A DNA stretch of 64,000 nucleotides, from positions 7,986,001-8,050,000 of the forward strand of contig NZ_CP017641.1 of assembly GCF_001983935.1 (NCBI RefSeq), written 5' to 3'. The number at the start of each line of letters is the position of its first letter. Position 1 is the stretch's first letter. The stretch comes from Fuerstiella marisgermanici (lineage in GTDB: Bacteria > Planctomycetota > Planctomycetia > Planctomycetales > Planctomycetaceae). A program made the translations under genes and the position numbers. Shown piece after piece: positions 1 through 64,000 of the stretch. The notes under the pieces were generated by a model. The model was not told the origin of the DNA. It worked only from the letters and a program-made list of their open reading frames with translations, and searched no databases.

Positions 1-12
1 GTGCTTCTTCCC

Positions 13-780
13 TCATTTCTTTGGAGGGCGATGGGTTACCTGAGCCCTGCCACCTTGATATCGAATCGTGACTCCTGCTTGGGGCGGCGGCTCAAGTTCC
101 GGCAACCATCTAGCAAATGTTCCATACGGATCGACACCCTCACGCCCGGGATGGGAACGCCGACCGCTCCGGTCGTCCCAAATAAGCCAAGCCTTGCTAG
201 TGGAGTCCCAAAACTCATCAGCTGAAATATCGAACCCTATTCGATCAAAGTACCGCTGAATTAGATCCTGATTCAACCGGTCTGCTATTCGTCGCTTTCG
301 ATAGTTGCTCGGCTCCTCAAATGATTGAATCTCGCCACCAACAAAGAAACCCCATTTCCCATTATCCTCCTGACCGATCGCGACATTCCTTTTTGTCTTG
401 CCAAAGTCGTCATAGTAGTCGAAATAAAATGTTGGAGGGTCAAGGTCGCGGTGAAACGCAGCGAATGCAACACGACCTTCGAAATGCGTGGCAATATACC
501 CAACATATGGTTGGTCACTGCGCGCAACGTTAGACATCATGACAGTGCAACCGGGACGAGTTGTGGGTTCCCAGAACAAGAATTGTGATGAGCGCCAACT
601 TGGATGGGGCGGACGTTTAGGATGCATGACATAGGAATAACGAATATCAAACTCTACCTGAGTTCGGTGAACGCTAAGCGACGCCGACAGGAGTAGATCT
701 ACAGTAATCTGAGAGATCGACGATGGAGGCCCATCGAACACTGCGAAATACAGTTCGTCATATGATAAGAATGGGTTCAT
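13..780 (-). CDS. hypothetical protein, 255 aa
   Basis: I do not recognise this protein. It is soluble-looking, with no signal peptide or membrane segment, and rich in aromatic residues (FYFDYYDDFGK, WGFFVGGE) and in Trp/Arg/Pro near its C terminus. The frame is open upstream to 978, but the residues before Met at 780 (MNPFLSYDEL) are Arg/Ser-rich and look non-coding. In-frame ATGs at 834 and 798 are alternatives, and none has a strong ribosome binding site. It could be a toxin- or immunity-type protein, but nothing in the sequence shows that. Confidence 0.55.
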   Translation of the reverse strand: MNPFLSYDELYFAVFDGPPSSISQITVDLLLSASLSVHRTQVEFDIRYSYVMHPKRPPHPSWRSSQFLFWEPTTRPGCTVMMSNVARSDQPYVGYIATHFEGRVAFAAFHRDLDPPTFYFDYYDDFGKTKRNVAIGQEDNGKWGFFVGGEIQSFEEPSNYRKRRIADRLNQDLIQRYFDRIGFDISADEFWDSTSKAWLIWDDRSGRRSHPGREGVDPYGTFARWLPELEPPPQAGVTIRYQGGRAQVTHRPPKK

Positions 781-841
781 AACACTTTCGGTCTTCATCT
801 TTCGGCCACAGACACTGCTCTGATTCTGATCCATTGACGAA

Positions 842-1049
842 ATCGCTGGGTGGCCCGACCGACGTGTTCGGTCGGGTCGCGTAGCGACAAGATGTGATAT
901 CATACGAGTGGAATTCTTCGAGGCACTCACCCCACACCTTCTGGCTGACCAGTCTCGAAATGCAACAGGGGCTGTCACAGCTTGTCAGCCGTTAGAGCCG
1001 CATCCTGTTGCTTCGCAACCCACCGTTTCAAGGCGGGCCACCCAGCGAT
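842..1049. repeat. 16-bp inverted repeat pair with internal hairpin
   Basis: A 16-bp sequence at 842-857 (ATCGCTGGGTGGCCCG) recurs as its exact reverse complement at 1034-1049. Just inside the first arm lies a perfect 9-bp hairpin at 854-876 (CCCGACCGA / TCGGTCGGG, 5-nt loop), followed by TCGC-GTA-GCGA. There is no T-tract, so it is not a typical terminator. The layout resembles a REP/MITE-like dispersed repeat flanking the start region of the leftmost gene. Confidence 0.5.
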
Positions 1050-1379
1050 GCTCCCTATGTCGAACGTGGTTGAATAAACCGTCGCAGCGATGTCTGAAGC
1101 TTCGAACGTCGTGTTCGTCATGTCAAACGTCATGTTTCCGACTATCGCAGCCATGTTTGAACCTTCGAACGTGGTTGAATAAACCGTCGCAGCGATGTTC
1201 CTCATGTCGAACGTGGTTGAATTAACCTTCGCAGCGATGTTTGAAGCTTCAAACGTCGTGTTCGTCATGTCAAACCTCGCAGAATAGATCGCCGCAGCCG
1301 TGTTTTCGTCGGGATCTATCTGTGCGACCGGTACAAATGCTGCAAAGTCACCGGTTTCGCCAGCAATGACAACCGACAA
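975..1379 (-). CDS. small ORF made of ~14-residue repeats (doubtful gene)
   Basis: This 134-codon frame (TTG start) encodes about five copies of a 14-residue unit of the form TTF-[ED]-x-x-[NDS]-IAA-x-V-x-S, for example TTFDMRNIAATVYS and TTFEASDIAATVYS, corresponding to a degenerate 42-nt DNA repeat. The regular small-polar/hydrophobic pattern could form a beta-solenoid or amphipathic helix. The opposite strand is also open across the repeat, and there is no clear start signal, so a non-coding tandem repeat is equally possible. No function is assigned. Confidence 0.3.
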   Translation of the reverse strand: MSVVIAGETGDFAAFVPVAQIDPDENTAAAIYSARFDMTNTTFEASNIAAKVNSTTFDMRNIAATVYSTTFEGSNMAAIVGNMTFDMTNTTFEASDIAATVYSTTFDIGSIAGWPALKRWVAKQQDAALTADKL

Positions 1380-1472
1380 AGTGCTTTCTTCAGAAAACCA
1401 CGGCGGGTGCGGAAACGCAAACTACGGTTGGGACAAGTGAAATTTTTCTGGAACCCTCAACAGGAGTTTGTC

Positions 1473-2150
1473 ATGGTCGTTCGAAGCGGTACAAAAGCCC
1501 CAGCCGGTGAAACTGAGTTTCTCGCATGGGCCACGCAGTTTGTGAATCAGGTGGCCGGTCACCCTGATCTGTATCATCTGGAGGCGGATCGCATCCAGAA
1601 ACTGCAGACGGAACTGAGCGAATTCAATGGATCGATCAGTGATGCCATCTCAGCACGCGATGCGGCTCTGGCGGCAACTCGACACAAGAAAACTGTTCGC
1701 ACTCGTTTTGACAACGACATCCGAGTGGCCGTGCGAATGATCCAGGCCAACGATCAGGTCTCAGATGAGTCCTGCGAAGCGGCCGGTGTTCATGTCCACA
1801 AGTCGACTCGAACGCCAGTTGCCGTTCCGTCAACGTCTCCGGTTGGCTTTGTCATGGCGACCGATCGTCTGGAACACACGCTGTCCTACGCGAATTCGGC
1901 CACGCCAACTCGACGAGCTCGACCCGCCGGTGTGACCGGTTGCGAAGTGTATCTGTTCGTCGGCAACGACACGCCTCAGTCACCCAGCCGATACACGTTC
2001 AAAATGCTGAGTACTCGAACGCCTCAGCGAATCACCTTCGCCGACGAGGACGCCGGCAAAACCGCCAATTACCTGCTTCGTTGGGTGAACACCAAGGGCG
2101 AAGTCGGACCATGGAGCCAAATCATCAGCGCCACAATCCCCGCCGTCTAG
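1473..2150 (+). CDS. hypothetical protein, 225 aa
   Basis: The start at 1473 is supported by AGGAG at 1462-1466, six bases upstream; an upstream in-frame ATG at 1407 lacks such a site. The N-terminal part (about residues 15-100) is helical and charged (TEFLAWATQF, KLQTELSEFNGSISDAISARDAAL). The C-terminal part (about 150-225) looks like one fibronectin-III-like beta-sandwich (GCEVYLFVG, TFADEDAGKTANYLLRWVN, GEVGPWSQIISATIP). There is no signal peptide. A 7-bp GC hairpin (2138-2156) spans the stop codon. Function is unknown. Confidence 0.7.
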   Translation: MVVRSGTKAPAGETEFLAWATQFVNQVAGHPDLYHLEADRIQKLQTELSEFNGSISDAISARDAALAATRHKKTVRTRFDNDIRVAVRMIQANDQVSDESCEAAGVHVHKSTRTPVAVPSTSPVGFVMATDRLEHTLSYANSATPTRRARPAGVTGCEVYLFVGNDTPQSPSRYTFKMLSTRTPQRITFADEDAGKTANYLLRWVNTKGEVGPWSQIISATIPAV

Positions 2151-2170
2151 GCGGGGACGGCCCCGCTGCC

Positions 2171-2545
2171 GATTGGCGTGGCGTGCGGGTGACGGTGTGG
2201 AAGCTTAAGCGCCGGCGGGCGGTACGCACCGGCGGGCGATTGGCGTGGTGGGCGGATGACGTTGCGAAGACTGAAGCGCCGGTGGTCGGTACGCACCGAC
2301 AGGCGGTTGGCGTGGCGTGCGGGTGACGTTGCGAAGGCTGAAGCGCCTGCGGTGGTTTTGTTGTTCTCGTTGGTCGCGTTAGGTGTCGGCCAGTGACCAA
2401 TGGGAACGACAACGACTCTTCGGAGCATCAGCTCCAATCGGCTGGCGGGCCGTCCCGCCTCGGCCGGTAGGCACCGGCGGGCGGTTGGCGTGGTGGGCGG
2501 GTGACGTTGTGAAGACTGAAGCGCCTGCGTTGGTCGCGTTAAGTG
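2171..2545. repeat. 67-bp tandem repeat, 3 units plus a distant fourth
   Basis: Units beginning G(A/G)TTGGCGTGG start at 2171, 2238 and 2305 (period 67 bp), and a fourth copy starts at 2483. Each contains TGACG and GAAG(A/G)CTGAAGCGCC or close variants. The stretch 2151-2538 has no credible gene. The GC-rich text resembles the 175-bp repeat family near 33 kb (both contain GGCGTGGTGGGCG), so it may be a decayed relative. Confidence 0.7.
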
Positions 2546-2760
2546 TCGCCAGGCTTCAGCGGGCAGGCCAGGTCCGCCGCTGCCTGGAGAGCGATGTACG
2601 CTTCCAGGCAACTGCGGCATTGGCTGATATGCTGGTATAGACTGGACGAGGCATCGTCGTCCATTTCTCCCAGCAGCTCGTGCGGCAAGCTCGACCGAGC
2701 TTGCCGACACTCATTTCTCTTTTCGAACTGCGTGGTTGGTAGGATTACCGAAGAGTTCAT
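2539..2760 (-). CDS. zinc-finger anti-sigma factor-like protein
   Basis: This 73-residue protein has the HxxxCxxC zinc-binding motif of ZAS-type anti-sigma factors (QHISQCRSCLEAY, about residues 43-55), with the usual helical stretch before it. It lacks a transmembrane segment, so it would be a short soluble form. Its ATG overlaps the sigma factor stop by 4 nt (ATGA at 2757-2760), which implies translational coupling. The likely role is binding and inhibiting the adjacent ECF sigma factor. Its C terminus runs into the repeat-rich stretch at 2171-2545, so the last residues may not be ancestral. Confidence 0.7.
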   Translation of the reverse strand: MNSSVILPTTQFEKRNECRQARSSLPHELLGEMDDDASSSLYQHISQCRSCLEAYIALQAAADLACPLKPGDT

Positions 2761-3257
2761 ATCACTGCATCCAGTTTCTGTCGAAGCTTTTCGATAGCTT
2801 TCTGCTTTCGCCGGGTGACCGCTTGAGTCGAAACCTCAAGCAGTTCGGCAATTTCGGTCCCGTTGTAACCACGTCGCATGAGTTCAATCACCAGTCGCTC
2901 TTCCAGCGGCAGCGATTCAATCTGATTGCGAAGATCAATTACTAGATCGGGATCGGGATCACAGTCAGCGGGTTCAAACTCCATCGTTGTTTCCGCAGGA
3001 GCACCACGGGCACAACGCTTTCGCAATTTGCCGAACGCACGATCTGTGGCTCGACGAACGGCTTTTCGCAAACGCTGAGTCTGCGAAAACTGGTCTTCGG
3101 TTGATCCTTCCAGATCATCATCCGAATGGTTGAACTGTATCCACGCCTCCTGAAACAGGTCTTCCGCATCGTGAGACGTGGTGAGGTGCCTGTTTCGAAA
3201 GTACTGATATCGGGCAAGATTCCGCATCACGGAATCTTCAGAATTCAGAGTCATCAT
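2757..3257 (-). CDS. ECF-type RNA polymerase sigma factor
   Basis: A 166-residue sigma-70 family extracytoplasmic-function factor. Region 2 is visible at about residues 12-45 (RNRHLTTSHDAEDLFQEAWIQF, with the DAEDLFQE core) and region 4 at about 112-160 (LPLEERLVIELMRRGYNGTEIAELL followed by VSTQAVTRRKQKAIEKLRQKL, a helix-turn-helix). GGAG lies 6-9 nt upstream of the ATG. It sits between an exported protein gene and a zinc-finger anti-sigma gene on the same strand, so it probably controls an envelope-related regulon. Its target promoters cannot be inferred. Confidence 0.9.
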   Translation of the reverse strand: MMTLNSEDSVMRNLARYQYFRNRHLTTSHDAEDLFQEAWIQFNHSDDDLEGSTEDQFSQTQRLRKAVRRATDRAFGKLRKRCARGAPAETTMEFEPADCDPDPDLVIDLRNQIESLPLEERLVIELMRRGYNGTEIAELLEVSTQAVTRRKQKAIEKLRQKLDAVI

Positions 3258-3292
3258 GTTGGCTCCACAAGGTATCTGAGAAAACTTCCCCT

Positions 3293-4744
3293 TTAAAAAG
3301 TGGAAGCCGCAGATGGTCCTCGTGGAGTAATGCTGTACCGCAACTGTTGCCGTTGCTTGATACGTGCCGTGAGTTGAGTGAATTCTGAAGCCGATTGTGA
3401 ATCACTCACCGGCGGGCCGCGCGGATTGCAGTCAAACTTGAGTTGTTGCCAGATTCCGGCGATCTCCGGTGGTTCCGGAGGATTGTCGGATAACAGCAGG
3501 ATCGCCAGCCCATCACTGGTCAGGATTTCCAGACGAGAAAACGCGTGCTGTTCTCGCTGCCCGCTGCGTTCTAATGCCTCCGTTGCCGTGTTATCGACGC
3601 AGACATTCGGCGATTCTTCGGCACTGCCCTGCTCCACGGCTTCCCGACGCGAATCTTTCAGAAGCTGAGCCTGCAGCCAGGTCGAAACGTCACCGACTTC
3701 CGTCGTGAACGGGCCGACGGCGTCCAGCTGCACAAGCACATCAATCAGATCGCCGATGTTCTGTGGAGCGGAAGGTGCGTGACTTCCTGTAAGCGTTGCT
3801 GCCGTAACCGTGTTGCCCGAAGTGTCCGCTCGTAACGTCAGCAACGCATCGTCAGAAACTTGTCGGCCCTTTGCTGAGCGCTGAACGTGGCGGAACCGAG
3901 AATTGGGCAGTTGTAGTTTTGCGCCAGAACGAACGGTGGACGACGCACCGACGTTTAGAACCGTGTTCGCCCGTTCAGGATCTGCCAGCGATGGCATCGA
4001 ATCGGTAAGCGAATGAAACACGTCCGGTGCAGAGGCCGTCGCAGCCGATGTGTAAATTGTTGAGGACGTTGCAAGGACTTCGACGTTGCGTTGTGCAATC
4101 GGCGGCGTTTGCTCAGCCGTTGGTGTGACGACAACAGATGCGAACTTCAGCGTCGAACGAATTTCCGGCAACACGCGAAGTGTTTGCTCCGTCGCCGGTG
4201 CAGGAAGAAGTTTTTCGACGGTAAGGGCCGTATTAAGTTGAGGCCGCGCGATGACAGCCACACTGTCAGAGAAGTGATCACGCAGCGGCGCTGATACGAC
4301 GAGACCATTCCTCGTCGAATCTTCCAGCAGTTGCGGACGATTGAACGAAACTCGATCGTCTGCTGAGCCTGAGAAGTCGTAGTGAAACGTGAATTCGTCG
4401 ACAATACTTCCGTCGAGCTTGTCCATGTCCGCCGACACGTTCCCGGGCGGTGCGCTAGCGACAGGCAGTGCAACGCTATCTTCACGACCGACGCTTGTCA
4501 CTTTCGTCGTGACGCTGAACATTTGGACTAGTTGTTCAGATTCCGCGGCAGCATTGTCTGCAACCAGCGTTAAAGCCTGGGCGTCCGCGACGTTGGCCGA
4601 CAACAGTAATCGAACCTCCAACGCCGAATCCAGGGTCGCGATACAGGCCCCTGCAGCGTTAGCGGTGAGGCCAGTCGCGCTGCGACGCAACCTGCGCGGG
4701 CGGCGTTGGGCGAGGCATCGGTGAAGTAATCGCATGATCTTCAC
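3293..4744 (-). CDS. exported LEPR-xLL-like protein
   Basis: 483 residues from a GTG start; an in-frame ATG at 4735 is the alternative. The N terminus is Arg-rich (RPRRLRRSATGL), then Ala-rich, and contains LEVRLLLSA at about residues 42-50. This closely matches the LEPR-xLL motif found near the N terminus of many large planctomycete surface proteins. The rest is low-complexity Ser/Thr/Ala-rich sequence with no recognised fold. It is the first gene of a likely unit with the ECF sigma factor 36 nt downstream, suggesting that the sigma/anti-sigma pair and this envelope protein are linked. Confidence 0.6.
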   Translation of the reverse strand: MKIMRLLHRCLAQRRPRRLRRSATGLTANAAGACIATLDSALEVRLLLSANVADAQALTLVADNAAAESEQLVQMFSVTTKVTSVGREDSVALPVASAPPGNVSADMDKLDGSIVDEFTFHYDFSGSADDRVSFNRPQLLEDSTRNGLVVSAPLRDHFSDSVAVIARPQLNTALTVEKLLPAPATEQTLRVLPEIRSTLKFASVVVTPTAEQTPPIAQRNVEVLATSSTIYTSAATASAPDVFHSLTDSMPSLADPERANTVLNVGASSTVRSGAKLQLPNSRFRHVQRSAKGRQVSDDALLTLRADTSGNTVTAATLTGSHAPSAPQNIGDLIDVLVQLDAVGPFTTEVGDVSTWLQAQLLKDSRREAVEQGSAEESPNVCVDNTATEALERSGQREQHAFSRLEILTSDGLAILLLSDNPPEPPEIAGIWQQLKFDCNPRGPPVSDSQSASEFTQLTARIKQRQQLRYSITPRGPSAASTF

Positions 4745-5011
4745 TTCTGCCTACCTCACAATCAATCTCAGAGACCAGGACCGTCGGCGCGCAATCCGCC
4801 CGCCCTCATTAGGGACGGCCAACCGCGAAAATTCCACAGAATCTTATCATTTTGCAGGTAGCGGCAAGGAATAATTGGCAGCTTCATCCAACTCAGGCAT
4901 TTTACCGAGGAAAAGTTCATTCGCCGCTGCGAAACACACTGTTCTTGGGGCGAACAAATCGGGATGGGCGCAGAAAAGTCGTGCGAGAACGATCGCACTT
5001 ACCGATTGCGA

Positions 5012-5878
5012 CTACTGCTGAGTCGCTCGGTCTTCCTGACCTTCGAAACGCAGCCGAGGATCCTTGTTTTCTGCTGGGATTAGCCGAATCGCTCGGCAGT
5101 CCATGACGGCTCCCCCGGCTTTTTTGACGGCAACCAGCTTCAGCGTGATGTCATCTCCAGCGGGCACGCGAAGTTGTCCCATCGAACGCCACAGAAAGTT
5201 CTGGAAGTGGCCCGTGTCTTTGACCTGAAGTGACACTTTCTGATCGCCCACCCGAATTTCGATGTCACTGCCGCCGTGCCCCTTGCCGCAGCCCTGAAAG
5301 ATTTCAACGTCGTAGGTTGCAGCCTTGTCCGTTTTAAGGCGCCATTCGGCGAAGTCGCTGGCGACCGTCCAGTAGCCGACGGTGTTCTTGTGCGGTTGCG
5401 GCTCAAAACGCAGCTTCTCACCGTGAGTCTTCGCGAATTTGGCTGGCAGAGTGATCACTCCATCTTTGTCGGCCCCGGCAATCACCTTGCCGCTGAACGC
5501 CAGCGGAACCGAGTCGGTCACGAGTTCCAGAAGCAATGGCTTCGCCGCAGGGACGTTCTTCAGGTGCACCGTCCATTCGTCGATCTCCGAATGCAGCTTC
5601 ATTGATTCGCTACTGTCATCGCCGAGCCAGCGAGCTTCAGTAATGACGTTCGCCATGCGAGGCAAATTCAGCTTGCCGTCCTTCGGAATCTCTTTCAGTT
5701 CGACAATGACCGACTTCGGTGTGCTGTATGCGATGCCGGTTTCGAGCTTCAATTCGGGGAATGGTTTTGCGTCGGCTGGTAGCTGGGCCGATGCCGAGCC
5801 AGCTGTAAATGCGATCAACAGAAGAGGTCTCAGTCCGCAGCATATGCGTGCTGGTACGAAGGCAAAGCTTGCGGTCAT
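5012..5878 (-). CDS. secreted DUF5077-like protein
   Basis: 288 residues starting at MTASFAFVPARICCGLRPLL, a signal peptide ending near SASAQ; the open frame extends upstream to 6052 without signal character, overlapping the sulfatase gene. The C-terminal part (about residues 170-270) contains TVASDFAEWRL, YDVEIFQGCGKGHGGSDIEI and VMDCRAIRLIP, the pattern of DUF5077/carbohydrate-binding-like beta-sandwich modules that accompany planctomycete sulfatases. It lies 67 nt downstream of the sulfatase gene on the same strand, so it is probably co-transcribed and acts on, or binds, the same sulfated polysaccharide in the periplasm. Confidence 0.7.
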   Translation of the reverse strand: MTASFAFVPARICCGLRPLLLIAFTAGSASAQLPADAKPFPELKLETGIAYSTPKSVIVELKEIPKDGKLNLPRMANVITEARWLGDDSSESMKLHSEIDEWTVHLKNVPAAKPLLLELVTDSVPLAFSGKVIAGADKDGVITLPAKFAKTHGEKLRFEPQPHKNTVGYWTVASDFAEWRLKTDKAATYDVEIFQGCGKGHGGSDIEIRVGDQKVSLQVKDTGHFQNFLWRSMGQLRVPAGDDITLKLVAVKKAGGAVMDCRAIRLIPAENKDPRLRFEGQEDRATQQ

Positions 5879-5945
5879 GTTGGCATTTCTATTCTGGTTT
5901 GCGAGAACGCAGATGCTCAGGCGGAGTGAACCGTCTCTTCGGCGA

Positions 5946-7418
5946 TCAGCGTGGCCCCGCAGCATTGATTTGATCTGCGTTGCGGTCTTGGCCTGGCGTG
6001 ATCGCGCCGGTTTCGTCTCGTTCGTCTTTCGGCAGTGGTTTGCCGGTGACACGGTGGAAGGTGTCGGGGCTGATTTTTTCCGGAACGCTGTCGCCCGTTT
6101 CGTCCATCCATTGTTCCAACACGGCCGCCAGCTCTGATTGCTGCTTTTGATGAGCCGGGTTGCCCGCGAGATTATTCAACTGATGAGGATCTGCGACGAC
6201 GTTGTAGAGTTCCACCTCCGGGCGCGGCGCCAGAAAGACGTCCTGTTGAGCGGCCGACAACTGCCCGGCCTCTTTCAACGCCAGCAACTTTTCATGGGAT
6301 GGGGAACGCACGGAATCGGCAGGCCCCTGCAGCGGTAGTTGCGTGCGGAAGTTTTTGAGCAACATGTAATCGCCGTGCCGTACACTGCGACCATGAGCTT
6401 CGTAGTCGTGCCAATTGTGTTCGGAAAACGCATACTGCCGAATGCCTGCCGATGAATCGTCAAACAGCGGTTGCATCGAAACTCCCTGCATGGTTTCAGG
6501 AACGTCGCAACCAGCCACTTTCAGGATGGTGGGGGCCAGATCAATGACACTCACCAGGCTGACGCTGGGACCGGTGTGCTGAATCCCTGCTGGCCAGTGA
6601 GCGACCAGCGCAGTCTTCATGCCGGAATCATGCAATCGCGTTTTGGCTCGCGGAAACGGACGACCGTTATCGGCCATGACGAAAATCAGTGTGTTGTCCA
6701 ATACGCGTTGCTGTTTGAGTTCTGCGACCACTTGCCCAATGTAATAGTCAAACCGAGTGACTTCGTTGTAGTAGGAGGCTAGATCGTCGCGGGTGGCAGC
6801 GTCGTCCGAAAGAAACGGCGGTACGATCACATCCTGCGGCTTGTGCATCGGTCCGTAGCGGTCAGTGTCCCATTGTTTGTCACTATCCCAGCCGCGGTGA
6901 GCATCGTAGGCGGCGAACCAGAAGAAGAACGGCTTATCTTTGGGCCGCTCTTCCGTCACTTTTACCCAGTTCGCATGGCCGCCGGAGTTGTTCTTGTTTT
7001 TTCCACCGTCCACATGGTCAAACGGCACCGGACGCTTTGTTGTCGACTTCATGTGATGCTTGCCGGACAAGGCAGTGTAGTAGCCAGCGTCACGCAGTGT
7101 TTCTGGAAACCAAGGCAGGTGTCCGGAGATCGGCTTGTGCAGTTCGGCCGCTTTGCCGTTGTTGTGAGGGTAACGCCCGGTGATGATGCTGGACCGGCTC
7201 GGACTGCAACTACTGGCCGTCAAATACGCTCGATCAAATCGAATGCCGTTAGCCGCAAGGGCATCGATGTTCGGCGTGCGAGCGGCCGTGTTGCCGTAGC
7301 AGCCGTAGTCATTCCAGCTGACGTCATCGGCCATGAACAAAACGACGTTTGGGCGTTCGGCGGCGGAGGCAGCAACCGTTACCGTGGCAAGCAGAATCAA
7401 GCAGGCAGATTTCAACAT
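5946..7418 (-). CDS. secreted sulfatase (heparan N-sulfatase-like)
   Basis: 490 residues with an N-terminal signal peptide (MLKSACLILLATVTVAASAA). The sulfatase signature is complete: metal-binding DD at 31-32, formylglycine site CSPSRSSIITG with Cys71, SGKHHMKS near 118, and MADNGRPFPR near 250. It would hydrolyse sulfate esters or N-sulfates of polysaccharides after conversion of Cys71 to formylglycine by a maturase not seen here. Overall pattern is closest to the short N-sulphoglucosamine sulphohydrolase-type enzymes common in marine planctomycetes. It is followed by the DUF5077-like gene and faces a divergently transcribed beta-propeller gene. Confidence 0.93.
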   Translation of the reverse strand: MLKSACLILLATVTVAASAAERPNVVLFMADDVSWNDYGCYGNTAARTPNIDALAANGIRFDRAYLTASSCSPSRSSIITGRYPHNNGKAAELHKPISGHLPWFPETLRDAGYYTALSGKHHMKSTTKRPVPFDHVDGGKNKNNSGGHANWVKVTEERPKDKPFFFWFAAYDAHRGWDSDKQWDTDRYGPMHKPQDVIVPPFLSDDAATRDDLASYYNEVTRFDYYIGQVVAELKQQRVLDNTLIFVMADNGRPFPRAKTRLHDSGMKTALVAHWPAGIQHTGPSVSLVSVIDLAPTILKVAGCDVPETMQGVSMQPLFDDSSAGIRQYAFSEHNWHDYEAHGRSVRHGDYMLLKNFRTQLPLQGPADSVRSPSHEKLLALKEAGQLSAAQQDVFLAPRPEVELYNVVADPHQLNNLAGNPAHQKQQSELAAVLEQWMDETGDSVPEKISPDTFHRVTGKPLPKDERDETGAITPGQDRNADQINAAGPR

Positions 7419-7768
7419 GGGTGTGAGCCCTTCGAGTGTTTCCCGCGAATTAAATCGGAGTGAAGTCTACCACCACACATGTCATCGCACGAGTGTCGAA
7501 CGCGTTCGGCCCGGTGTCGCCGAGAAGGATTTCAGCGGTTTGGCCTGGGCTGTCGAGCGGTACGGACGAAAATGTGAAATACGACGAGTCTGTTCGGCAT
7601 TGCCGACTGGAAATGGCTGCGGAGTGGAATCGGCGGTGTGACCGTGGAATAATACCGACCGACATTTTGTGTCGCATGCTTCGAACTGAATAGCTCGGCC
7701 GTATTACAAAGCCGGTTTTCTGTAAACGCTAACCAACGCCCCGCCATCCCTTCCACCAAGGCCAATCG
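7419..7768. other. 350-bp divergent intergenic region
   Basis: This is the upstream region shared by the sulfatase gene (minus strand) and the beta-propeller gene (plus strand), so promoters for both should be here. I see no RNA gene, strong palindrome or convincing -35/-10 pair. Short open frames on both strands lack coding character. Confidence 0.5.
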
Positions 7769-9049
7769 ATGAACAAGACCTTTCTGATAGTGCTCACCGC
7801 CCTGCTGCCGCTCACATTTGCCAATGCTGGCGAATGGGCTCGTTTTCGTGGCCCCAACGGTACAGGAGTTGGAAGCGGCGACATTCCTGTTGAGTTTTCT
7901 GAAGCCGACTTCGACTTCAATGTGAAACTACCGGGCGGCACGGGATGCTCGTCGCCAGTTGTCTGGGGCGACAAGGTATTTGTACTCAGCGCCAACGCGG
8001 ACGACGCAACTCGCTACGTCTGCTGCTTCCATGCGCTTACCGGCGAAAAACAGTGGCAAAAGGAATACGAGTCGAAACCGCATCACCTGCACACTCGCAG
8101 CAGCTATGCATCGTCAACTCCCGCCGTCGATGAAGAACGAGTGTACGTGGCGTGGTCGACACCGGAGGCTGTGACGTTCAAAGCGTTCACTCATGATGGT
8201 GAAGAAGCATGGAGCCTCGACCTGGGCACGTGGCAAAGCCAACACGGTTTTGGAGCGTCGCCGATCATCTACAAAGATATGGTAATTCTGCACAATTCTC
8301 AGCAGGCCAACCAACTGGATGCGGGGGAGAAGCCCGGCGAAAGCTTCATGATGGCATTCGATCGCAAGACGGGTGACGAACAATGGCGCACGGAACTGGT
8401 GTCTAAGAATGTTTGCTATTCGGCGCCGTTTATTCGGCAGTCGGCCGACGGCAAAGATGAACTGATTTGTTGCAGCACCGGCAACGGCATCTTCAGCCTT
8501 GATCCGATGACGGGACAAAAGAATTGGGAAGTGAACGACAAGTTGTTCAAGATGAGAACTGTGGCCTCACCGATCGAAGTGGGCGGGCTGATCTTCGGCA
8601 GCAACGGTTCTGGCGGGTATTCGTCGAATTATGTCGTAGCCGTGCAGCCGGGCAGCAACGGCAATGTTGTTCACAAAATTGCGAACAGCGGCAAGTTTAA
8701 AGCTCCGTATGTGCCCGGCCTGATCGCTGACGGCGACATGGTTTACTGCCTGTACGACCGCGGCTACGCAAGTTGTTTGAATGCGAAGACGGGCGAGATC
8801 CTATGGATTGAACGAACAGGCGCTGCCTTCTCAGGGTCGCCCGTGCGAGTTGACGATCGCATCTACTGCGTTGACGAAGTCGGCATGGTATGGGTCATTG
8901 CTGCGACTCCCGAAAAATACACTCTGCTGGCAAAGAACGCACTGGGTGAAGAAAGCAAAGCCACTCCGGCGATCGCCAATGACCGATTATATCTGCGAAC
9001 CGACTCGCGACTGATCAGCGTTGGCGGCAAAAAGGCGGCCGGTTCATAG
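7769..9049 (+). CDS. exported PQQ-like beta-propeller protein
   Basis: 426 residues with a signal peptide (MNKTFLIVLTALLPLTFANA) followed by EWARFRGPNGTGVG, the usual opening of planctomycete PQQ-like/BamB-fold propellers. Blade motifs with the A-x-x-x-T-G-x-x-x-W pattern recur (FHALTGEKQWQKE, FDRKTGDEQWRTE, LDPMTGQKNWEV, LNAKTGEILWIER). It is a periplasmic seven- or eight-bladed propeller with no catalytic residues to identify. It may be a binding scaffold or a dehydrogenase-like protein. A VTT-domain gene follows 29 nt downstream. Confidence 0.88.
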   Translation: MNKTFLIVLTALLPLTFANAGEWARFRGPNGTGVGSGDIPVEFSEADFDFNVKLPGGTGCSSPVVWGDKVFVLSANADDATRYVCCFHALTGEKQWQKEYESKPHHLHTRSSYASSTPAVDEERVYVAWSTPEAVTFKAFTHDGEEAWSLDLGTWQSQHGFGASPIIYKDMVILHNSQQANQLDAGEKPGESFMMAFDRKTGDEQWRTELVSKNVCYSAPFIRQSADGKDELICCSTGNGIFSLDPMTGQKNWEVNDKLFKMRTVASPIEVGGLIFGSNGSGGYSSNYVVAVQPGSNGNVVHKIANSGKFKAPYVPGLIADGDMVYCLYDRGYASCLNAKTGEILWIERTGAAFSGSPVRVDDRIYCVDEVGMVWVIAATPEKYTLLAKNALGEESKATPAIANDRLYLRTDSRLISVGGKKAAGS

Positions 9050-9078
9050 CGGACAGTGCTGTTCGGTAAATCGGTCTT

Positions 9079-9771
9079 ATGTCAACGTTACTTCGAATCG
9101 TCGTCGCCGCCACCGTCGCGCTGATGCTTATCGCTGTGGTCTGGTCGTGGTCTGCGGGCGGTATCGTTGCCGCCGTGTTGTCACCTGAAACGACCTCGGA
9201 AGAAAAGCTGCAGCGACTTCAGCAGTTCTTTGATGACTTTGGAGTGTGGTCGCCGCTGGTGTACGTCATGTTCGTCACGGTCGAAGTTGTCATCGCCCCG
9301 ATTCCCGGCCTGATGCTATATGCGCCGGGCGGAATTTTGTTTGGCCCGCTTCTCGGTGGGAGCCTGGCTTTGATCGGCAACGTGCTGGGAGCCGGAATCG
9401 CGTGTTCAGTCACGCGATCAATCGGCGGCAGTTGGCTGAGCCGCTTCTTCGCCGAAGACAAGCTGGAACGAACTCAAACACTGATCGAATCTCGCGGTGG
9501 CTGGTTGGTGTTCCTACTGCGGCTTAATCCGCTGACGTCGTCGGACCTTGTCTCTTACGCCGCCGGGTTCACTCGGCTGCCCGTTTGGAACGTGATGATC
9601 GCCACGGCCTTCGGCATGGCTCCGTTGTGCTACGCTCAGGCATGGCTGTCGGAAGGGCTGATCACGGCGTACCCGTGGCTGATCTACCCACTGATTGCAG
9701 CGTGTGCTGCGTACATGGTGGCGGTCGTTGTCGTCGTGAAAAGGCTGCTTCTGGTCAAGCCGGCCGTGTGA
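9079..9771 (+). CDS. TVP38/TMEM64 (VTT domain) membrane protein
   Basis: 230 residues with about five membrane segments (residues 5-25, 55-80, 88-110, 170-190, 195-220). The VTT/SNARE-associated core is clear: PGLMLYAPGGILFGPLLGG, then GNVLGAGIACSVTRSIGG, and later LLRLNPLTSSDLVSYAAGFT, which matches the R-x-x-P-x-x-x-x-x-x-x-Y-x-x-G motif of this family. Members act as inner-membrane transporters or lipid scramblase-like proteins; the substrate is unknown. Closely spaced behind the propeller gene, so probably co-transcribed. Confidence 0.88.
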   Translation: MSTLLRIVVAATVALMLIAVVWSWSAGGIVAAVLSPETTSEEKLQRLQQFFDDFGVWSPLVYVMFVTVEVVIAPIPGLMLYAPGGILFGPLLGGSLALIGNVLGAGIACSVTRSIGGSWLSRFFAEDKLERTQTLIESRGGWLVFLLRLNPLTSSDLVSYAAGFTRLPVWNVMIATAFGMAPLCYAQAWLSEGLITAYPWLIYPLIAACAAYMVAVVVVVKRLLLVKPAV

Positions 9772-10088
9772 TCTGGTTGAGTGTTCCACTTCCGGCAAGC
9801 GATCGTTCGGCCTTGAGTCAACTGCAGCATGTCACCGTGAACGAACCGTGAGGACTTCGGGAACGAACGCGGCGACACACATTCGATGCTTGCCGCGTCG
9901 ATTGGGGACGTCACAGACGTTCAACGTGATGATTGATGACAGCGTCGGCCAGGTTGGTTGAGCCTTCGATTCGCACGCAGTACGCTTGCCTGTCTGGTAA
10001 ATTAAGTCTGCGATGGCCGAACCGTGCGACGCATGAATCACGCGACGGGCCGCGTTCGTCACAAAAAGCTTCAACCACAAGGCAACCT

Positions 10089-11345
10089 ATGCTGCTCCGC
10101 CTTTCCCCGATCTTACTGATGTCATCGATCGTCACAGCAGACGAACTTCAGATTCCCGCTGCAACGGCCTACCTGAATCCAGACACAAATGGTGTCCGTG
10201 TTTCTGCCGACGATGGAATCACTCGGTGGAAAGGATCAGACGTCAGCGTGGCGTGGTACGGCCAATTCAAAACAACAGGCAAAATCACCGCGCAGCTGAA
10301 GCTGCAGGTACCTGCTAATTTTGAATCAAAGCTGAGGCTCACAGTGGGCGATCAGTCGCACAGTGTGGCGGTCCAGGGGCAGGCAGATGCGACTGAGGTT
10401 GACTTCGGCGAATTTGAAATCGCAACGGCTGGTTATCATTCGCTGCGGCTGGAAAGCCTGAACAAAGCAAACCAGTCGAACGGAGATATTGTGGCTCTGG
10501 TGCTGAGTGGCTCTGCGACAAAGGGGGCTCACTTCAACCTGAAACCGCGTCGCAACGCGGCTTCGGTGCACTTGGCGTATCCAGTGCCGGATCACGTGAA
10601 GGTTTCCGCTTTCTACTGCGAAATGACGGGATTGGAGGACCCGCTGTGGACGTACTACATGGCGTGCGGCTGGCATCGTGGCTACTTCGGAATGCAGGTA
10701 AACAGCCCGACCGAGCGGCGAATTATCTTCAGCGTGTGGGACAGTGGCAACGAAGCGATTGACCGTCAGAGAGTGGCGGCGGCTGATCGAGTGACTCTTG
10801 TCGCGAAGGGGGACGACGTGTATTCCGGCGACTTTGGCAACGAAGGTACGGGCGGCCACAGTCACCTGAAGTTCTCATGGAAGACCGGTGAAAAGCAACG
10901 ATTTCTGGTAACTGCCGAACCCGTCGATGAAACTCATACAATCTTCGCCGGTTACTACTTTCGGCCCGACACGAAGCAGTGGATGCTGATCTCAAGCTGG
11001 AAAGCACCGAAGGAAGGGAAGCGGCTGCGAGGCTTGTACAGCTTCAGCGAAAACTTCGTGGGCCGCAACGGACAGCTCGTCCGGAAAGCACTGTACGGCA
11101 ATCAGTGGATTCGAACTTCAGACGGTAAGTGGCTGGAACTGACGACCGCAAAATTCAGTCACGACCCCACCGGCAAGGAAGATCGCCTGGACCGCTTTAT
11201 GGGCGTGGAAGACGGCCAATTCTTCCTGTCACACGGCGGCTTCGTCGACGGCTTCACCAAATTCGGCACCCCGTTCACTCGACCCGCAACAGGAAAATCA
11301 CCGGCCGACATGGAGCTACCCGAATTACCGCCCGTTGTTCCGTAG
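10089..11345 (+). CDS. secreted DUF3472/DUF5077-like protein
   Basis: 418 residues starting at MLLRLSPILLMSSIVTADEL, a signal peptide; AAGG lies six bases before this ATG, and the open frame upstream has no coding character. The first ~130 residues form a DUF5077-like beta-sandwich (AYLNPDTNGVRVSADDGITRW, FGEFEIATAGYHSLRL). The remainder matches the DUF3472 pattern (SAFYCEMTGLEDPLWTYYMACGWHRGYFGMQVNS, IFSVWDSG, GTGGHSHLKFSWKTGE, TIFAGYYFR). Such proteins are secreted and linked with polysaccharide use, but no enzymatic activity is established. Confidence 0.82.
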   Translation: MLLRLSPILLMSSIVTADELQIPAATAYLNPDTNGVRVSADDGITRWKGSDVSVAWYGQFKTTGKITAQLKLQVPANFESKLRLTVGDQSHSVAVQGQADATEVDFGEFEIATAGYHSLRLESLNKANQSNGDIVALVLSGSATKGAHFNLKPRRNAASVHLAYPVPDHVKVSAFYCEMTGLEDPLWTYYMACGWHRGYFGMQVNSPTERRIIFSVWDSGNEAIDRQRVAAADRVTLVAKGDDVYSGDFGNEGTGGHSHLKFSWKTGEKQRFLVTAEPVDETHTIFAGYYFRPDTKQWMLISSWKAPKEGKRLRGLYSFSENFVGRNGQLVRKALYGNQWIRTSDGKWLELTTAKFSHDPTGKEDRLDRFMGVEDGQFFLSHGGFVDGFTKFGTPFTRPATGKSPADMELPELPPVVP

Positions 11346-12077
11346 GTGTCTTGGAATGGGTATTGCTCAGGAATGAAGTCGCCCGGATCACGCAACAGAA
11401 ATTCGGCATTTCCACACAACCGGGATTCTGCACCCAAGATGAATCCCACTGTGCACTGGTTCGGTCGATAAGACTGCGACTGATCGGCAAAGGGGGCAGT
11501 AACATTTTTGAGATCGTCGCCCTGAAGTACGAGAAGGCGGGGAAGCGTTCGGTGAACGGTCGACGTGTGTTGCTGGTATTTATCGACCTCCCAGCTGAAA
11601 ATTGGTGTGGCATTCGAACCACCAACTCGATCGAAAGTACGTTCGCCCCGATCTGTCTCAGGCGCCGAATGCTGATCGCTGGCAATCGGACGATGGGACC
11701 ATGACGTTCAGGATAGCCGAAAGTGGCACAATGCGGCACGGCGCTTTCTGTCGCCGTTCCAAGAGCACTCGTCCACATGGACCTGATTCTCATTAGCACT
11801 GAACCCAAGAGTTCACGCATTCCAATGGAATTTTGGATTCACGCGCCCGCGCGATCCAGCGCACAGATCACGGTGACCGGCATCGATCCAGGGCCGAAAT
11901 CAGGCTGTGATTGAGAAACAGGCAAACTACTAAAAAATCCTGTAAAAAAGTGGCTGGATTTTGCGAAGATTGCCGATACACTTCCTCACCCTCGCACGGG
12001 GAAAGAGCCTGTGCGACTCAACACCTAACAGTTTCAGCGACAAATCGCGTTCAAGAGCAACGCCATCAATACATTGT
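11346..12077. other. gene-free stretch with transposase debris
   Basis: This 730-bp stretch between the DUF3472-like gene and the tRNA contains no intact gene. The only recognisable content is a short fragment of a mutator-type transposase (11579-11668). Open frames at 11723-11914 and on the minus strand are not supported by codon character or start sites. It looks like old mobile-element debris next to an integration hotspot. Confidence 0.6.
11579..11668 (+). pseudogene. IS256/mutator-family transposase fragment
   Basis: The translation FIDLPAENWCGIRTTNSIES followed by TFAPICLRRRM matches the conserved C-terminal box of IS256-type (mutator) transposases, normally D-F-P-A-E-H-W-x-x-I-R-T-T-N-P-I-E-S-T-F-A-T-V-R. 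Only about 30 residues are recognisable. The catalytic DDE domain and the terminal repeats are absent, so this is a dead remnant. Confidence 0.7.
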
Positions 12078-12153
<76 letters not shown>

Positions 12154-12156
12154 ATA

Positions 12157-12195
12157 CCTCATGAACTTCTCATTGTAGAATTCATGAGGTTTTTT
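12157..12195 (+). terminator. intrinsic terminator of tRNA-fMet
   Basis: CCTCATGAA-C-TTCT pairs with AGAA-TTCATGAGG across a 6-nt loop, giving a 13-bp stem with one bulge, followed directly by six Ts (12190-12195). It starts six bases after the tRNA and ends its transcript. Confidence 0.92.
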
Positions 12196-12268
12196 ATTGG
12201 TCAATTCCTGCTGAAACCTACGCTTAGGTTACCTGCCGAAGGTCGGCAGAGCGGCACAAAGCCCAGCG

Positions 12269-12314
12269 CAAAAGGGTAATGCTAAGGGGTAAGTCCCCGG
12301 ATCATACCCTTTTG
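12269..12314. promoter_or_regulatory. nested inverted repeats before integrase gene
   Basis: CAAAAGGGTA (12269-12278) is the exact reverse complement of TACCCTTTTG (12305-12314), and the interior holds a GGGG-TAAGT-CCCC hairpin. The structure ends 24 nt before the integrase ATG. It could be a recombinase arm site, an operator, or an mRNA leader structure controlling integrase synthesis; the sequence alone does not decide. Confidence 0.55.
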
Positions 12315-12337
12315 GCTACTCCAGAAGGGCTCGTGTC

Positions 12338-13585
12338 ATGCCGCGATTATTTCACCGTCCTCCGAAGTATTGCCTCCACAAAGGTACAAAACAGGCCGTC
12401 GTTTCCCTCCATGGAAAACGGATTTATCTTGGCCCGTACGGATCTCGAAAGAGCCATCAACGGTACCAGGAAATCCTGAAACAGTGGGAAGCGGAACGTG
12501 ATGGGAGGAAGAAAGCATCACCGTCGACCGCCGAATCGAATTCTCCGAAGATCTCGCCCGCCATGCTGCGAGAAAAACGACTGGCGGGGAGTCCCCTGAC
12601 GATCAACGAACTCGTATTCGTCTACCGGCAGCATACACATGAATACTATCGCAAGAACGGCAAGCTGACGCGCGAGGCCACGATCATCGACGATGCAATC
12701 CGCTATTTGAGAAAGCACCACGCCACCACGTACCTGCACGATTTCGGCCCCGTGGCACTCGATGAGTTGCGCAAGGGCATGATCGACGATCTCGACTGGT
12801 CACGGAACCACATCAACAAGCAGGTCAGTCGTCTTGTGCGAATGTTCACCTGGGCCGCTGAGAAGGAGCTCGTAGAAGCGTCGGTGGCGCTCGCTCTGAA
12901 AAGCTTGGCGGGATTGAAGAAAGGTCGCACGAAAGCACGCGAGACCGCCAAGGTCGAATGTGTTGATGACAACATTGTCGACGCGACATTGAAGCACCTT
13001 CCACCAATCGTCGCGGATATGGTGCGGCTGCAACGTCTGACAGGAGCTCGTCCCGGAGAAGTCTGCAGTCTTCGACCAATGGACCTCGATTGCACTGGTG
13101 ACGTGTGGCTCTACATTCCGGATGAACACAAGACTGAGCATCACGAGAAGAATCGCGTCGTTGTCCTCGGTCCAAGAGCGAGAACGCTGCTGAAGCCTTA
13201 TCTCGAACGTAAGCCAGATGCATACTGCTTTTCGCCCGCGGAGTCAGAACAGCTTCGCCGGGAACAAGCGGCTGCGGCTCGAAATACTCCCGCACACTAT
13301 GGTAATCGTCGTGGCACGAACCGTGTTGCGAACCGAAAACGGGAACCAGGTGAACGGTATACCACCGACAGCTATCGTCGTGTCATTCACCGAATCTGCC
13401 TGAAGCACAAGATCGAAAAATGGGCTCCGAATCGCCTCCGTCACACATCGGCAACAGAGATTCGAAAACGGTTTGGGCTGGAAGCAGCACAGGTCATCTG
13501 CGGACACCAATCTGCCGATGTTACCCAGATCTACGCCGAACGAAATCTTGAGCTGGCACGAAAAGTGGCCCGAGAACTCGGTTAG
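12338..13585 (+). CDS. tyrosine recombinase/integrase
   Basis: 415 residues. The N-terminal SAM-like core-binding domain (about 85-200) is followed by a catalytic domain with Arg in TGARPGEVCSL, HxxR-type box NRLRHTSATEIR, ICGHQSADVT and the Tyr nucleophile in QIYAERN. All catalytic residues appear present. The first 30 residues (FHRPPKYCLHKGTKQAVVSL) match the N terminus typical of planctomycete integrases. Its position just past tRNA-fMet, reading away from it, suggests that it integrated the accessory region at the tRNA 3' end. Together with the DUF1580 gene downstream it forms a likely integration/excision module. Confidence 0.92.
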   Translation: MPRLFHRPPKYCLHKGTKQAVVSLHGKRIYLGPYGSRKSHQRYQEILKQWEAERDGRKKASPSTAESNSPKISPAMLREKRLAGSPLTINELVFVYRQHTHEYYRKNGKLTREATIIDDAIRYLRKHHATTYLHDFGPVALDELRKGMIDDLDWSRNHINKQVSRLVRMFTWAAEKELVEASVALALKSLAGLKKGRTKARETAKVECVDDNIVDATLKHLPPIVADMVRLQRLTGARPGEVCSLRPMDLDCTGDVWLYIPDEHKTEHHEKNRVVVLGPRARTLLKPYLERKPDAYCFSPAESEQLRREQAAAARNTPAHYGNRRGTNRVANRKREPGERYTTDSYRRVIHRICLKHKIEKWAPNRLRHTSATEIRKRFGLEAAQVICGHQSADVTQIYAERNLELARKVARELG

Positions 13586-13600
13586 GCAGGAGCTTTCCGG

Positions 13601-13885
13601 TCAGACACCAGCTTCGTTGAGCGCATCCTCAATCGCAGCACTCGTTTCATCTACGTTTGCCGGATCGGCTTTTCCAGCCGTATGGGCGTTCAGAAATCGC
13701 CCGAGCGCTTCGACCGTGGTGTAGCGGACGCCGCCGACGAGTAATGACTCAAGGCGGCGTCCTCTTGCGCCTTTGGTGACCCAGCGATACACAGTCGAAT
13801 AATGAACTTTTCGTCCTTTCCGCCTGGGAATATGTGATGGAACTTCAGCCAAGGTTATGGCGGATTCCTTTTTCAGGTCAATCAT
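13601..13885 (-). CDS. DUF1580 protein, excisionase-like
   Basis: 94 residues. The N-terminal half reads as a MerR/Xis-like winged helix (LAEVPSHIPRRKGRKVHYSTVYRWVTKGARG, then RLESLLVGGVRYTTVEALGRFL), the DUF1580 pattern common beside planctomycete integrases. It probably binds DNA and may direct excision. It is convergent with the integrase (15-nt gap) and lies 9 nt downstream of the stop of the interrupted MT-A70 gene, so it was the last gene of that operon. Confidence 0.82.
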   Translation of the reverse strand: MIDLKKESAITLAEVPSHIPRRKGRKVHYSTVYRWVTKGARGRRLESLLVGGVRYTTVEALGRFLNAHTAGKADPANVDETSAAIEDALNEAGV

Positions 13886-13894
13886 ATCAGTACC

Positions 13895-14119
13895 TCAAAA
13901 CAGTCGTCGTTCGACCTGGTTGCCGTAGACGATCCATAGGGAGTTGGGGATTTCTTCTCGTCCGTAGAGTTCGAGGTAAGGGCCGGGACTGACCTGTCCG
14001 ATGAGTTGACGAACACGCCATGGTTTCCGGCTGTGTCTGGTACGGCGGGCGAGGAGCCAACTAGCAACGGTTCGGTCGGTGAAGCACAGCGAGCTGCGGA
14101 CTCCGAGGAGGAGAAATTC
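13895..14119 (-). pseudogene. C-terminal part of interrupted MT-A70 methyltransferase
   Basis: Read on the minus strand from the RIT boundary this encodes FLLLGVRSSLCFTDRT, then ASWLLARRTRHSRKP, QLIGQVSPGPYLELYGRE and GNQVERRLF-stop, the conserved C-terminal third of MT-A70 adenine methyltransferases (the PGPYLELxGR...GNQ block). Its reading frame joins without loss to the N-terminal part at 17550-17927 when the RIT element and one copy of AAATTC are removed. Separated from its start, it is not expected to be translated. Confidence 0.88.
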
Positions 14120-14144
14120 TTATGTGGCATGGCTGATTATGTTG
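14116..14144 (+). repeat. RIT left terminal inverted repeat
   Basis: ATTCTTATGTGG, 7-nt spacer, GATTATGTTG. This is repeated in inverted orientation at 17499-17527 with a different spacer. An opposing inner motif CCACATAATATT lies at 14193-14204. These are probable recombinase binding sites. Confidence 0.9.
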
Positions 14145-14243
14145 CCTCCTTTGGTCTCAGCTTTGATTGCGAGGGTTGTGGGTTCCCGGACACCACATAA
14201 TATTTGGTCGCTTCCAACTCATTTTCACTTTGGAGGCACGACC

Positions 14244-15503
14244 ATGTTTGAGAAGATTTACAAGAGAAGGTTCGACATCACCCGTCATGAGAACGGTCCA
14301 TTGGCGGAAGAGCGGAAAGCTTTCCTGCAGAAATTCGATGAACATGAACGTCCCAGTCAGAACCGCTTGGTCATCGTTGCCTGCTATTTGCTTTTGATTA
14401 CAGAAACTCTTCGACTTGCGGAGCGTGGTGACGAAAAAATCGGATTGAAGGAGATCAAGGAGCAGGCCGCACTCTGGTCCACGCGGAAATCAAACCGTTT
14501 TAAAAATGGTCCTTATTCTGATTCAGCTCGACAGCGTTTCATCAGATGGGGAGTCCGCTTCCTGGAATTCCGCGGACGCTTTGAACCGCTACACGTTCCG
14601 TCTACGCCCTATGACGATTGGCTTCATCAGTACGAAACGTTCCTCAGGGAAGAACGCGAACTAGTCGAAAGCACCATCGACGCGAGGTGCAGAGATGTCC
14701 GGCGATTCCTTCATCGCCTCGATGTTTCCCCGCAAGACTTCGCCAGCGTCACAGTCGATCGCATTCAACGAACGCTCATTGGCCAACTGGAGGAAGCCAA
14801 TTGGAAACGCAACACGATCCAAGGGTTTGTCGCTGCACTGCGTGGATTCTTTCGCTATGCCGAACGGAACAAGTGGGCTCCGCCGAGGCTTGCCGAGTCT
14901 ATTGACTCACCTCGTGTCTACCAGCACGAATCCATTCCGATTGGGCCTAGCTGGGAGCAGGTGCGACAAGTCATCGCCACAACAGACGGCGAAGGGCGCT
15001 CCAACCACCGTGATCGAGCGATTCTACTGCTACTTGCGGTTTATGGCTTTCGCGCGGGTGAAGTTGCTCGGTTGACACTGGATAGCATTAACTGGCACGA
15101 CGAAGTGCTGACGCTCACCCGAGGCAGGAATGGCGTCACTCAATTGTTTCCGCTCTGCCGTCCGGTCGGAACCGCGATCGCTGAGTATCTGAGCGAAGAA
15201 CGTGCATCCTCGATCCATCGGTCGCTCTTTTTGCAGTATTGGCGTCCGCTTCCTCTGTCATCGCATAGCGTGACACGCATTGCGTTGAAACGACTGACGG
15301 CAGCAAACATCAAACTGCAACGCCCCGGTGCGCACGCTTTCCGACACGCATGTGCAAGTCACCTGCTGCAGCAAGGTCTTACGATGAAGGAAATCGGCGA
15401 CCATCTCGGTCACCAATATCCCGATTCGACTCGAATCTATGCCAAGGTGAATCTCCCGCAGCTTCGTCAGGTCGCGAATCTGGAATTGGGAGATGTGCTA
15501 TGA
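14244..15503 (+). CDS. ritA: RIT tyrosine recombinase A
   Basis: 419 residues from ATG 14244, supported by GGAGG seven bases upstream; the open frame continues back into the terminal repeat without a start signal. Catalytic motifs: YGFRAGEVARL (Arg), HAFRHACASHLL (H-x-x-R), LGHQYPDST and RIYAKV (Tyr). An N-terminal extension of about 130 residues precedes the core-binding domain (TFLREERELVESTIDARCRDVRRFL). The gene overlaps ritB by 4 nt (ATGA), so the three recombinases are translationally coupled and probably act as a complex on the element ends. Confidence 0.92.
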   Translation: MFEKIYKRRFDITRHENGPLAEERKAFLQKFDEHERPSQNRLVIVACYLLLITETLRLAERGDEKIGLKEIKEQAALWSTRKSNRFKNGPYSDSARQRFIRWGVRFLEFRGRFEPLHVPSTPYDDWLHQYETFLREERELVESTIDARCRDVRRFLHRLDVSPQDFASVTVDRIQRTLIGQLEEANWKRNTIQGFVAALRGFFRYAERNKWAPPRLAESIDSPRVYQHESIPIGPSWEQVRQVIATTDGEGRSNHRDRAILLLLAVYGFRAGEVARLTLDSINWHDEVLTLTRGRNGVTQLFPLCRPVGTAIAEYLSEERASSIHRSLFLQYWRPLPLSSHSVTRIALKRLTAANIKLQRPGAHAFRHACASHLLQQGLTMKEIGDHLGHQYPDSTRIYAKVNLPQLRQVANLELGDVL

Positions 15504-16438
15504 ACTTGAAATCGTACGTCGAACAATACGTTCGTTACCATCAGTCATTAGGCAAGCAGTTTGAAACGCAGTCGAGACTCTTGCGAGCATTCGTCCGCAA
15601 GTTCAATTCCAGTAAGACCGTCGAGACACTCACTTCAACAGAAGTCGAGGCCTACATCCGCGAGTCAGGGACGTCGCGGTATTGGTACATCAAGTACAGC
15701 ACGCTGGAACCGCTCTTCCGATACGCGCTTGCTCGTGGAGATATTCAACGGAATCCATTACCGCCCGATCCACCAAGGCGAGGACCGAAACTTCAGCCGT
15801 ACATCTACTCGAAAGCTGAGATTCGCAGGCTCTTGCAGGCAACGGCACGCTACCAGAAGTTTCCGGGAACCCTGGAGCCGATCACCGTCCGCACTCTGAT
15901 CTTGCTGACCTACGGTGCAGCACTGCGAGCTGGTGAAGTTCGACGACTGAATCGCAAGGACGTTTTGCTCGATGATTCATTGATCACCGTGCGGGACACA
16001 AAGTTCTACAAGTCTCGGCTGGTTCCAATCAACGAACAAGTGACCGAAGCAATGCGGGCATATCTGCACCGCGATTCCGCATCTCAAGCTGATGGCGATG
16101 CCCCGGCATTTACAACACGAACCGGCGGTCGCATGGCAACTTCGACGGTGGCTGGCCACTTCCGACGTGTTTGCGCTGCAGCTGGAATTCGTCGCGACGA
16201 TGATGGTCGGTTCCAAACGCGACTACACGACTTGCGGCATAGCTTCGCAGTTCATCGCCTGGTGCAGTGGTATCGCGAAGGCCAGGACGTGCAGGGCTTG
16301 TTGCCACATCTATCGGTCTTTCTCGGTCACACACAGCTTGCTGCCACGCAAGTCTATCTCAGTATGACGCCGCAGTTGCTGCAGGAAGCGTCACAACGAT
16401 TCGAAACATACGCCTTCCCGGAGACATTTCATGCCTGA
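15500..16438 (+). CDS. ritB: RIT tyrosine recombinase B
   Basis: 312 residues, starting in the ATGA overlap with ritA. Core-binding domain at about 1-90 (YVEQYVRYHQSLGKQFETQ), catalytic domain with YGAALRAGEVRRL (Arg), LHDLRHSFAVHRL (H-x-x-R), VFLGHTQLAATQ and VYLSM (Tyr). All catalytic positions look intact. It overlaps ritC by 8 nt. It is the middle member of the RIT trio; the individual roles of the three recombinases are not established from sequence. Confidence 0.92.
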   Translation: MNLKSYVEQYVRYHQSLGKQFETQSRLLRAFVRKFNSSKTVETLTSTEVEAYIRESGTSRYWYIKYSTLEPLFRYALARGDIQRNPLPPDPPRRGPKLQPYIYSKAEIRRLLQATARYQKFPGTLEPITVRTLILLTYGAALRAGEVRRLNRKDVLLDDSLITVRDTKFYKSRLVPINEQVTEAMRAYLHRDSASQADGDAPAFTTRTGGRMATSTVAGHFRRVCAAAGIRRDDDGRFQTRLHDLRHSFAVHRLVQWYREGQDVQGLLPHLSVFLGHTQLAATQVYLSMTPQLLQEASQRFETYAFPETFHA

Positions 16439-17435
16439 AACGAAAAACCTTAGCCCCTGGGTTCGCCAATTCCTGGTGGACTATCTTCCTGTCGAACGCA
16501 ACCTCGCTCGGAACACGCAGAAGAGTTACCGAGATACGCTGCAACAACTTCTTCCGTTTGCTGCAAAGCGAAGTCGCAAACGAATTGATCGCCTGCAGAT
16601 TGAGGACTTGTCACGAACGAATGTTCTCGAGTTCCTCAGCTACCTCGAAGAAGAACGCGGTTGCAGCGTCTCGACCCGCAACCAGCGGCTTGGTGCTATT
16701 CATTCGCTGGCCAGGTTCATCTCAAGTCGGAATCCAGAGTTCATCGAGTGGTACGGCGAACTCGCAACAATTCCGGTGAAGAAGCGAACGCGAACGATGA
16801 TCGCGTACCTTGAGAAAGACGAAATGGATGGTTTGCTCGGCGCCCCAGACCCATCGACTGCGCAGGGACAACGTGACTTCGCCGTTCTGCTGTTCCTCTA
16901 CAACACGGGTGCCCGGGCAGATGAAGTGGCGCAACTTCAGATCAGCCAAGTCGTGCTATCGGACGGACAGCAATCGCTTGTCAAATTCCGAGGCAAAGGA
17001 AACAAGGAACGAACTTGTCCGTTATGGAAACGAACAGTGGATACGATACGTCCGTTGATCGAAGAACGCGATCCTTCTGAGCGAGTCTTCCTCAACCGCA
17101 ACGGTCAACCTTACTCACGATTCGGCATCAACGGGCTCGTCAAACGAAACGCCGTCGAAGCAGTCAACGTCTGTTCAACGATCTCGAGCAAACGCGTCAC
17201 CACTCACGTGATACGCCACACGACGGCAACTCACCTGCTTCGTTCCGGCGTCGACATCAACACGATTCGAAGCTGGTTGGGCCACGTCTCTCTGGCAACG
17301 ACCAATGTTTACGCCGAAGTCGACTTGGAAATGAAGGCCAAGGCACTTGCAACCTGCGAAGTCGAACCTGTTACGAGCGACGTCAAACACTGGAAGGACC
17401 AACCGGATCTGATGGAATTCCTGCGGTCACTGTAG
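16431..17435 (+). CDS. ritC: RIT tyrosine recombinase C
   Basis: 334 residues in the XerC/D-like size range. Core-binding domain at about 10-100 (FLVDYLPVERNLARNTQKSY), catalytic domain with NTGARADEVAQL (Arg), FRGKGNKER (Lys of the beta-hairpin), THVIRHTTATHLL (H-x-x-R), SWLGHVSLATTN and VYAEVD (Tyr). It ends about 60 nt before the right terminal inverted repeat. As the last gene of the trio it depends on transcription from before ritA. Confidence 0.92.
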   Translation: MPETKNLSPWVRQFLVDYLPVERNLARNTQKSYRDTLQQLLPFAAKRSRKRIDRLQIEDLSRTNVLEFLSYLEEERGCSVSTRNQRLGAIHSLARFISSRNPEFIEWYGELATIPVKKRTRTMIAYLEKDEMDGLLGAPDPSTAQGQRDFAVLLFLYNTGARADEVAQLQISQVVLSDGQQSLVKFRGKGNKERTCPLWKRTVDTIRPLIEERDPSERVFLNRNGQPYSRFGINGLVKRNAVEAVNVCSTISSKRVTTHVIRHTTATHLLRSGVDINTIRSWLGHVSLATTNVYAEVDLEMKAKALATCEVEPVTSDVKHWKDQPDLMEFLRSL

Positions 17436-17498
17436 CGAGAATTATGTGGCCAAACCGAAACGAAACCGATGCAAAAATAGAGGTCGACTATGACAACA

Positions 17499-17527
17499 CA
17501 ACATAATCCGCGACACCACATAAGAAT
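17499..17527 (-). repeat. RIT right terminal inverted repeat
   Basis: Inverted copy of the left end: on the minus strand ATTCTTATGTGG, 7-nt spacer, GATTATGTTG. The opposing inner motif TTATGTGG sits at 17442-17449, 74 bp inward, matching the 73-bp geometry of the left end. Confidence 0.9.
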
Positions 17528-17528
17528 A

Positions 17529-17550
17529 TTTATGTGATCGATCACATAAA
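17529..17550. repeat. 22-bp perfect palindrome at RIT right border
   Basis: A perfect palindrome with half-site TTTATGTGATC lies between the right terminal repeat and the duplicated hexamer. It contains the TTATGTG core of the terminal repeats, so it is probably part of the right recombination site. The left end has no equivalent palindrome, which makes the ends asymmetric. Confidence 0.85.
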
Positions 17551-17927
17551 AATTCGTGGGAGACGCGCCAGTAGTTGCCCATTCCCAGTTGCGGTTTGAC
17601 CCAGACGAGGCAGGACTTGTACTGAAATCCCCGTGCTTCCATGACTTCAAAGGCTTCGCGCAGAAAGGCGTTGGTGGTCCAGAGGTGAAGAAGGGCGTTG
17701 TCATTCACAAGCTCTCTGACCGGTTCGTCGCAAATCTGCTGAACGGTCATCGTGGAATAGTGATTGTTGGCAGCTCCGCGCGAGACGGGGTTGGAGTACT
17801 GCCAGGGTCGGTCCGCATAGACCGTCGAGAAACGGAATTCGGAATCGACCAGTTCGCGCAGGTTCTCCACGATCGACGGAGGTCGATTTTGTTCTACCTG
17901 TTCACGCTCGTGGGTCGATTCGTGCAT
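17550..17927 (-). pseudogene. N-terminal part of interrupted MT-A70 methyltransferase
   Basis: Residues 1-126 or so of an MT-A70 family adenine-N6 methyltransferase: FSTVYADRPWQYSNPVSRGA, NNHYSTMTVQQICDEPVREL, LLHLWTTNAFLREAFEVMEA, RGFQYKSCLVWVKPQLGMGN and YWRVSHEF. The catalytic DPPW box reads DRPW, a change at the second position. After HEF the frame runs into the RIT element and would add about 35 foreign residues before a stop at 17442. The enzyme is therefore truncated before its conserved C-terminal third and is presumably inactive. Confidence 0.9.
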
Positions 17928-17962
17928 GTCGCTTGAACCAGTTTCTTCGACATGGACGACGG

Positions 17963-18196
17963 CTACTCGCCGTCGTGGCTGCCGGACTCGTGATAGATCC
18001 AGGAATGGGCCAGGTCGGCGGCTTTGGCGACGAGTGGCAGGTCATCACGCCCGAAGCGGGTGGATTCCTTCCAGACGTCGCCGTTGCGATACAGTCGGAC
18101 GATGCTGACGGAATGGCGTTCGCCGGATTTGGTTTGGTTGCGCCAGATGCTGGCTTTGATGTAGCCAAAGCGGATCACATGGGCGGGCTGAGTCAT
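17963..18196 (-). CDS. small conserved protein, 77 aa
   Basis: MTQPAHVIRFGYIKASIWRN begins a short protein with a compact beta-rich pattern (KASIWRNQTKSGERHSVSIV, RLYRNGDVWKESTRFGRDDL) and a C-terminal helix (LVAKAADLAHSWIY). This IKASIWxNxT...SVxxxRLYxxGxxWKxSxxFGRDDL form is, to my knowledge, a recurring planctomycete type with no assigned function. The start overlaps the KptA stop in an ATGA, fixing it within the operon. It lies 35 nt upstream of the MT-A70 gene. A nucleic-acid-binding accessory role is only inferred. Confidence 0.8.
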   Translation of the reverse strand: MTQPAHVIRFGYIKASIWRNQTKSGERHSVSIVRLYRNGDVWKESTRFGRDDLPLVAKAADLAHSWIYHESGSHDGE

Positions 18197-18780
18197 GGGA
18201 GATCTTTCTTCTGCTGGGTGAGGGCCTTCCCGCGAATCGGCTGAATGGCGGATGCAGGAAGATCGGTGGACTGCCAGACATGATCGTTGCACTGCCAGAA
18301 CGGAATGCCGGCTGAGGCTGCATGATCGGTAATCACCTGCAGCACTGCGGGGCTTCCGTGATTGCGAGCAATCCACGCGGCGTAATCGAAACAGCTGGTC
18401 AGATGCACGAGGTTTCGTTCGCGCCGTTGCAGTCCGTGCTGCAGAATCTGACCGGCCAGTTTCTGTGACGTACCGTGATACAGGACGTGGGGTGGCGTTC
18501 GACGTTTGCCGGCGCAGATGTCAGGAATCGTGTGTCCGTAACGTGCTCGTACAAGTTCCTGGTCATCACTGATCTGAAGACGGCGACCGCCGTGCAGTTC
18601 ACACTGGCGCTGCAGGTCATGGATGGTCCAGTCCCGCCAGAGTTCAAATTCCAATGCTCGCCGGTTGATTCGCTGCAACAGGTCTTCGATGGCCACCCAC
18701 CCGTCCGGGTCAATCGACAGTGATTTGAAACCGGCACCGTGGCGGAGTAAACGGATGACAAACCGGTAGACGCGGTGCAC
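18193..18780 (-). CDS. kptA: RNA 2'-phosphotransferase, Tpt1/KptA family
   Basis: 195 residues from a GTG at 18780, which gives the normal family length (about 180-220). Family motifs in order: YRFVIRLLRHG (start of domain, with LRH), DPDGWVAIEDLL, VRARYGHT, VLYHGTSQKLAGQIL, NLVHLTS, GSPAVLQV, GIPFWQCNDHVWQST. The conserved R-H-R-H set seems present. The enzyme transfers an RNA 2'-phosphate to NAD+; some relatives also ADP-ribosylate nucleic acid ends. The frame is open further upstream (to 19206) with no ATG, and it overlaps the zinc ribbon gene by about 70 nt, so a frameshifted fusion is an alternative. Confidence 0.85.
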   Translation of the reverse strand: MHRVYRFVIRLLRHGAGFKSLSIDPDGWVAIEDLLQRINRRALEFELWRDWTIHDLQRQCELHGGRRLQISDDQELVRARYGHTIPDICAGKRRTPPHVLYHGTSQKLAGQILQHGLQRRERNLVHLTSCFDYAAWIARNHGSPAVLQVITDHAASAGIPFWQCNDHVWQSTDLPASAIQPIRGKALTQQKKDLP

Positions 18781-19234
18781 AGTCAGGACTCGGTTGTCGC
18801 GACTTCGTTGCCGCAGGTGCTGGAAGAAGGTGTGCAAACGGTGCCGTGAAGGTTCCCGCGATATCGCTTCCAGGAGCCGTTGCGTGCTGCGGCGGCGTGG
18901 CTGTTGCAAGACCAGCGGATGGCCACCAGTCCGAAGCCACAGGCTGCGGGAATTCAGACCCAATCTGCTGCTGCAGTGTTCTTGCGATGTTGTTCGACCA
19001 CGGAGGATTCTGTCCCAAAGCTTCTGCAAGACACGCGACTTGGTGGTCTGCAAGAACAGAAGCGAGCAGTGTTGCCACGCTTCGCCGCAGCACACCGCGC
19101 ACGCGAAACGGCGGCGTCGCTTGTACCGGAGGCAGCGTGGTGGCTCCGCAGCGGGGACACTGTTCAACGCTGGCCGGACCGAACCATTTGGCGGTGCAGC
19201 GAGCACAGGCCTGATAGATGGCGGGGCCGTTCAT
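18710..19234 (-). CDS. zinc ribbon protein, overlaps kptA
   Basis: 174 residues starting MNGPAIYQACARCTAKWFGP; the ATG overlaps the preceding stop in an ATGA. A zinc ribbon is visible at residues 10-28 (CARC...CPRC). A helical part follows (LRRSVATLLASVLADHQVACL, IARTLQQQIGSEF). The last ~60 residues (Pro/Ala/Ser-rich, about 18900-18710) look like out-of-frame translation, while the alternative frame there (SRHRLHTFFQHLRQ) looks genuine and leads into KptA. The two genes may thus have been one zinc-ribbon/KptA protein now split by a frameshift, or two overlapping genes. Confidence 0.55.
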   Translation of the reverse strand: MNGPAIYQACARCTAKWFGPASVEQCPRCGATTLPPVQATPPFRVRGVLRRSVATLLASVLADHQVACLAEALGQNPPWSNNIARTLQQQIGSEFPQPVASDWWPSAGLATATPPQHATAPGSDIAGTFTAPFAHLLPAPAATKSRQPSPDCAPRLPVCHPFTPPRCRFQITVD

Positions 19235-20244
19235 CCAACACGCCCTCCGCTGATCGTGGTCCATTCCTCATTAACCGGTTCGGCATTCGAGGTGAGATCC
19301 AGATAGGGACCGGAGCTCAGATGCTGAATCAGTTCGACCAGTGCCTCATGACTGAAGCCTTCGCTGGCCAATCGTTGATATTCCGACGACGACAGCGGCG
19401 TTAGCGCCGGCGTACCGCGGCTTCCCACCAGCAGCAATTGCTGAGACCACGGTACCTCAACTCCAGCCGATTCCGGATTTAACTCTGCGCTCCATGGCAG
19501 GCAGAATGCATACGTAAAGCCCCAAGCTTCCACCAGCTGCAGGGCCTGAGGCAACCGGTGGTCCGGAGTGAGGAAATGCAGATGGCTGCTGGGCGTCGCC
19601 AGTTTTCCGACCGGCTGGCGGCAGAGATCGTCGACATTCACCGCCGTCCCAAATCCATGCTCCGCTGCGAATGGATTGGCCAGCAGCGTGGCAAAGCGTG
19701 ATGAAGACTGTAAGAGCGCCTGCAGCGCCGGAGACGTGCGCCCTCTGGATGCCGCTTTGCTCTTCGCTGGCTGCTTTGGTCCCAGCAGTCGCAGGCAGGC
19801 GGCCGTCGAGCATTCGCGTCCCGCATCGAGGCATTCTTTGACGTAGGTCTGAAACCGGTCTTCCGGCACGGCGGCAATCCGCTGAAGCCGAGAGGAATCA
19901 GATTTTGTGATGCCCACATCCTGCAGACGGATTTGTGATTCCGGGTTGTCCTGATCGTCGTCGGCACTGTACTGATTACCCCGTGAGGCCTTCGCCAGCG
20001 GCAGTTGCTGCAGCAGCTGGCCAAGTCGACGTTCGGAACGCAACCGCAGAGCCGACGCTTCGACCACCATCTCGCGTCCCAGGCGAGCTTTCTTCGCGTA
20101 AGACCGGACCGCTTCTGCCCGGTCCCGTACGTCGCGAACTTCTTCCACGGTGCAGGCTTCCATCAACGCGGCATGCGCCTGATTGAGCAAAGCCAGCTCC
20201 TGCGGCTGACCGTCCGTTGTATTGCTGATCGTAATTTCCGTCAC
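19231..20244 (-). CDS. catalytically dead MT-A70-like protein
   Basis: 337 residues. The N-terminal half is helical and charged (ARLGREMVVEASALRLRSER, RLGQLLQQLP), like the N-terminal parts of phage/plasmid DNA-modification proteins. The C-terminal half (about 175-330) aligns with the neighbouring MT-A70: FATLLANPFAAEH for the catalytic FSTVYADRPWQYS, VDDLCRQPVGKL for VQQICDEPVREL, HLHFLTPDHRLPQALQLVEA for the LHLWTTN helix, GFTYAFCLPWS for GFQYKSCLVWV, and SGPYLDLTS for PGPYLELYG. The DPPW catalytic box is missing, so it is probably a structural or nucleic-acid-binding partner. First gene of the operon. Confidence 0.72.
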   Translation of the reverse strand: MTEITISNTTDGQPQELALLNQAHAALMEACTVEEVRDVRDRAEAVRSYAKKARLGREMVVEASALRLRSERRLGQLLQQLPLAKASRGNQYSADDDQDNPESQIRLQDVGITKSDSSRLQRIAAVPEDRFQTYVKECLDAGRECSTAACLRLLGPKQPAKSKAASRGRTSPALQALLQSSSRFATLLANPFAAEHGFGTAVNVDDLCRQPVGKLATPSSHLHFLTPDHRLPQALQLVEAWGFTYAFCLPWSAELNPESAGVEVPWSQQLLLVGSRGTPALTPLSSSEYQRLASEGFSHEALVELIQHLSSGPYLDLTSNAEPVNEEWTTISGGRVG

Positions 20245-20276
20245 GGTGTGTCTTTCAGAAACGCAGTGCCGGACAA

Positions 20277-20460
20277 ATGTCCGACACTGCTAAAGCAGGC
20301 ACCGGCCTGCAGCGGGTTTGAGCTAACGCTCAGAACAGAATGTGCCGCTCTCGTTGTTCGCTTGCGGAGAGATTTCCCCTCCGCGACCAACGGGAGCAAC
20401 TTGGCGGCGCGACGTTCCACGTCCTGCCACTCGCCACGCCACCGGGGCAAGGGCGAACGC
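20277..20460 (-). repeat. dispersed 175-bp repeat, inverted copy
   Basis: The text CAGGCACCGGCCTGCAGCGG, GAGCTAACGCTC, and CCGCGACCAACGGGAGCAAC is the reverse complement of the units at 32931-33646. It fills the gap between two island genes and has no gene of its own. Confidence 0.8.
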
Positions 20461-20465
20461 CCTTG

Positions 20466-20756
20466 TTAGTAGTCTTCCGGAAGCAGAACAGTTGTGGAGG
20501 ACCGGTCGGCTTCCGTGATGACCCAGAACTTCGTGCCGTCGCTGGCGTGGTACACCGACAACAGTCGAAAGCCTTCTCGCAAAGACAGTTCGTTCTCCTG
20601 CCGGTCTTCGTCGCAGACGTCACCCCAGTCACCACTCAGGTGCCGACTCAGGGCATTGCGAATGTCATCTCCGTTCAACCGCTCCTGCGCGTTGCAGGTG
20701 ATGTAGATCGAACCGAAACGAAAACGTTGTCTGCGAATCACAATGGGTTTGCACAT
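20466..20756 (-). CDS. small conserved plasmid-type protein, 96 aa
   Basis: MCKPIVIRRQRFRFGSIYIT is followed by NAQERLNGDDIRNALSRHLS, GDWGDVCDEDRQENELSLRE, GFRLLSVYHASDGTKFWVIT and EADRSSTTVLLPEDY. The GDWGD...ENE...FWVITEADRSSTTVLLP pattern belongs to a small protein type often found on plasmids and integrated elements; no biochemical function is known to me. It has no signal peptide. It heads the minus-strand block leading to the methyltransferase operon, separated by a dispersed repeat. Confidence 0.78.
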   Translation of the reverse strand: MCKPIVIRRQRFRFGSIYITCNAQERLNGDDIRNALSRHLSGDWGDVCDEDRQENELSLREGFRLLSVYHASDGTKFWVITEADRSSTTVLLPEDY

Positions 20757-20986
20757 GATGTTTCTCCTTGGATAAGGTCAGTCGAAGGAACAGCACGGGG
20801 CTTCTGACTGACTGTTTCGTTCCCCGTCTGATGAGCCGATATCGATGACGTCGGACCAGCACACGGCGGCGGAAACGGAGGCATGAGCGTTCGCCAATTT
20901 TGTCGCGTCCAGGCGGGACGGATGATGCGATGCGGACATCGCAGAAAAGGAACCAACGGCGGTGAAACCGTTGATTCCCACTCGCG

Positions 20987-21331
20987 TTATGCGAGGCCGA
21001 TCAGTCTGAATGCGTAGCGCAGAAAGATGAACGACATAACACCGATGACGGCCATCAGGACGTCCCGGCTGCTGGGCCATGGTTCAGGATCCGACAGTCC
21101 GAATTGTTTCGGCTGTCGATTGGGGTTGAACAGGATCTGGGCCAGATGAGTGCCCTTGTGTCCAACACCAGTACAGGTCTGGATAAAATCCGGTAACCTG
21201 TCCCCTTTGATCACGTACAGACGCCCATCGTTGGCCTGCACCTCAATGCGGTGCAACCGACGGTTGAGGACCTGTCCGTTCTCAACATGAGTCCAGCGGG
21301 TAAAGTGTTCTTCCTTGTGTTTGAGTGCCAT
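20987..21331 (-). CDS. hypothetical protein with C-terminal membrane anchor
   Basis: 114 residues. The first 90 are soluble and basic (HKEEHFTRWTHVENGQVLNR, RLYVIKGDRLPDFIQTCTG), and residues about 91-111 form one transmembrane helix (VLMAVIGVMSFIFLRYAFRL). It is probably tail-anchored in the cytoplasmic membrane. Unrecognised; its place between the coupling-type ATPase and the plasmid-type small protein suggests a part in the mobile element. Confidence 0.6.
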   Translation of the reverse strand: MALKHKEEHFTRWTHVENGQVLNRRLHRIEVQANDGRLYVIKGDRLPDFIQTCTGVGHKGTHLAQILFNPNRQPKQFGLSDPEPWPSSRDVLMAVIGVMSFIFLRYAFRLIGLA

Positions 21332-21350
21332 AACGGCCTCCAGTTTGTGA

Positions 21351-21369
21351 CTTCTGCTTACAGCAGAAG
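21351..21369. repeat. 8-bp hairpin upstream of the anchored protein gene
   Basis: CTTCTGCT-TAC-AGCAGAAG, a perfect short hairpin 20 nt before the 114-aa gene start on the minus strand. It could act as an operator or mRNA leader hairpin; no T-tract follows. Confidence 0.45.
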
Positions 21370-21442
21370 CTGATTATCCATAGACAGTGAAGACCGCACG
21401 CGATCACCACTGTCAGCGGCTGGAGTCTCTTCGAACAGGAAG

Positions 21443-21472
21443 AAAAAGGAGTTCGAGACACGCTCGAACTCC
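21443..21472 (-). terminator. intrinsic terminator after the coupling-type ATPase gene
   Basis: On the minus strand GGAGTTCGAG-CGTGT-CTCGAACTCC forms a perfect 10-bp stem followed by TTTTTCTTCC. It lies 160 nt after the ATPase stop and separates that operon from the downstream genes. Confidence 0.85.
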
Positions 21473-21631
21473 CCGCTGATAAAGTCAGCGAAGATGATTG
21501 CGGACACGCCACAATCGTCGATTCAGAACACGTCTGAATCCTTCGTCAGTTGATTTACACTCCCGGACGAAAGAGGGAGGATGAGGATGATTTCGTTGTT
21601 GTCCGTCCAACGGCCCGCGTGAACGGACGAG

Positions 21632-24316
21632 CTAATCTTTGCCGAACAGCCGGCGTCGCAGTTCAGCCAGTTTGTCTTCAGTCATTTCATCGGGAGATGC
21701 TGCCACGGGGCCTGTGAGTCCCGGATGTGTGGTGGGGACGACCGTGTGTGCGTTGGGTTCCGGCCAGAACGGTGCCAGCTCGATGGTGTCTCTCGACAGT
21801 TCCGGCCATCTGGTTTGAGCTCGTTCCTGATACTCCTGTTCCGTCATGGTGAAGTCCACCTGAACCGGGAACGCTCCTCGATAGCTGGTGTAGCCTTCCG
21901 CACGCCCCATACTCATGATGCACTGTCGCGGATTCCGGCTGATGTCCGCGATATCTTCGGCGGACAGTCGCGGGCCGACCTCCTGCGTGATGTCGATCAC
22001 GGGTTCCGGCTCCCGTGCCGGATCATAGACGGCATGGGCCATGTTCACGATGCCGTCCTGCACGTGTGAAGAGAATTGTTTCCAGGACGCTCCGTAGTAG
22101 CCCGTCTCACCACTGATCTTCATCAGATGACGGATCGATTCCGGGTCACGTGCCGAGAAGTACTGTTGACTGACCGTGTTATCCAGCACCAGCTGGCGCA
22201 GATCTGCTCCACCAGGCGGTGCCAGTTGTGAGAGTGTCTGCAACGCCAGGGTAAACGCAACACCATGCGAGCGGCCCTGCGTCATGATGGCCGGAAAATT
22301 CTGTGCCATGACCATCTGAGCTTCATCAATGATGAGATGAACGCCCGGTTGTCGGCCGGTCCGGTCAAACAGGTCCATGGCCGCGCTGTCAGCCGAGTAG
22401 ATGGCCAGTCGTGCGATTTCGCCGACGGTGGCCATGTCGAGAGTCCCGATCAGGTTGAAGTAGATGACCTGCTTTTGAGCCAGCACATCCGGCATATGAA
22501 TCCCGTTGCGGATGACATGGGGATTTGCGGGGTGAGCGGGTGACAGGTTCAGCTGTTCAAACTGAGCCAGATTGGAGATAACAAAGGCCAGATGTTGAGC
22601 CGCCTGAAACTCTTTTTCCGTAGCCGCGATGCGACGCAGCACGGTTTCTATTTCGCGGAAAGAGAATGGACGGCCGGCGGGAGAATTCTGATGAATGTCT
22701 CGCAGAGCCTCCTGAAACAGCATTCTTGATGACATGCTGAACCACGCTCGCCCATAGTCCGCTCCATGATGCATGTTCAGTGACATCATGAACTGACCAA
22801 CGATCTGCGGCATCGTGAGTCGCGTCAGTTGGGCCTGATTGACGGGATTGAAGATGTAGGTGGAATGCAGCGGCTTATTGGTGAACCACTTGAATTTGGC
22901 TCCGACACGTTCGGCTTCCCGTCGGGCCGTTTCAAACATGTCCTGATCACCTTTGCAGTCGAGGATGATGACGGCGCCGTCACGGCGACGAATCAGCTGA
23001 CCGATTTGCCCGAGCAGACCAAGGGCCGTTTTGCCGCTTCCGGTCGCTCCCAGGATGAGCTGGTGTTCAAACAGCAGTTTGCGATCCACAAGAATCGGAA
23101 AGCCACTGTCGGGGTGAATTCCTTTGTAATAGCAGGACTGCTCGATTGCATTGGTGCTGTAACGCAGGCGGTCGTTGTAGCCATCGAAGGCGGTCCACGT
23201 CGGATCCAGCAGCGGGGAATCCGGCGTCTGAAACAGACGCCGATACTGCCAGATTACCGGCCCCGTCAGATTCAGGATCGTGAGTAACATCAGCCCCACA
23301 GCCAGTGCTATCAGCAACGCGTGGCGGAGAGTCAAAACCAGGATTGTTGACGGTGGCAGTTCCTTGATAACAGACGCATGACACAGCTCGAGCCCGGTCA
23401 TGGAAAAGGCGAGCACGAGTGCATTCCCCAGAACATAACGGCGACGGACGGTTGAAGAACCGAAGGGGCTGCGCCACACATTCGGCGGAGCATCGGCCGG
23501 GATGTCCACAAACAACCAACGACGCAGATATTCGATCGCTGCCGAAAGGACGCCCGGATAGAGGAGTTGATTGGCCCACAACATCAGCAGCTGCAGGCCC
23601 CACAATCCCGCCATCAGCCGCAGCGACGCGGAGGCTGGGTCATAGCGTCGGGGATCCAACAGCGCGAGCACAAGCAGCACCACCCAAAAACTGCGACAGA
23701 TCAGTCCCCAACCGCACCGCAGTCGTGACAGGAGGTCGGCTTCTTCAGCGTCCCTGGCAACATCTGCGAGGCGAATTCGCGTCACGAAGCGGTCTCGCCA
23801 TAACAGTCGTCCGAGCATCATCAATCGATGGGGAACCCGAGGATGTGCGGTAATCCATGACACGGAATTTTCGGCGATTCGCTGCGTCAGGATCAGAAGG
23901 CAGAACAACCACCCCATCAGTTGAGAGGTCACAGCAATCCATTCGACCGAACGTTTCAACACAGCCACCGTCAAAGCACCTGTTGCGGCAACCACGATCG
24001 CAAATCGGATACCGGCCCGGATTGCCGCCCATTCACTGCGTGGACGCAGCCGTGCAACCGTGACGATGACGCCGCCGAGTAGACTGCCGACTACGATGAC
24101 CGTTGGAGAAATCGTGGTCAGACGCAGGAGCCAGAGAATGATGGACAGAAACCAGACCGCTCCCGCGAGGCGACCAAACCAGAACACGAACAGTCCATCA
24201 CCAAAGACGATCCCGCGATGACGGAAGTTAAGATCACACGGGCCGCCAGGCAGTAGCTGGCTGTCCACAATATCGGCGCGTTCCCGAATGTTGCGTGGTG
24301 CGAGGGTGATGGTCAT
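21632..24316 (-). CDS. VirD4/TraG-like membrane ATPase (coupling protein)
   Basis: 894 residues. The N-terminal ~360 residues contain several membrane segments (about 42-90, 105-145, 205-250, 295-355). The ATPase domain follows: Walker A GATGSGKT at 423-430, AVIILDCKGD near 448, and VHLIIDEAQMVMAQ as Walker B near 665, with GRSHGVAFTLALQTLSQL after it. This is the FtsK/HerA/VirD4 group; the best guess is a type IV coupling protein that pumps element DNA across the membrane. The gene starts in an ATGA overlap with the winged-helix gene upstream. No relaxase or mating-pore genes are recognisable in the window. Confidence 0.82.
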   Translation of the reverse strand: MTITLAPRNIRERADIVDSQLLPGGPCDLNFRHRGIVFGDGLFVFWFGRLAGAVWFLSIILWLLRLTTISPTVIVVGSLLGGVIVTVARLRPRSEWAAIRAGIRFAIVVAATGALTVAVLKRSVEWIAVTSQLMGWLFCLLILTQRIAENSVSWITAHPRVPHRLMMLGRLLWRDRFVTRIRLADVARDAEEADLLSRLRCGWGLICRSFWVVLLVLALLDPRRYDPASASLRLMAGLWGLQLLMLWANQLLYPGVLSAAIEYLRRWLFVDIPADAPPNVWRSPFGSSTVRRRYVLGNALVLAFSMTGLELCHASVIKELPPSTILVLTLRHALLIALAVGLMLLTILNLTGPVIWQYRRLFQTPDSPLLDPTWTAFDGYNDRLRYSTNAIEQSCYYKGIHPDSGFPILVDRKLLFEHQLILGATGSGKTALGLLGQIGQLIRRRDGAVIILDCKGDQDMFETARREAERVGAKFKWFTNKPLHSTYIFNPVNQAQLTRLTMPQIVGQFMMSLNMHHGADYGRAWFSMSSRMLFQEALRDIHQNSPAGRPFSFREIETVLRRIAATEKEFQAAQHLAFVISNLAQFEQLNLSPAHPANPHVIRNGIHMPDVLAQKQVIYFNLIGTLDMATVGEIARLAIYSADSAAMDLFDRTGRQPGVHLIIDEAQMVMAQNFPAIMTQGRSHGVAFTLALQTLSQLAPPGGADLRQLVLDNTVSQQYFSARDPESIRHLMKISGETGYYGASWKQFSSHVQDGIVNMAHAVYDPAREPEPVIDITQEVGPRLSAEDIADISRNPRQCIMSMGRAEGYTSYRGAFPVQVDFTMTEQEYQERAQTRWPELSRDTIELAPFWPEPNAHTVVPTTHPGLTGPVAASPDEMTEDKLAELRRRLFGKD

Positions 24317-25125
24317 TGGGGCGACCTTCCGTAAATGATGTCGTGCAATCCGGGCACGGATCGTGATGTCACGGGAAAGGCGAGAGACGGGAGTTTCGAA
24401 TCTGCCGTGTGAAATCGAGCCAATTGTGTGGCCAGATTTCGGTGCAGCATGTCGGGCAGCGTATGGTCATAGCTGCGACGACGAGAAGCGTTGATCGTGA
24501 GCAGTGTGACTTCGAACTGTCCGTCCTGAATCAAACTGTCGAACCAACCGTGCATCAGAAAACGCCGTAGCGTCTGCTGCAGGCGTTGGGCAATTCGCAG
24601 CGGACGACCCCCGAAATCAAACGCCAGATAGCCCAGCCTCTGCACGGTCGACGTGCGACGCTCTTCTGTCTTCGTGGATGACGTTGGTTCGATGCCCGAC
24701 TGAGTACGAAAGTAAAACCGGCCCTGCGGCAGGCGGTGGCCACGAACCGGAAACAGGTCCGGAAAATCGTGGAGGTTGACCAGACGCAAGTCTTCCTCAG
24801 CGAGGAACAGAAACCACTGCAAGGCAAATTGACGGGCAGTGGCATGCAGCCCGAGTGTCCGGCAATCGTAGGACTTGTGTCCCACAAATCGGGCTCCCTG
24901 CGGCGTCAGCTGGTACCACGCCCGGCGACCGTCCAGCGGTACAGACTGCACCACCTGGTGCGGTCCTGTGGACAGGCGGCGCAGCGTGGAACGCACGGCT
25001 TCCACTTTTTTTTCGGCAAAGAAGCGGCGATGCAGCACGTCGACCGTGGCCGAATGAAATTCGGCCAGATGGTTCAGGATCCGGCGGTCGCGACCGGTGA
25101 TTCGACGGGTACGGCGACGAGGCAT
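24313..25125 (-). CDS. winged-helix replication-relaxation-like protein
   Basis: 270 residues from MPRRRTRRITGRDRRILNHL; its ATG shares one base with the upstream stop (TAATG). Residues 10-80 form a winged helix (ILNHLAEFHSATVDVLHRRF, STLRRLSTG), followed by YQLTPQGARFVGH. The C-terminal half (WFLFLAEEDLRLVNLHDFPD, GYLAFDFGG) matches the layout of the replication-relaxation family, plasmid/ICE proteins with an N-terminal winged helix and a nuclease-like C-terminal domain. Coupled to the membrane ATPase gene; probably acts at an origin of transfer or replication. Confidence 0.65.
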   Translation of the reverse strand: MPRRRTRRITGRDRRILNHLAEFHSATVDVLHRRFFAEKKVEAVRSTLRRLSTGPHQVVQSVPLDGRRAWYQLTPQGARFVGHKSYDCRTLGLHATARQFALQWFLFLAEEDLRLVNLHDFPDLFPVRGHRLPQGRFYFRTQSGIEPTSSTKTEERRTSTVQRLGYLAFDFGGRPLRIAQRLQQTLRRFLMHGWFDSLIQDGQFEVTLLTINASRRRSYDHTLPDMLHRNLATQLARFHTADSKLPSLAFPVTSRSVPGLHDIIYGRSPQ

Positions 25126-25940
25126 TACCAGATCTCCCAGGGGTACGGCTGCCATGTGCGATGGAAGTCTTCCAGCCGTTTGCGCGAGTACTGTCCGCCG
25201 AACTCCATCACCTTTAGAATGTTGTCCCGACGATCCACGAGGAGCGCATCCGGCACCTTTTTCTTGACACCGGAAAACCGGCGGCGGACAATATCTTCTC
25301 CGTACCAGATCACTTCTGACTGGTAGGGCCGGGACGAGACGTACATCGCTGTCGTTCCGAGATCATGTTCGATCTGCAGAGGCTGGCGTCCCCAGCCGCT
25401 GACACCTGCTGTCAGGTGTGCAGCTTTGGGGGCGGCCCAGTTCACGAGACGCGGCCGACGACAGGCTTGATTCCGTCTGACGAGAGTCAGGGAATCGAGA
25501 GCAGGCGTTTGGTCTGTGGAGAACCGACACGGTTCGCGGTGGACAGCTTTGCCCGTTCGAACAGACTGCGATATGCTGAGAGACTGCGTAGGGTGACACG
25601 GTTGACGAGGATTGATTTCCCCGTGGTCCGTGTAACACGAGGACGAAGAGCACCGGCCGTTGTTTGTGTGCCGCACGAACAACTGCCACGCCAGAATTGC
25701 GAAGTTTGGTTTTGACTGATTCGGGGACCAGGAGCACAACGGTTTCGACAACACGGGAACGGCCACGTTGATCCGTCGACGATGGATCCAGCCGTCCTTT
25801 GTCAGTCGTCTGAGAACGGCTGACGCGTGTCCGGGTATGGACTGATCGTTCAGCACCTGCTGAATCTGGCTGTCTGTCGCCGCGCGCACGTGCCACGTCA
25901 GCAGTTCCAGGATCGCCAGTTGGATTTCTGTGATTCGCAT
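25125..25940 (-). CDS. second winged-helix protein with nuclease-like C terminus
   Basis: 271 residues from MRITEIQLAILELLTWHVRA; an in-frame ATG at 25988 is the alternative. Residues 1-55 are a winged helix (DSQIQQVLNDQSIPGHASAV, LRRLTKDGWIHRR). The middle is low-complexity and poorly conserved-looking. The end (VKKKVPDALLVDRRDNILKV then MEFGGQYSRKRLEDFH) has a PD...ExG-Y pattern as in replication-relaxation or PD-(D/E)xK-like folds. It starts the three-gene unit ending with the membrane ATPase. The pairing of two related winged-helix proteins suggests a heteromeric DNA-binding complex. Confidence 0.6.
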   Translation of the reverse strand: MRITEIQLAILELLTWHVRAATDSQIQQVLNDQSIPGHASAVLRRLTKDGWIHRRRINVAVPVLSKPLCSWSPNQSKPNFAILAWQLFVRHTNNGRCSSSSCYTDHGEINPRQPCHPTQSLSISQSVRTGKAVHREPCRFSTDQTPALDSLTLVRRNQACRRPRLVNWAAPKAAHLTAGVSGWGRQPLQIEHDLGTTAMYVSSRPYQSEVIWYGEDIVRRRFSGVKKKVPDALLVDRRDNILKVMEFGGQYSRKRLEDFHRTWQPYPWEIW

Positions 25941-26264
25941 GGACAAGTCCGTGTGATTTCTTTCGTGACCGAATCCGTTCAGAGCCATTCCGGGTTACGA
26001 GGTGTGTTTCGTTTGTGGCCAGGCAAGTCACATGTGATTCCCACCCACGCGCTACGTGCGGGTGAGTTTGTCTCACCTGACACTCGACACCGATGGTGGC
26101 GTGATGAGAGTTCGACTCTTCATTGCGCGAGCCTGTGCTGCTGCTGTTCCCTGTTGATTCGAGACCTCAGTCTGCGAAACAGTGACGGTCCGTCCGTCGC
26201 TCGCGTCCCTTGAGTTCTCCCCGAGACGCACGCATTCTGCGCGCAGTCGCGTGTCACAAGCGAT

Positions 26265-26296
26265 GACACAACCGGGCAGAACGGGACACAACCGGG
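26265..26296. promoter_or_regulatory. two direct repeats, 20-bp spacing
   Basis: GACACAACCGGG occurs at 26265-26276 and 26285-26296, two helical turns apart. They lie in the 440-bp divergent region between the replication-relaxation-like operon and the HTH-pseudokinase gene (start 26379). This fits an operator bound by a dimeric repressor, possibly the HTH domain of the pseudokinase; inference only. No other feature is evident in 25941-26378. Confidence 0.5.
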
Positions 26297-26378
26297 AACA
26301 TTTTTCTGAGTTTCTGGCGGCAACTCGCAAACTGTAGCCGCCCTCTCCTCCACGCTGTGAGAACTCGAAAGGTGTGTC

Positions 26379-27485
26379 ATGCGAACTCCTGATGGCTTCG
26401 TGATCGCGGATAAAGCTCTGATCCTTTCGCTGATTCATGAGAGTCAGCTCCGAATGGCAGATTTTAAAGCTGCCGGAATGGACCCCAGACTGGTCCGCAA
26501 ACTTCGGAACGGCAAGCGGGTTCAGGAAGCCACTCTCGCTAGATTCCTCGCCGTCCTGGGCCTGCCCGTGGGAGGCGAAGTCTGGCGCAACTTGATGTAC
26601 GGCGACACGTCGCAGCCGGACTCGAAAAACGTGGTCTGTCTGGCATCCTGGATTGCCGAAGGCCCACCTTCGGAATGGATCACGGCCGGCAACGGTCTGC
26701 AGTATCGCATCCAGATGCTGAAACACTGCACGACCGCAGGGCGCCGTGGTCGCGGGAAATGCTATGACCTGAGTCAGTTCAGTGATGCTGATCGCGAGCG
26801 CATCGAACCTGCTTTGAAACGACATCCGGATGTGCTCGAACGACTCCGGCGTCATCGGTCCTTCCCGGACCGAACCGACTGTGGCCTCAACGGTGCTCAC
26901 CACTTCTGGGTGGTCGACGATTACGACGATAGTTTGACACTGACCGAGTATGTGCAGCAGGAAGCGATCCATGGCGCCGGTCTGCCGCTGAAGGAGACGC
27001 TGAACATCATGAAGCAGGTCGCTCAGGCACTGCGAGTACTGCACCAGCGAAAAATCATACGGCGGGGACTCACCCCCGATTCCATTCTGATACAGCCTGA
27101 TGGCCACGTCCTGCTGACGGACCTGGAACTCTGCAAGCTGCTCGGTGAACACCCGACCGTTGTTCCCGAAAAGTTACCGAAGAGTCCATGGCTGGCACCG
27201 GAGCTGGGCGGTATGCCGTGGTCTCAGATCCCTGACACAGAAGCATGGGAGGCCGTCGACGTCTATAGCTGGGGCAGAATTTTTCTGTACGTCGCTACGG
27301 GAAAAGTGCCGCCGGAAAGCCTCAATCGGATGTGCGATGTGATTCCGATGTACCCGCCCGAGATTCAGGAAATGCTGGGCCGCGCCACCTTTGCCGGCTA
27401 CCGAACCCGTCCCTCAATCTCTGAGGCCCTCGGCGCATGGGAGCGGATGGGCCGTATTGCGAATGAAAACCACCCGGCAGACTGA
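26379..27485 (+). CDS. HTH-pseudokinase fusion protein
   Basis: 368 residues. Residues about 12-62 read as an Xre-like helix-turn-helix (LSLIHESQLRMADFKAAGMD, RLVRKLRNGKRVQ). A protein-kinase fold follows: hinge/alphaE LKETLNIMKQVAQALRVLHQ, then IIRRGLTPDSILIQPDG at 226-242 where HRDxKxxN should be, TDLE at 247-250 in place of DFG, WLAPELGG (APE) near 271 and VDVYSWG at 293-299. The catalytic Asp of HRD is replaced and the Asn is lost, so it is predicted to be catalytically dead. Its likely job is sensing or scaffolding with DNA binding. It starts a plus-strand block with the Cas4-like gene. Confidence 0.75.
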   Translation: MRTPDGFVIADKALILSLIHESQLRMADFKAAGMDPRLVRKLRNGKRVQEATLARFLAVLGLPVGGEVWRNLMYGDTSQPDSKNVVCLASWIAEGPPSEWITAGNGLQYRIQMLKHCTTAGRRGRGKCYDLSQFSDADRERIEPALKRHPDVLERLRRHRSFPDRTDCGLNGAHHFWVVDDYDDSLTLTEYVQQEAIHGAGLPLKETLNIMKQVAQALRVLHQRKIIRRGLTPDSILIQPDGHVLLTDLELCKLLGEHPTVVPEKLPKSPWLAPELGGMPWSQIPDTEAWEAVDVYSWGRIFLYVATGKVPPESLNRMCDVIPMYPPEIQEMLGRATFAGYRTRPSISEALGAWERMGRIANENHPAD

Positions 27486-27542
27486 GCGTCGGCAAACCAT
27501 TCCTGTCTTCTCTCTTCGCAATCTTCATTCGGAAAGCACGTT

Positions 27543-28595
27543 ATGACGACTGACACCGTTCCTCCCTACCGGCCCGACATTTCCTCCCTTCTGGCGCAGC
27601 CCCACGATCCCTGGCTGGGAGCCCATGAACTCAGCGAGTACACGTTCTGTGACCGCGCCGGACTGAACACGACACACCTCGAAGCGGCCGATCACGGTCA
27701 GGATGACAATCATGTTCCGCCCCTCGACTATCAACCGGAATACGATCCTGACGCCATTCAGCGGTACCTGCACGTCTACAGCGTCCGCGTGGTGTCATGG
27801 GGCATGGCCTGTATGGTGATGACCCTGTTGCGCGCGACCACCTTTCAAAATAACGGGCTCACCTGGCTGATGGCACTCCTGTCCTCCGCCGGTTTTCTGA
27901 TCCTTGGCATCTCGGATGCCGGACAGCTGCTCTTCTGGTACCGACAATACTGGCGTTCTCGCATGGGGGATGCCACGCTGCCCGATCCTGTCAATCCGGA
28001 GCCGGAAGCCATTCACTGGTGGCACTTCCATCGAGCGGGCTTCGTCAGTGCGTCGACGGTCGGAGGGCTGCAGGACGACGAGCTGCACCTGGCAGGCCAA
28101 CCCTTCAAACTCCTGCAACGCGGGAACGAATACGTGCCCGTGTTTCTGAAACGTGGCGACAGCACGCGCCTCTTTCCACAGCACTTTGTACGCATCGCCG
28201 TCTACTGTCTGCTGCTGCAACGTCAGACCAACGGCATCGCTCGCTATGGACTCGTGCTGAATGCAGGAACCTTTGACTGCGTGGCGATCAAATTCAACCG
28301 GGAGTCGTTTGACCTGCTGAGCCTGAACCTGATCGATGCCCGCCGGACGGCTCGTCACTACCGGGAACTCGATCAGTCACCGCCTCCGCCCAAACCGTAC
28401 CTGTGCCGCAAGTGTCCATTCGGCAAGCCTCTGTCGGTGGACACGGCCGAATCACTGATCCAGAGAGAACAAACCGGACTGGTCCCCCGAGCGAACATTG
28501 GCTCCGATGGAAGGCGGTACCACGCTCACTGCGGAGACCGCTTTCACTGGATGCCGCCACACCAGCAGGTGGTGGAACTGGGGATCCCTCACTGA
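27543..28595 (+). CDS. Cas4/RecB-like membrane protein, degenerate active site
   Basis: 350 residues. It has ELSEYTFCDRAGL near residue 30 (like the first Cys region of Cas4-type nucleases), two membrane helices at about 88-125 (SWGMACMVMTLLRA, WLMALLSSAGFLILGI), then LAGQPFKLLQR and VPVFLKRGD where RecB-family nucleases have GRPD and PVExKxG, an HFVRIAVYCLLLQ helix, and PYLCRKCPFGKP near 292 like the C-terminal Cys cluster. The catalytic Asp and Glu positions are Phe, so nuclease activity is unlikely. The comparison is by motif pattern only and could be wrong. It lies 57 nt after the pseudokinase gene. Confidence 0.5.
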   Translation: MTTDTVPPYRPDISSLLAQPHDPWLGAHELSEYTFCDRAGLNTTHLEAADHGQDDNHVPPLDYQPEYDPDAIQRYLHVYSVRVVSWGMACMVMTLLRATTFQNNGLTWLMALLSSAGFLILGISDAGQLLFWYRQYWRSRMGDATLPDPVNPEPEAIHWWHFHRAGFVSASTVGGLQDDELHLAGQPFKLLQRGNEYVPVFLKRGDSTRLFPQHFVRIAVYCLLLQRQTNGIARYGLVLNAGTFDCVAIKFNRESFDLLSLNLIDARRTARHYRELDQSPPPPKPYLCRKCPFGKPLSVDTAESLIQREQTGLVPRANIGSDGRRYHAHCGDRFHWMPPHQQVVELGIPH

Positions 28596-28626
28596 CAACA
28601 CGACACTGCCGAATGGACTGACGGCC

Positions 28627-29661
28627 CTACTCGATCGAACTGATGTCACGTCCACGATTTCGCAGAGTGCGCAACATCTTTAACAACTGGTCAAACAGCG
28701 ATCCCTTTCGCGAGCTCTCGGTCAACTGACGGAACAGCTGCTCCGTGGCGGACATCCAGGCGGCGTCCGTCGCGAAACGCTCCTGCGGATCTGCTGCCAG
28801 GACCTGGTCCAGAAAGCGGCTCAGGGAACCAGTGGCGGAATGGGAAATGGAATGGTAACGCAGAATCACGTCCGTCGGTCGTTCCCAGAATGGCTCAGAA
28901 TCCGGATTCGCAAAACACGCGGCTCGCCCCCCCAGTCGATCGAAAGGCAGTTCGCCGGTCAGCATCACGAACAGCAATAAGGTGGCGGAAAACTGATCCG
29001 ATCGCTGATCCCCGATCTTCCCCAGATTGATCTCCGGTGCCGCCCACAAGGCGCGAAATCCCTGCGTCTGGCGTTGGGACATCGCGTCCAGTGCATGCCA
29101 GGCGGATCCGTAATCGATCGGAATCAGCCATTTTGAGCGGCTGCCCATCACAAAATTATCCGGATGGATATCGCCGTGCACCAGTCCGGTCGTCCGATGA
29201 AAGCCACTGAGCGCTCGAACCAGGCCGCGGTACAGTCGCAGTGCTTCGTGCAGACTGACACGACGACGACTTCCTGTTTGTCGCCGCAGCCATTCGCTGA
29301 GTGATTCTCCCGGAATCCACTGAGAGACGATCAACGTCATGTGATCGCGTCGCTCGCAATCGATGATCGCTGCCGCAAACGGATTGGCATCTGTCAGCTG
29401 CTGCAGGACACGGAGTTTCTGCCGCGACAGGCGTTCGGGCAGCACCTGCAACGAACGCAGTTCCCGCAGCGTCTTCTGACCGAGCTCGGAAACCAGCCAG
29501 CGTTCTTCGCAACCTCGATCACAGTCGTCCCTGACAATGGACGCGGACCCGCGTCGACTCAGCAACTGCAGCAGGCCGTACGTGCGGTGACGCACCGTGA
29601 TCCGGCCCTGCACTTGATACCGGCGACCACGAAAACGGAAGGTCGAATTCTGATGACTCAT
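28627..29661 (-). CDS. serine/threonine protein kinase-like protein
   Basis: 344 residues. Kinase C-lobe motifs are intact: LVHGDIHPDNFVMG at 160-173 (HGD for HRD, catalytic Asp164, Asn169), PIDYGSAW at 181-188 (DYG for DFG), WAAPEINLG near 206, and RSDQFSATLLLFVMLTGELP at 220-239. The N-lobe is divergent; no clean glycine loop is visible. The HGDxHxxN form is shared by atypical and aminoglycoside-type kinases, but the APE/SDxFS set favours protein kinase. It is convergent with the Cas4-like gene and divergent from the membrane-protein pair; it may phosphorylate one of these neighbours. Confidence 0.78.
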   Translation of the reverse strand: MSHQNSTFRFRGRRYQVQGRITVRHRTYGLLQLLSRRGSASIVRDDCDRGCEERWLVSELGQKTLRELRSLQVLPERLSRQKLRVLQQLTDANPFAAAIIDCERRDHMTLIVSQWIPGESLSEWLRRQTGSRRRVSLHEALRLYRGLVRALSGFHRTTGLVHGDIHPDNFVMGSRSKWLIPIDYGSAWHALDAMSQRQTQGFRALWAAPEINLGKIGDQRSDQFSATLLLFVMLTGELPFDRLGGRAACFANPDSEPFWERPTDVILRYHSISHSATGSLSRFLDQVLAADPQERFATDAAWMSATEQLFRQLTESSRKGSLFDQLLKMLRTLRNRGRDISSIE

Positions 29662-29983
29662 GTTCAGCTCCTTGACTCAGGTGACGCGAACAGAAATGGG
29701 CCGGGATCGTGAACGAGTTGACGACATCCGTCAAATTTTCTTTTCGGTTGTGTCTGCCCGTGACAAACGCTCCGGCTGCCAAAGACACGTCGCAACGTCC
29801 CGCGAGGAATCGGCCCCTCAGCGCACGTCCGTCTCATAAGTGGACACAAGCAGAAACGATTTTTGGAAGTTGTTGAGAGATGACGCATGCTGTCTGTCAC
29901 GAACGACGACGGGACGCCGCACACGTTGTGTTCAAACAAGGTTTTTTTCCAACTTGCGGCCTGTTTGCAAAGGAGACTCTTTG
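29662..29983. other. divergent intergenic region, 322 bp
   Basis: Lies between the kinase gene (minus) and the membrane protein gene (plus) and should hold both promoters. The only clear signal is AAAGGAG at 29969-29975 for the plus-strand gene. No RNA gene or strong repeat is seen. Confidence 0.5.
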
Positions 29984-31444
29984 ATGGTCAACACCGCCCC
30001 TCATTCTCACGATTCTGAAACCACACGCGAGCTGAATATCAACCTCCGTGGCCGAACGTATCCGCTGACCTGTAGGCGTGCCCTGTCATCACCCAACGCG
30101 CCGCCGCCGGAACCGGATTCTCCGACGAGGTCGTTAAGCAAACGGATTCTGTCGATGCTGTCGTTCCCGACGCGTCATCCGGACACATTCCGCGGCAGCA
30201 GTGAAATCGTGCGGGCCTACTGCAGCGATATGGTGCTGCTGGAAACCATGGCCACGCAATGGCGTCGGTTTCTGAAGCAGGTCCGAAAGGCCAACCTCAC
30301 TGCCGTTGCCGGACAAAATGTTTCGAAACGCCAGCAGCAGCAGGCCCTCGATCAGGCCCTGCAGGTGATGGGACATGAATCCGCTGTCATGGTCGATGAT
30401 CGTGGTGTGCTGAACGGCGACCTGGTCGAGCAGCCTCCGGTGCATGTGTATCAAACACTGCAGGAAACGATTCGCACGGTGGTTTCGAGTTTCGTGGAGG
30501 CCATGCAGCAGGACCTGGACCAGTTGTCAGATCTGCGCGTGGTGGGGCTGTTGGAATGGTTTGGCGACCGCACGTGTCGCTTTCATTTCTACGAGCATCA
30601 GCTGACATCTGTGGTGGACGGCCGGTCGACCGAACGTCAACAGGTGCCGATGTCCCGCAACGGCAAAACCCGACTGGGCACGGAAGTTATCGAAGAACTG
30701 ACTGGTCGCCATGTTCACAGCGTGACTCGGAAAACGGAGCTGCTGATCGAAGCGAAGTCCTGCGCTGCCGATCATCCGGATCTGGTGCTGCCACGCGTCG
30801 CCCGGGAGTGTATCCGACAGTGTCCGACCTGGCTCCGTCCGGAATTGCAGGTGGTGGAAGGGGAAAAGATCCGGGAAGACTGGATGGAGCTAATCCGTGT
30901 CGAGCATCACTGGCAGGAACGCTTCTGCAAACAACGCATCCAGCCTCACTTTGATCCGGCGCTCACTATTTTCGGACACTACGTGCTGATGGGGTGGGAC
31001 GAACGAGCTCATCAGGGCGAAATTCAGAATCGCGTTCGCCGGAGCAGCGATCAGCTCTGGCAACCAACATCGTCCGCAGCGACCGCACCCGATCATCGCT
31101 TGATCGCCATGGTGGCTGGCATCGCTGCCGCACTGTTTGGAATGTTCATGCTGCGTTCTGCCGGGAAACTTTCCGGTGCCATGGCCGTTGTACTCCTGCC
31201 GCTGACCTGCCTGCCAACGACCTACCGCTATCTGTCGGGCGGAAGCGGAATGATCCCGCTCGCCCAATTGAAGGTTCGGCCTATCTACCTCACAGGCAGC
31301 GTAATTCTGACGGTGATGGCCATCGGTTTCCTGATGGCGGCATGGTCCTTACACAAGCCCGTTCTTGCGATTGTTGCTCTCGTTCCGATCGGCGGAGCGG
31401 CTACGATGATTCACAAAGCGCGTCGAATTGGAGGTGCGGCATGA
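29984..31444 (+). CDS. large membrane protein, 486 aa
   Basis: Start ATG 29984 has AAAGGAG eight bases upstream. Residues 1-360 are soluble and largely helical with Gln/Arg-rich segments (SKRQQQQALDQALQVMGHES, YQTLQETIRTVVSSFVEAMQ). The C-terminal ~110 residues contain about four membrane helices (LIAMVAGIAAALFGMFML, GAMAVVLLPLTCLPTTY, GSVILTVMAIGFLMAAWSL, PVLAIVALVPIGGAA). Not recognised. The stop overlaps the next ATG (ATGA), so the two products are probably made in fixed ratio and form a membrane complex. Confidence 0.65.
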   Translation: MVNTAPHSHDSETTRELNINLRGRTYPLTCRRALSSPNAPPPEPDSPTRSLSKRILSMLSFPTRHPDTFRGSSEIVRAYCSDMVLLETMATQWRRFLKQVRKANLTAVAGQNVSKRQQQQALDQALQVMGHESAVMVDDRGVLNGDLVEQPPVHVYQTLQETIRTVVSSFVEAMQQDLDQLSDLRVVGLLEWFGDRTCRFHFYEHQLTSVVDGRSTERQQVPMSRNGKTRLGTEVIEELTGRHVHSVTRKTELLIEAKSCAADHPDLVLPRVARECIRQCPTWLRPELQVVEGEKIREDWMELIRVEHHWQERFCKQRIQPHFDPALTIFGHYVLMGWDERAHQGEIQNRVRRSSDQLWQPTSSAATAPDHRLIAMVAGIAAALFGMFMLRSAGKLSGAMAVVLLPLTCLPTTYRYLSGGSGMIPLAQLKVRPIYLTGSVILTVMAIGFLMAAWSLHKPVLAIVALVPIGGAATMIHKARRIGGAA

Positions 31445-32640
31445 CGACCACCGCGCCACCACGCGATTTGCAGAGCATTGTTATGCCGGTATTCGCCTTC
31501 TTCGTGGCCCTCTTTCTGTGCTATGCGGTTCCGCTTATCGTGCCGGAAGAGACCAAACGCACGACTCATGATGTCCTGACGTCCGTCTCCCAACCTTTGA
31601 CGGAAGAGCCGAGTTTCGATGTTCCAATTGAGCCAGTGCCGCTGGAGAGTGTGGCGGCGACGACCAGACTGGAAGAAGCCGAAGACCGGCTGGTCAGAAA
31701 CATGGAGTTCTTCGACAGTCGCTTTGAACGCTTCACAGCCGACCTGAGAGTTGCTGAGGACAAGGCGCTCAGTCGTTCCGATCTGGTGGGCACGCGGTAT
31801 GAACTCCGAGCCCTGCAGGATCAGCTGGTGACTCTCCGAGACCTGACGCGGGAATGGGACGACATCAACTCAGAATTGCTGTCGGACAGGACCGGCCAAC
31901 AGATCGCAGCGGGTCGCGATCTGCTGGAGCAGTACGTCCTGCTCGCTGACCAGCCGCGGCTGTCTCAGCGAGATGTGGAAGAGCTGACCGAACGACTGGA
32001 ACCGCTGTCGCAGTTTATTGCGATGCTGGAAGATCAGGACAAAGTGCCTTACGAACCTGGCGAACGTTTTCAAACGCGACTGGTTTCGATGAACGGTCAC
32101 ATCTCGGAAGCCGTGCGCGAGTACGAAGACAGTCTGGCCGAGCTGCGACGAATGATGCGCGAGTCGCGGTCTCAGGAACCTGGTGAAGAAATCCTGCGCG
32201 ATGCCATGTCACGCTGGCGGCTCGAACAGAAACGTCGGGCGGCGTCGTCAACCGCCGCCGTGCCAGCGGACACCGGTCCTGCCAAATCAGAAGCACCGCC
32301 CGAAGCTTCTGAGCCGCCATCGAAGTCGCCGAAACAGCGACGTGACGCTCCACCAGGAAGGACAATGCTGGCTCATCGCAGCGTGCTGTCCCGGCTCAAG
32401 CCTTACAATCCGGATTGGTCACAACACATGGTCTCGCCGCCGGCCCCCGTTGAGCGACAAACGGACCCTGTCGCGGAGGACTCGCGCACCGTGCCAGCCG
32501 CACCCGCCCCTCCGATCGTTCGTCCGCCCGTCCCGGTTTCGCAAACAGGAACACAAACAATTCAGACCCGCTGCCGGTGCGGACCGTGCTGCCGATGCCG
32601 CCACCGATGTCAGCCGGTTCATCGCTGTGTTCTGCGATAA
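31441..32640 (+). CDS. membrane-anchored coiled-coil protein, 399 aa
   Basis: One N-terminal membrane helix (about 14-34, VMPVFAFFVALFLCYAVPLI) is followed by a long charged helical region (about 70-265) with heptad character (RLEEAEDRLVRNMEFFDSRF, TRYELRALQDQLVTLRDL, AVREYEDSLAELRRMMRESR), then Pro/Ala-rich linkers. The last ~22 residues are Cys/Arg-rich (CRCGPCCRCRHRCQ), which may bind metal. Not recognised. Translationally coupled to the preceding membrane protein. The layout suggests an envelope-spanning or scaffolding component of the element's cargo or transfer system. Confidence 0.62.
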   Translation: MTTTAPPRDLQSIVMPVFAFFVALFLCYAVPLIVPEETKRTTHDVLTSVSQPLTEEPSFDVPIEPVPLESVAATTRLEEAEDRLVRNMEFFDSRFERFTADLRVAEDKALSRSDLVGTRYELRALQDQLVTLRDLTREWDDINSELLSDRTGQQIAAGRDLLEQYVLLADQPRLSQRDVEELTERLEPLSQFIAMLEDQDKVPYEPGERFQTRLVSMNGHISEAVREYEDSLAELRRMMRESRSQEPGEEILRDAMSRWRLEQKRRAASSTAAVPADTGPAKSEAPPEASEPPSKSPKQRRDAPPGRTMLAHRSVLSRLKPYNPDWSQHMVSPPAPVERQTDPVAEDSRTVPAAPAPPIVRPPVPVSQTGTQTIQTRCRCGPCCRCRHRCQPVHRCVLR

Positions 32641-32668
32641 ATCTCAACGAACCAGGTGGGCTCAGCAC

Positions 32669-32697
32669 CGGACCGGTCGCAGGCTGCGACCGGTCCG
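32669..32697. repeat. 13-bp hairpin after the coiled-coil gene
   Basis: CGGACCGGTCGCA, loop GGC, TGCGACCGGTCCG: a perfect 13-bp stem 28 nt after the stop. A related 11-bp hairpin (CTGGACCGGTC / GACCGGTCCAG) sits at 32900-32930. Neither has a T-tract; they are probably REP-like repeats that could also end transcription. Confidence 0.7.
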
Positions 32698-32930
32698 ATC
32701 CATGGGCGGATTCGGCGTACCACTGACTCTGCAGGTGAAGGCGGTCTCTCAGCAAAGGGGGACTGCCTTCATCCCGTTTCTGACCTCCCTTGTCAGAAAT
32801 CCTCTCCATCCCGTGATTTCTCGGCCGAATTCCCATCTCAACATGGCCAACCACATGGCCACCCGCTTCACATCTCCCCGGCCACGTTGAAATCCCCCAC
32901 TGGACCGGTCCCAGCCTGCGACCGGTCCAG

Positions 32931-33646
32931 CAGGCACCGGCCTGCAGCGGGTGGCGTGGTGGGCGGCAGGACGTGGAACGTCGCGCCGCCGAGTTGCTCC
33001 CGTTGGTCGCGGAGGGGAATAAGGGGCGCGTAGAATTTGTCCTGGCAAGCGAACAACGTGAGCGACGTCTTCTCTTCTGAGCGTTAGCTCAAACCCGCTG
33101 CAGGGCAGGCACCGGCCTGCAGCGGGTGGCGTGGTGGGCGTCAGGACATGGATCGTCGCGCCGCCGAGTTGCTCCCGTTGGTCGCGGAGGGGAATAAGGG
33201 GCGCGTAGAATTTGTCCTGGCAAGCGAACAACGTGAGCGACGTCTTCTCTTCTGAGCGTTAGCTCAAACCCGCTGCAGGGCAGGCACCGGCCTGCAGCGG
33301 GTGGCGTGGTGGGCGTCAGGACATGGATCGTCGCGCCGCCGAGTTGCTCCCGTTGGTCGCGGAGGGGAATAAGGCGCATGTAGAATTTGTTCCGGCAAGC
33401 GAACAACGAGAGCGCCAACTTCTCTTCTGAGCGTTAGCTCAAACCCGCTGCAGGGCATGCACCGGCCTGCAGCGGGTGGCGTGGAGAGCGGGAAGTCATT
33501 GAACGCACAATCGCCAAGGGGCTCCCGTTGGTCGCGGAGGGGAATAAGAATAAGGGGCGCGTAGAATTTTTTCCGGCAAGCGAACAACGAGAGCGACAAC
33601 TTCTCTTCTGAGCGTTAGCTCAAACCCGCTGCAGGCCGGTGCCTGC
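32931..33646 (+). repeat. 175-bp tandem repeat array, 4 units
   Basis: Units start at 32931, 33106, 33281 and 33456 (period exactly 175 bp); the last is 181 bp because of a 6-bp insertion. Each starts with CA(G/T)GCACCGGCCTGCAGCGG and ends with the short palindrome GAGCGTTAGCTC and AAACCCGCTGCAGG, so each unit is flanked by a 12-bp inverted repeat (CCTGCAGCGGGT / ACCCGCTGCAGG in the consensus), like a MITE. Related copies lie at 20277-20460 (inverted) and 36843-36960 (partial). Minus-strand open frames through the units are side effects of the repeat. Confidence 0.88.
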
Positions 33647-34534
33647 CCGGTGCCTGCTTGTGTGGAGGAGGAGTTGTTGCCAGCAGCGTTCGGCGCGACA
33701 GACGTCTTCGAAGTTGAAGCTCAGGCGAAACTGCGATGTCCGTCCTGCGGCATCGACACGCTGCAGGCCGACCGCCCGGCTGCCATAGATGCCAAAGTCG
33801 TTCACGAGTTCTCGTTCATCCGCCAGATCCCGTTCACGAACCAGTCGAATCTGAATCCCGGCGCGGGCCTGTTCGTCGATCCAGGAATGCAACGGTTCTT
33901 CCGGAACGTCGGCATCCTTTGGCCAAAGATGTGAGGCCACGATGACGATGCGTTCAATGATCACCATGCCGGACTGCTGCAATTCCATATTCAGCAACGT
34001 GCTTTGCCGTGCGGGACCATCCTGCCAGTAGTTTTGAGTTTCCACATGCGACACCGAACGATATTGATACAGACCGGGACTGCGCAGCAATTGCTCATAC
34101 GCGACACGCCATGCTTCCGTAGAATCGTATTCTACTGTTAACCGGCCCAGGGTCTGCAGGTTATGAACCGCACGTTGGAGTTGTTCATCGGCGAGGCCAC
34201 GGAACAGCGGATCCGAACATTCCCCAACACGGATCAGTTCTGTGATCATCTGCTGGTGAACGTTCTGCAGGCCGTCATCCGTCGCCAGTTGCAACTGCTG
34301 CTTCACGACCCGAGGCAGGGTCTCCCGAATGCGGGGTTCGTCATGCCATTGCAGCACAATCGCCACGCACATCAGCAGACCGAGCCACAGGAGTTGCAGT
34401 TCCACCGTCGTGGCTGCCGTCAGCAGCACCGTAAGAAACAGGATCGTCATCAGCAGCCCGCTACGAACGGACAGGCGTTGGGGTTTCGGGAGGCGCAGCG
34501 GGAAGGAGCAGAGCTTCATCGCAGTCCGCCTCAA
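33620..34534 (-). CDS. membrane protein with unknown soluble domain
   Basis: 304 residues. Two membrane helices near the N terminus (about 27-62, LLMTILFLTVLLTAATTVEL and LWLGLLMCVAIVL) are followed by a ~230-residue cytoplasmic domain with AWRVAYEQLLRSPGLYQYRS, VIIERIVIVASHLWP, GIQIRLVRERDLADERELVN and DFGIYGSRAV. I do not recognise the family. The last ~10 residues lie inside the 175-bp repeat, so the original C terminus may have been altered by repeat insertion. The gene overlaps the 87-aa gene upstream by 4 nt and follows parAB. Confidence 0.65.
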   Translation of the reverse strand: MRRTAMKLCSFPLRLPKPQRLSVRSGLLMTILFLTVLLTAATTVELQLLWLGLLMCVAIVLQWHDEPRIRETLPRVVKQQLQLATDDGLQNVHQQMITELIRVGECSDPLFRGLADEQLQRAVHNLQTLGRLTVEYDSTEAWRVAYEQLLRSPGLYQYRSVSHVETQNYWQDGPARQSTLLNMELQQSGMVIIERIVIVASHLWPKDADVPEEPLHSWIDEQARAGIQIRLVRERDLADERELVNDFGIYGSRAVGLQRVDAAGRTSQFRLSFNFEDVCRAERCWQQLLLHTSRHRAGTGLQRV

Positions 34535-34794
34535 TCCAGCAGGGAGCCCAGCGAACGAGCATGGTCAGACAGCAGCTGCAGCGCTCGTTCACGTTCGCCG
34601 CACATCAGAGCTTCCTGAATCGGTGGCAGATTCGCACTGTCCAAGACCGCCCAGATTGCACCGGGGGCGTGGTTCCGAAGACGGCGGAACCGATACGGCT
34701 CATCCGGCTCCGGCGTCAGCATGCGGAGTCCGCGTTCATCGATGATTCCAACAAATGACTGTAACATCTCTTTGCTGTACCACAGCTGGCACAC
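34531..34794 (-). CDS. hypothetical protein, 87 aa
   Basis: Small soluble protein (KEMLQSFVGIIDERGLRMLT, PEPDEPYRFRRLRNHAPGAI, LPPIQEALMCGERERALQLL). Not recognised. Its stop overlaps the ATG of the membrane protein downstream (ATGA), and parB ends 86 nt upstream, so it belongs to the parA-parB operon. A second in-frame ATG at 34767 is possible as start. Confidence 0.6.
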   Translation of the reverse strand: MCQLWYSKEMLQSFVGIIDERGLRMLTPEPDEPYRFRRLRNHAPGAIWAVLDSANLPPIQEALMCGERERALQLLSDHARSLGSLLD

Positions 34795-34879
34795 GAAAGT
34801 AAAGCGGGCCGTGGTCTACAGCGAATTTGTGCTGTCGCTCGTGATATATGGAGCGGCTTCCGCTGGTGTCGATGATGGT

Positions 34880-35809
34880 CTACAGGAAGACCCGGCTGTC
34901 AATCCGAAGCTGTACGTCTTCCACCGCCTGCTGCAGGGCTTCCAGCACGTCCGGATAAGTCTGCCGCCGCGGCGAACGGACCTGCACACGCAATCCGTTG
35001 TCTGCAAGGAAGGTCAGGTTGACTCCCGTCGAAGAGCGACGTTTCTGGCGGCGCTGCGCCTTGAGTGTGGCAGCAATGTCGCGCTGCGTCATTCGTCCTT
35101 CAACGGCCTGGGACGCTAGATTCCTCTGCTCTAAAGGATCGCTGACCTTGGTCAGTTCGTAAGCCGTTGCCGCCGCAAGGTCGCCTGTTTGGACCTGCTG
35201 CTGAACATCGTCGGGCAGACTCAATAGAGCCATGGCACGTGTGATTCGCGACGGAGAAATATGCAGGGCAGCGGCCAGCTGTTTCCCGTTCCAGTCGTTG
35301 ATCTGCATCAACTGAGTGTACGCCTCGGCTTCTTCGAGCGGCGTCAGATCTTCCCGCTGCAGGTTTTCCACCAGCTGTTGTTCGAGCGTCGCTGAATTCG
35401 TCAGATCGTTTTCGTGGAAGGAACAGTCAATTGTTTTCAGACCAGCCAGGCGGGCCGCCCGGTAGCGTCGTTCGCCCGAAATGATGATCCAGCTTTTTTG
35501 CTCTTCGTCCCAGCGAACGCGAATGGGTTGCAACTGTCCGGTTTGCTGCAGACTTTCCGCCAACCGAGCCAGCTCGTCATTGTCGAACTGTCGCCGCGGC
35601 TGGTTCGGGTCCGGAATCACGCGATTCAGGTCCAGCGTTCCCAAAGACAATTTTGATCGGCGACCGATATCTTTCTCCGAAGGCACCGGACTGAACTGTG
35701 GTGGATGACTCGGTTCGGTATCGCCTCCCGTCGCCCGCAGAGTTCGCTGTCCCATGGATTCATCCACCTGTGCCCGCAGGGCATCCAGTTTTCGGCGTGT
35801 GGTACTCAT
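34880..35809 (-). CDS. parB: ParB-type partition protein
   Basis: 309 residues from MSTTRRKLDALRAQVDESMG; the ATG overlaps the parA stop (ATGA). The ParB/Spo0J N-terminal domain is clear (DPNQPRRQFDNDELARLAES, QLQPIRVRWD, ISGERRYRAARLAGL), then LVENLQREDLTPLEEAEAY, and a helix-turn-helix (GKQLAAALHISPSRITRAMA). It would bind centromere (parS) sites of the element, load as a CTPase clamp, and work with ParA for segregation. I did not find a convincing parS. Sequence looks like a plasmid-type rather than chromosomal ParB. Confidence 0.93.
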   Translation of the reverse strand: MSTTRRKLDALRAQVDESMGQRTLRATGGDTEPSHPPQFSPVPSEKDIGRRSKLSLGTLDLNRVIPDPNQPRRQFDNDELARLAESLQQTGQLQPIRVRWDEEQKSWIIISGERRYRAARLAGLKTIDCSFHENDLTNSATLEQQLVENLQREDLTPLEEAEAYTQLMQINDWNGKQLAAALHISPSRITRAMALLSLPDDVQQQVQTGDLAAATAYELTKVSDPLEQRNLASQAVEGRMTQRDIAATLKAQRRQKRRSSTGVNLTFLADNGLRVQVRSPRRQTYPDVLEALQQAVEDVQLRIDSRVFL

Positions 35810-36633
35810 CGCATTAAACCTCCTGTGTGCATCGTTTGTCCATCCATTTCGCGAGCGGAACATGCCAGCAGTTCATCGGCCAGTAGACGTGTCATTTGAG
35901 CCGCCACCGAACGCGGCTGATCAAACTCCACGGGCGTGCGTCCCGCCAGCGAAACTTTGAAGGCAGCTGCTTCCGGAAGCACCGACTTCAGCACGGTATC
36001 CGGATACAGCAGGCGGATGCGGTCTTCATACATCCGATGAATCAGCAGTCGTTGATCACGCCGAGTGACCAGATGCCCGAGCAACCGCAGCTCCGGGTTC
36101 AACTGCTGAGCCCATCGAATCGTTTGATGTACGGCCACCAGCCCCTGGGTTCCAAAGTCCTCAGGCGGCACAGGAATTACGACTTCGTCCGCCGCCAGCA
36201 GCGCTGACCAGCTGCAGCGATACAGATTCGGAGGACAGTCGATCAGCACGACGTCAAAGTCCGTCGCCGTCGACAGGAATTCTCGCAGCGCAAACTGCCT
36301 TAATCCCAGTTGTTCGGGATACGGTGTATTGAATGCCGCCAGATGCTGATTGGCGGGAACGAGACTGATGTTTTCGAAGCCGGACGCACGAATCAGCTGC
36401 GTCGCTGATCGATAATTCCGATTCTCACCGAACAGTGCGGCCATGGTCTCGTCAGCAGGCAGCGTTTCGACGGCCACGGATCCAAGGAAACCCTGACTGA
36501 GCGATCCCTGTGGATCCACGTCCAGCAGTAACGTGCGCCGACCTGCCGATGCCAGAGCTCCCGCCAGATGGAAGCAGGTTGTGCTCTTACCACATCCCCC
36601 CTTCTGATTGATGACACAGATTGTCGTGGGCAT
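35806..36633 (-). CDS. parA: ParA-type partition ATPase
   Basis: 275 residues from MPTTICVINQKGGCGKSTTC; GGAG lies six bases before this ATG, and the open frame upstream (to 36873) has no coding character. Deviant Walker A KGGCGKST at about 10-17, LLLDVDPQGSLSQGFLG near 36-52, and VVLIDCPPNL near 125 are all present. No N-terminal HTH, so a type Ib/chromosome-like short ParA. It would drive segregation of the element together with ParB. Transcribed divergently from the replication initiator gene, a usual plasmid arrangement. Confidence 0.94.
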   Translation of the reverse strand: MPTTICVINQKGGCGKSTTCFHLAGALASAGRRTLLLDVDPQGSLSQGFLGSVAVETLPADETMAALFGENRNYRSATQLIRASGFENISLVPANQHLAAFNTPYPEQLGLRQFALREFLSTATDFDVVLIDCPPNLYRCSWSALLAADEVVIPVPPEDFGTQGLVAVHQTIRWAQQLNPELRLLGHLVTRRDQRLLIHRMYEDRIRLLYPDTVLKSVLPEAAAFKVSLAGRTPVEFDQPRSVAAQMTRLLADELLACSAREMDGQTMHTGGLMR

Positions 36634-36842
36634 CGTTCTCCATGAAGTCCATTGGCGATTGCATGTTGCAATCGCCGCCAGGTGCCTGAAATCATTCACT
36701 CCAACCTGCCACAGCACTCCGTTTTCGTCAACGCTGTTGTTGCGACCCGGTGAAACAATTCGTTGGCAGATCGCACAATTCGTGGTACACACATCAGACA
36801 ACAGGGACGGTTGAAGAGATGACAGTTTTGCCACGCTCTTCG

Positions 36843-36960
36843 CCGTTGATTGAACAATGCATGGAGCGACCAACGGGAGCGGACAATCCTCTTCCGAGCG
36901 TCAGCTCGAATCCGCTGCAGGCCGGTGCCTGCCTCGAATTCGCTGCTGGCTGGTGCCTTC
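36843..36960. repeat. partial copy of the 175-bp repeat family
   Basis: Contains GAGCGACCAACGGGAGCGGA, GAGCGTCAGCTC and CCGCTGCAGGCCGGTGCCTG. It lies in the parA/rep divergent region and may have displaced the original rep start region; the 343-bp gap otherwise should contain both promoters. Confidence 0.7.
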
Positions 36961-36976
36961 CCGGTCACTGCTTATC

Positions 36977-38233
36977 GTGAAACGAACAAAGAATCGTCGC
37001 CAAACAGCATCATCGTCGGCCGGATTGGCGCAGCTCTCGCTGCTCGAACACAGTCTGTGTCCGCTGGATACGAAAACGTCACTGACCGAAGGTCTCGCCC
37101 ATGAGGCCTGCTATCGCTATACCACCGCCGCCGGACAACGCTGTACGGCCACGGCCAAACTGCACCTGCCGCTGGGACTGTCGCCTGCCGATGAATTCAC
37201 GTTATGGGGATTACTGGCTCTCACACTACGACAGTCGCAGCCAGACCCGCACTTTGCCGCCACACCGCACTACTGTTTGCGGCAGCTCGGTGTGATTGAT
37301 GCCAGGGGACGACGTGGTGGTAAAAACTATCAGCTGTTTCGTCAGACGCTCCGTCGCCTGAGTTCCGTTTCCTATGAAAACGATGCGTTCTATGACCCGG
37401 TCCGTGGCGAGCACGCCAGCGTGTCGTTCGGATTTCTGAGCTATCGTCTGCCGCATTCCACGACATCCGATCGGCTGTGGCACTTTTACTGGGATCCGGT
37501 GTTCTTTGAATTCTGTACTGCGGCGAAGGGCAGCCTGCTGTTTGATCTCGAAACGTATCGCACACTGAGTCCCGCCGCGAGACGGCTGTTTCTACTGTTA
37601 CACAAGGTGTTCTTTCGCCGCCGTACCTCTCCGGAATTCGCGGTGCGACAGCTGGCCGTTCACACACTCGGGTTTTCCGGTGGGCTGACCAACGGAATTC
37701 TCAATCGAAAGCTCCGGCAAACAGTCGAACCGTTGGCCGACACGGGCGTCATTGCGAATGCTGTTTGGCCGAAGGACCGCGGCATTTCCATGGTTCGCTT
37801 TGATCGCGGACCGTATTTTGAGAATCGACGACAAGGCCGCAGGCAGCTCTCAGTCGCGAGTTCGCCGCTGACCGAGGCCCTGATATCACTGGGGTTCGAA
37901 AGTCGCGATGCGGGGCACATCACGCGCCGCTATCGCCCTTCCCTGCTGCGGGAATGGATCGACATCACGATTGCCGCTCAGGAACGCTTCGGTGCAAAGC
38001 ATTTCAAACGCAGCCCGCAGGCATTTCTGATGCATCACCTCAGCAAAGCGGCCTCTGGTGAATACGCACCGCCGGACTGGTGGCGGGAAATTCAGAAACA
38101 GGAACAGCATCAATCCACAGCGACGTCGCCTCTGCTTCGAAAGCTGGTGCGATCATCCAACGGCAATAGGGAAAATGAGGATCGCCATCAGCCGCCTGTC
38201 CGAATTTCGGAACTGCTCAACATCACCGAATAG
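36977..38233 (+). CDS. plasmid-type replication initiator
   Basis: 418 residues if started at GTG 36977; no in-frame ATG lies between the repeat and the conserved region, and the upstream open frame is repeat sequence. The core reads LPLGLSPADEFTLWGLLALT, RRGGKNYQLFRQTLRRLSSV, DRLWHFYWDPVFFEF, LFDLETYRTLSPAARRLFLL and KVFFRRRTS, the winged-helix pattern of plasmid initiators of the RepA/TrfA type. The gene is followed at 74 nt by DnaA boxes and iterons, where such proteins bind to open the origin. The exact start is uncertain because the 5' end abuts a repeat copy. Confidence 0.75.
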   Translation: MKRTKNRRQTASSSAGLAQLSLLEHSLCPLDTKTSLTEGLAHEACYRYTTAAGQRCTATAKLHLPLGLSPADEFTLWGLLALTLRQSQPDPHFAATPHYCLRQLGVIDARGRRGGKNYQLFRQTLRRLSSVSYENDAFYDPVRGEHASVSFGFLSYRLPHSTTSDRLWHFYWDPVFFEFCTAAKGSLLFDLETYRTLSPAARRLFLLLHKVFFRRRTSPEFAVRQLAVHTLGFSGGLTNGILNRKLRQTVEPLADTGVIANAVWPKDRGISMVRFDRGPYFENRRQGRRQLSVASSPLTEALISLGFESRDAGHITRRYRPSLLREWIDITIAAQERFGAKHFKRSPQAFLMHHLSKAASGEYAPPDWWREIQKQEQHQSTATSPLLRKLVRSSNGNRENEDRHQPPVRISELLNITE

Positions 38234-38306
38234 AAGCGTACGACAGGATGCCGTTCACCGGTCGTGCGATTGCAGATTCCGTCGCCTGCACTCCCTTCAA
38301 AGAAAC

Positions 38307-38548
38307 TTATCCACAAGCAAGTTCTCTCTTTGCTTACGAGTACTCTTTGGATCAGTACTTTGTACAGCCGCAACTCGACGTGGAAATTGGTAATGATTCT
38401 GCCTGTTTATCAACGATGAAAACGCCCCGACGATGACGCAAAGTCCACGTGTCGGGACGCTTTCGATGACGCGAAGTCCACGCATTGTGCCTCCTTGCGA
38501 TGACGCAAAGTCCACGTGTCCCGATGTCATGGGACTCCGTTATCCACA
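38307..38548 (+). other. oriV: plasmid-type origin: iterons between DnaA boxes
   Basis: Two perfect DnaA boxes TTATCCACA lie at 38307-38315 and 38540-38548. Between them are three direct repeats GATGACGC(A/G)AAGTCCACG at 38432-38449, 38465-38482 and 38499-38516 (period 33-34 bp, about three helical turns). A near-match TCATCCACA lies at 38900-38908. Their position directly after a Rep-type gene and close to parAB is the normal layout of an iteron-controlled plasmid origin. No clear AT-rich unwinding region was picked out. Confidence 0.8.
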
Positions 38549-39144
38549 GCCGAAATCCGACATTGAAATGGTCTGCTTCTCATGCCTGTATCAGTCTCTA
38601 CCGCACAGCTTTCCATTGCGCCGCCAGTACGGTAGCGTCGGCCTGTGATGTCCGATTCGGAGCATCACCTGATTGCAGAGGATTCGGTGGACATTGGCGG
38701 CAGGAAGTTGCTGACAGCCATCGCTGACTGAGATTGCATGAACAGCGCGACACACTCGGTAAACTCGAACTCACCATTCGAGCTAAGGGGTCAGCGTTTG
38801 CCTGCTGACAGTGTCGTGCCCGTAGAGCCGGATGCCTGGAGACGGGCTTGTCCGGTTCGACGGAGGCTTGTCGGAGTAATCCCTGTCGATGAACTCATTT
38901 CATCCACAGACCAATCCCGACATTCGATCCGATAACATCTTCGATGTTCTTTCTGGCCGTTGTAAGCCAGGAAGAAGATTGAAGGCTTTGAGCGGCGAGT
39001 TTGGTGAATGGGTATCATTCGTTGCTGGAAGCAGGGCGACGCGGAAAAGCCTGTGATTGTTTTTTCAACACAGGTCGTCGCAGATCAAAGCGGGTGTCTT
39101 CTTATTGACCCGGCGGAATCCGGACGTAAGTCTGTGAGTTTGTC
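38549..39144. other. gene-free stretch between origin and structured RNA
   Basis: No credible gene. It holds the near DnaA box at 38900-38908 and a hairpin at 39048-39072 (CCTGTG and TTG pairing with CAA and CACAGG around a T6 loop). A possible promoter for the structured RNA should lie here, but I cannot point to one with confidence. Confidence 0.5.
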
Positions 39145-40231
39145 GTGTGAGTGAGAACAATCCCGTCCACGGGGTTCGGCCCTGACATCAGGGGCGTTCA
39201 ACGTCGGCCGGCGTGGGGAGCTTTCGGCTGGTGACAGTCGAAACCGGTGCTGATTCCACCGGGGACCGCCTGCAAATCAGGCGGCTGCGAAGAGCTCAAC
39301 CATGAAAGGCGAGTAATCGCTTGCCGGTAAATTGTGTGAGAGACGGTGCCAAACGGCGAAAACCCGTTGCCGACGGGTAAGGGGATGCTTCTTACTTCGG
39401 TCCCCAGAAATCGGTGTCTCCGTATTGCGGAGCCAACCGGAAACTATGCCGACTCGGGAGAGACGGACATACGGCAGCGGTGTCTTCTGCGTAACAGCAG
39501 ATAGCGACGTGACTCACACAATGAAGACTGCGACTAACGCGGGAAGGACTACAGCGGCCGGTGCAGGCTCACCGGTGCGTCGACTGATCTTCGACGTGTT
39601 TCAAATGCTGTAGTTTGGGAGTGTGGCCTGATTAGACAGCGGTTTTGTGTGGAATGATTCCACGAAACCGGCGGTGTTTCCTGCAGGGCAGTGGGAACCC
39701 GTTTGCGATTCCGGGTGGTGCCGGATCTGTGCCGTTCGCGGCACACGCAACGACGAAAGGGCTGACGGGCTTGAGGAATCCGGCGAATGCCGGTCTTCCA
39801 AAGCTGTTCATGTTTTTCTGCAGAAGGCTGTCCGAGGCTTCGGCCTCGGGCGGCGTTTCTGTTGCTGCTGGCGCAGCAGTCATCCAGTGACTCGGGCAGA
39901 GTTCGGGAGAATTCTGCTGGAGTGACGATCTTACATCAATCAGACGAAAGGCAGCAGCGATGGTGTTCTGGCGAATTCCTGAGTTGCAGCAACGGTTTTC
40001 TGTACCACGGGCAGTATGGATTGCGCGGGTGCACAAGAAGAAGTAAGTGCGACCGCGCTGACTTCGACTCGTGCCTTCGCAATTCACTGCTCCTGGGGGT
40101 TCCTGGTAACGCCCCTTGGTTTTTTCATGCTGACGATCTTCAGCAATCGAGACATTCGTCTCCGGCTTTCGCAGTGGTGTGCCGCAAACACCACTGAATT
40201 TTCAGGGCGACCCGCGATGGGTGGCCCTTGC
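39145..40231 (+). ncRNA. candidate large structured RNA (~1.1 kb)
   Basis: The stretch is dense with perfect hairpins and long-range helices and has no convincing gene. GTGTGAGT (39145-39152) pairs with ACTCACAC (39512-39519), closing a ~375-nt domain that contains stems at 39243-39261 and 39265-39283. CTACAGC (39549-39555) pairs with GCTGTAG (39607-39613) around two stems (39558-39575, 39579-39595), a three-way junction. Then come stems at 39649-39663, 39729-39744 and 39832-39849 (the last two with TTCG loops), 39865-39879, 40149-40162, 40172-40196 and 40204-40228. The last ends 14 nt before the 217-aa protein gene. It may be a group II intron-like 5' half or a separate ornate RNA class; no domain V or reverse transcriptase was found. 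Confidence 0.65.
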
Positions 40232-40242
40232 AGCGAGGCAAC

Positions 40243-40896
40243 ATGGAATATCGATGCGTCACAACATCTGTCACCGGATTCGTCCAGCAGATTGCCTGCT
40301 GCTATTTGCGACATGGTTTCTGGTGGTACGTCACGGGAGTGATCCCCGACAACAAAGATCCGAAATCCGTCGACCGCAAACTGATTGACCGATACGGTAT
40401 CGACTGCACCGAATGGAGACGCGCCCGCAACAAGCAGCTTGGTCTGGCAAACCTGCACTATCTTCGTCATGAACACTTCTTCGTGCTGCTCGCCAGCAAA
40501 GGCAATCACGCCTTCTACACCGAGGAATCCGGACAGATCCGCGATATCCGCCGAGTTCCCCTGCGTTACAAAGGCTACTCCATCAGCTACCGCCCCGGTG
40601 GTCGAACTCGCAAAGGAGAGAAAGATCCCCGTTGGCATGCCCACGTGCAGATTGATCAGGAAAAGTATCGGGCACTTAAAAGCTGGTTCGAGGACATTGC
40701 CAATCGCCGGAACGAACAATTCCTGACTGAAGCGCTCAGCAATATTCCCTGGGAGCCCTATGCACCAGTTCGACGGCAGAAACTGCACATTGTTCGAGCG
40801 GTCAACAGGCAGCGAAAAACCTCGGGCAAGTCGCAGATGTCAGCAGACATGATCCGGCTCAAGCGAAGTATCGTGAAGCCGTTCGACTTGGCGTGA
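40243..40896 (+). CDS. RNA-linked protein of unknown function, 217 aa
   Basis: Starts MEYRCVTTSVTGFVQQIACC at ATG 40243 with GAGG five bases upstream. Basic, with no signal peptide or membrane segment. Recognisable blocks: GFWWYVTGVIPDNKDPKSVD, KLIDRYGIDCTEWRRARNKQ, ANLHYLRHEHFFVLLASKGN, HAFYTEESGQIRDIRRVPLR, KGYSISYRPGG, WHAHVQIDQEKYRALKSWF, PWEPYAPVRRQ, IRLKRSIVKPF. I recall similar uncharacterised proteins as multi-copy in planctomycetes, but cannot confirm it here. It directly follows the structured RNA, so it probably binds or works with it. Confidence 0.72.
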   Translation: MEYRCVTTSVTGFVQQIACCYLRHGFWWYVTGVIPDNKDPKSVDRKLIDRYGIDCTEWRRARNKQLGLANLHYLRHEHFFVLLASKGNHAFYTEESGQIRDIRRVPLRYKGYSISYRPGGRTRKGEKDPRWHAHVQIDQEKYRALKSWFEDIANRRNEQFLTEALSNIPWEPYAPVRRQKLHIVRAVNRQRKTSGKSQMSADMIRLKRSIVKPFDLA

Positions 40897-41423
40897 TACC
40901 TGATGAGATGACTGGCCGCCTGAATATACGCGTACAATTTGGATCGAACGGCAGCCCAGAAATGCCGTTTCCAGCAGCGGTCCTGATCACCGTAGGCAGT
41001 TAAGCAAAATCGATCCGCGGTCTCCCAGCAAGCCAGCGTTCGTGACTTAGGACGGTTCGTCATTAGTTAGCTAGAGCACCAGTGACCCCGAGTAGGCGAG
41101 ATGGGTTTCTTTGCAGCCAAGCGGCTTGTCATCGGAGGTGTGGTCGCGGCAAAGTCGCAGTAGGAGACCGATTTCGGACGGAGAATCAGTACAAGTCCCT
41201 CCCGGATCCCCGAGGCGGACTCTTGATGAACCAAGGCTTCATCAAGCTATCACCGACTGATTGGTCACTGGAAAGAGCAGGAAAAGAAGTGCGAATCGTC
41301 TACTGCATCCGGTTGGGGGGGAGATTCAAATGTTCGACGACGTTGAACAGAGTCCTTTTTGTGCGCCATCAGTTCACGCAGAGTTGGCGGTCCGACTATT
41401 GCGGTGAACGGGAGCAATCAAAG
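40897..41423. other. gene-free stretch after the RNA-linked gene
   Basis: No credible gene. One perfect 9-bp hairpin, CTTGATGAA / TTCATCAAG with a 7-nt loop, lies at 41222-41246, and GGGAG at 41410 precedes the start of the decayed gene. The 3' border of the accessory DNA may be here, but no copy of the tRNA-fMet 3' end was found to mark it. Confidence 0.45.
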
Positions 41424-41678
41424 ATGTTGTCAATCGGGGTTGTTTTGGTTGCAGCGTTCGTTTGGGAAAGCGCTGAATTCACTGCGCCCGCCTCAGTTGA
41501 AATCCGTACTGCTGTGGAACGGAGCATTCCGCATATCGAAGAACAGGGCGTTGTATGGATTGAAGAGAATAACTGCGTCTCGTGCCGCCGAACCTGCACG
41601 ATGACACAGAGCCTGAGGTGGTACAGGTTTCAGGGACACGTGAATCTCTTATTTTGAGTCCGTAGAAAGGACCTCAGG

Positions 41679-41981
41679 ATGTCTCGGAAGAAAAAAACAT
41701 CAGTCAAGAAATCGTCTCGCCGTCAGTACACGGATGAGTTCAAAGAAGAAGCCGTGCAGCTGCTTCTGGATGGGTACACGGCTCCTCAGGTTGTGGACCG
41801 GTTGGGCATTTCAAACGTCAACGTTTTGTATCGCTGGAAACAGGAGCAGCTGGAACAAAGTGGTCCAGTGGCAAGCTCTTTGGAGGCTAAGGTCAAGGAC
41901 CTCGAAGCCGATCTGCGGCGTGTCGAACGTGAGAGGGACATACTAAAAAAAGCGTTGGCTATTTTCGGCCGCAACGAATAG
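41679..41981 (+). CDS. IS3-family transposase OrfA
   Basis: 100 residues. An N-terminal helix-turn-helix (RRQYTDEFKEEAVQLLLDGY, TAPQVVDRLGISNVNVLYRW) is followed by a leucine-zipper-like coiled coil (VASSLEAKVKDLEADLRRVE then RERDILKKALAIF). It binds the IS ends and oligomerises. Near its end the A7G run at 41945-41952 allows -1 frameshifting into orfB to make the OrfAB transposase; OrfA alone usually acts as a regulator. Confidence 0.94.
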   Translation: MSRKKKTSVKKSSRRQYTDEFKEEAVQLLLDGYTAPQVVDRLGISNVNVLYRWKQEQLEQSGPVASSLEAKVKDLEADLRRVERERDILKKALAIFGRNE

Positions 41982-42856
41982 CTGACGTCTATGCGGCCGT
42001 TGAAGCGATTGTTCAGGAAGGTCATGGAAACGTGGCCGAAGTCTGTCGTCATCTCGGTGTGAACCGAACTTCGTTTTATGCCTGGCAGACTGCTGAGCCC
42101 ACGATCTTTGAAGAACAGGATGCTCAACTGGCTCCGTTGATAAGAGTCATCTTTAAGTGTCACCGCCGCCGCTACGGGGCTCGTCGCATTGCCGAAGACC
42201 TCAAGGAAATGGGACTTCCCTGTGATCGCAGGAAGGTCTCGAATGTCATGAAAGCCCTTAAATTAAAGGCAATTCAGCCGAAGTCGTTCGTTCCAAAAAC
42301 GACAGACAGCCGTCATCGACTGGGCTATTCGCCGAACCTGTTGCTCGATGCGGACGCCCCAACAACGATCAATCAAATTTGGGTTGGAGACATTACCTAC
42401 ATCCCGCTGACTGACGGGACGTTTTGCTACATGGCGATGCTGATGGATCTGTTTTCCCGGCGGATCGTTGGTTGGCATCTGGATAACAACATGACGGAAC
42501 AGCTGGTCCTCAAAGCACTGCGTTCGAGCATCAAAGAACGACAGCCTGACGTTGGATTGATTCACCACACGGATCGAGGCGGCCAGTACGCTGGCAATGA
42601 ATACCGATCAATTCTTCGTCGGGCAGCAATCACACAAAGCATGAGCCGTGCTGACAACTGTTATGACAACGCATCCATGGAAAGCTGCTTCGGAACGATC
42701 AAGAACGAACTCGAAATGACCGATTACCAAAGCAAGGCAGAGGCAAGAAGAGAGATGTCAAAATACGTCCGCTACTACGTTCACGAACGCAGACACTCCA
42801 GCCTCGATTACAGGTCGCCAGCTCAGTTCGAACAGATCATCAATCTCCCAAAATAA
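41945..42856 (+). CDS. IS3-family transposase OrfB (frameshift product)
   Basis: Read in the -1 frame relative to orfA and open from the slippery A7G run; an internal ATG at 42032 (MAEVCRHLGVNRTSFYAWQ) is the first Met. The rve integrase core is complete: DITYIPLTDG (first Asp), LIHHTDRGGQY (second Asp) and NASMESCFGTIKNE (Glu). HTH_21-like CHRRRYGARRIAEDL precedes it. Made as an OrfAB fusion, it catalyses copy-out transposition of the element. Confidence 0.94.
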   Translation, partial: KKSVGYFRPQRIADVYAAVEAIVQEGHGNVAEVCRHLGVNRTSFYAWQTAEPTIFEEQDAQLAPLIRVIFKCHRRRYGARRIAEDLKEMGLPCDRRKVSNVMKALKLKAIQPKSFVPKTTDSRHRLGYSPNLLLDADAPTTINQIWVGDITYIPLTDGTFCYMAMLMDLFSRRIVGWHLDNNMTEQLVLKALRSSIKERQPDVGLIHHTDRGGQYAGNEYRSILRRAAITQSMSRADNCYDNASMESCFGTIKNELEMTDYQSKAEARREMSKYVRYYVHERRHSSLDYRSPAQFEQIINLPK

Positions 42857-43932
42857 GAGAATGACCTGTCCCTGAAACCTGTACCACCTCAGCCTTCCCG
42901 TCGCAAAAGCAAGCGGTTTCAGAGTTAGTGATCAGTTGGATGATTGGCTCGATTGGTCGCTAAGGTCGTCACTTGAAACCAATGATGGGGGAAATACTTT
43001 TGGTGCAGGTAACTTGGTGCAGGTAACAAGGAGGGACTGGTTCAGCTGATGATGACTGGCACGCTGGTCGAAAACACCGAAGATCGACGGGAGTCCTTCA
43101 CTAGGTTGGCGGAGATCATTGCAGAGGATTAGGAGACAAGTGGTTCATGGAAGTCCTGTGGCCACTTCCGTTTCAGAAGCGTCCGAAACAGGAGACCGCT
43201 GCTGTGACGACGAAGTGGCTCACTTTGGCTTTGGTAGATTACAGCAGTGCCCCGAAGGACAGCAGCGTTGTGTCAAAAACGCTCGAGCCTATTCAGTCAA
43301 GTGAGAACGCGATGAGCACGGTGTGGTATGCAGTGCGACTGTTGCTCGTACAACAGCTGGAAGATCAACAATCCTCGCTTGAATTTGTCTGAGAGCTACA
43401 AGCAAAACAACAGGAAGACGGTGGATGGGGATGGCTTGTCAACGACAAAAGCTATGCCCCGGGGACAAGCATGACCCTCTACGCTTTGCTCGAAGTTGGG
43501 AGTAACGACCAGCACATGATTTCACGTAGAATTCGATTCTTGATTAAGAGCCAAAAGAACGAGGGTTCGTGGCCGGTTTCAGGCACAAAGGAGAAGAAGC
43601 GCAACGGCGTCGAGGAGACAGCGAGTTATTGGGGAACTACATGGACTGTAATCGCACCCACCAGGCACTTCAAACACAATCCGATGCCGTTACACAAACA
43701 GCCCAGTGGAATCCTGATCACTTAGTATTTGCACAAACAGGCCGTATTGTGCAGCCCGTTCGACGACTTCAGTTTTGAGTATCCGTGTTGCAAAGAAGCC
43801 GGTTCTGCGTCGGGCATGTTTTTAAGTGGCTATAGTGCATGCTGGAATACTCGTCGCCCGGATACATATTTATGCTCATTGGGCACCGACAACATTCTCG
43901 GGTTGAGGGTCACCCGCGGGCTGCCCGCGATG

Positions 43933-45501
43933 CTATTGACTGGTCCGTTGACGTGCGAGATTGAGTGTTCGAAACAAGCCCCGGGAATGAAATCCGGCGT
44001 CGGCGCAGGTTTGAAGGTCTTCGAGGGCGATTTGCCAGCGGTTCGTGGCCGCGGCGATCTGTCCGCGGGTTTCTCGGAAGGGAAGGTTTTCAGGATCTGC
44101 GGCAACGGCGATATTTGTGAGTTCCCATGCCTCCAGCAGTGATGCGCCTGGAATGTCGGTATGCTGGGTGGAATCGTCCCCGGCATTCGGCAATTCGCCA
44201 GAATCGCTTTCCGAGTTATTCATTTGAAGCAGCGTCCATGCCAGGTTGTTGGCGATGACCGGGTGCCTGGGTGCTACCTCATACGCTTCCTGCAACAGGT
44301 CCCGTGCTGCGACAAAGTCAGCTCGCGCCGCGGCATCAGTTCCGAGAATCAGGGGCACCAGCCACTCGCCATCGCCGGCGAGCAGTGCGGCATGAAATGC
44401 CACAATTGGTCCGGGTACGAAGACTGCCTCGCCCGTTGACGTGTGGAGCGCCTGGGAGCCAGGGTTCAAGTATGCCGCGTCCCATATCGTGGAGTGTTTC
44501 AGCGCCAGAGTGATTTCGTTCAATTGCTGCGCCACCGCTTCGGGTGCCATCATTGACAGCCAAAGGCTGTATCGGCTGATCAGGTGGTCAACCAGCTTCG
44601 GCGACCTTTCATGCTGGCAACCGTCTGCGAGCAGTAGCATGGACTCAAGCAACCGTCCCTGAGCTGCCTGCACTCGACTGAGGGCCAGTCGAGCCACAAC
44701 GTCAGTTGGATCCTCAAGCAGCTCTTTAACCAGAATCGACTCGGCATTTGCAAGGCACTTCTCGGCTTTGCGGGGGTGCTGTAATTGAGCATGTTCAACA
44801 GCAAGCTGTATGTGAATGCCTGCGTGTCCCTTCTGCAGTGGCTCCAGCAGATCCAATGCGTGTTGATGATAGCCTCGTTCTGATATGAACCTGGCCAGCC
44901 TGATCGCCGGTTCCGGATCGTGCGGGGCGGCCGCGGCTTCGTGCTGGAGGGCCAGAGTTGTTGTGAGATCCGTTTTCGGCAAACGCGATCGCCAGAAGCC
45001 GGCCAGAAATTGGTGTGCCGGTATGTAGCCCTTCGACGATCCTCGCCGCGGTGCCAATGACTGCATCAACCTCAGTGAGCGTCGGAGCAGCTCTTCCGTT
45101 GCATTCGTATCGAGCGATTCGTCTGCGGGACTCAGCAGAAACGTATGGTTCGCAGGACCATCGGCTGCAAGGTACAGCTGTTTCGCGAAGTTGAAAGATT
45201 CGGCGAGCCGATCATCGGAGAGCGTGAGGACCCGGGCGAAATATGTTTCGGCTGCTTCCGGGGCGTTTGATTCGATAGCAGCCTGAGAGAGACGAGCGTA
45301 ACGCGCCTTTAAATCAGCTCGCGATTCGTCTGTGTCTGTCTGGCGCAGAATCATGATGATCGTTGCCGTCAACGCCATCGCCGGTATGCCGCATAACAAC
45401 CGGTTTCGATTGCGCGAACGCAGATACCGCACGCAAAATCGTGGCACTCCCATCAGGAAAGCGCTCGGTGAGAGTTTGAATGTCCAGATACAGCGAATCA
45501 T
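43933..45501 (-). CDS. TPR protein of the exosortase locus
   Basis: 522 residues starting MIRCIWTFKLSPSAFLMGVP in an ATGA overlap with the exosortase stop. A membrane segment lies at about 30-52 (LLCGIPAMALTATIIMILRQ), followed by repeated helical pairs of TPR type (DLKARYARLSQAAIESNAPE, AEKCLANAESILVKELLEDP, DVVARLALSRVQAAQGRLLE, DLLQEAYEVAPRHPVIANNL). It is probably a membrane-anchored periplasmic scaffold. Translational coupling to the exosortase supports a joint function in sorting PEP-CTERM proteins. The upstream open frame to 45621 overlaps the exosortase and is not used. Confidence 0.8.
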   Translation of the reverse strand: MIRCIWTFKLSPSAFLMGVPRFCVRYLRSRNRNRLLCGIPAMALTATIIMILRQTDTDESRADLKARYARLSQAAIESNAPEAAETYFARVLTLSDDRLAESFNFAKQLYLAADGPANHTFLLSPADESLDTNATEELLRRSLRLMQSLAPRRGSSKGYIPAHQFLAGFWRSRLPKTDLTTTLALQHEAAAAPHDPEPAIRLARFISERGYHQHALDLLEPLQKGHAGIHIQLAVEHAQLQHPRKAEKCLANAESILVKELLEDPTDVVARLALSRVQAAQGRLLESMLLLADGCQHERSPKLVDHLISRYSLWLSMMAPEAVAQQLNEITLALKHSTIWDAAYLNPGSQALHTSTGEAVFVPGPIVAFHAALLAGDGEWLVPLILGTDAAARADFVAARDLLQEAYEVAPRHPVIANNLAWTLLQMNNSESDSGELPNAGDDSTQHTDIPGASLLEAWELTNIAVAADPENLPFRETRGQIAAATNRWQIALEDLQTCADAGFHSRGLFRTLNLARQRTSQ

Positions 45502-47144
45502 CGATGCTTCCATTGACTTCGTAGCGCAGCAACAACGTCGCCGAGAAGTTGTCGCTCCGCCTGTCGCTCGGATTCGATCGATAAGCCCGATGACCGTTGA
45601 GTCACAAGCCGCACCTGCCACAACGTTGTGGCCTCGGCGTCACCTGTGACTTCGTTGATGTGCCCCTGAATTCGAGCCCTGACACTGGTCGCGTTCGTCG
45701 ACATCGGTGGCGGCGCAGGTTCGCCGTTCGGGTAGCATTCACAGAAGGAGACTCGGCATCGCTGGCCGGCTGGGTTAATCATGCTGACCTGAATAAGAAG
45801 ATCTACTTCCCCATGGCCGGGGAGGCGATGTGTGTCGGTGTCTTCGAATTTCCAGTTCTGTCGTTCATATCCGACTCGCAAATCATGCCAGCCGTGAAGA
45901 GGGCCATCTACCGATAACGCACCGTTGACCGCCGGAGACCGGAACTTCCACGTTTTCGAGTGCCTGCCGAAGAGGCCGCGTTCTTCAGCGCTGGAACGTG
46001 TAAGCTCTTCAAAGCTGTCAACGTGAAACCCCGGCAACATGTCGAACGACGTCGCTGAGAGCGCCTCAAAACCCTGCAGCTGCGATTGGCGAATTTCGGT
46101 AACCTCAGGCGGTGGGGAGCTTGCGACATTCTGGCGAATCGCTGCAGCAGTCACTATTCCCCAATACATGGTGCCGCACACGATGAGAATGGTTGCCAAC
46201 GTGGGGATCAACCTGCGAACGGAAACAAGAATCGCAAACCGAGCTCGTTCCGAACCATACACAAGGAATCGCTTATGCGTGGTGATGATGTCCCAAAGGA
46301 CAGTCGGTGACAAAGTCGTGGACGCGCTGTCTGTGAGTGACTCAGTGTCCTCGATCGATGCCGTCAGAAAATCGAGCAGCGACTTCGTACTGAAGATTCC
46401 GATCAGGGCCAAAAGCATGGTGACCAGACCCACCGCTTCGTGAGGCAGGCCGACGGACAGATCTGCCTGATTGCGTTGATGTGCAACAGCAATAGTGACG
46501 ATCCGAAAAACATTCGCAAGCAGAGACCACCATGCCACGGAAAGCAACAGCGGCACGCTGAGGACAAGACGACTCCCCGAAACCGCTACGTAAAATAATG
46601 TCGCTGCGGTGAACATGTAGACGGAACTGATTCCACTGCAGGCTTCTTCAACGAACAGGCGCCTGCCATCCAGTTCGAGCACGTTGCCCTGCATCACATG
46701 CAGCACATTCAGAAAATCGAGGATTCGGGATGCCTGTTCTGACGACAGCAACTGAAGCCTGTGGACCAGTGCTGCATCAAATCCAAGCGGCAGCGGAATC
46801 AACAGTACAAGCAGACGCCACGTTCGTCGTGCCAGAGGGAAGTGGCAAAGCAGCGAGTCTCCCAGCAACAGAAACGAAACCGCTGCCAGCCACGGCGACC
46901 AGAACCAATACGCAACGGCAAGCACAGGACCGGCAAGTCCAAGACCGACTGGAGCAACACGCCACTGGTGCTTCTCTGGAAACTCAGATTTCGTTATGCG
47001 TTCCCGGGTTACGAATGCAATCGCAAGTATGTAAACCGGAAAAAACTGAAAGTAGTCCCGCGACCAAAGTTGCCGACCATGTTCCAACAGCAACGGCCCG
47101 TACGCGAAGAGGGCGGCAACTGCGAAAATGATCCAGCGATACAT
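45498..47144 (-). CDS. xrtU: exosortase (XrtU-type) with C-terminal extension
   Basis: 548 residues from MYRWIIFAVAALFAYGPLLL. About eight membrane helices in the first 300 residues carry the exosortase triad: Cys169 in EEACSGISS, Arg214 in LLANVFRIV, and His235 in GLPHEAVG. It would cleave PEP-CTERM tails and transfer the protein to an envelope acceptor. The C-terminal ~220 residues, after a further membrane helix (LIPTLATILIVCGTMYWGIV), form an extracytoplasmic domain reminiscent of EpsI-like exosortase partners. The U subtype is assigned from its planctomycete context and is less certain than the family. A PEP-CTERM gene lies next to it. Confidence 0.87.
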   Translation of the reverse strand: MYRWIIFAVAALFAYGPLLLEHGRQLWSRDYFQFFPVYILAIAFVTRERITKSEFPEKHQWRVAPVGLGLAGPVLAVAYWFWSPWLAAVSFLLLGDSLLCHFPLARRTWRLLVLLIPLPLGFDAALVHRLQLLSSEQASRILDFLNVLHVMQGNVLELDGRRLFVEEACSGISSVYMFTAATLFYVAVSGSRLVLSVPLLLSVAWWSLLANVFRIVTIAVAHQRNQADLSVGLPHEAVGLVTMLLALIGIFSTKSLLDFLTASIEDTESLTDSASTTLSPTVLWDIITTHKRFLVYGSERARFAILVSVRRLIPTLATILIVCGTMYWGIVTAAAIRQNVASSPPPEVTEIRQSQLQGFEALSATSFDMLPGFHVDSFEELTRSSAEERGLFGRHSKTWKFRSPAVNGALSVDGPLHGWHDLRVGYERQNWKFEDTDTHRLPGHGEVDLLIQVSMINPAGQRCRVSFCECYPNGEPAPPPMSTNATSVRARIQGHINEVTGDAEATTLWQVRLVTQRSSGLSIESERQAERQLLGDVVAALRSQWKHR

Positions 47145-47301
47145 GGGAGGACACCTGATTGGCAGGTTGGTGAGCAAGCAACGTTGGCAAACCAGCCAAT
47201 TGCCATCCGAATATTCGACGTGCGGATGAGATTCAACGTTTCGAAATAAGATGGCCTCAAAAATGGCAACAGGGGATTTCGACGCCGTTCCTTGAACACC
47301 G

Positions 47302-47324
47302 AAGCGTGCAGCAGCTGCACGCTT
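47302..47324. repeat. hairpin between PEP-CTERM and exosortase genes
   Basis: AAGCGTGCAGC and GCTGCACGCTT flank a single A, a near-perfect palindrome just after the PEP-CTERM stop. It may end that transcript on the minus strand, though no T-run follows. Confidence 0.6.
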
Positions 47325-47342
47325 GCTTACACCAACCGAAAG

Positions 47343-48092
47343 TTAGCAGTCAGCTTCGGTGGCAATCGACTTACGCCGCCGCTTGACGTAAACCGCTCCC
47401 CCACAGGCCAGCAAAGCACCGACGAACAACGTGGATGGTTCCGGCACAGCAGCAACCTCGAAGGTCAGCGAACCAAACGACGCCCCAGCGCCAGGCGCGG
47501 CGAAGCTGCCTAGTGCGGCGTCGAGGTTGCCCGCCGGCGGAAGAGAACCGAAAAGTTGGTTGCCGACCACCGGTAAAGTTCCGGCGGCGTTGAGGCCAAG
47601 TGTGTCAGCGCTGATGGTGACCGTGTCGCCAACGCCTCCCGTGATCGTAGCGGCGAATGTTGCGATATGCGCAATCCCGGTTCCGATCCCTGCAGGGAGT
47701 AAAGCCAACGCCTGCACACCGCCCAGTCCGGGTGACTGCAGTTGTCCAGAATCCAGCACCGTTGGAATACTGTTCATTCCGTTAAAAGCTAGTTGCAAGA
47801 AGTCGGCCCCTACCGTCGCCCCAGTGACTATAGCCGCGCCTGTGCCGGTCTGGGCCGACTGAATCAGCGTGCCACCTCCGGTAAGCAATCCTATCGCAGT
47901 CGAACCTGGCCCGGCGATTGGACCAAAATTTGAATTATCCGTGTCGCGCAGAATTAGGTCGATGTTCACCGTCGAACCACTGGTTACGGTCGTCGGCCCT
48001 GATGTTGCCAGGTCCAGAACCAAGTCAGCGTACGCGGTCGAGCTGAACATAAGCAACGCGCTGGCAGCAGCAAAATTTGACAGTCGTAACAC
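47343..48092 (-). CDS. PEP-CTERM sorted surface protein
   Basis: 249 residues from a GTG start with AGGAG eight bases upstream. Signal peptide MLRLSNFAAASALLMFSSTA ends near YAD. The mature part is small-residue-rich, acidic and beta-like (Gly/Thr/Ala), similar to cohesin-like PEP-CTERM proteins. The C terminus has the full sorting signal: VPEPSTLFVGALLACGGAVY, then the basic KRRRK stop. It is the obvious substrate of the adjacent exosortase, is exported, and is then processed at PEP. Function on the surface is unknown. Confidence 0.92.
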   Translation of the reverse strand: MLRLSNFAAASALLMFSSTAYADLVLDLATSGPTTVTSGSTVNIDLILRDTDNSNFGPIAGPGSTAIGLLTGGGTLIQSAQTGTGAAIVTGATVGADFLQLAFNGMNSIPTVLDSGQLQSPGLGGVQALALLPAGIGTGIAHIATFAATITGGVGDTVTISADTLGLNAAGTLPVVGNQLFGSLPPAGNLDAALGSFAAPGAGASFGSLTFEVAAVPEPSTLFVGALLACGGAVYVKRRRKSIATEADC

Positions 48093-48218
48093 GTTATGGA
48101 CTCCTGAATGAAAACATTGATTTCATAAGATAGGCAGAACAGTCGATCTGTCGCCACTCTTTTTGACAATCTTTGACGATGAATTAACAGTCCTGCGTCG
48201 GCAAGAAGGAACAAGATA

Positions 48219-48239
48219 CCGGCTTATCAAATAAGCCGG
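48219..48239 (-). terminator. hairpin after the giant gene
   Basis: CCGGCTTAT and ATAAGCCGG (9-bp perfect stem, 3-nt loop) lie 15 nt after the giant gene stop on the minus strand, followed by the T-rich TATCTTGTTCCTTCTT. It probably separates the giant gene from the PEP-CTERM gene. Confidence 0.65.
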
Positions 48240-48253
48240 GTTTCTGAGGGTGC

Positions 48254-51200
48254 TTACGGCATTAGGACGGAGCCGAATGCTCCGAAGAAATTGTCGATGT
48301 CGTCAAACAACGTGCTGCTGTTGTCGATATCAAACACCGAGTTGTAACCGGCAGAACCGAAGTAAAGGGCGCTAATGAAGTTGCCGTAGTCAGCGCCGTC
48401 CACGTCTCGGTCACCGTCGCTGTCGCCATACAGACGGTGGAAACGAGTCTTCTGCTCCCCGCCGGTGACACCCAGAGCGTCGCCGTCGATGGTCAATTCG
48501 TAGTTGCCGTTTTCCAGACCAACAAATCCGCCGATGTCCACATGAGTTCCGCTGAACGCCAACAGGATCGTGGTTCGGCCGCCGGCTTTGGTTGACGCAG
48601 TCAACGTTACATTGACTGCGTTTCCGGTGCCGAGATGCTGCAGTGCGAACGCAGCAGCGTCAGCAACATCGATTTCGCCATTGACTACCACTTCAACCTG
48701 TCGAATGATCGACCGCTGACCGGTTTCGTCAACACTTAACTGGCGTTCCGCGTCAGCGTCATTATTGAAGAACGTGATGCTCTCAACAGTTGCCGCTGCG
48801 GTGGCGTCGTTGTCATCAGTCTTCGCCGTTAGCCTTGCGGCTGGTACGGAAGTGTATTCGTCGGCCGTTGTTTCTCCGGCAACACTCACGGAAATGATCG
48901 AGGACTGAGTGCCATCCACATCACCATCATCTACACCTGTGACCGTCACCGGCTGAGGCGTATCCCAGTTGTCAGGCGTAAAGGTCAGCGTCGCTCCATC
49001 CGTCACCGCAGCCTCGCCTGTATCACTGCTGGCTACATTCAGGACAACGTTCCCGGTCGGCTTTGATGTCAGCACGACATCGAATGTTGCCGTGGTTGCA
49101 TCTTCGCTGACCGTGACCTGCGACTTCGACAGAATAATCCCCGCAAAATCGTTGTCGAAGAGTAAGACGCTGGCTGTGTCAGCTCCCGTATCAATCGATA
49201 CATTTCCCAAAGCCGTCACACCGTCAAGCTGAACACTCAGGTGATCGGCTCCCCCTTCGGCGACACGATCATCAATCACCGGAATGTTCAACGGAACCGA
49301 CAGCGTCCCGGCCGTAATCGTAACAGTACCTGTTGCTGCCCCGCTAAAATCCTCACCAGCCACCGCCGTTCCGCCCAACGTATAACTGACTTCGACATCC
49401 TGTTGCGCAGCGGCACTGAGAGTCACCAAAAACTGGCCGGAAACCGGGCCGGATTCACTACCATTACTTACAGCCGACACACCGACGGTGGCGCTCTCGT
49501 CGTCGGTGACATCCAGCGTATCGGTGCCGTCGGCATGAGCGGCAGCCGAAGCCGTGATAGTCACCGTCTGGGTGCCGTCGACAATGGCGTCATCCACCCC
49601 TGTGATGCTGAAGGTGGCCGATGTCTGGCCGGCAAGAATGGTGACCGTGGCCGGAACACCCGCTTCCCCTGTATCGTTGCTGGAGAGGTTGATGGTCAGG
49701 GCGTTGGTGGTATCCGTGTTGCGAGAGACCGTGCCGGTGGTGGTGCCACCGTTCTCACTGATGGCTGCATCCGTAATGCTGACCGTCAGAGCGGCCGCAT
49801 CATCGTCGGTCACATCCAGCGTATCGGTACCGTCGGTGTGAGCGGCAGCGGAAGCCGTGATGGTCACCGTCTGGGTGCCGTCGACAATGGCGTCATCCAC
49901 CCCTGTGATGCTGAAGGTGGCCGATGTCTGGCCGGCAAGAATGGTGACCGTGGCCGGAACACCCGCTTCCCCTGTATCGTTGCTGGAGAGGTTGATGGTC
50001 AGGGCGTTGGTGGTATCCGTGTTGCGAGAGACCGTGCCGGTGGTGGTGCCACCGTTCTCACTGATGGCTGCATCCGTAATGCTGACCATCAGAGCGGCCG
50101 CATCATCGTCGGTCACATCCAGCGTATCGGTACCGTCGGTGTGAGCGGCAGCGGAAGCCGTGATGGTCACCGTCTGGGTGCCGTCGACAATGGCGTCATC
50201 CACCCCTGTGATGCTGAAGGTGGCCGATGTCTGGCCGGCAAGAATGGTGACCGTGGCCGGAACACCCGCTTCCCCTGTATCGTTGCTGGAGAGGTTGATG
50301 GTCAGGGCGTTGGTGGTATCCGTGTTGCGAGAGACCGTGCCGGTGGTGGTGCCACCGTTCTCACTGATGGCTGCATCCGTAATGCTGACCGTCAGAGCGG
50401 CCGCATCATCGTCGGTCACATCCAGCGTATCGGTGCCATCGGCATGAGCGGCAGCGGAAGCCGTGATGGTCACCGTCTGGGTGCCGTCGACAATGGCGTC
50501 ATCCACCCCTGTGATGCTGAAGGTGGCCGATGTCTGGCCGGCAAGAATGGTGACCGTGGCCGGAACACCCGCTTCCCCTGTATCGTTGCTGGAGAGGTTG
50601 ATGGTCAGGGCGTTGGTGGTATCCGTGTTGCGAGAGACCGTGCCGGTGGTGGTGCCACCGTTCTCACTGATGGCTGCATCCGTAATGCTGACCGTCAGAG
50701 CGGCCGCATCATCGTCGGTCACATCCAGCGTATCGGTACCGTCGGTGTGAGCGGCAGCGGAAGCCGTGATGGTCACCGTCTGCGTGCCGTCAACAATCGC
50801 GTCATCAACGCCGGTAATGGTGAAGGCGGGTGACGTGGTCTGTCCGGCAGCAATCGTGACCGTGCCGATGACCGTCGCTTCGCTGGTATCGTTACTGACC
50901 AGCGTGACCGTCAGAGCATTCGTAGTATCCGTGTTGCGGGAAACGGTCGCCGTGGTGGTGCCTCCGTTTTCACTGATGGCTGCATCCGTAATGCTGACCG
51001 TCAGAGCGGCCGCATCATCATCGGTGACATCCAGCGTGTCGGTTCCGTCAGCATGAGCGGCAGCGGAAGCCGTGATGGTCACCGTCTGGGTGCCGTCGAC
51101 AATGGCGTCATCAACGCCTGTGATGCTGAAGGTGGCCGATGTCTGGCCGGCAAGAATGGTGACCGTGGCCGGAACACCCGCTTCCCCTGTATCGTTGCTG

Positions 51201-54200
51201 GAGAGGTTGATGGTCAGGGCGTCGGTGGTGTCGGTGTTGCGAGAGACCGTGGCCGTGGTGGTGCCACCGTTCTCACTGATGGCTGCATCCGTAATGCTGA
51301 CCGTCAGAGCGGCCGCATCATCGTCAGTGACATCCAGCGTGTCGGTACCATCGACGTGGGCGTTTGCCTGAGCCGTGATGGTGACGGTCTGGGTGCCGTC
51401 GACGATGGCGTCATCGACGGCCGTGATGTCGAAGGCGGGTGACGTGGTCTGTCCGGCAGCAATCGTGACCGTGCCGATGACCGTCGCTTCGCTGGTATCG
51501 TTACTGACCAGCGTGACCGTCAGAGCATTCGTAGTATCCGTGTTGCGGGAAACGGTCGCCGTGGTGGTGCCTCCGTTTTCACTGATGGCTGCATCCGTAA
51601 TGCTGACCGTCAGAGCGGCCGCATCATCATCGGTGACATCCAGCGTGTCGGTTCCGTCAGCATGAGCGGCAGCCGAAGCCGTGATGGTGACCGTCTGCGT
51701 GCCGTCAACAATCGCGTCATCAACGCCTGTGATGCTGAAGGTGGCCGATGTCTGGCCGGCAAGAATGGTGACCGTGGCCGGAACACCCGCTTCCCCTGTA
51801 TCGTTGCTGGAGAGGTTGATGGTCAGGGCGTCGGTGGTGTCGGTGTTGCGAGAGACCGTGGCCGTGGTGGTGCCACCGTTCTCACTGATGGCTGCATCCG
51901 TAATGCTGACCGTCAGAGCGGCCGCATCATCGTCAGTGACATCCAGCGTGTCGGTACCATCGACGTGAGCGGCAGCGGAAGCCGTGATGGTCACCGTCTG
52001 CGTGCCGTCAACAATCGCGTCATCAACGCCGGTAATGGTGAAGGCGGGTGACGTGGTCTGTCCGGCAGCAATCGTGACCGTGCCGATGACCGTCGCTTCG
52101 CTGGTATCGTTACTGACCAGCGTGACCGTCAGAGCATTCGTAGTATCCGTGTTGCGGGAAACGGTCGCCGTGGTGGTGCCACCGTTCTCACTGATGGCTG
52201 CATCCGTAATGCTGACCGTCAGAGCGGCCGCATCATCATCGGTGACATCCAGCGTGTCGGTTCCGTCAGCATGAGCGGCAGCCGAAGCCGTGATGGTGAC
52301 CGTCTGCGTGCCGTCAACAATCGCGTCATCAACGCCTGTGATGCTGAAGGTGGCCGATGTCTGGCCGGCAAGAATGGTGACCGTGGCCGGAACACCCGCT
52401 TCCCCTGTATCGTTGCTGGAGAGGTTGATGGTCAGGGCGTCGGTGGTGTCGGTGTTGCGAGAGACCGTGGCCGTGGTGGTGCCACCGTTCTCACTGATGG
52501 CTGCATCCGTAATGCTGACCGTCAGAGCGGCCGCATCATCATCGGTGACATCCAGCGTGTCGGTTCCGTCAGCATGAGCGGCAGCCGAAGCCGTGATGGT
52601 GACCGTCTGCGTGCCGTCAACAATCGCGTCATCAACGCCTGTGATGCTGAAGGTGGCCGATGTCTGGCCGGCAAGAATGGTGACCGTGGCCGGAACACCC
52701 GCTTCCCCTGTATCGTTGCTGGAGAGGTTGATGGTCAGGGCGTTGGTGGTATCCGTGTTGCGAGAGACCGTGCCGGTGGTGGTGCCACCGTTCTCACTGA
52801 TGGCTGCATCCGTAATGCTGACCGTCAGAGCGGCCGCATCATCGTCGGTCACATCCAGCGTATCGGTACCGTCGGTGTGAGCGGCAGCGGAAGCCGTGAT
52901 GGTCACCGTCTGGGTGCCGTCGACAATGGCGTCATCCACCCCTGTGATGCTGAAGGTGGCCGATGTCTGGCCGGCAAGAATGGTGACCGTGGCCGGAACA
53001 CCCGCTTCCCCTGTATCGTTGCTGGAGAGGTTGATGGTCAGGGCGTTGGTGGTATCCGTGTTGCGAGAGACCGTGCCGGTGGTGGTGCCACCGTTCTCAC
53101 TGATGGCTGCATCCGTAATGCTGACCGTCAGAGCGGCCGCATCATCGTCGGTGACATCCAGCGTATCGGTACCGTCGGTGTGAGCGGCAGCGGAAGCCGT
53201 GATGGTCACCGTCTGGGTGCCGTCGACAATGGCGTCATCCACCCCTGTGATGCTGAAGGTGGCCGATGTCTGGCCGGCAAGAATGGTGACCGTGGCCGGA
53301 ACACCCGCTTCCCCTGTATCGTTGCTGGAGAGGTTGATGGTCAGGGCGTTGGTGGTATCCGTGTTGCGAGAGACCGTGCCGGTGGTGGTGCCACCGTTCT
53401 CACTGATGGCTGCATCCGTAATGCTGACCATCAGAGCGGCCGCATCATCGTCGGTCACATCCAGCGTATCGGTACCGTCGGTGTGAGCGGCAGCGGAAGC
53501 CGTGATGGTCACCGTCTGGGTGCCGTCGACAATGGCGTCATCCACCCCTGTGATGCTGAAGGTGGCCGATGTCTGGCCGGCAAGAATGGTGACCGTGGCC
53601 GGAACACCCGCTTCCCCTGTATCGTTGCTGGAGAGGTTGATGGTCAGGGCGTTGGTGGTATCCGTGTTGCGAGAGACCGTGCCGGTGGTGGTGCCACCGT
53701 TCTCACTGATGGCTGCATCCGTAATGCTGACCGTCAGAGCGGCCGCATCATCGTCGGTCACATCCAGCGTATCGGTGCCATCGGCATGAGCGGCAGCGGA
53801 AGCCGTGATGGTCACCGTCTGGGTGCCGTCGACAATGGCGTCATCCACCCCTGTGATGCTGAAGGTGGCCGATGTCTGGCCGGCAAGAATGGTGACCGTG
53901 GCCGGAACACCCGCTTCCCCTGTATCGTTGCTGGAGAGGTTGATGGTCAGGGCGTTGGTGGTATCCGTGTTGCGAGAGACCGTGCCGGTGGTGGTGCCAC
54001 CGTTCTCACTGATGGCTGCATCCGTAATGCTGACCGTCAGAGCGGCCGCATCATCATCGGTGACATCCAGCGTGTCGGTTCCGTCAGCATGAGCGGCAGC
54101 CGAAGCCGTGATGGTGACCGTCTGCGTGCCGTCAACAATCGCGTCATCAACGCCTGTGATGCTGAAGGTGGCCGATGTCTGGCCGGCAAGAATGGTGACC

Positions 54201-57200
54201 GTGGCCGGAACACCCGCTTCCCCTGTATCGTTGCTGGAGAGGTTGATGGTCAGGGCGTCGGTGGTGTCGGTGTTGCGAGAGACCGTGGCCGTGGTGGTGC
54301 CACCGTTCTCACTGATGGCTGCATCCGTAATGCTGACCGTCAGAGCGGCCGCATCATCGTCAGTGACATCCAGCGTGTCGGTACCATCGACGTGGGCGTT
54401 TGCCTGAGCCGTGATGGTGACGGTCTGGGTGCCGTCGACGATGGCGTCATCGACGGCCGTGATGTCGAAGGCGGGTGACGTGGTCTGTCCGGCAGCAATC
54501 GTGACCGTGCCGATGACCGTCGCTTCGCTGGTATCGTTACTGACCAGCGTGACCGTCAGAGCATTCGTAGTATCCGTGTTGCGGGAAACGGTCGCCGTGG
54601 TGGTGCCTCCGTTTTCACTGATGGCTGCATCCGTAATGCTGACCGTCAGAGCGGCCGCATCATCATCGGTGACATCCAGCGTGTCGGTTCCGTCAGCATG
54701 AGCGGCAGCCGAAGCCGTGATGGTGACCGTCTGCGTGCCGTCAACAATCGCGTCATCAACGCCTGTGATGCTGAAGGTGGCCGATGTCTGGCCGGCAAGA
54801 ATGGTGACCGTGGCCGGAACACCCGCTTCCCCTGTATCGTTGCTGGAGAGGTTGATGGTCAGGGCGTCGGTGGTGTCGGTGTTGCGAGAGACCGTGGCCG
54901 TGGTACTGCCACCGTTCTCACTGATGGCTGCATCCGTAATGCTGACCGTCAGAGCGGCCGCATCATCATCGGTGACATCCAGCGTGTCGGTTCCGTCAGC
55001 ATGAGCGGCAGCCGAAGCCGTGATGGTGACCGTCTGCGTGCCGTCAACAATCGCGTCATCCACGCCGGTAATGGTGAAGGCGGGTGACGTGGTCTGTCCG
55101 GCGGCAATGATGACGGATCCGATGACCGTCGCTTCGCTGGTATCGTCGCTGACCAGCGTCACTGTCAGAGCGTTAGTCGTGTCCGTGTTGCGACTGACGG
55201 TGGCGGTGGTGGTGCCTCCGTTTTCACTGATGGCGTCGGCCGTAATGCTGACGGTCAGCGCGGCCGCATCATCGTCAGTGACATCCAGCGTGTCGGTACC
55301 ATCGACGTGGGCGTTTGCCTGAGCCGTGATGGTGACGGTCTGGGTGCCGTCGACGATGGCGTCATCGACGGCCGTGATGTCGAAGGCGGGTGACGTGGTC
55401 TGTCCGGCGGCAATGATGACGGATCCGATGACCGTCGCTTCGCTGGTATCGTCGCTGACCAGCGTCACTGTCAGAGCGTTAGTCGTGTCCGTGTTGCGAC
55501 TGACGGTGGCGGTGGTGGTGCCTCCGTTTTCACTGATGGCGTCGGCCGTAATGCTGACGGTCAGCGCGGCCGCATCATCGTCAGTGACATCCAGCGTGTC
55601 GGTACCATCGACGTGGGCGTTTGCCTGAGCCGTGATGGTGACGGTCTGGGTGCCGTCGACGATGGCGTCATCGACGGCCGTGATGTCGAAGGCGGGTGAC
55701 GTGGTCTGTCCGGCGGCAATGGTGACGGATCCGATGACCGTCGCTTCGCTGGTATCGTCGCTGACCAGCGTCACTGTCAGAGCGTTAGTCGTGTCCGTGT
55801 TGCGACTGACGGTGGCGGTGGTGGTGCCTCCGTTTTCACTGATGGCGTCGGCCGTAATGCTGACGGTCAGCGCGGCCGCATCATCGTCAGTGACATCCAG
55901 CGTGTCGGTTCCGTCAGCATGAGCGGCAGCCGAAGCCGTGATGGTGACCGTCTGCGTGCCGTCAACAATCGCGTCATCCACGCCGGTAATGGTGAAGGCG
56001 GGTGACGTGGTCTGTCCGGCAGCAATCGTGACCGTGGCCGGAACACCCGCTTCCCCTGTATCGTTGCTGGAGAGGTTGATGGTCAGGGCGTTGGTGGTAT
56101 CCGTGTTGCGAGAGACCGTGCCGGTGGTGGTGCCACCGTTCTCACTGATGGCTGCATCCGTAATGCTGACCGTCAGAGCGGCCGCATCATCGTCGGTCAC
56201 ATCCAGCGTATCGGTACCGTCGGTGTGAGCGGCAGCGGAAGCCGTGATGGTCACCGTCTGCGTGCCGTCAACAATCGCGTCATCAACGCCGGTAATGGTG
56301 AAGGCGGGTGACGTGGTCTGTCCGGCAGCAATCGTGACCGTGCCGATGACCGTCGCTTCGCTGGTATCGTTACTGACCAGCGTGACCGTCAGAGCATTCG
56401 TAGTATCCGTGTTGCGGGAAACGGTCGCCGTGGTGGTGCCTCCGTTTTCACTGATGGCTGCATCCGTAATGCTGACCGTCAGAGCGGCCGCATCATCATC
56501 GGTGACATCCAGCGTGTCGGTTCCGTCAGCATGAGCGGCAGCCGAAGCCGTGATGGTGACCGTCTGCGTGCCGTCAACAATCGCGTCATCAACGCCTGTG
56601 ATGCTGAAGGTGGCCGATGTCTGGCCGGCAAGAATGGTGACCGTGGCCGGAACACCCGCTTCCCCTGTATCGTTGCTGGAGAGGTTGATGGTCAGGGCGT
56701 CGGTGGTGTCGGTGTTGCGAGAGACCGTGGCCGTGGTGGTGCCACCGTTCTCACTGATGGCTGCATCCGTAATGCTGACCGTCAGAGCGGCCGCATCATC
56801 GTCAGTGACATCCAGCGTGTCGGTACCATCGACGTGGGCGTTTGCCTGAGCCGTGATGGTGACGGTCTGGGTGCCGTCGACGATGGCGTCATCGACGGCC
56901 GTGATGGTGAAGGCGGGTGACGTGGTCTGTCCGGCAGCAATCGTGACCGTGCCGATGACCGTCGCTTCGCTGATATCGTTACTGACCAGCGTGACCGTCA
57001 GAGCATTCGTAGTATCCGTGTTGCGAGAGACCGTGCCGGTGGTGGTGCCACCGTTCTCACTGATGGCTGCATCCGTAATGCTGACCGTCAGAGCGGCCGC
57101 ATCATCGTCGGTGACGTCGACGGACTTACTGACGTTTGGCCCCAGAATAATGCCTGCCGATGGATTGGAAAGCGTCAGGACGGCGGTTTCAGTGCCTTCG

Positions 57201-60200
57201 GAAAGAGTGTCGTCCCGAATGGTGAAGGTTACGAAGCCGGTCGTCATGCCATCGGGAATGGTAATCGTCGTATTGGACAATGCGTAATCGCCGGCCGTGA
57301 TTCCCGTTCCGCTGACAGCAACTTCAACTGTTTGGCTACCGAAAACATTACCGTTGGCAGTCGCCGTCACTGTAATGACTGTCTCATCCGCTTCGGTTCC
57401 GGCTACGGCACTAAGGGAAAGATTCACCGCGTTGCCAACGACATCCGTTGTTTCGAAATCATTGTACAGAATAGCGGCTTTGCCGGTCGTTGAGATTGTG
57501 GACGGCCCGAAATTGAATGTACTGGTGCCGTCTGCCAGATATGTCAGCAAGTCCCCCGGAGCGGCTGTCGGGGCTCCGCCATCAAGATCAAATACGGTTG
57601 TTGCGTGGGGAGCCACCGTGACCGTATCGTCGCCAGCATCGAAATCAATATCCAGCTCATCCAGCCTCGTAAAGTTAACGACGTTTTGCGGCACGCCTGC
57701 TCGCGTCAACTGCAGAAACCCTTCGCCGCCCACGCCGGGCGTATTCAGTTGCACATCGTCAACAGTCGCTCCGGATGTGGTATCGATATTGACCGTGCCA
57801 ACGAAATCGATCAGCGAGTGGTTCGCATTGCCTGTGGTCACGACACTGGACAACGTCACTTCGTTAATGTCGAAGAAATTTATTCCCAGATTGTTGTTGC
57901 TGATCGTGCTGCCATCGACCAGCGCTGTAGTCACCGTTTGAGTTTTGACACCCGCCTGTCCGTTATTGTTAACGACGACATTGGTCAGTGTTGTTCTCCA
58001 TATATCGTCCAGATCAATGCCGCTCACGACATTGTTCGAGAACGACCCGCCGGTAATCGTCACAGAAGCCGCATTGAACAGGTCGAAACCGGAATGGCCA
58101 TTATTATCGACGGTGACACCGTTTAACGTCACACCAGTCGGAAAGGCATCGATCAGCAAACCAACTCCGTCGTTTCCGGAAACTGAACCACCGGAGATGT
58201 CCAGACCCAGTGCCCCGTATAGCTGGATCCCAGGCGCCGAAGTTGAACCGTCGACGATCACATTCGTCAGAGTCACTCGACCACTAATATCGTCAACAAG
58301 TATGTTTGTAGTGACGCTTGACGAGTACGAACCGCCGTCAATTGTCAGTGAGCCAGCTTCCGAAACGTGCAGGCCATGATGATTGTCCTGCATCGTTACA
58401 CTGGTGAGAGTGATATCCACGACGAAAGCAATATCGATTCCTTTGAAATTTCGCAATATCGAACTGTTGGTGATCGTCACGTTCGGACCGGGACCGATAT
58501 CCGTCGAAAGACGTATGTCCTGAGTTGTCAGATTCGACGGATCGATGGATTCGAATGCGAGATCGTCGAGGCCGGAGAAGTGATAGAGCAGGCCGTCTGT
58601 CGGGTTGAAGGCCAGTGACTCGCCGTCATCTCCGCGTCCCAGTTCGAGGACGGTCGTAGCGGCGGCGGTCGCCGTATTCAGTTCGAAAAGTGTTTCCGGG
58701 ACGTTTCCTCCATCTCCCGTCACAGCGTACAGAGTGCCTGTACCATTGAAGGCAAGAGCGGCAAATCCATCGCCCGTATTGCCAATGCTGGTTGCGACAC
58801 CGGTTGTTGTGTTAAGTGTCACCAGTTCGCGCGCGAATCTTCCCTGTAGTCTCAGCATGGCGTATACAACTCCATCAACTGGATTCACAGCCAGCCCGGT
58901 TGCTCCGAGAACGGTCTCCCCCGACAGAGAGATCGCAACGCTCGATAGCGTTGCCCCGTCGCTCTGGTCCAGTGTCCTGAGAAAAGCGTCCTTTGCCGTG
59001 ACCGACAACAGGTTGCTGCCGTCAAATGCAAGGCCTTTGGAATCATGATCCAAGAACCCCAACAGGGAGGCAACGCCGTCAGTCGTCATTACTCCAAAGT
59101 TATTGGAGCGGTCGGCAAATAACAGGTCATCGCCTGACAGATGTGTCAGCGCTGCAGCTTCTCCAAACTCAAAGAACCCCGGGAATATGCCTCCAACAAT
59201 GTTGACACCATCATCCAGATTGTCTTCCACCGTCAGGTTCGTCAGGACGACGCCATCTGTGTTATAGACTTCGATTCCGTCATCGACGTTGTTAGTGAAC
59301 GTACTGTTCGTAATCGCGATGGACGGCGATCCTCCTCCGTCCGGGACTGAAAACCCATCGATGCCACTGGCATTCACGACCACCGAATCGATCGAAACAG
59401 TATCTGCGTCAACCACATGGAATCCGTTTCCCTGTGCATTCTGAATGCTGATGTTTTCCACAGTCAGAGTGCCGGTTGCCGAGATGACTCGCAATCCGTC
59501 CACAATCGGATTGACCGTATTTCCGCCGAGCTGCAGATTGCGAATTGTCACGTCCGCCGCATCGTTATCGACGTGAATCGCATCAACGTTCGATGTTGGG
59601 TTGATGACCACATCGCCAAGCGTCGCTGTTGTGCCCTGCAGCGTAAGAGTCCTGTCGATGTTCACGAATTCGTTATAAGTGCCGGGGCTGACAAGCACCG
59701 TGCCGCCCGACATGGAGGCGTTAATTCCATCCTGAATACTCGCCGTCGCCGCCACATTGACCGTTGTTGCGTTTCCGGTGACGGTGCCGGTGATCTGTGC
59801 ATTGAGATTCACGATTTCGGCATTGAGCGTCGTGTCTGCCTGCGGATCAGCGTTGATATTGATTTCGTCGTCGCCCCCCTGACCATCAAGAATCATCGCG
59901 CCAGCGAAGGTAGAGGCCAGCGACGTGACTGTGATCACGTCGTTGCCGCCACCGGCGTTGACTGTGATCGAGGCGGTCGGATTGACGAACGTGACAATTT
60001 CACCAACAGTCGAATCAACCGACGTTCGATTGCCGCCGGGATCGGTGACCGTAATGGTCTCTTCAAAATTGCTGTAGTTCAGCGTAACGTTGGTTGCGTT
60101 AACGTTAGAAGTGATTGGTTCCAGACCTGTATACGTAATCGTTGCGTTGCCAGTGATGTCGATGGAACCGTCTGAGTTGTTCACGAAACCAAAGACAGTA

Positions 60201-63200
60201 TCCGCAAATGTGCCGCCACCGGTAAGAATGAGCGAGTCGCCATTCGGCGTTGTCGTCTGGGTTCCGCCGGCAAACGTGATGGTTTTTGTGAAATTGCCGC
60301 CGTCGAGGTTGATCGTCAGCGTGTCGTCGCCGCCCAGCGTATCAACGACGATTCCTGTACTGCCTGTGATGTCAGCGACGGGAACTTCGACGGTATTCTC
60401 ATCAATCTGCGTCGTACCTGTGCTTGCGTCGAGAACATTGTTCGGGTCGTGAACGCGAAGGTTCGCGCCGTTTACGGAAAGGGTGAGTGTATCGTGCGAG
60501 TCCCCGCCGTTGATGTCACGAATCAGGAGATTACCCGCGCCGTCGATTTCGACGCTTGTGTCCGGCTGCTCGACCAGATTGACCGTCTGCGTTTCCCGAT
60601 TCACCACTGCGAGCTTATGGACGAACAGGTCGCCCAAGCCGCTGGACGTGACATTGTTGTCCAACGGGCCCGAGTCGAAGTCGACGGTTCCCTGAAACTC
60701 TCCGGTTGTGATCACGTTGCCCTCGTTATCGATCGTCAGGGCGAGCGGTCGCGTCGATGCCAGCCCGCCGAAATTAACGGCCTGCACAAAGTCGCCGTTC
60801 CCGTCGAGCATCCAGACAGCCGCATCACTGACGCCGGCGGACGTGAGTTCAAAGGTGTTGCCGGAGGGGTCAAAGTCGACGGTGTCTCTGAATTGAAGTG
60901 CAATGACAGGTGCATCGTTGGCATCCAGATCGATTCCAAAGGCTCGTTCCAGTTGTGCACCGCCGACTTGCCTGGCCCAGACCAGGTCGCCTGCGGAATC
61001 CATCTTGACGACAAAACCATCTTCACTGCCGGTACTCGTCAGATTCATCACTCCCGCACCGGGGTCGAAGTCGACTGTCTCCAGGAAGCTTCCGATAAGA
61101 TAGACGTCTCCTGCGCTGTCGACCGCCAGATCATTGCCTCGATCGAGTCCGTCGGCTCCCCAGTTTCGCGCCCAGACAAAATCGCCGTTGCTGTCCAGCT
61201 TCAGCAAATAGGCGTCCCAGTTCAGATTGTCTGAAGGCGTCGATGTCGACAATGCAGACGTACCGGCACCGGGATCAAAGTTGACGGTTCCGCTAAAGTG
61301 TCCGACGGAATAAATGTTGCCCGCAGCATCAAGCGAAATGTCGTTCCCGAACGTGTAGTAGTTGCCTGGGCTGTCATTTAGATGCTTCACCCACGCGAAA
61401 TCTCCCGTACTGTCATACTTAAGCACGAATCCGTCGTGGAAACTACCACCGGCATTCAGAGCGACAAACGGTGTGTCGGGATCGAAATCGTGCAGTCCGA
61501 CAAACGAACCGGTCGCGTACAGATTTCCTGCCGCGTCAGTCGTCATTCCGTGGATCGTGCCCCCCGTGTTGGTAGCAGATATGAAGTTGCCCGCCTGATC
61601 GAACTGCACGAGAAATCCTTCCGGATCGCCGTTGCGACTGCTCAGCGATGTGACTCCCGCACCCGGGTCAAAGTCGACTGTTCCGGAGAATTCTCCGGCC
61701 ACGAAAATCGTGCCGCCGTGTTCGATGATCGAAATCCCGAAGTCGTGCTCGGATCCGCCGAAGCCGTAGGCCCAGCGATAATCGCCGGATGAGTCGTAGC
61801 TGGCGACAAAAATATCGCTACGGGTAGAACTGGCTGACGTCAGGTTGGCGACGCCGGCACCGGGATCGGCATCGATCGTCCGCTGGAATTTGCCGGTGAC
61901 GTAAATGTTGCCGTCGGCATCATGAGTGACGGACGAGCCGGAATCGCCGCCGGTCGAACCGATCGGAATCACGAACTCAAAATTCAGCGCGACTTCACTA
62001 CCGCTGCTTTCTCCTCCGTCACCATCGGTTACGACCGCTGAAATGACGCGCGGAGTTTTCGACGGAGTTGATGACATATTCCCGAACGTGATGTTGCGCA
62101 GCACCGCCTGCGCGGCGGCCGGCGTTGACGCGGCATTGAATGTAATCGTCAGAGGAGACACCCCGGCTCCCCCGGCAAATGTCCCGATCACCGTTCCCGC
62201 AAAACTGACGTCGCTTCCGGAGACGCTGACTTCTCCGGGACCGGTTCCCTGATTGCGGACGGCCAGAATGTCATTCGCCGTGCCACCTTCGATGATCTCC
62301 AGTGTCAGCGTCCCCGTATTGAAATCGGCTGAGTCCGCGTCTGTGATCGTGGCCGACGGATCGATCACCAGCGGGGCAGAAGCTACCTGGAATGTCACGG
62401 GTGCGGAAGGAAGTGTCAGGACCGGAGGCAGCAGATCCACGACATTGACAATCTGCGAGTCCGTGTCCGGTTTCAGTCTGACAACGAATAGATCTGTGTT
62501 CCCGTCGCTGCTGAGCGTGACTGTGTCCGGTCCCGGATCAAAATCACCCGACCCGGAATACTGTCCGGTACTCAGCACGTTGTCCTGGCTATCGAACGTG
62601 ACGTCGAAGGGCGTGGTCGTTCCGGACGACTGACCAAAGGCCGTCGCGAACAACACGCTACCGTCCGGTTTTAGCCCCCATGCCGCTCCATTCCATGTAC
62701 CAACAGCCGTGCGATTCAGCGTTCCCGCGGAAGGATCGAAATCGGAAGTACCGGAGAACTGAATTCCTGCCACGACGTTTTCGTTGCTGTCCAGGTCGAT
62801 GCCGCGGCCCTGATCGATACTGCCGGTGCCCACACCGTGAGCCCAGACAAAGTTTCCGGTCGAGTCGAGTTTCGAGACAAATGCGTCCCAGTTGCCTGCG
62901 TTTGTTACGTTGTGAACGCCGGCCCCTGGATCGAAGTCAACCACGCCGCCGCCGGTGACCTCAAAGTAGCCCGTCGTGTACACGTTTCCGGTACTGTCGA
63001 CGACAATGTCCTCTCCGCTGTCAAACTCAACGCCGCCCCAGCCCCGCACCCAGACTAAATCGCCCGACGAATCCAGTTTTAACACGTAAATATCAATATC
63101 GAACGTGTCCGTCGTCGCTGTCGAGAGTGATAAGACTCCGGTACCTGGATCAAAGTCGGTCGTCCCGTTGAACGTTCCAACGACGTGAACGTTGCCCGTC

Positions 63201-64000
63201 GCGTCCACCGTGATGCCTTCTCCCCACGAGCCGCGTTCCGATGTCGTTGCGGTGGCTTTCGCCCAGACCAGACTCAGAGCTGTGTCCAGCTTCAGGATGA
63301 ACGTCTGCGAACTGCCGCCGGTGTCGGGCAGATTGAAGACACCCGCACCCGGATCGAAGTCCTGCACACCGCCATACGATCCTGTCAGGTAGACATTGCC
63401 CGGCGATTCCGCAAATATCTTTGCCCGCCCTCCGCCGATGCTTCCGGACGTCACATAGTCTCCTTCGCTGTCGAGCTTCAGGATGAATCCGTCCGTTCCC
63501 GAAGCGGTCAGATTGACAACTCCGGGTCCCGGATCGACGTCGATGGTGCCGCTAAACAGGCCGGTCGCGTACACGTTGCCATTGTTGTCGACTGACAGAT
63601 CCGTCTCCTGATTGGCGACGTTCGCACTCACCTGCTTCGCCCATCGAAGCGCGCCTGAGGAATCATAGCTGACGATCAGAATCTCATCGCGGTTGGATGC
63701 TGCACTTGTCAGATTGACGGTTCCCGGCCCCGGATCGACATCGATCGTGCCGCGGAAGTAGCCCGAGACGTAAACATTACCGTCCGCATCCGTTCCGACT
63801 TCCTCGCCGCGGTCGAAGCTGGAGTTACCCAGCGAAACCGCAAAACTGAAAATCAGATCCTGCGAAACTATTCCGCTGACACCGCCATCCCCGTCGGTCA
63901 GCACCGCCGTTACTTCCCGAGGTGACGTCGACGGAGTCTCAGAAACATTCTCGAAGGTCACATTCTGCAGTACTGCTTCTGCTGCGGCCGGCGTAGAGGC
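48254..64000 (-). CDS. giant repeat surface protein, 5' end outside window
   Basis: At least 5,240 residues; the frame is open through the window edge, so the N terminus is missing. From high to low coordinates: two blocks of SBBP-like propeller repeats (GNVYVSGYFRGTIDVDPGPG) at about 63850-62450 and 61970-60570, split by a cadherin-like linker; hedgehog/haemolysin-like short repeats; a right-handed beta-helix (about 59770-57800) with an inserted propeller-like piece; a Calx-beta domain; 25 tandem Calx-beta units (about 57110-49497); two further Calx-like domains; and a C-terminal dockerin/EF-hand-like end (DSDGDRDVDGADY, DIDNSSTLFDDID). Calx-beta and EF-hand parts imply Ca2+ binding. It is probably an exported adhesin or matrix protein. 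No PEP-CTERM tail is present. Confidence 0.88.
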   Translation of the reverse strand, partial: ASTPAAAEAVLQNVTFENVSETPSTSPREVTAVLTDGDGGVSGIVSQDLIFSFAVSLGNSSFDRGEEVGTDADGNVYVSGYFRGTIDVDPGPGTVNLTSAASNRDEILIVSYDSSGALRWAKQVSANVANQETDLSVDNNGNVYATGLFSGTIDVDPGPGVVNLTASGTDGFILKLDSEGDYVTSGSIGGGRAKIFAESPGNVYLTGSYGGVQDFDPGAGVFNLPDTGGSSQTFILKLDTALSLVWAKATATTSERGSWGEGITVDATGNVHVVGTFNGTTDFDPGTGVLSLSTATTDTFDIDIYVLKLDSSGDLVWVRGWGGVEFDSGEDIVVDSTGNVYTTGYFEVTGGGVVDFDPGAGVHNVTNAGNWDAFVSKLDSTGNFVWAHGVGTGSIDQGRGIDLDSNENVVAGIQFSGTSDFDPSAGTLNRTAVGTWNGAAWGLKPDGSVLFATAFGQSSGTTTPFDVTFDSQDNVLSTGQYSGSGDFDPGPDTVTLSSDGNTDLFVVRLKPDTDSQIVNVVDLLPPVLTLPSAPVTFQVASAPLVIDPSATITDADSADFNTGTLTLEIIEGGTANDILAVRNQGTGPGEVSVSGSDVSFAGTVIGTFAGGAGVSPLTITFNAASTPAAAQAVLRNITFGNMSSTPSKTPRVISAVVTDGDGGESSGSEVALNFEFVIPIGSTGGDSGSSVTHDADGNIYVTGKFQRTIDADPGAGVANLTSASSTRSDIFVASYDSSGDYRWAYGFGGSEHDFGISIIEHGGTIFVAGEFSGTVDFDPGAGVTSLSSRNGDPEGFLVQFDQAGNFISATNTGGTIHGMTTDAAGNLYATGSFVGLHDFDPDTPFVALNAGGSFHDGFVLKYDSTGDFAWVKHLNDSPGNYYTFGNDISLDAAGNIYSVGHFSGTVNFDPGAGTSALSTSTPSDNLNWDAYLLKLDSNGDFVWARNWGADGLDRGNDLAVDSAGDVYLIGSFLETVDFDPGAGVMNLTSTGSEDGFVVKMDSAGDLVWARQVGGAQLERAFGIDLDANDAPVIALQFRDTVDFDPSGNTFELTSAGVSDAAVWMLDGNGDFVQAVNFGGLASTRPLALTIDNEGNVITTGEFQGTVDFDSGPLDNNVTSSGLGDLFVHKLAVVNRETQTVNLVEQPDTSVEIDGAGNLLIRDINGGDSHDTLTLSVNGANLRVHDPNNVLDASTGTTQIDENTVEVPVADITGSTGIVVDTLGGDDTLTINLDGGNFTKTITFAGGTQTTTPNGDSLILTGGGTFADTVFGFVNNSDGSIDITGNATITYTGLEPITSNVNATNVTLNYSNFEETITVTDPGGNRTSVDSTVGEIVTFVNPTASITVNAGGGNDVITVTSLASTFAGAMILDGQGGDDEININADPQADTTLNAEIVNLNAQITGTVTGNATTVNVAATASIQDGINASMSGGTVLVSPGTYNEFVNIDRTLTLQGTTATLGDVVINPTSNVDAIHVDNDAADVTIRNLQLGGNTVNPIVDGLRVISATGTLTVENISIQNAQGNGFHVVDADTVSIDSVVVNASGIDGFSVPDGGGSPSIAITNSTFTNNVDDGIEVYNTDGVVLTNLTVEDNLDDGVNIVGGIFPGFFEFGEAAALTHLSGDDLLFADRSNNFGVMTTDGVASLLGFLDHDSKGLAFDGSNLLSVTAKDAFLRTLDQSDGATLSSVAISLSGETVLGATGLAVNPVDGVVYAMLRLQGRFARELVTLNTTTGVATSIGNTGDGFAALAFNGTGTLYAVTGDGGNVPETLFELNTATAAATTVLELGRGDDGESLAFNPTDGLLYHFSGLDDLAFESIDPSNLTTQDIRLSTDIGPGPNVTITNSSILRNFKGIDIAFVVDITLTSVTMQDNHHGLHVSEAGSLTIDGGSYSSSVTTNILVDDISGRVTLTNVIVDGSTSAPGIQLYGALGLDISGGSVSGNDGVGLLIDAFPTGVTLNGVTVDNNGHSGFDLFNAASVTITGGSFSNNVVSGIDLDDIWRTTLTNVVVNNNGQAGVKTQTVTTALVDGSTISNNNLGINFFDINEVTLSSVVTTGNANHSLIDFVGTVNIDTTSGATVDDVQLNTPGVGGEGFLQLTRAGVPQNVVNFTRLDELDIDFDAGDDTVTVAPHATTVFDLDGGAPTAAPGDLLTYLADGTSTFNFGPSTISTTGKAAILYNDFETTDVVGNAVNLSLSAVAGTEADETVITVTATANGNVFGSQTVEVAVSGTGITAGDYALSNTTITIPDGMTTGFVTFTIRDDTLSEGTETAVLTLSNPSAGIILGPNVSKSVDVTDDDAAALTVSITDAAISENGGTTTGTVSRNTDTTNALTVTLVSNDISEATVIGTVTIAAGQTTSPAFTITAVDDAIVDGTQTVTITAQANAHVDGTDTLDVTDDDAAALTVSITDAAISENGGTTTATVSRNTDTTDALTINLSSNDTGEAGVPATVTILAGQTSATFSITGVDDAIVDGTQTVTITASAAAHADGTDTLDVTDDDAAALTVSITDAAISENGGTTTATVSRNTDTTNALTVTLVSNDTSEATVIGTVTIAAGQTTSPAFTITGVDDAIVDGTQTVTITASAAAHTDGTDTLDVTDDDAAALTVSITDAAISENGGTTTGTVSRNTDTTNALTINLSSNDTGEAGVPATVTIAAGQTTSPAFTITGVDDAIVDGTQTVTITASAAAHADGTDTLDVTDDDAAALTVSITADAISENGGTTTATVSRNTDTTNALTVTLVSDDTSEATVIGSVTIAAGQTTSPAFDITAVDDAIVDGTQTVTITAQANAHVDGTDTLDVTDDDAAALTVSITADAISENGGTTTATVSRNTDTTNALTVTLVSDDTSEATVIGSVIIAAGQTTSPAFDITAVDDAIVDGTQTVTITAQANAHVDGTDTLDVTDDDAAALTVSITADAISENGGTTTATVSRNTDTTNALTVTLVSDDTSEATVIGSVIIAAGQTTSPAFTITGVDDAIVDGTQTVTITASAAAHADGTDTLDVTDDDAAALTVSITDAAISENGGSTTATVSRNTDTTDALTINLSSNDTGEAGVPATVTILAGQTSATFSITGVDDAIVDGTQTVTITASAAAHADGTDTLDVTDDDAAALTVSITDAAISENGGTTTATVSRNTDTTNALTVTLVSNDTSEATVIGTVTIAAGQTTSPAFDITAVDDAIVDGTQTVTITAQANAHVDGTDTLDVTDDDAAALTVSITDAAISENGGTTTATVSRNTDTTDALTINLSSNDTGEAGVPATVTILAGQTSATFSITGVDDAIVDGTQTVTITASAAAHADGTDTLDVTDDDAAALTVSITDAAISENGGTTTGTVSRNTDTTNALTINLSSNDTGEAGVPATVTILAGQTSATFSITGVDDAIVDGTQTVTITASAAAHADGTDTLDVTDDDAAALTVSITDAAISENGGTTTGTVSRNTDTTNALTINLSSNDTGEAGVPATVTILAGQTSATFSITGVDDAIVDGTQTVTITASAAAHTDGTDTLDVTDDDAAALMVSITDAAISENGGTTTGTVSRNTDTTNALTINLSSNDTGEAGVPATVTILAGQTSATFSITGVDDAIVDGTQTVTITASAAAHTDGTDTLDVTDDDAAALTVSITDAAISENGGTTTGTVSRNTDTTNALTINLSSNDTGEAGVPATVTILAGQTSATFSITGVDDAIVDGTQTVTITASAAAHTDGTDTLDVTDDDAAALTVSITDAAISENGGTTTGTVSRNTDTTNALTINLSSNDTGEAGVPATVTILAGQTSATFSITGVDDAIVDGTQTVTITASAAAHADGTDTLDVTDDDAAALTVSITDAAISENGGTTTATVSRNTDTTDALTINLSSNDTGEAGVPATVTILAGQTSATFSITGVDDAIVDGTQTVTITASAAAHADGTDTLDVTDDDAAALTVSITDAAISENGGTTTATVSRNTDTTNALTVTLVSNDTSEATVIGTVTIAAGQTTSPAFTITGVDDAIVDGTQTVTITASAAAHVDGTDTLDVTDDDAAALTVSITDAAISENGGTTTATVSRNTDTTDALTINLSSNDTGEAGVPATVTILAGQTSATFSITGVDDAIVDGTQTVTITASAAAHADGTDTLDVTDDDAAALTVSITDAAISENGGTTTATVSRNTDTTNALTVTLVSNDTSEATVIGTVTIAAGQTTSPAFDITAVDDAIVDGTQTVTITAQANAHVDGTDTLDVTDDDAAALTVSITDAAISENGGTTTATVSRNTDTTDALTINLSSNDTGEAGVPATVTILAGQTSATFSITGVDDAIVDGTQTVTITASAAAHADGTDTLDVTDDDAAALTVSITDAAISENGGTTTATVSRNTDTTNALTVTLVSNDTSEATVIGTVTIAAGQTTSPAFTITGVDDAIVDGTQTVTITASAAAHTDGTDTLDVTDDDAAALTVSITDAAISENGGTTTGTVSRNTDTTNALTINLSSNDTGEAGVPATVTILAGQTSATFSITGVDDAIVDGTQTVTITASAAAHADGTDTLDVTDDDAAALTVSITDAAISENGGTTTGTVSRNTDTTNALTINLSSNDTGEAGVPATVTILAGQTSATFSITGVDDAIVDGTQTVTITASAAAHTDGTDTLDVTDDDAAALMVSITDAAISENGGTTTGTVSRNTDTTNALTINLSSNDTGEAGVPATVTILAGQTSATFSITGVDDAIVDGTQTVTITASAAAHTDGTDTLDVTDDDAAALTVSITDAAISENGGTTTGTVSRNTDTTNALTINLSSNDTGEAGVPATVTILAGQTSATFSITGVDDAIVDGTQTVTITASAAAHADGTDTLDVTDDESATVGVSAVSNGSESGPVSGQFLVTLSAAAQQDVEVSYTLGGTAVAGEDFSGAATGTVTITAGTLSVPLNIPVIDDRVAEGGADHLSVQLDGVTALGNVSIDTGADTASVLLFDNDFAGIILSKSQVTVSEDATTATFDVVLTSKPTGNVVLNVASSDTGEAAVTDGATLTFTPDNWDTPQPVTVTGVDDGDVDGTQSSIISVSVAGETTADEYTSVPAARLTAKTDDNDATAAATVESITFFNNDADAERQLSVDETGQRSIIRQVEVVVNGEIDVADAAAFALQHLGTGNAVNVTLTASTKAGGRTTILLAFSGTHVDIGGFVGLENGNYELTIDGDALGVTGGEQKTRFHRLYGDSDGDRDVDGADYGNFISALYFGSAGYNSVFDIDNSSTLFDDIDNFFGAFGSVLMP
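49497..57110. repeat. 25-unit tandem array of 303/306-bp Calx-beta repeats
   Basis: Units of 303 or 306 bp (101 or 102 residues) repeat 25 times with very high DNA identity inside the giant gene. The protein unit runs DVTDDDAAALTVSITDAAIS, ENGGTT-T, VSRNTDTTNALT, and ends in TQTVTITASAAAHADGTDTL or the AQANAHV variant. Two inner versions alternate: ILAGQTSATFSITGVDD and IAAGQTTSPAFTITGVDD (one residue longer). The + strand is also open for long stretches because the unit length is a multiple of three and lacks stops there; those frames are not genes. Confidence 0.95.

What the first reader, a model, noticed from the sequence alone, without database searches (positions are those of the whole stretch)
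39145..40896. Possible new RNA-protein unit: ~1.1 kb ornate RNA followed by a 217-aa basic protein
Seen: at least a dozen perfect hairpins, an 8-bp long-range helix closing a ~375-nt domain, a clean three-way junction, two TTCG-loop stems of at least 6 bp, and a final hairpin 14 nt before the ATG of the 217-aa gene. Known: large ornate RNAs (OLE, GOLLD, ROOL, HEARO) and group II introns look like this, and some have a dedicated protein partner. Inference: RNA and protein form one unit, perhaps mobile, placed in an accessory region beside an origin. No reverse transcriptase, HNH or RuvC gene and no domain V hairpin was seen, so standard group II introns and IscB-like systems do not explain it.
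Basis: partly seen in the sequence, partly recalled or inferred. Interest (0 to 1): 0.85.

Follow-up and report, generated by a model that had tools for sequence, protein, structure and literature searches.

The report
Back-to-front intron with shrunken maturase partner
The large folded RNA looks like a rearranged self-splicing intron that should cut out a small RNA circle, and the protein encoded right after it looks like a shrunken, catalytically dead version of the helper enzyme such introns normally carry, which would explain a protein family of unknown function.

Summary
The RNA is real, but it is not a new class. It is a circularly permuted (CP) group II ribozyme, the class of Roth et al. 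2021. Then come a predicted 100-nt excised circle (38934-39033), the CP-type 5' splice site GGGCG at 39034, and D1-D4. The same order precedes the 217-aa gene, on the same strand, in 13 of 13 loci with enough upstream DNA (planctomycetes, cyanobacteria, one Planococcus plasmid). Covariation is strong: 23 of 28 D5-D6 pairs and 87 of 130 body pairs change on both sides.

The protein is a remote homologue of AcpG, the CP-associated protein without known relatives (profile score 62.8; best of 100 shuffles 20.1). AlphaFold models of it and of a 52%-identical relative both match group II intron reverse transcriptase/maturases best in the VIA-align comparison (Z 10.0 and 9.0 over about 200 residues). 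The YADD aspartates are gone in 14 of 14. So it is probably a miniaturised, dead maturase. This link rests on predicted folds, middling Foldseek scores and weak sequence evidence.

The parts
38740..38822 (+). Stems 5' of D5, corresponding in position to P1/P2 of CP group II RNAs
   Evidence: 13 of 15 consensus pairs change on both sides in 9 loci, 84.6% of cells paired; 200 shuffles mean 6.5, max 10; slid 2-7
38823..38859 (+). Domain 5: GAGC start, GAGA loop, UU bulge
   Evidence: Rfam RF00029; covariation in 12 loci
38862..38933 (+). Domain 6; unpaired branch A at 38927; 3' splice site after 38933
   Evidence: Covariation helices 2-4; branch A and splice site by homology to the mapped CP sites, not tested
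38934..39033 (+). Predicted excised 100-nt RNA circle; last six bases GAAGCA are the predicted IBS1
   Evidence: Linker between D6 end and GGGCGA; the same rule gives 32 nt on pPNAP05, the published value
39034..39038 (+). GGGCG, CP-type 5' splice site and start of D1
   Evidence: GGGCGA present in 12 of 12 loci and in L019; motif from PMC8637638
39034..39622 (+). D1 and neighbouring helices; predicted EBS1 TGCTTC at 39386-39391
   Evidence: 87 of 130 pairs with both-sided changes for block 39159-39770; IBS1-EBS1 test. Domain borders are by order only
39623..39770 (+). Helices in the D2-D3 position
   Evidence: Covarying helices 39625-39629/39759-39763 and 39678-39684/39691-39697; assignment by position only
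39771..40227 (+). 3' part in the D4 position, ends in a hairpin 15 nt before the ATG
   Evidence: Variable in the alignment; hairpin by eye; no covariation test of its own
40243..40896 (+). acpG-like gene, 217 aa, predicted dead mini-maturase
38431..38520 (+). Three 23-nt direct repeats, iteron-like (context)
36857..38233 (+). 458-aa RepA-like protein (context)
   Evidence: blastp to pK2D_1 RepA E 2e-6 over 71 aa; 49% identical ORF beside L004's CP RNA; no Pfam hit
35806..36873 (-). ParA (context)
   Evidence: PF13614 E 3e-35
34880..35863 (-). ParB (context)
   Evidence: PF02195 E 7e-22

Best explanation
A circularly permuted group II ribozyme with a dedicated, cis-encoded, reduced maturase. 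The transcript reads 5' stems - D5 - D6 - linker - D1 - D2 - D3 - D4 - acpG. The branch A (38927) attacks the downstream 5' splice site (39034), and the freed linker end attacks the upstream 3' splice site (after 38933). This releases a circle of about 100 nt and leaves a 2'-5' branched RNA whose 3' arm carries the acpG message. The protein is a group II intron RT that lost the fingers, much of the middle and the catalytic aspartates but kept a palm and thumb. It most likely binds the ribozyme as a maturase binds its intron and steadies the permuted fold in the cell. The unit sits in plasmid-type replication/partition regions; the benefit to plasmid or host is unknown. Shown: RNA family, order, covariation, AcpG homology, synteny. 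Inferred: splicing here, RT ancestry and maturase role.
For: Rfam D5-D6 hit upstream of the rest. Same order and strand in 13 of 13 loci. GGGCGA after D6 in 13 of 13. Covariation: 23 of 28 and 87 of 130 pairs. IBS1-EBS1 complementarity over 9 loci beats 2000 of 2000 shuffled sets, locus permutation p 0.02. In 392 phylum genomes the 7 with the protein are among the 8 with a high-scoring CP D5-D6. Protein to Thermus AcpG by profile: P 1.4e-8, score 62.8, 100 shuffles at most 20.1. VIA-align: group II intron RTs in rows 1-6 (Z 10.0-9.1) and rows 1-5 (Z 9.0-8.5) for two models. The only local profile alignment to intron RTs puts invariant R75 and G111 on the R of RYADD and the G of FLG.
Against: No splicing was measured. 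The two AlphaFold models rest on 5 sequences each and are of related proteins, so they are not independent. Foldseek gives no hit below E 0.001 for either model, with low TM-scores (best hits 1.7e-3 and 1.1e-2, TMq 0.26 and 0.30); the tool notes a best Z of 7-8 as usual for models without a clear match. Sequence match to intron RTs is weak (P 0.018 and E 0.045), gone with the merged 20-sequence profile (0.23 and 0.29), and weak or absent for Thermus AcpG (0.36 and 0.064). No RT family hit in Pfam for any of 14 members at E 0.5. The circle (100 nt) is longer than the published 15-86 range. Seven of the eight high-scoring genomes trained the model. The loci were gathered by the protein, so 13 of 13 says little about CP RNAs without it; Roth et al. 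report many. Model R1 found nothing in pTT8 and five other Thermus stretches.
Confidence: 0.75

Rival explanations
1. CP group II ribozyme plus AcpG, but AcpG is not RT-derived. The fold match reflects AlphaFold bias or a shared ferredoxin-like palm; AcpG is an unrelated nucleic-acid-binding plasmid protein.
For: Foldseek E above 0.001, weak or absent sequence signal, shallow alignments.
Against: In VIA-align the RT/spliceosome rows fill ranks 1-37 in one model, and palm polymerases or spliceosome rows ranks 1-46 in the other; alignments cover palm and thumb in order over about 200 residues. The predicted hairpin 71-76/79-85 turns where the YADD turn should be by the profile alignment.
Confidence: 0.22
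2. The unit serves its plasmid: the ribozyme or its branched product with AcpG acts in replication, copy control or maintenance, and splicing is a side activity.
For: Rep, ParA or ParB genes within about 10 kb in 10 of 13 loci; iteron-like repeats beside the RNA; pPNAP05 CP RNA near its origin.
Against: Nearly all of the pTT8 CP RNA can be deleted without loss of replication (reported in PMC8637638). None found in G002 and G242; no random-window control was run.
Confidence: 0.3
3. Decayed remnant of an ordinary group II intron, rearranged by chance, next to an unrelated gene.
For: The genome holds 11 matches to the group II maturase domain, so source material exists.
Against: Same order, motifs and gene in 13 loci with compensatory changes; the gene is an open frame in each of them.
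Confidence: 0.03
4. New ornate RNA class unrelated to introns, as first proposed.
For: No Rfam match within 39145-40896 except one at E 2.8.
Against: D5-D6, GGGCG, IBS1-EBS1 and covariation with published CP order.
Confidence: 0.02

Closest known systems
CP group II RNA, Roth et al. 2021 (PMC8637638)
   Same: D5-D6-linker-D1-D4 order, GGGCG and NU splice sites, stems 5' of D5, plasmid-type setting near replication genes
   Different: Window linker is 100 nt against 15-86; gene always 3' and on the same strand in the 13 loci, where Roth et al. saw all orientations; planctomycetes and cyanobacteria are not named in the main text (supplement not seen)
AcpG (TTHC007), the CP-associated protein
   Same: Profile homology over 173 columns, beside a CP RNA
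   Different: 217 aa against about 260; 17-20% identity; not divergent from the RNA as on pTT8
Group II intron RT/maturase
   Same: Best fold match by VIA-align; palm hairpin and thumb in order
   Different: About half the length, no YADD, encoded 3' of D4 and not inside it
Prp8 of the spliceosome
   Same: Also a dead RT-like scaffold of a group II-related ribozyme (recalled); 4i43_B Z 8.0 and 8.1
   Different: Huge eukaryotic protein with many added domains
OLE, GOLLD, ROOL, HEARO RNAs
   Same: Large, structured, some with a protein partner (recalled)
   Different: No match to these families in the Rfam scans

Membership tests
CP group II RNA | D5-D6 upstream of D1-D4 on one strand | tested here: met
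CP group II RNA | GGGCG 5' and NU 3' splice-site motifs around the linker | tested here: met
   GGGCG 39034 and AT 38932-38933
CP group II RNA | Unpaired branch A in D6 | tested here: met
   A38927 lies in the unpaired stretch between helices 2 and 3
CP group II RNA | EBS1 loop in D1 complementary to the linker end | tested here: met
   GAAGCA with TGCTTC in the window; over 9 loci. Only 5 of 6 pairs in L005 and L016, and mostly weak pairs in L025
CP group II RNA | Stems 5' of D5 (P1, P2) | tested here: met
   13 of 15 pairs covary
CP group II RNA | P2-D2 and P1-3' end loop pseudoknots | not tested
   No pseudoknot count was made
CP group II RNA | Circle of 15-86 nt | tested here: not met
   100 nt here; 12-100 nt among 12 loci. 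A range of known members, not a defining rule
CP group II RNA | Back-splicing to a circle and a branched RNA | not testable with these tools
   needs in vitro transcription
AcpG | Homology to TTHC007 of pTT8 | tested here: met
   blastp E 1.7 but profile P 1.4e-8 and 100 shuffles lower
AcpG | Gene close to a CP RNA | tested here: met
   13 of 13 loci
Active group II intron RT | YADD catalytic box | tested here: not met
   Aspartate pair absent in 14 of 14
Active group II intron RT | Pfam RVT_1 or GIIM sequence match | tested here: not met
   No such family at E 0.5 in 14 members
Group II RT-derived (maturase-like) scaffold | RT palm and thumb fold | tested here: inconclusive
   Predicted models only: Z 10.0 (200 residues, rmsd 4.1) and 9.0 (199, 4.0); Foldseek E 1.7e-3 and, for the second model, a retron RT at 1.1e-2
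Group II RT-derived (maturase-like) scaffold | Sequence homology to intron RTs | tested here: inconclusive
   P 0.018 and E 0.045, no shuffle of 100 higher; merged profile 0.23 and 0.29

The most novel reading that the evidence does not exclude
The whole AcpG family is a bacterial counterpart of Prp8: a group II intron RT that died as an enzyme and survives as the protein scaffold of a rearranged group II ribozyme that no longer splices itself out. [quoted passage not shown]
Probability: 0.6. Interest if true: 0.87.

Novelty: new variant of a known kind. Interest (0 to 1): 0.72.

Why it matters
Roth et al. state that intron-encoded proteins are never seen in or near CP group II RNAs and that AcpG has no known relatives and no known role. 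If AcpG is a dead, shrunken maturase, the missing protein partner has been in view all along and the family gains a testable function. It would also be a small bacterial parallel to the step by which an intron RT is thought to have become Prp8, the core protein of the spliceosome (recalled).

Tried and rejected
New RNA class: rejected on D5-D6 and splice-site evidence. The 5' splice site at GTGTG 39145 (reader), then at GTGTC 39094 (mine): the second was held until I read that the mapped CP site is GGGCG. With it fell my idea of a conserved element inside the circle.

An active RT or any other named domain in the 217-aa protein: no Pfam match over its cut-off, no NCBIfam match, no PDB sequence match better than E 0.04. 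PHROGs and PADLOC were not searched.

Rows dropped: L013, L014 (same places as L026, L027) were protein hits at E 5e-4 and 8e-4 in an unrelated ORF; left out of all counts. L003 and L006 lack upstream DNA and are not among the 13. L019 is not in the covariation sets; L017, L018 and L024 are not in the 9-locus body set. In one search the D1-head test lost 2 of 9 rows to my own motif search, so its 15 of 19 pairs rest on 7 loci and are not used elsewhere.

Misses: permissive Rfam gave no D5 in L004, L005, L015, L018, L019, L021, L024, L025. The hairpin was then found by stem search (L004, L005, L018, L021), local alignment (L024, L025) and model R1 (L019). In L015 (pTT8) it is recognised only by eye, and R1 finds nothing in L015 and L028-L032. 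Viral contigs: no relative in 5 scans. pPNAP05: 14 of 58.8 kb read, no AcpG profile hit (E 0.28 at best). A local profile run was made in a wrong mode and repeated.

Full report
WHAT IS THERE. The stretch is far more structured than chance (z -8.3, 20 shuffles). Rfam finds group II domains 5 and 6 at 38823-38933 (44.8 bits, cut-off 40), upstream of the rest. [quoted passage not shown] 2021 (PMC8637638). Of that paper I read the abstract, part 1 of 5 of the Results, sections 9, 10, 12, 14-17, the whole Discussion and searched passages; its supplement could not be opened.

RELATIVES. Relatives of the 217-aa protein came from genome contigs (4 loci), from 392 genomes drawn from the same phylum (9 with a hit, the window's own included; 7 confirmed by profile, 2 false) and from plasmids (7 records, 4 of them near-identical Leptolyngbya). 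Thirteen loci, the window included, have enough upstream DNA. All 13 have a D5-type hairpin on the same strand 0.8-1.7 kb before the gene, then D6 and a GGGCGA motif. The named ones are planctomycetes, two cyanobacteria and a Planococcus plasmid.

COVARIATION. D5-D6, 12 loci: 23 of 28 pairs change on both sides and 95.2% of cells pair; 0 of 500 shuffles reach this; slid versions give 4-9 pairs. Body 39159-39770, 9 loci: 87 of 130 pairs, 91.0% paired; 300 shuffles mean 47.6, max 59; slid 23-41. Stems 5' of D5, 9 loci: 13 of 15. The structures were derived from these alignments, so the shuffled and slid versions are the yardstick.

SPLICE SITES. Roth et al. mapped NU (3') and GGGCG (5'). On pPNAP05 the rule 'from D6 end to GGGCG' gives 32 nt, the published length. 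In the window it gives 38934-39033, 100 nt, beyond their 15-86. Predicted IBS1 GAAGCA (39028-39033) pairs fully with TGCTTC (39386-39391) in a D1 hairpin loop. Over 9 loci the complementarity exceeds all 2000 shuffled IBS sets, and permuted loci reach it with p 0.02; L005 and L016 have 5 of 6 pairs.

CO-OCCURRENCE. A D5-D6 covariance model on the same 392 genomes matches 38 at E 0.001: 8 at 85-107 bits, the rest at or below 47. The 8 contain all 7 genomes with the protein. The eighth lies on a contig ending about 400 nt after D6, so its gene cannot be seen. Seven of the eight trained the model; only the eighth is an independent find. The model also hits pPNAP05, a plasmid whose CP RNA was tested by Roth et al. 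(36.4 bits, E 2.6e-7), but not pTT8.

THE PROTEIN. It does not match Thermus AcpG by blastp (E 1.7). Profile against profile it does: P 1.4e-8 over 173 columns, score 62.8 against at most 20.1 in 100 column shuffles. It is a remote AcpG. AlphaFold models of it (pLDDT 80.2, pTM 0.72) and of a 52%-identical relative (80.2, 0.71), each from 5 sequences, were compared with the PDB. Foldseek's best hits are a group II intron RT, 8h2h_D, E 1.7e-3, and a retron RT, 1.1e-2, both with low TM-scores. VIA-align 2, a second look at Foldseek's list, puts group II intron RT/maturases in rows 1-6 (Z 10.0-9.1) and rows 1-5 (9.0-8.5), followed by other RTs and spliceosome chains that I take to be Prp8 (only two entries are so titled). 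The first row outside RTs and spliceosomes is rank 38 (Z 7.3, 72 residues) in one list; the first outside these and viral polymerases is rank 47 (Z 5.1) in the other. About 200 residues align, from palm to thumb; the first 120 or so residues of 8h2h_D, the fingers by my knowledge, are not covered.

REGISTER. Sequence comparison with canonical intron proteins of related genomes is weak: P 0.018 with 4, E 0.045 with 14 and no shuffle of 100 higher. It fades with the merged 20-sequence profile (0.23 and 0.29) and is 0.36 and 0.064 for Thermus AcpG alone. Where it aligns, YLRHEHFFVLL falls on MVRYADDFVIL and RYKGYSIS on DFLGYTFQ: R75 and G111, invariant in 14 of 14, fall on the R of RYADD and the G of FLG, invariant in 4 of 4. 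The aspartate pair of YADD is absent in 14 of 14. By eye, the strand before PDNKDP takes the place of motif A and also lacks its aspartate. If it is an RT, it is a dead one.

CONTEXT. Rep, ParA or ParB genes lie within about 10 kb in 10 of the 13 loci (window, pK2D_1, Leptolyngbya, Calothrix, L004, L005, G105, G216, G266 by tblastn, and the Planococcus plasmid by annotation), about 12.5 kb away in G270, and were not found in G002 and G242. Flanks differ in length and no random-window control was run. The window has a RepA-like gene, three 23-nt direct repeats and ParAB just upstream. Of 8 same-genus genomes only this one has the RNA.

WHAT IT WORKS LIKE, AND WHAT IT IS. It works like a back-splicing ribozyme with a maturase-like partner encoded on the 3' arm of its own transcript. 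Membership in the CP group II class is met on the tested sequence and order features, apart from a linker somewhat longer than any published; activity was not tested. AcpG membership is met. Membership among active intron RTs is refuted; RT ancestry is likely but rests on predictions.

NOVELTY. Library searches for circularly permuted group II with intron (14 papers, listing only), AcpG with group II, TTHC007, AcpG with maturase, and CP group II with ribozyme and circular gave, to judge by the listings, no paper on AcpG other than Roth 2021; subscription papers are mostly not held. New here as far as I can see: planctomycete and cyanobacterial members with a fixed RNA-then-acpG order, and the proposal that AcpG is a reduced maturase.

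Noticed in passing
L018:1610-1713 and L018:3761-3855: The Calothrix plasmid carries two CP-type D5-D6 units about 2 kb apart on one strand (90.8 and 101.3 bits).
   Followed up: no
window 41679-42856: IS3-type transposase genes (rve domain; 100-aa ORF before it) about 0.8 kb downstream of the acpG-like gene.
   Followed up: no
window 34880-38520: ParA, ParB, a RepA-like gene and three iteron-like repeats in a single 8.9-Mb contig: perhaps an integrated plasmid replicon.
   Followed up: partly
G000 (window genome): Eleven matches to the group II maturase domain PF08388; ordinary introns coexist with the CP RNA.
   Followed up: no
window 45498-47177: Exosortase EpsH-type gene (PF09721).
   Followed up: no
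window 48254-63961: A 5235-aa open frame on the minus strand; not examined.
   Followed up: no
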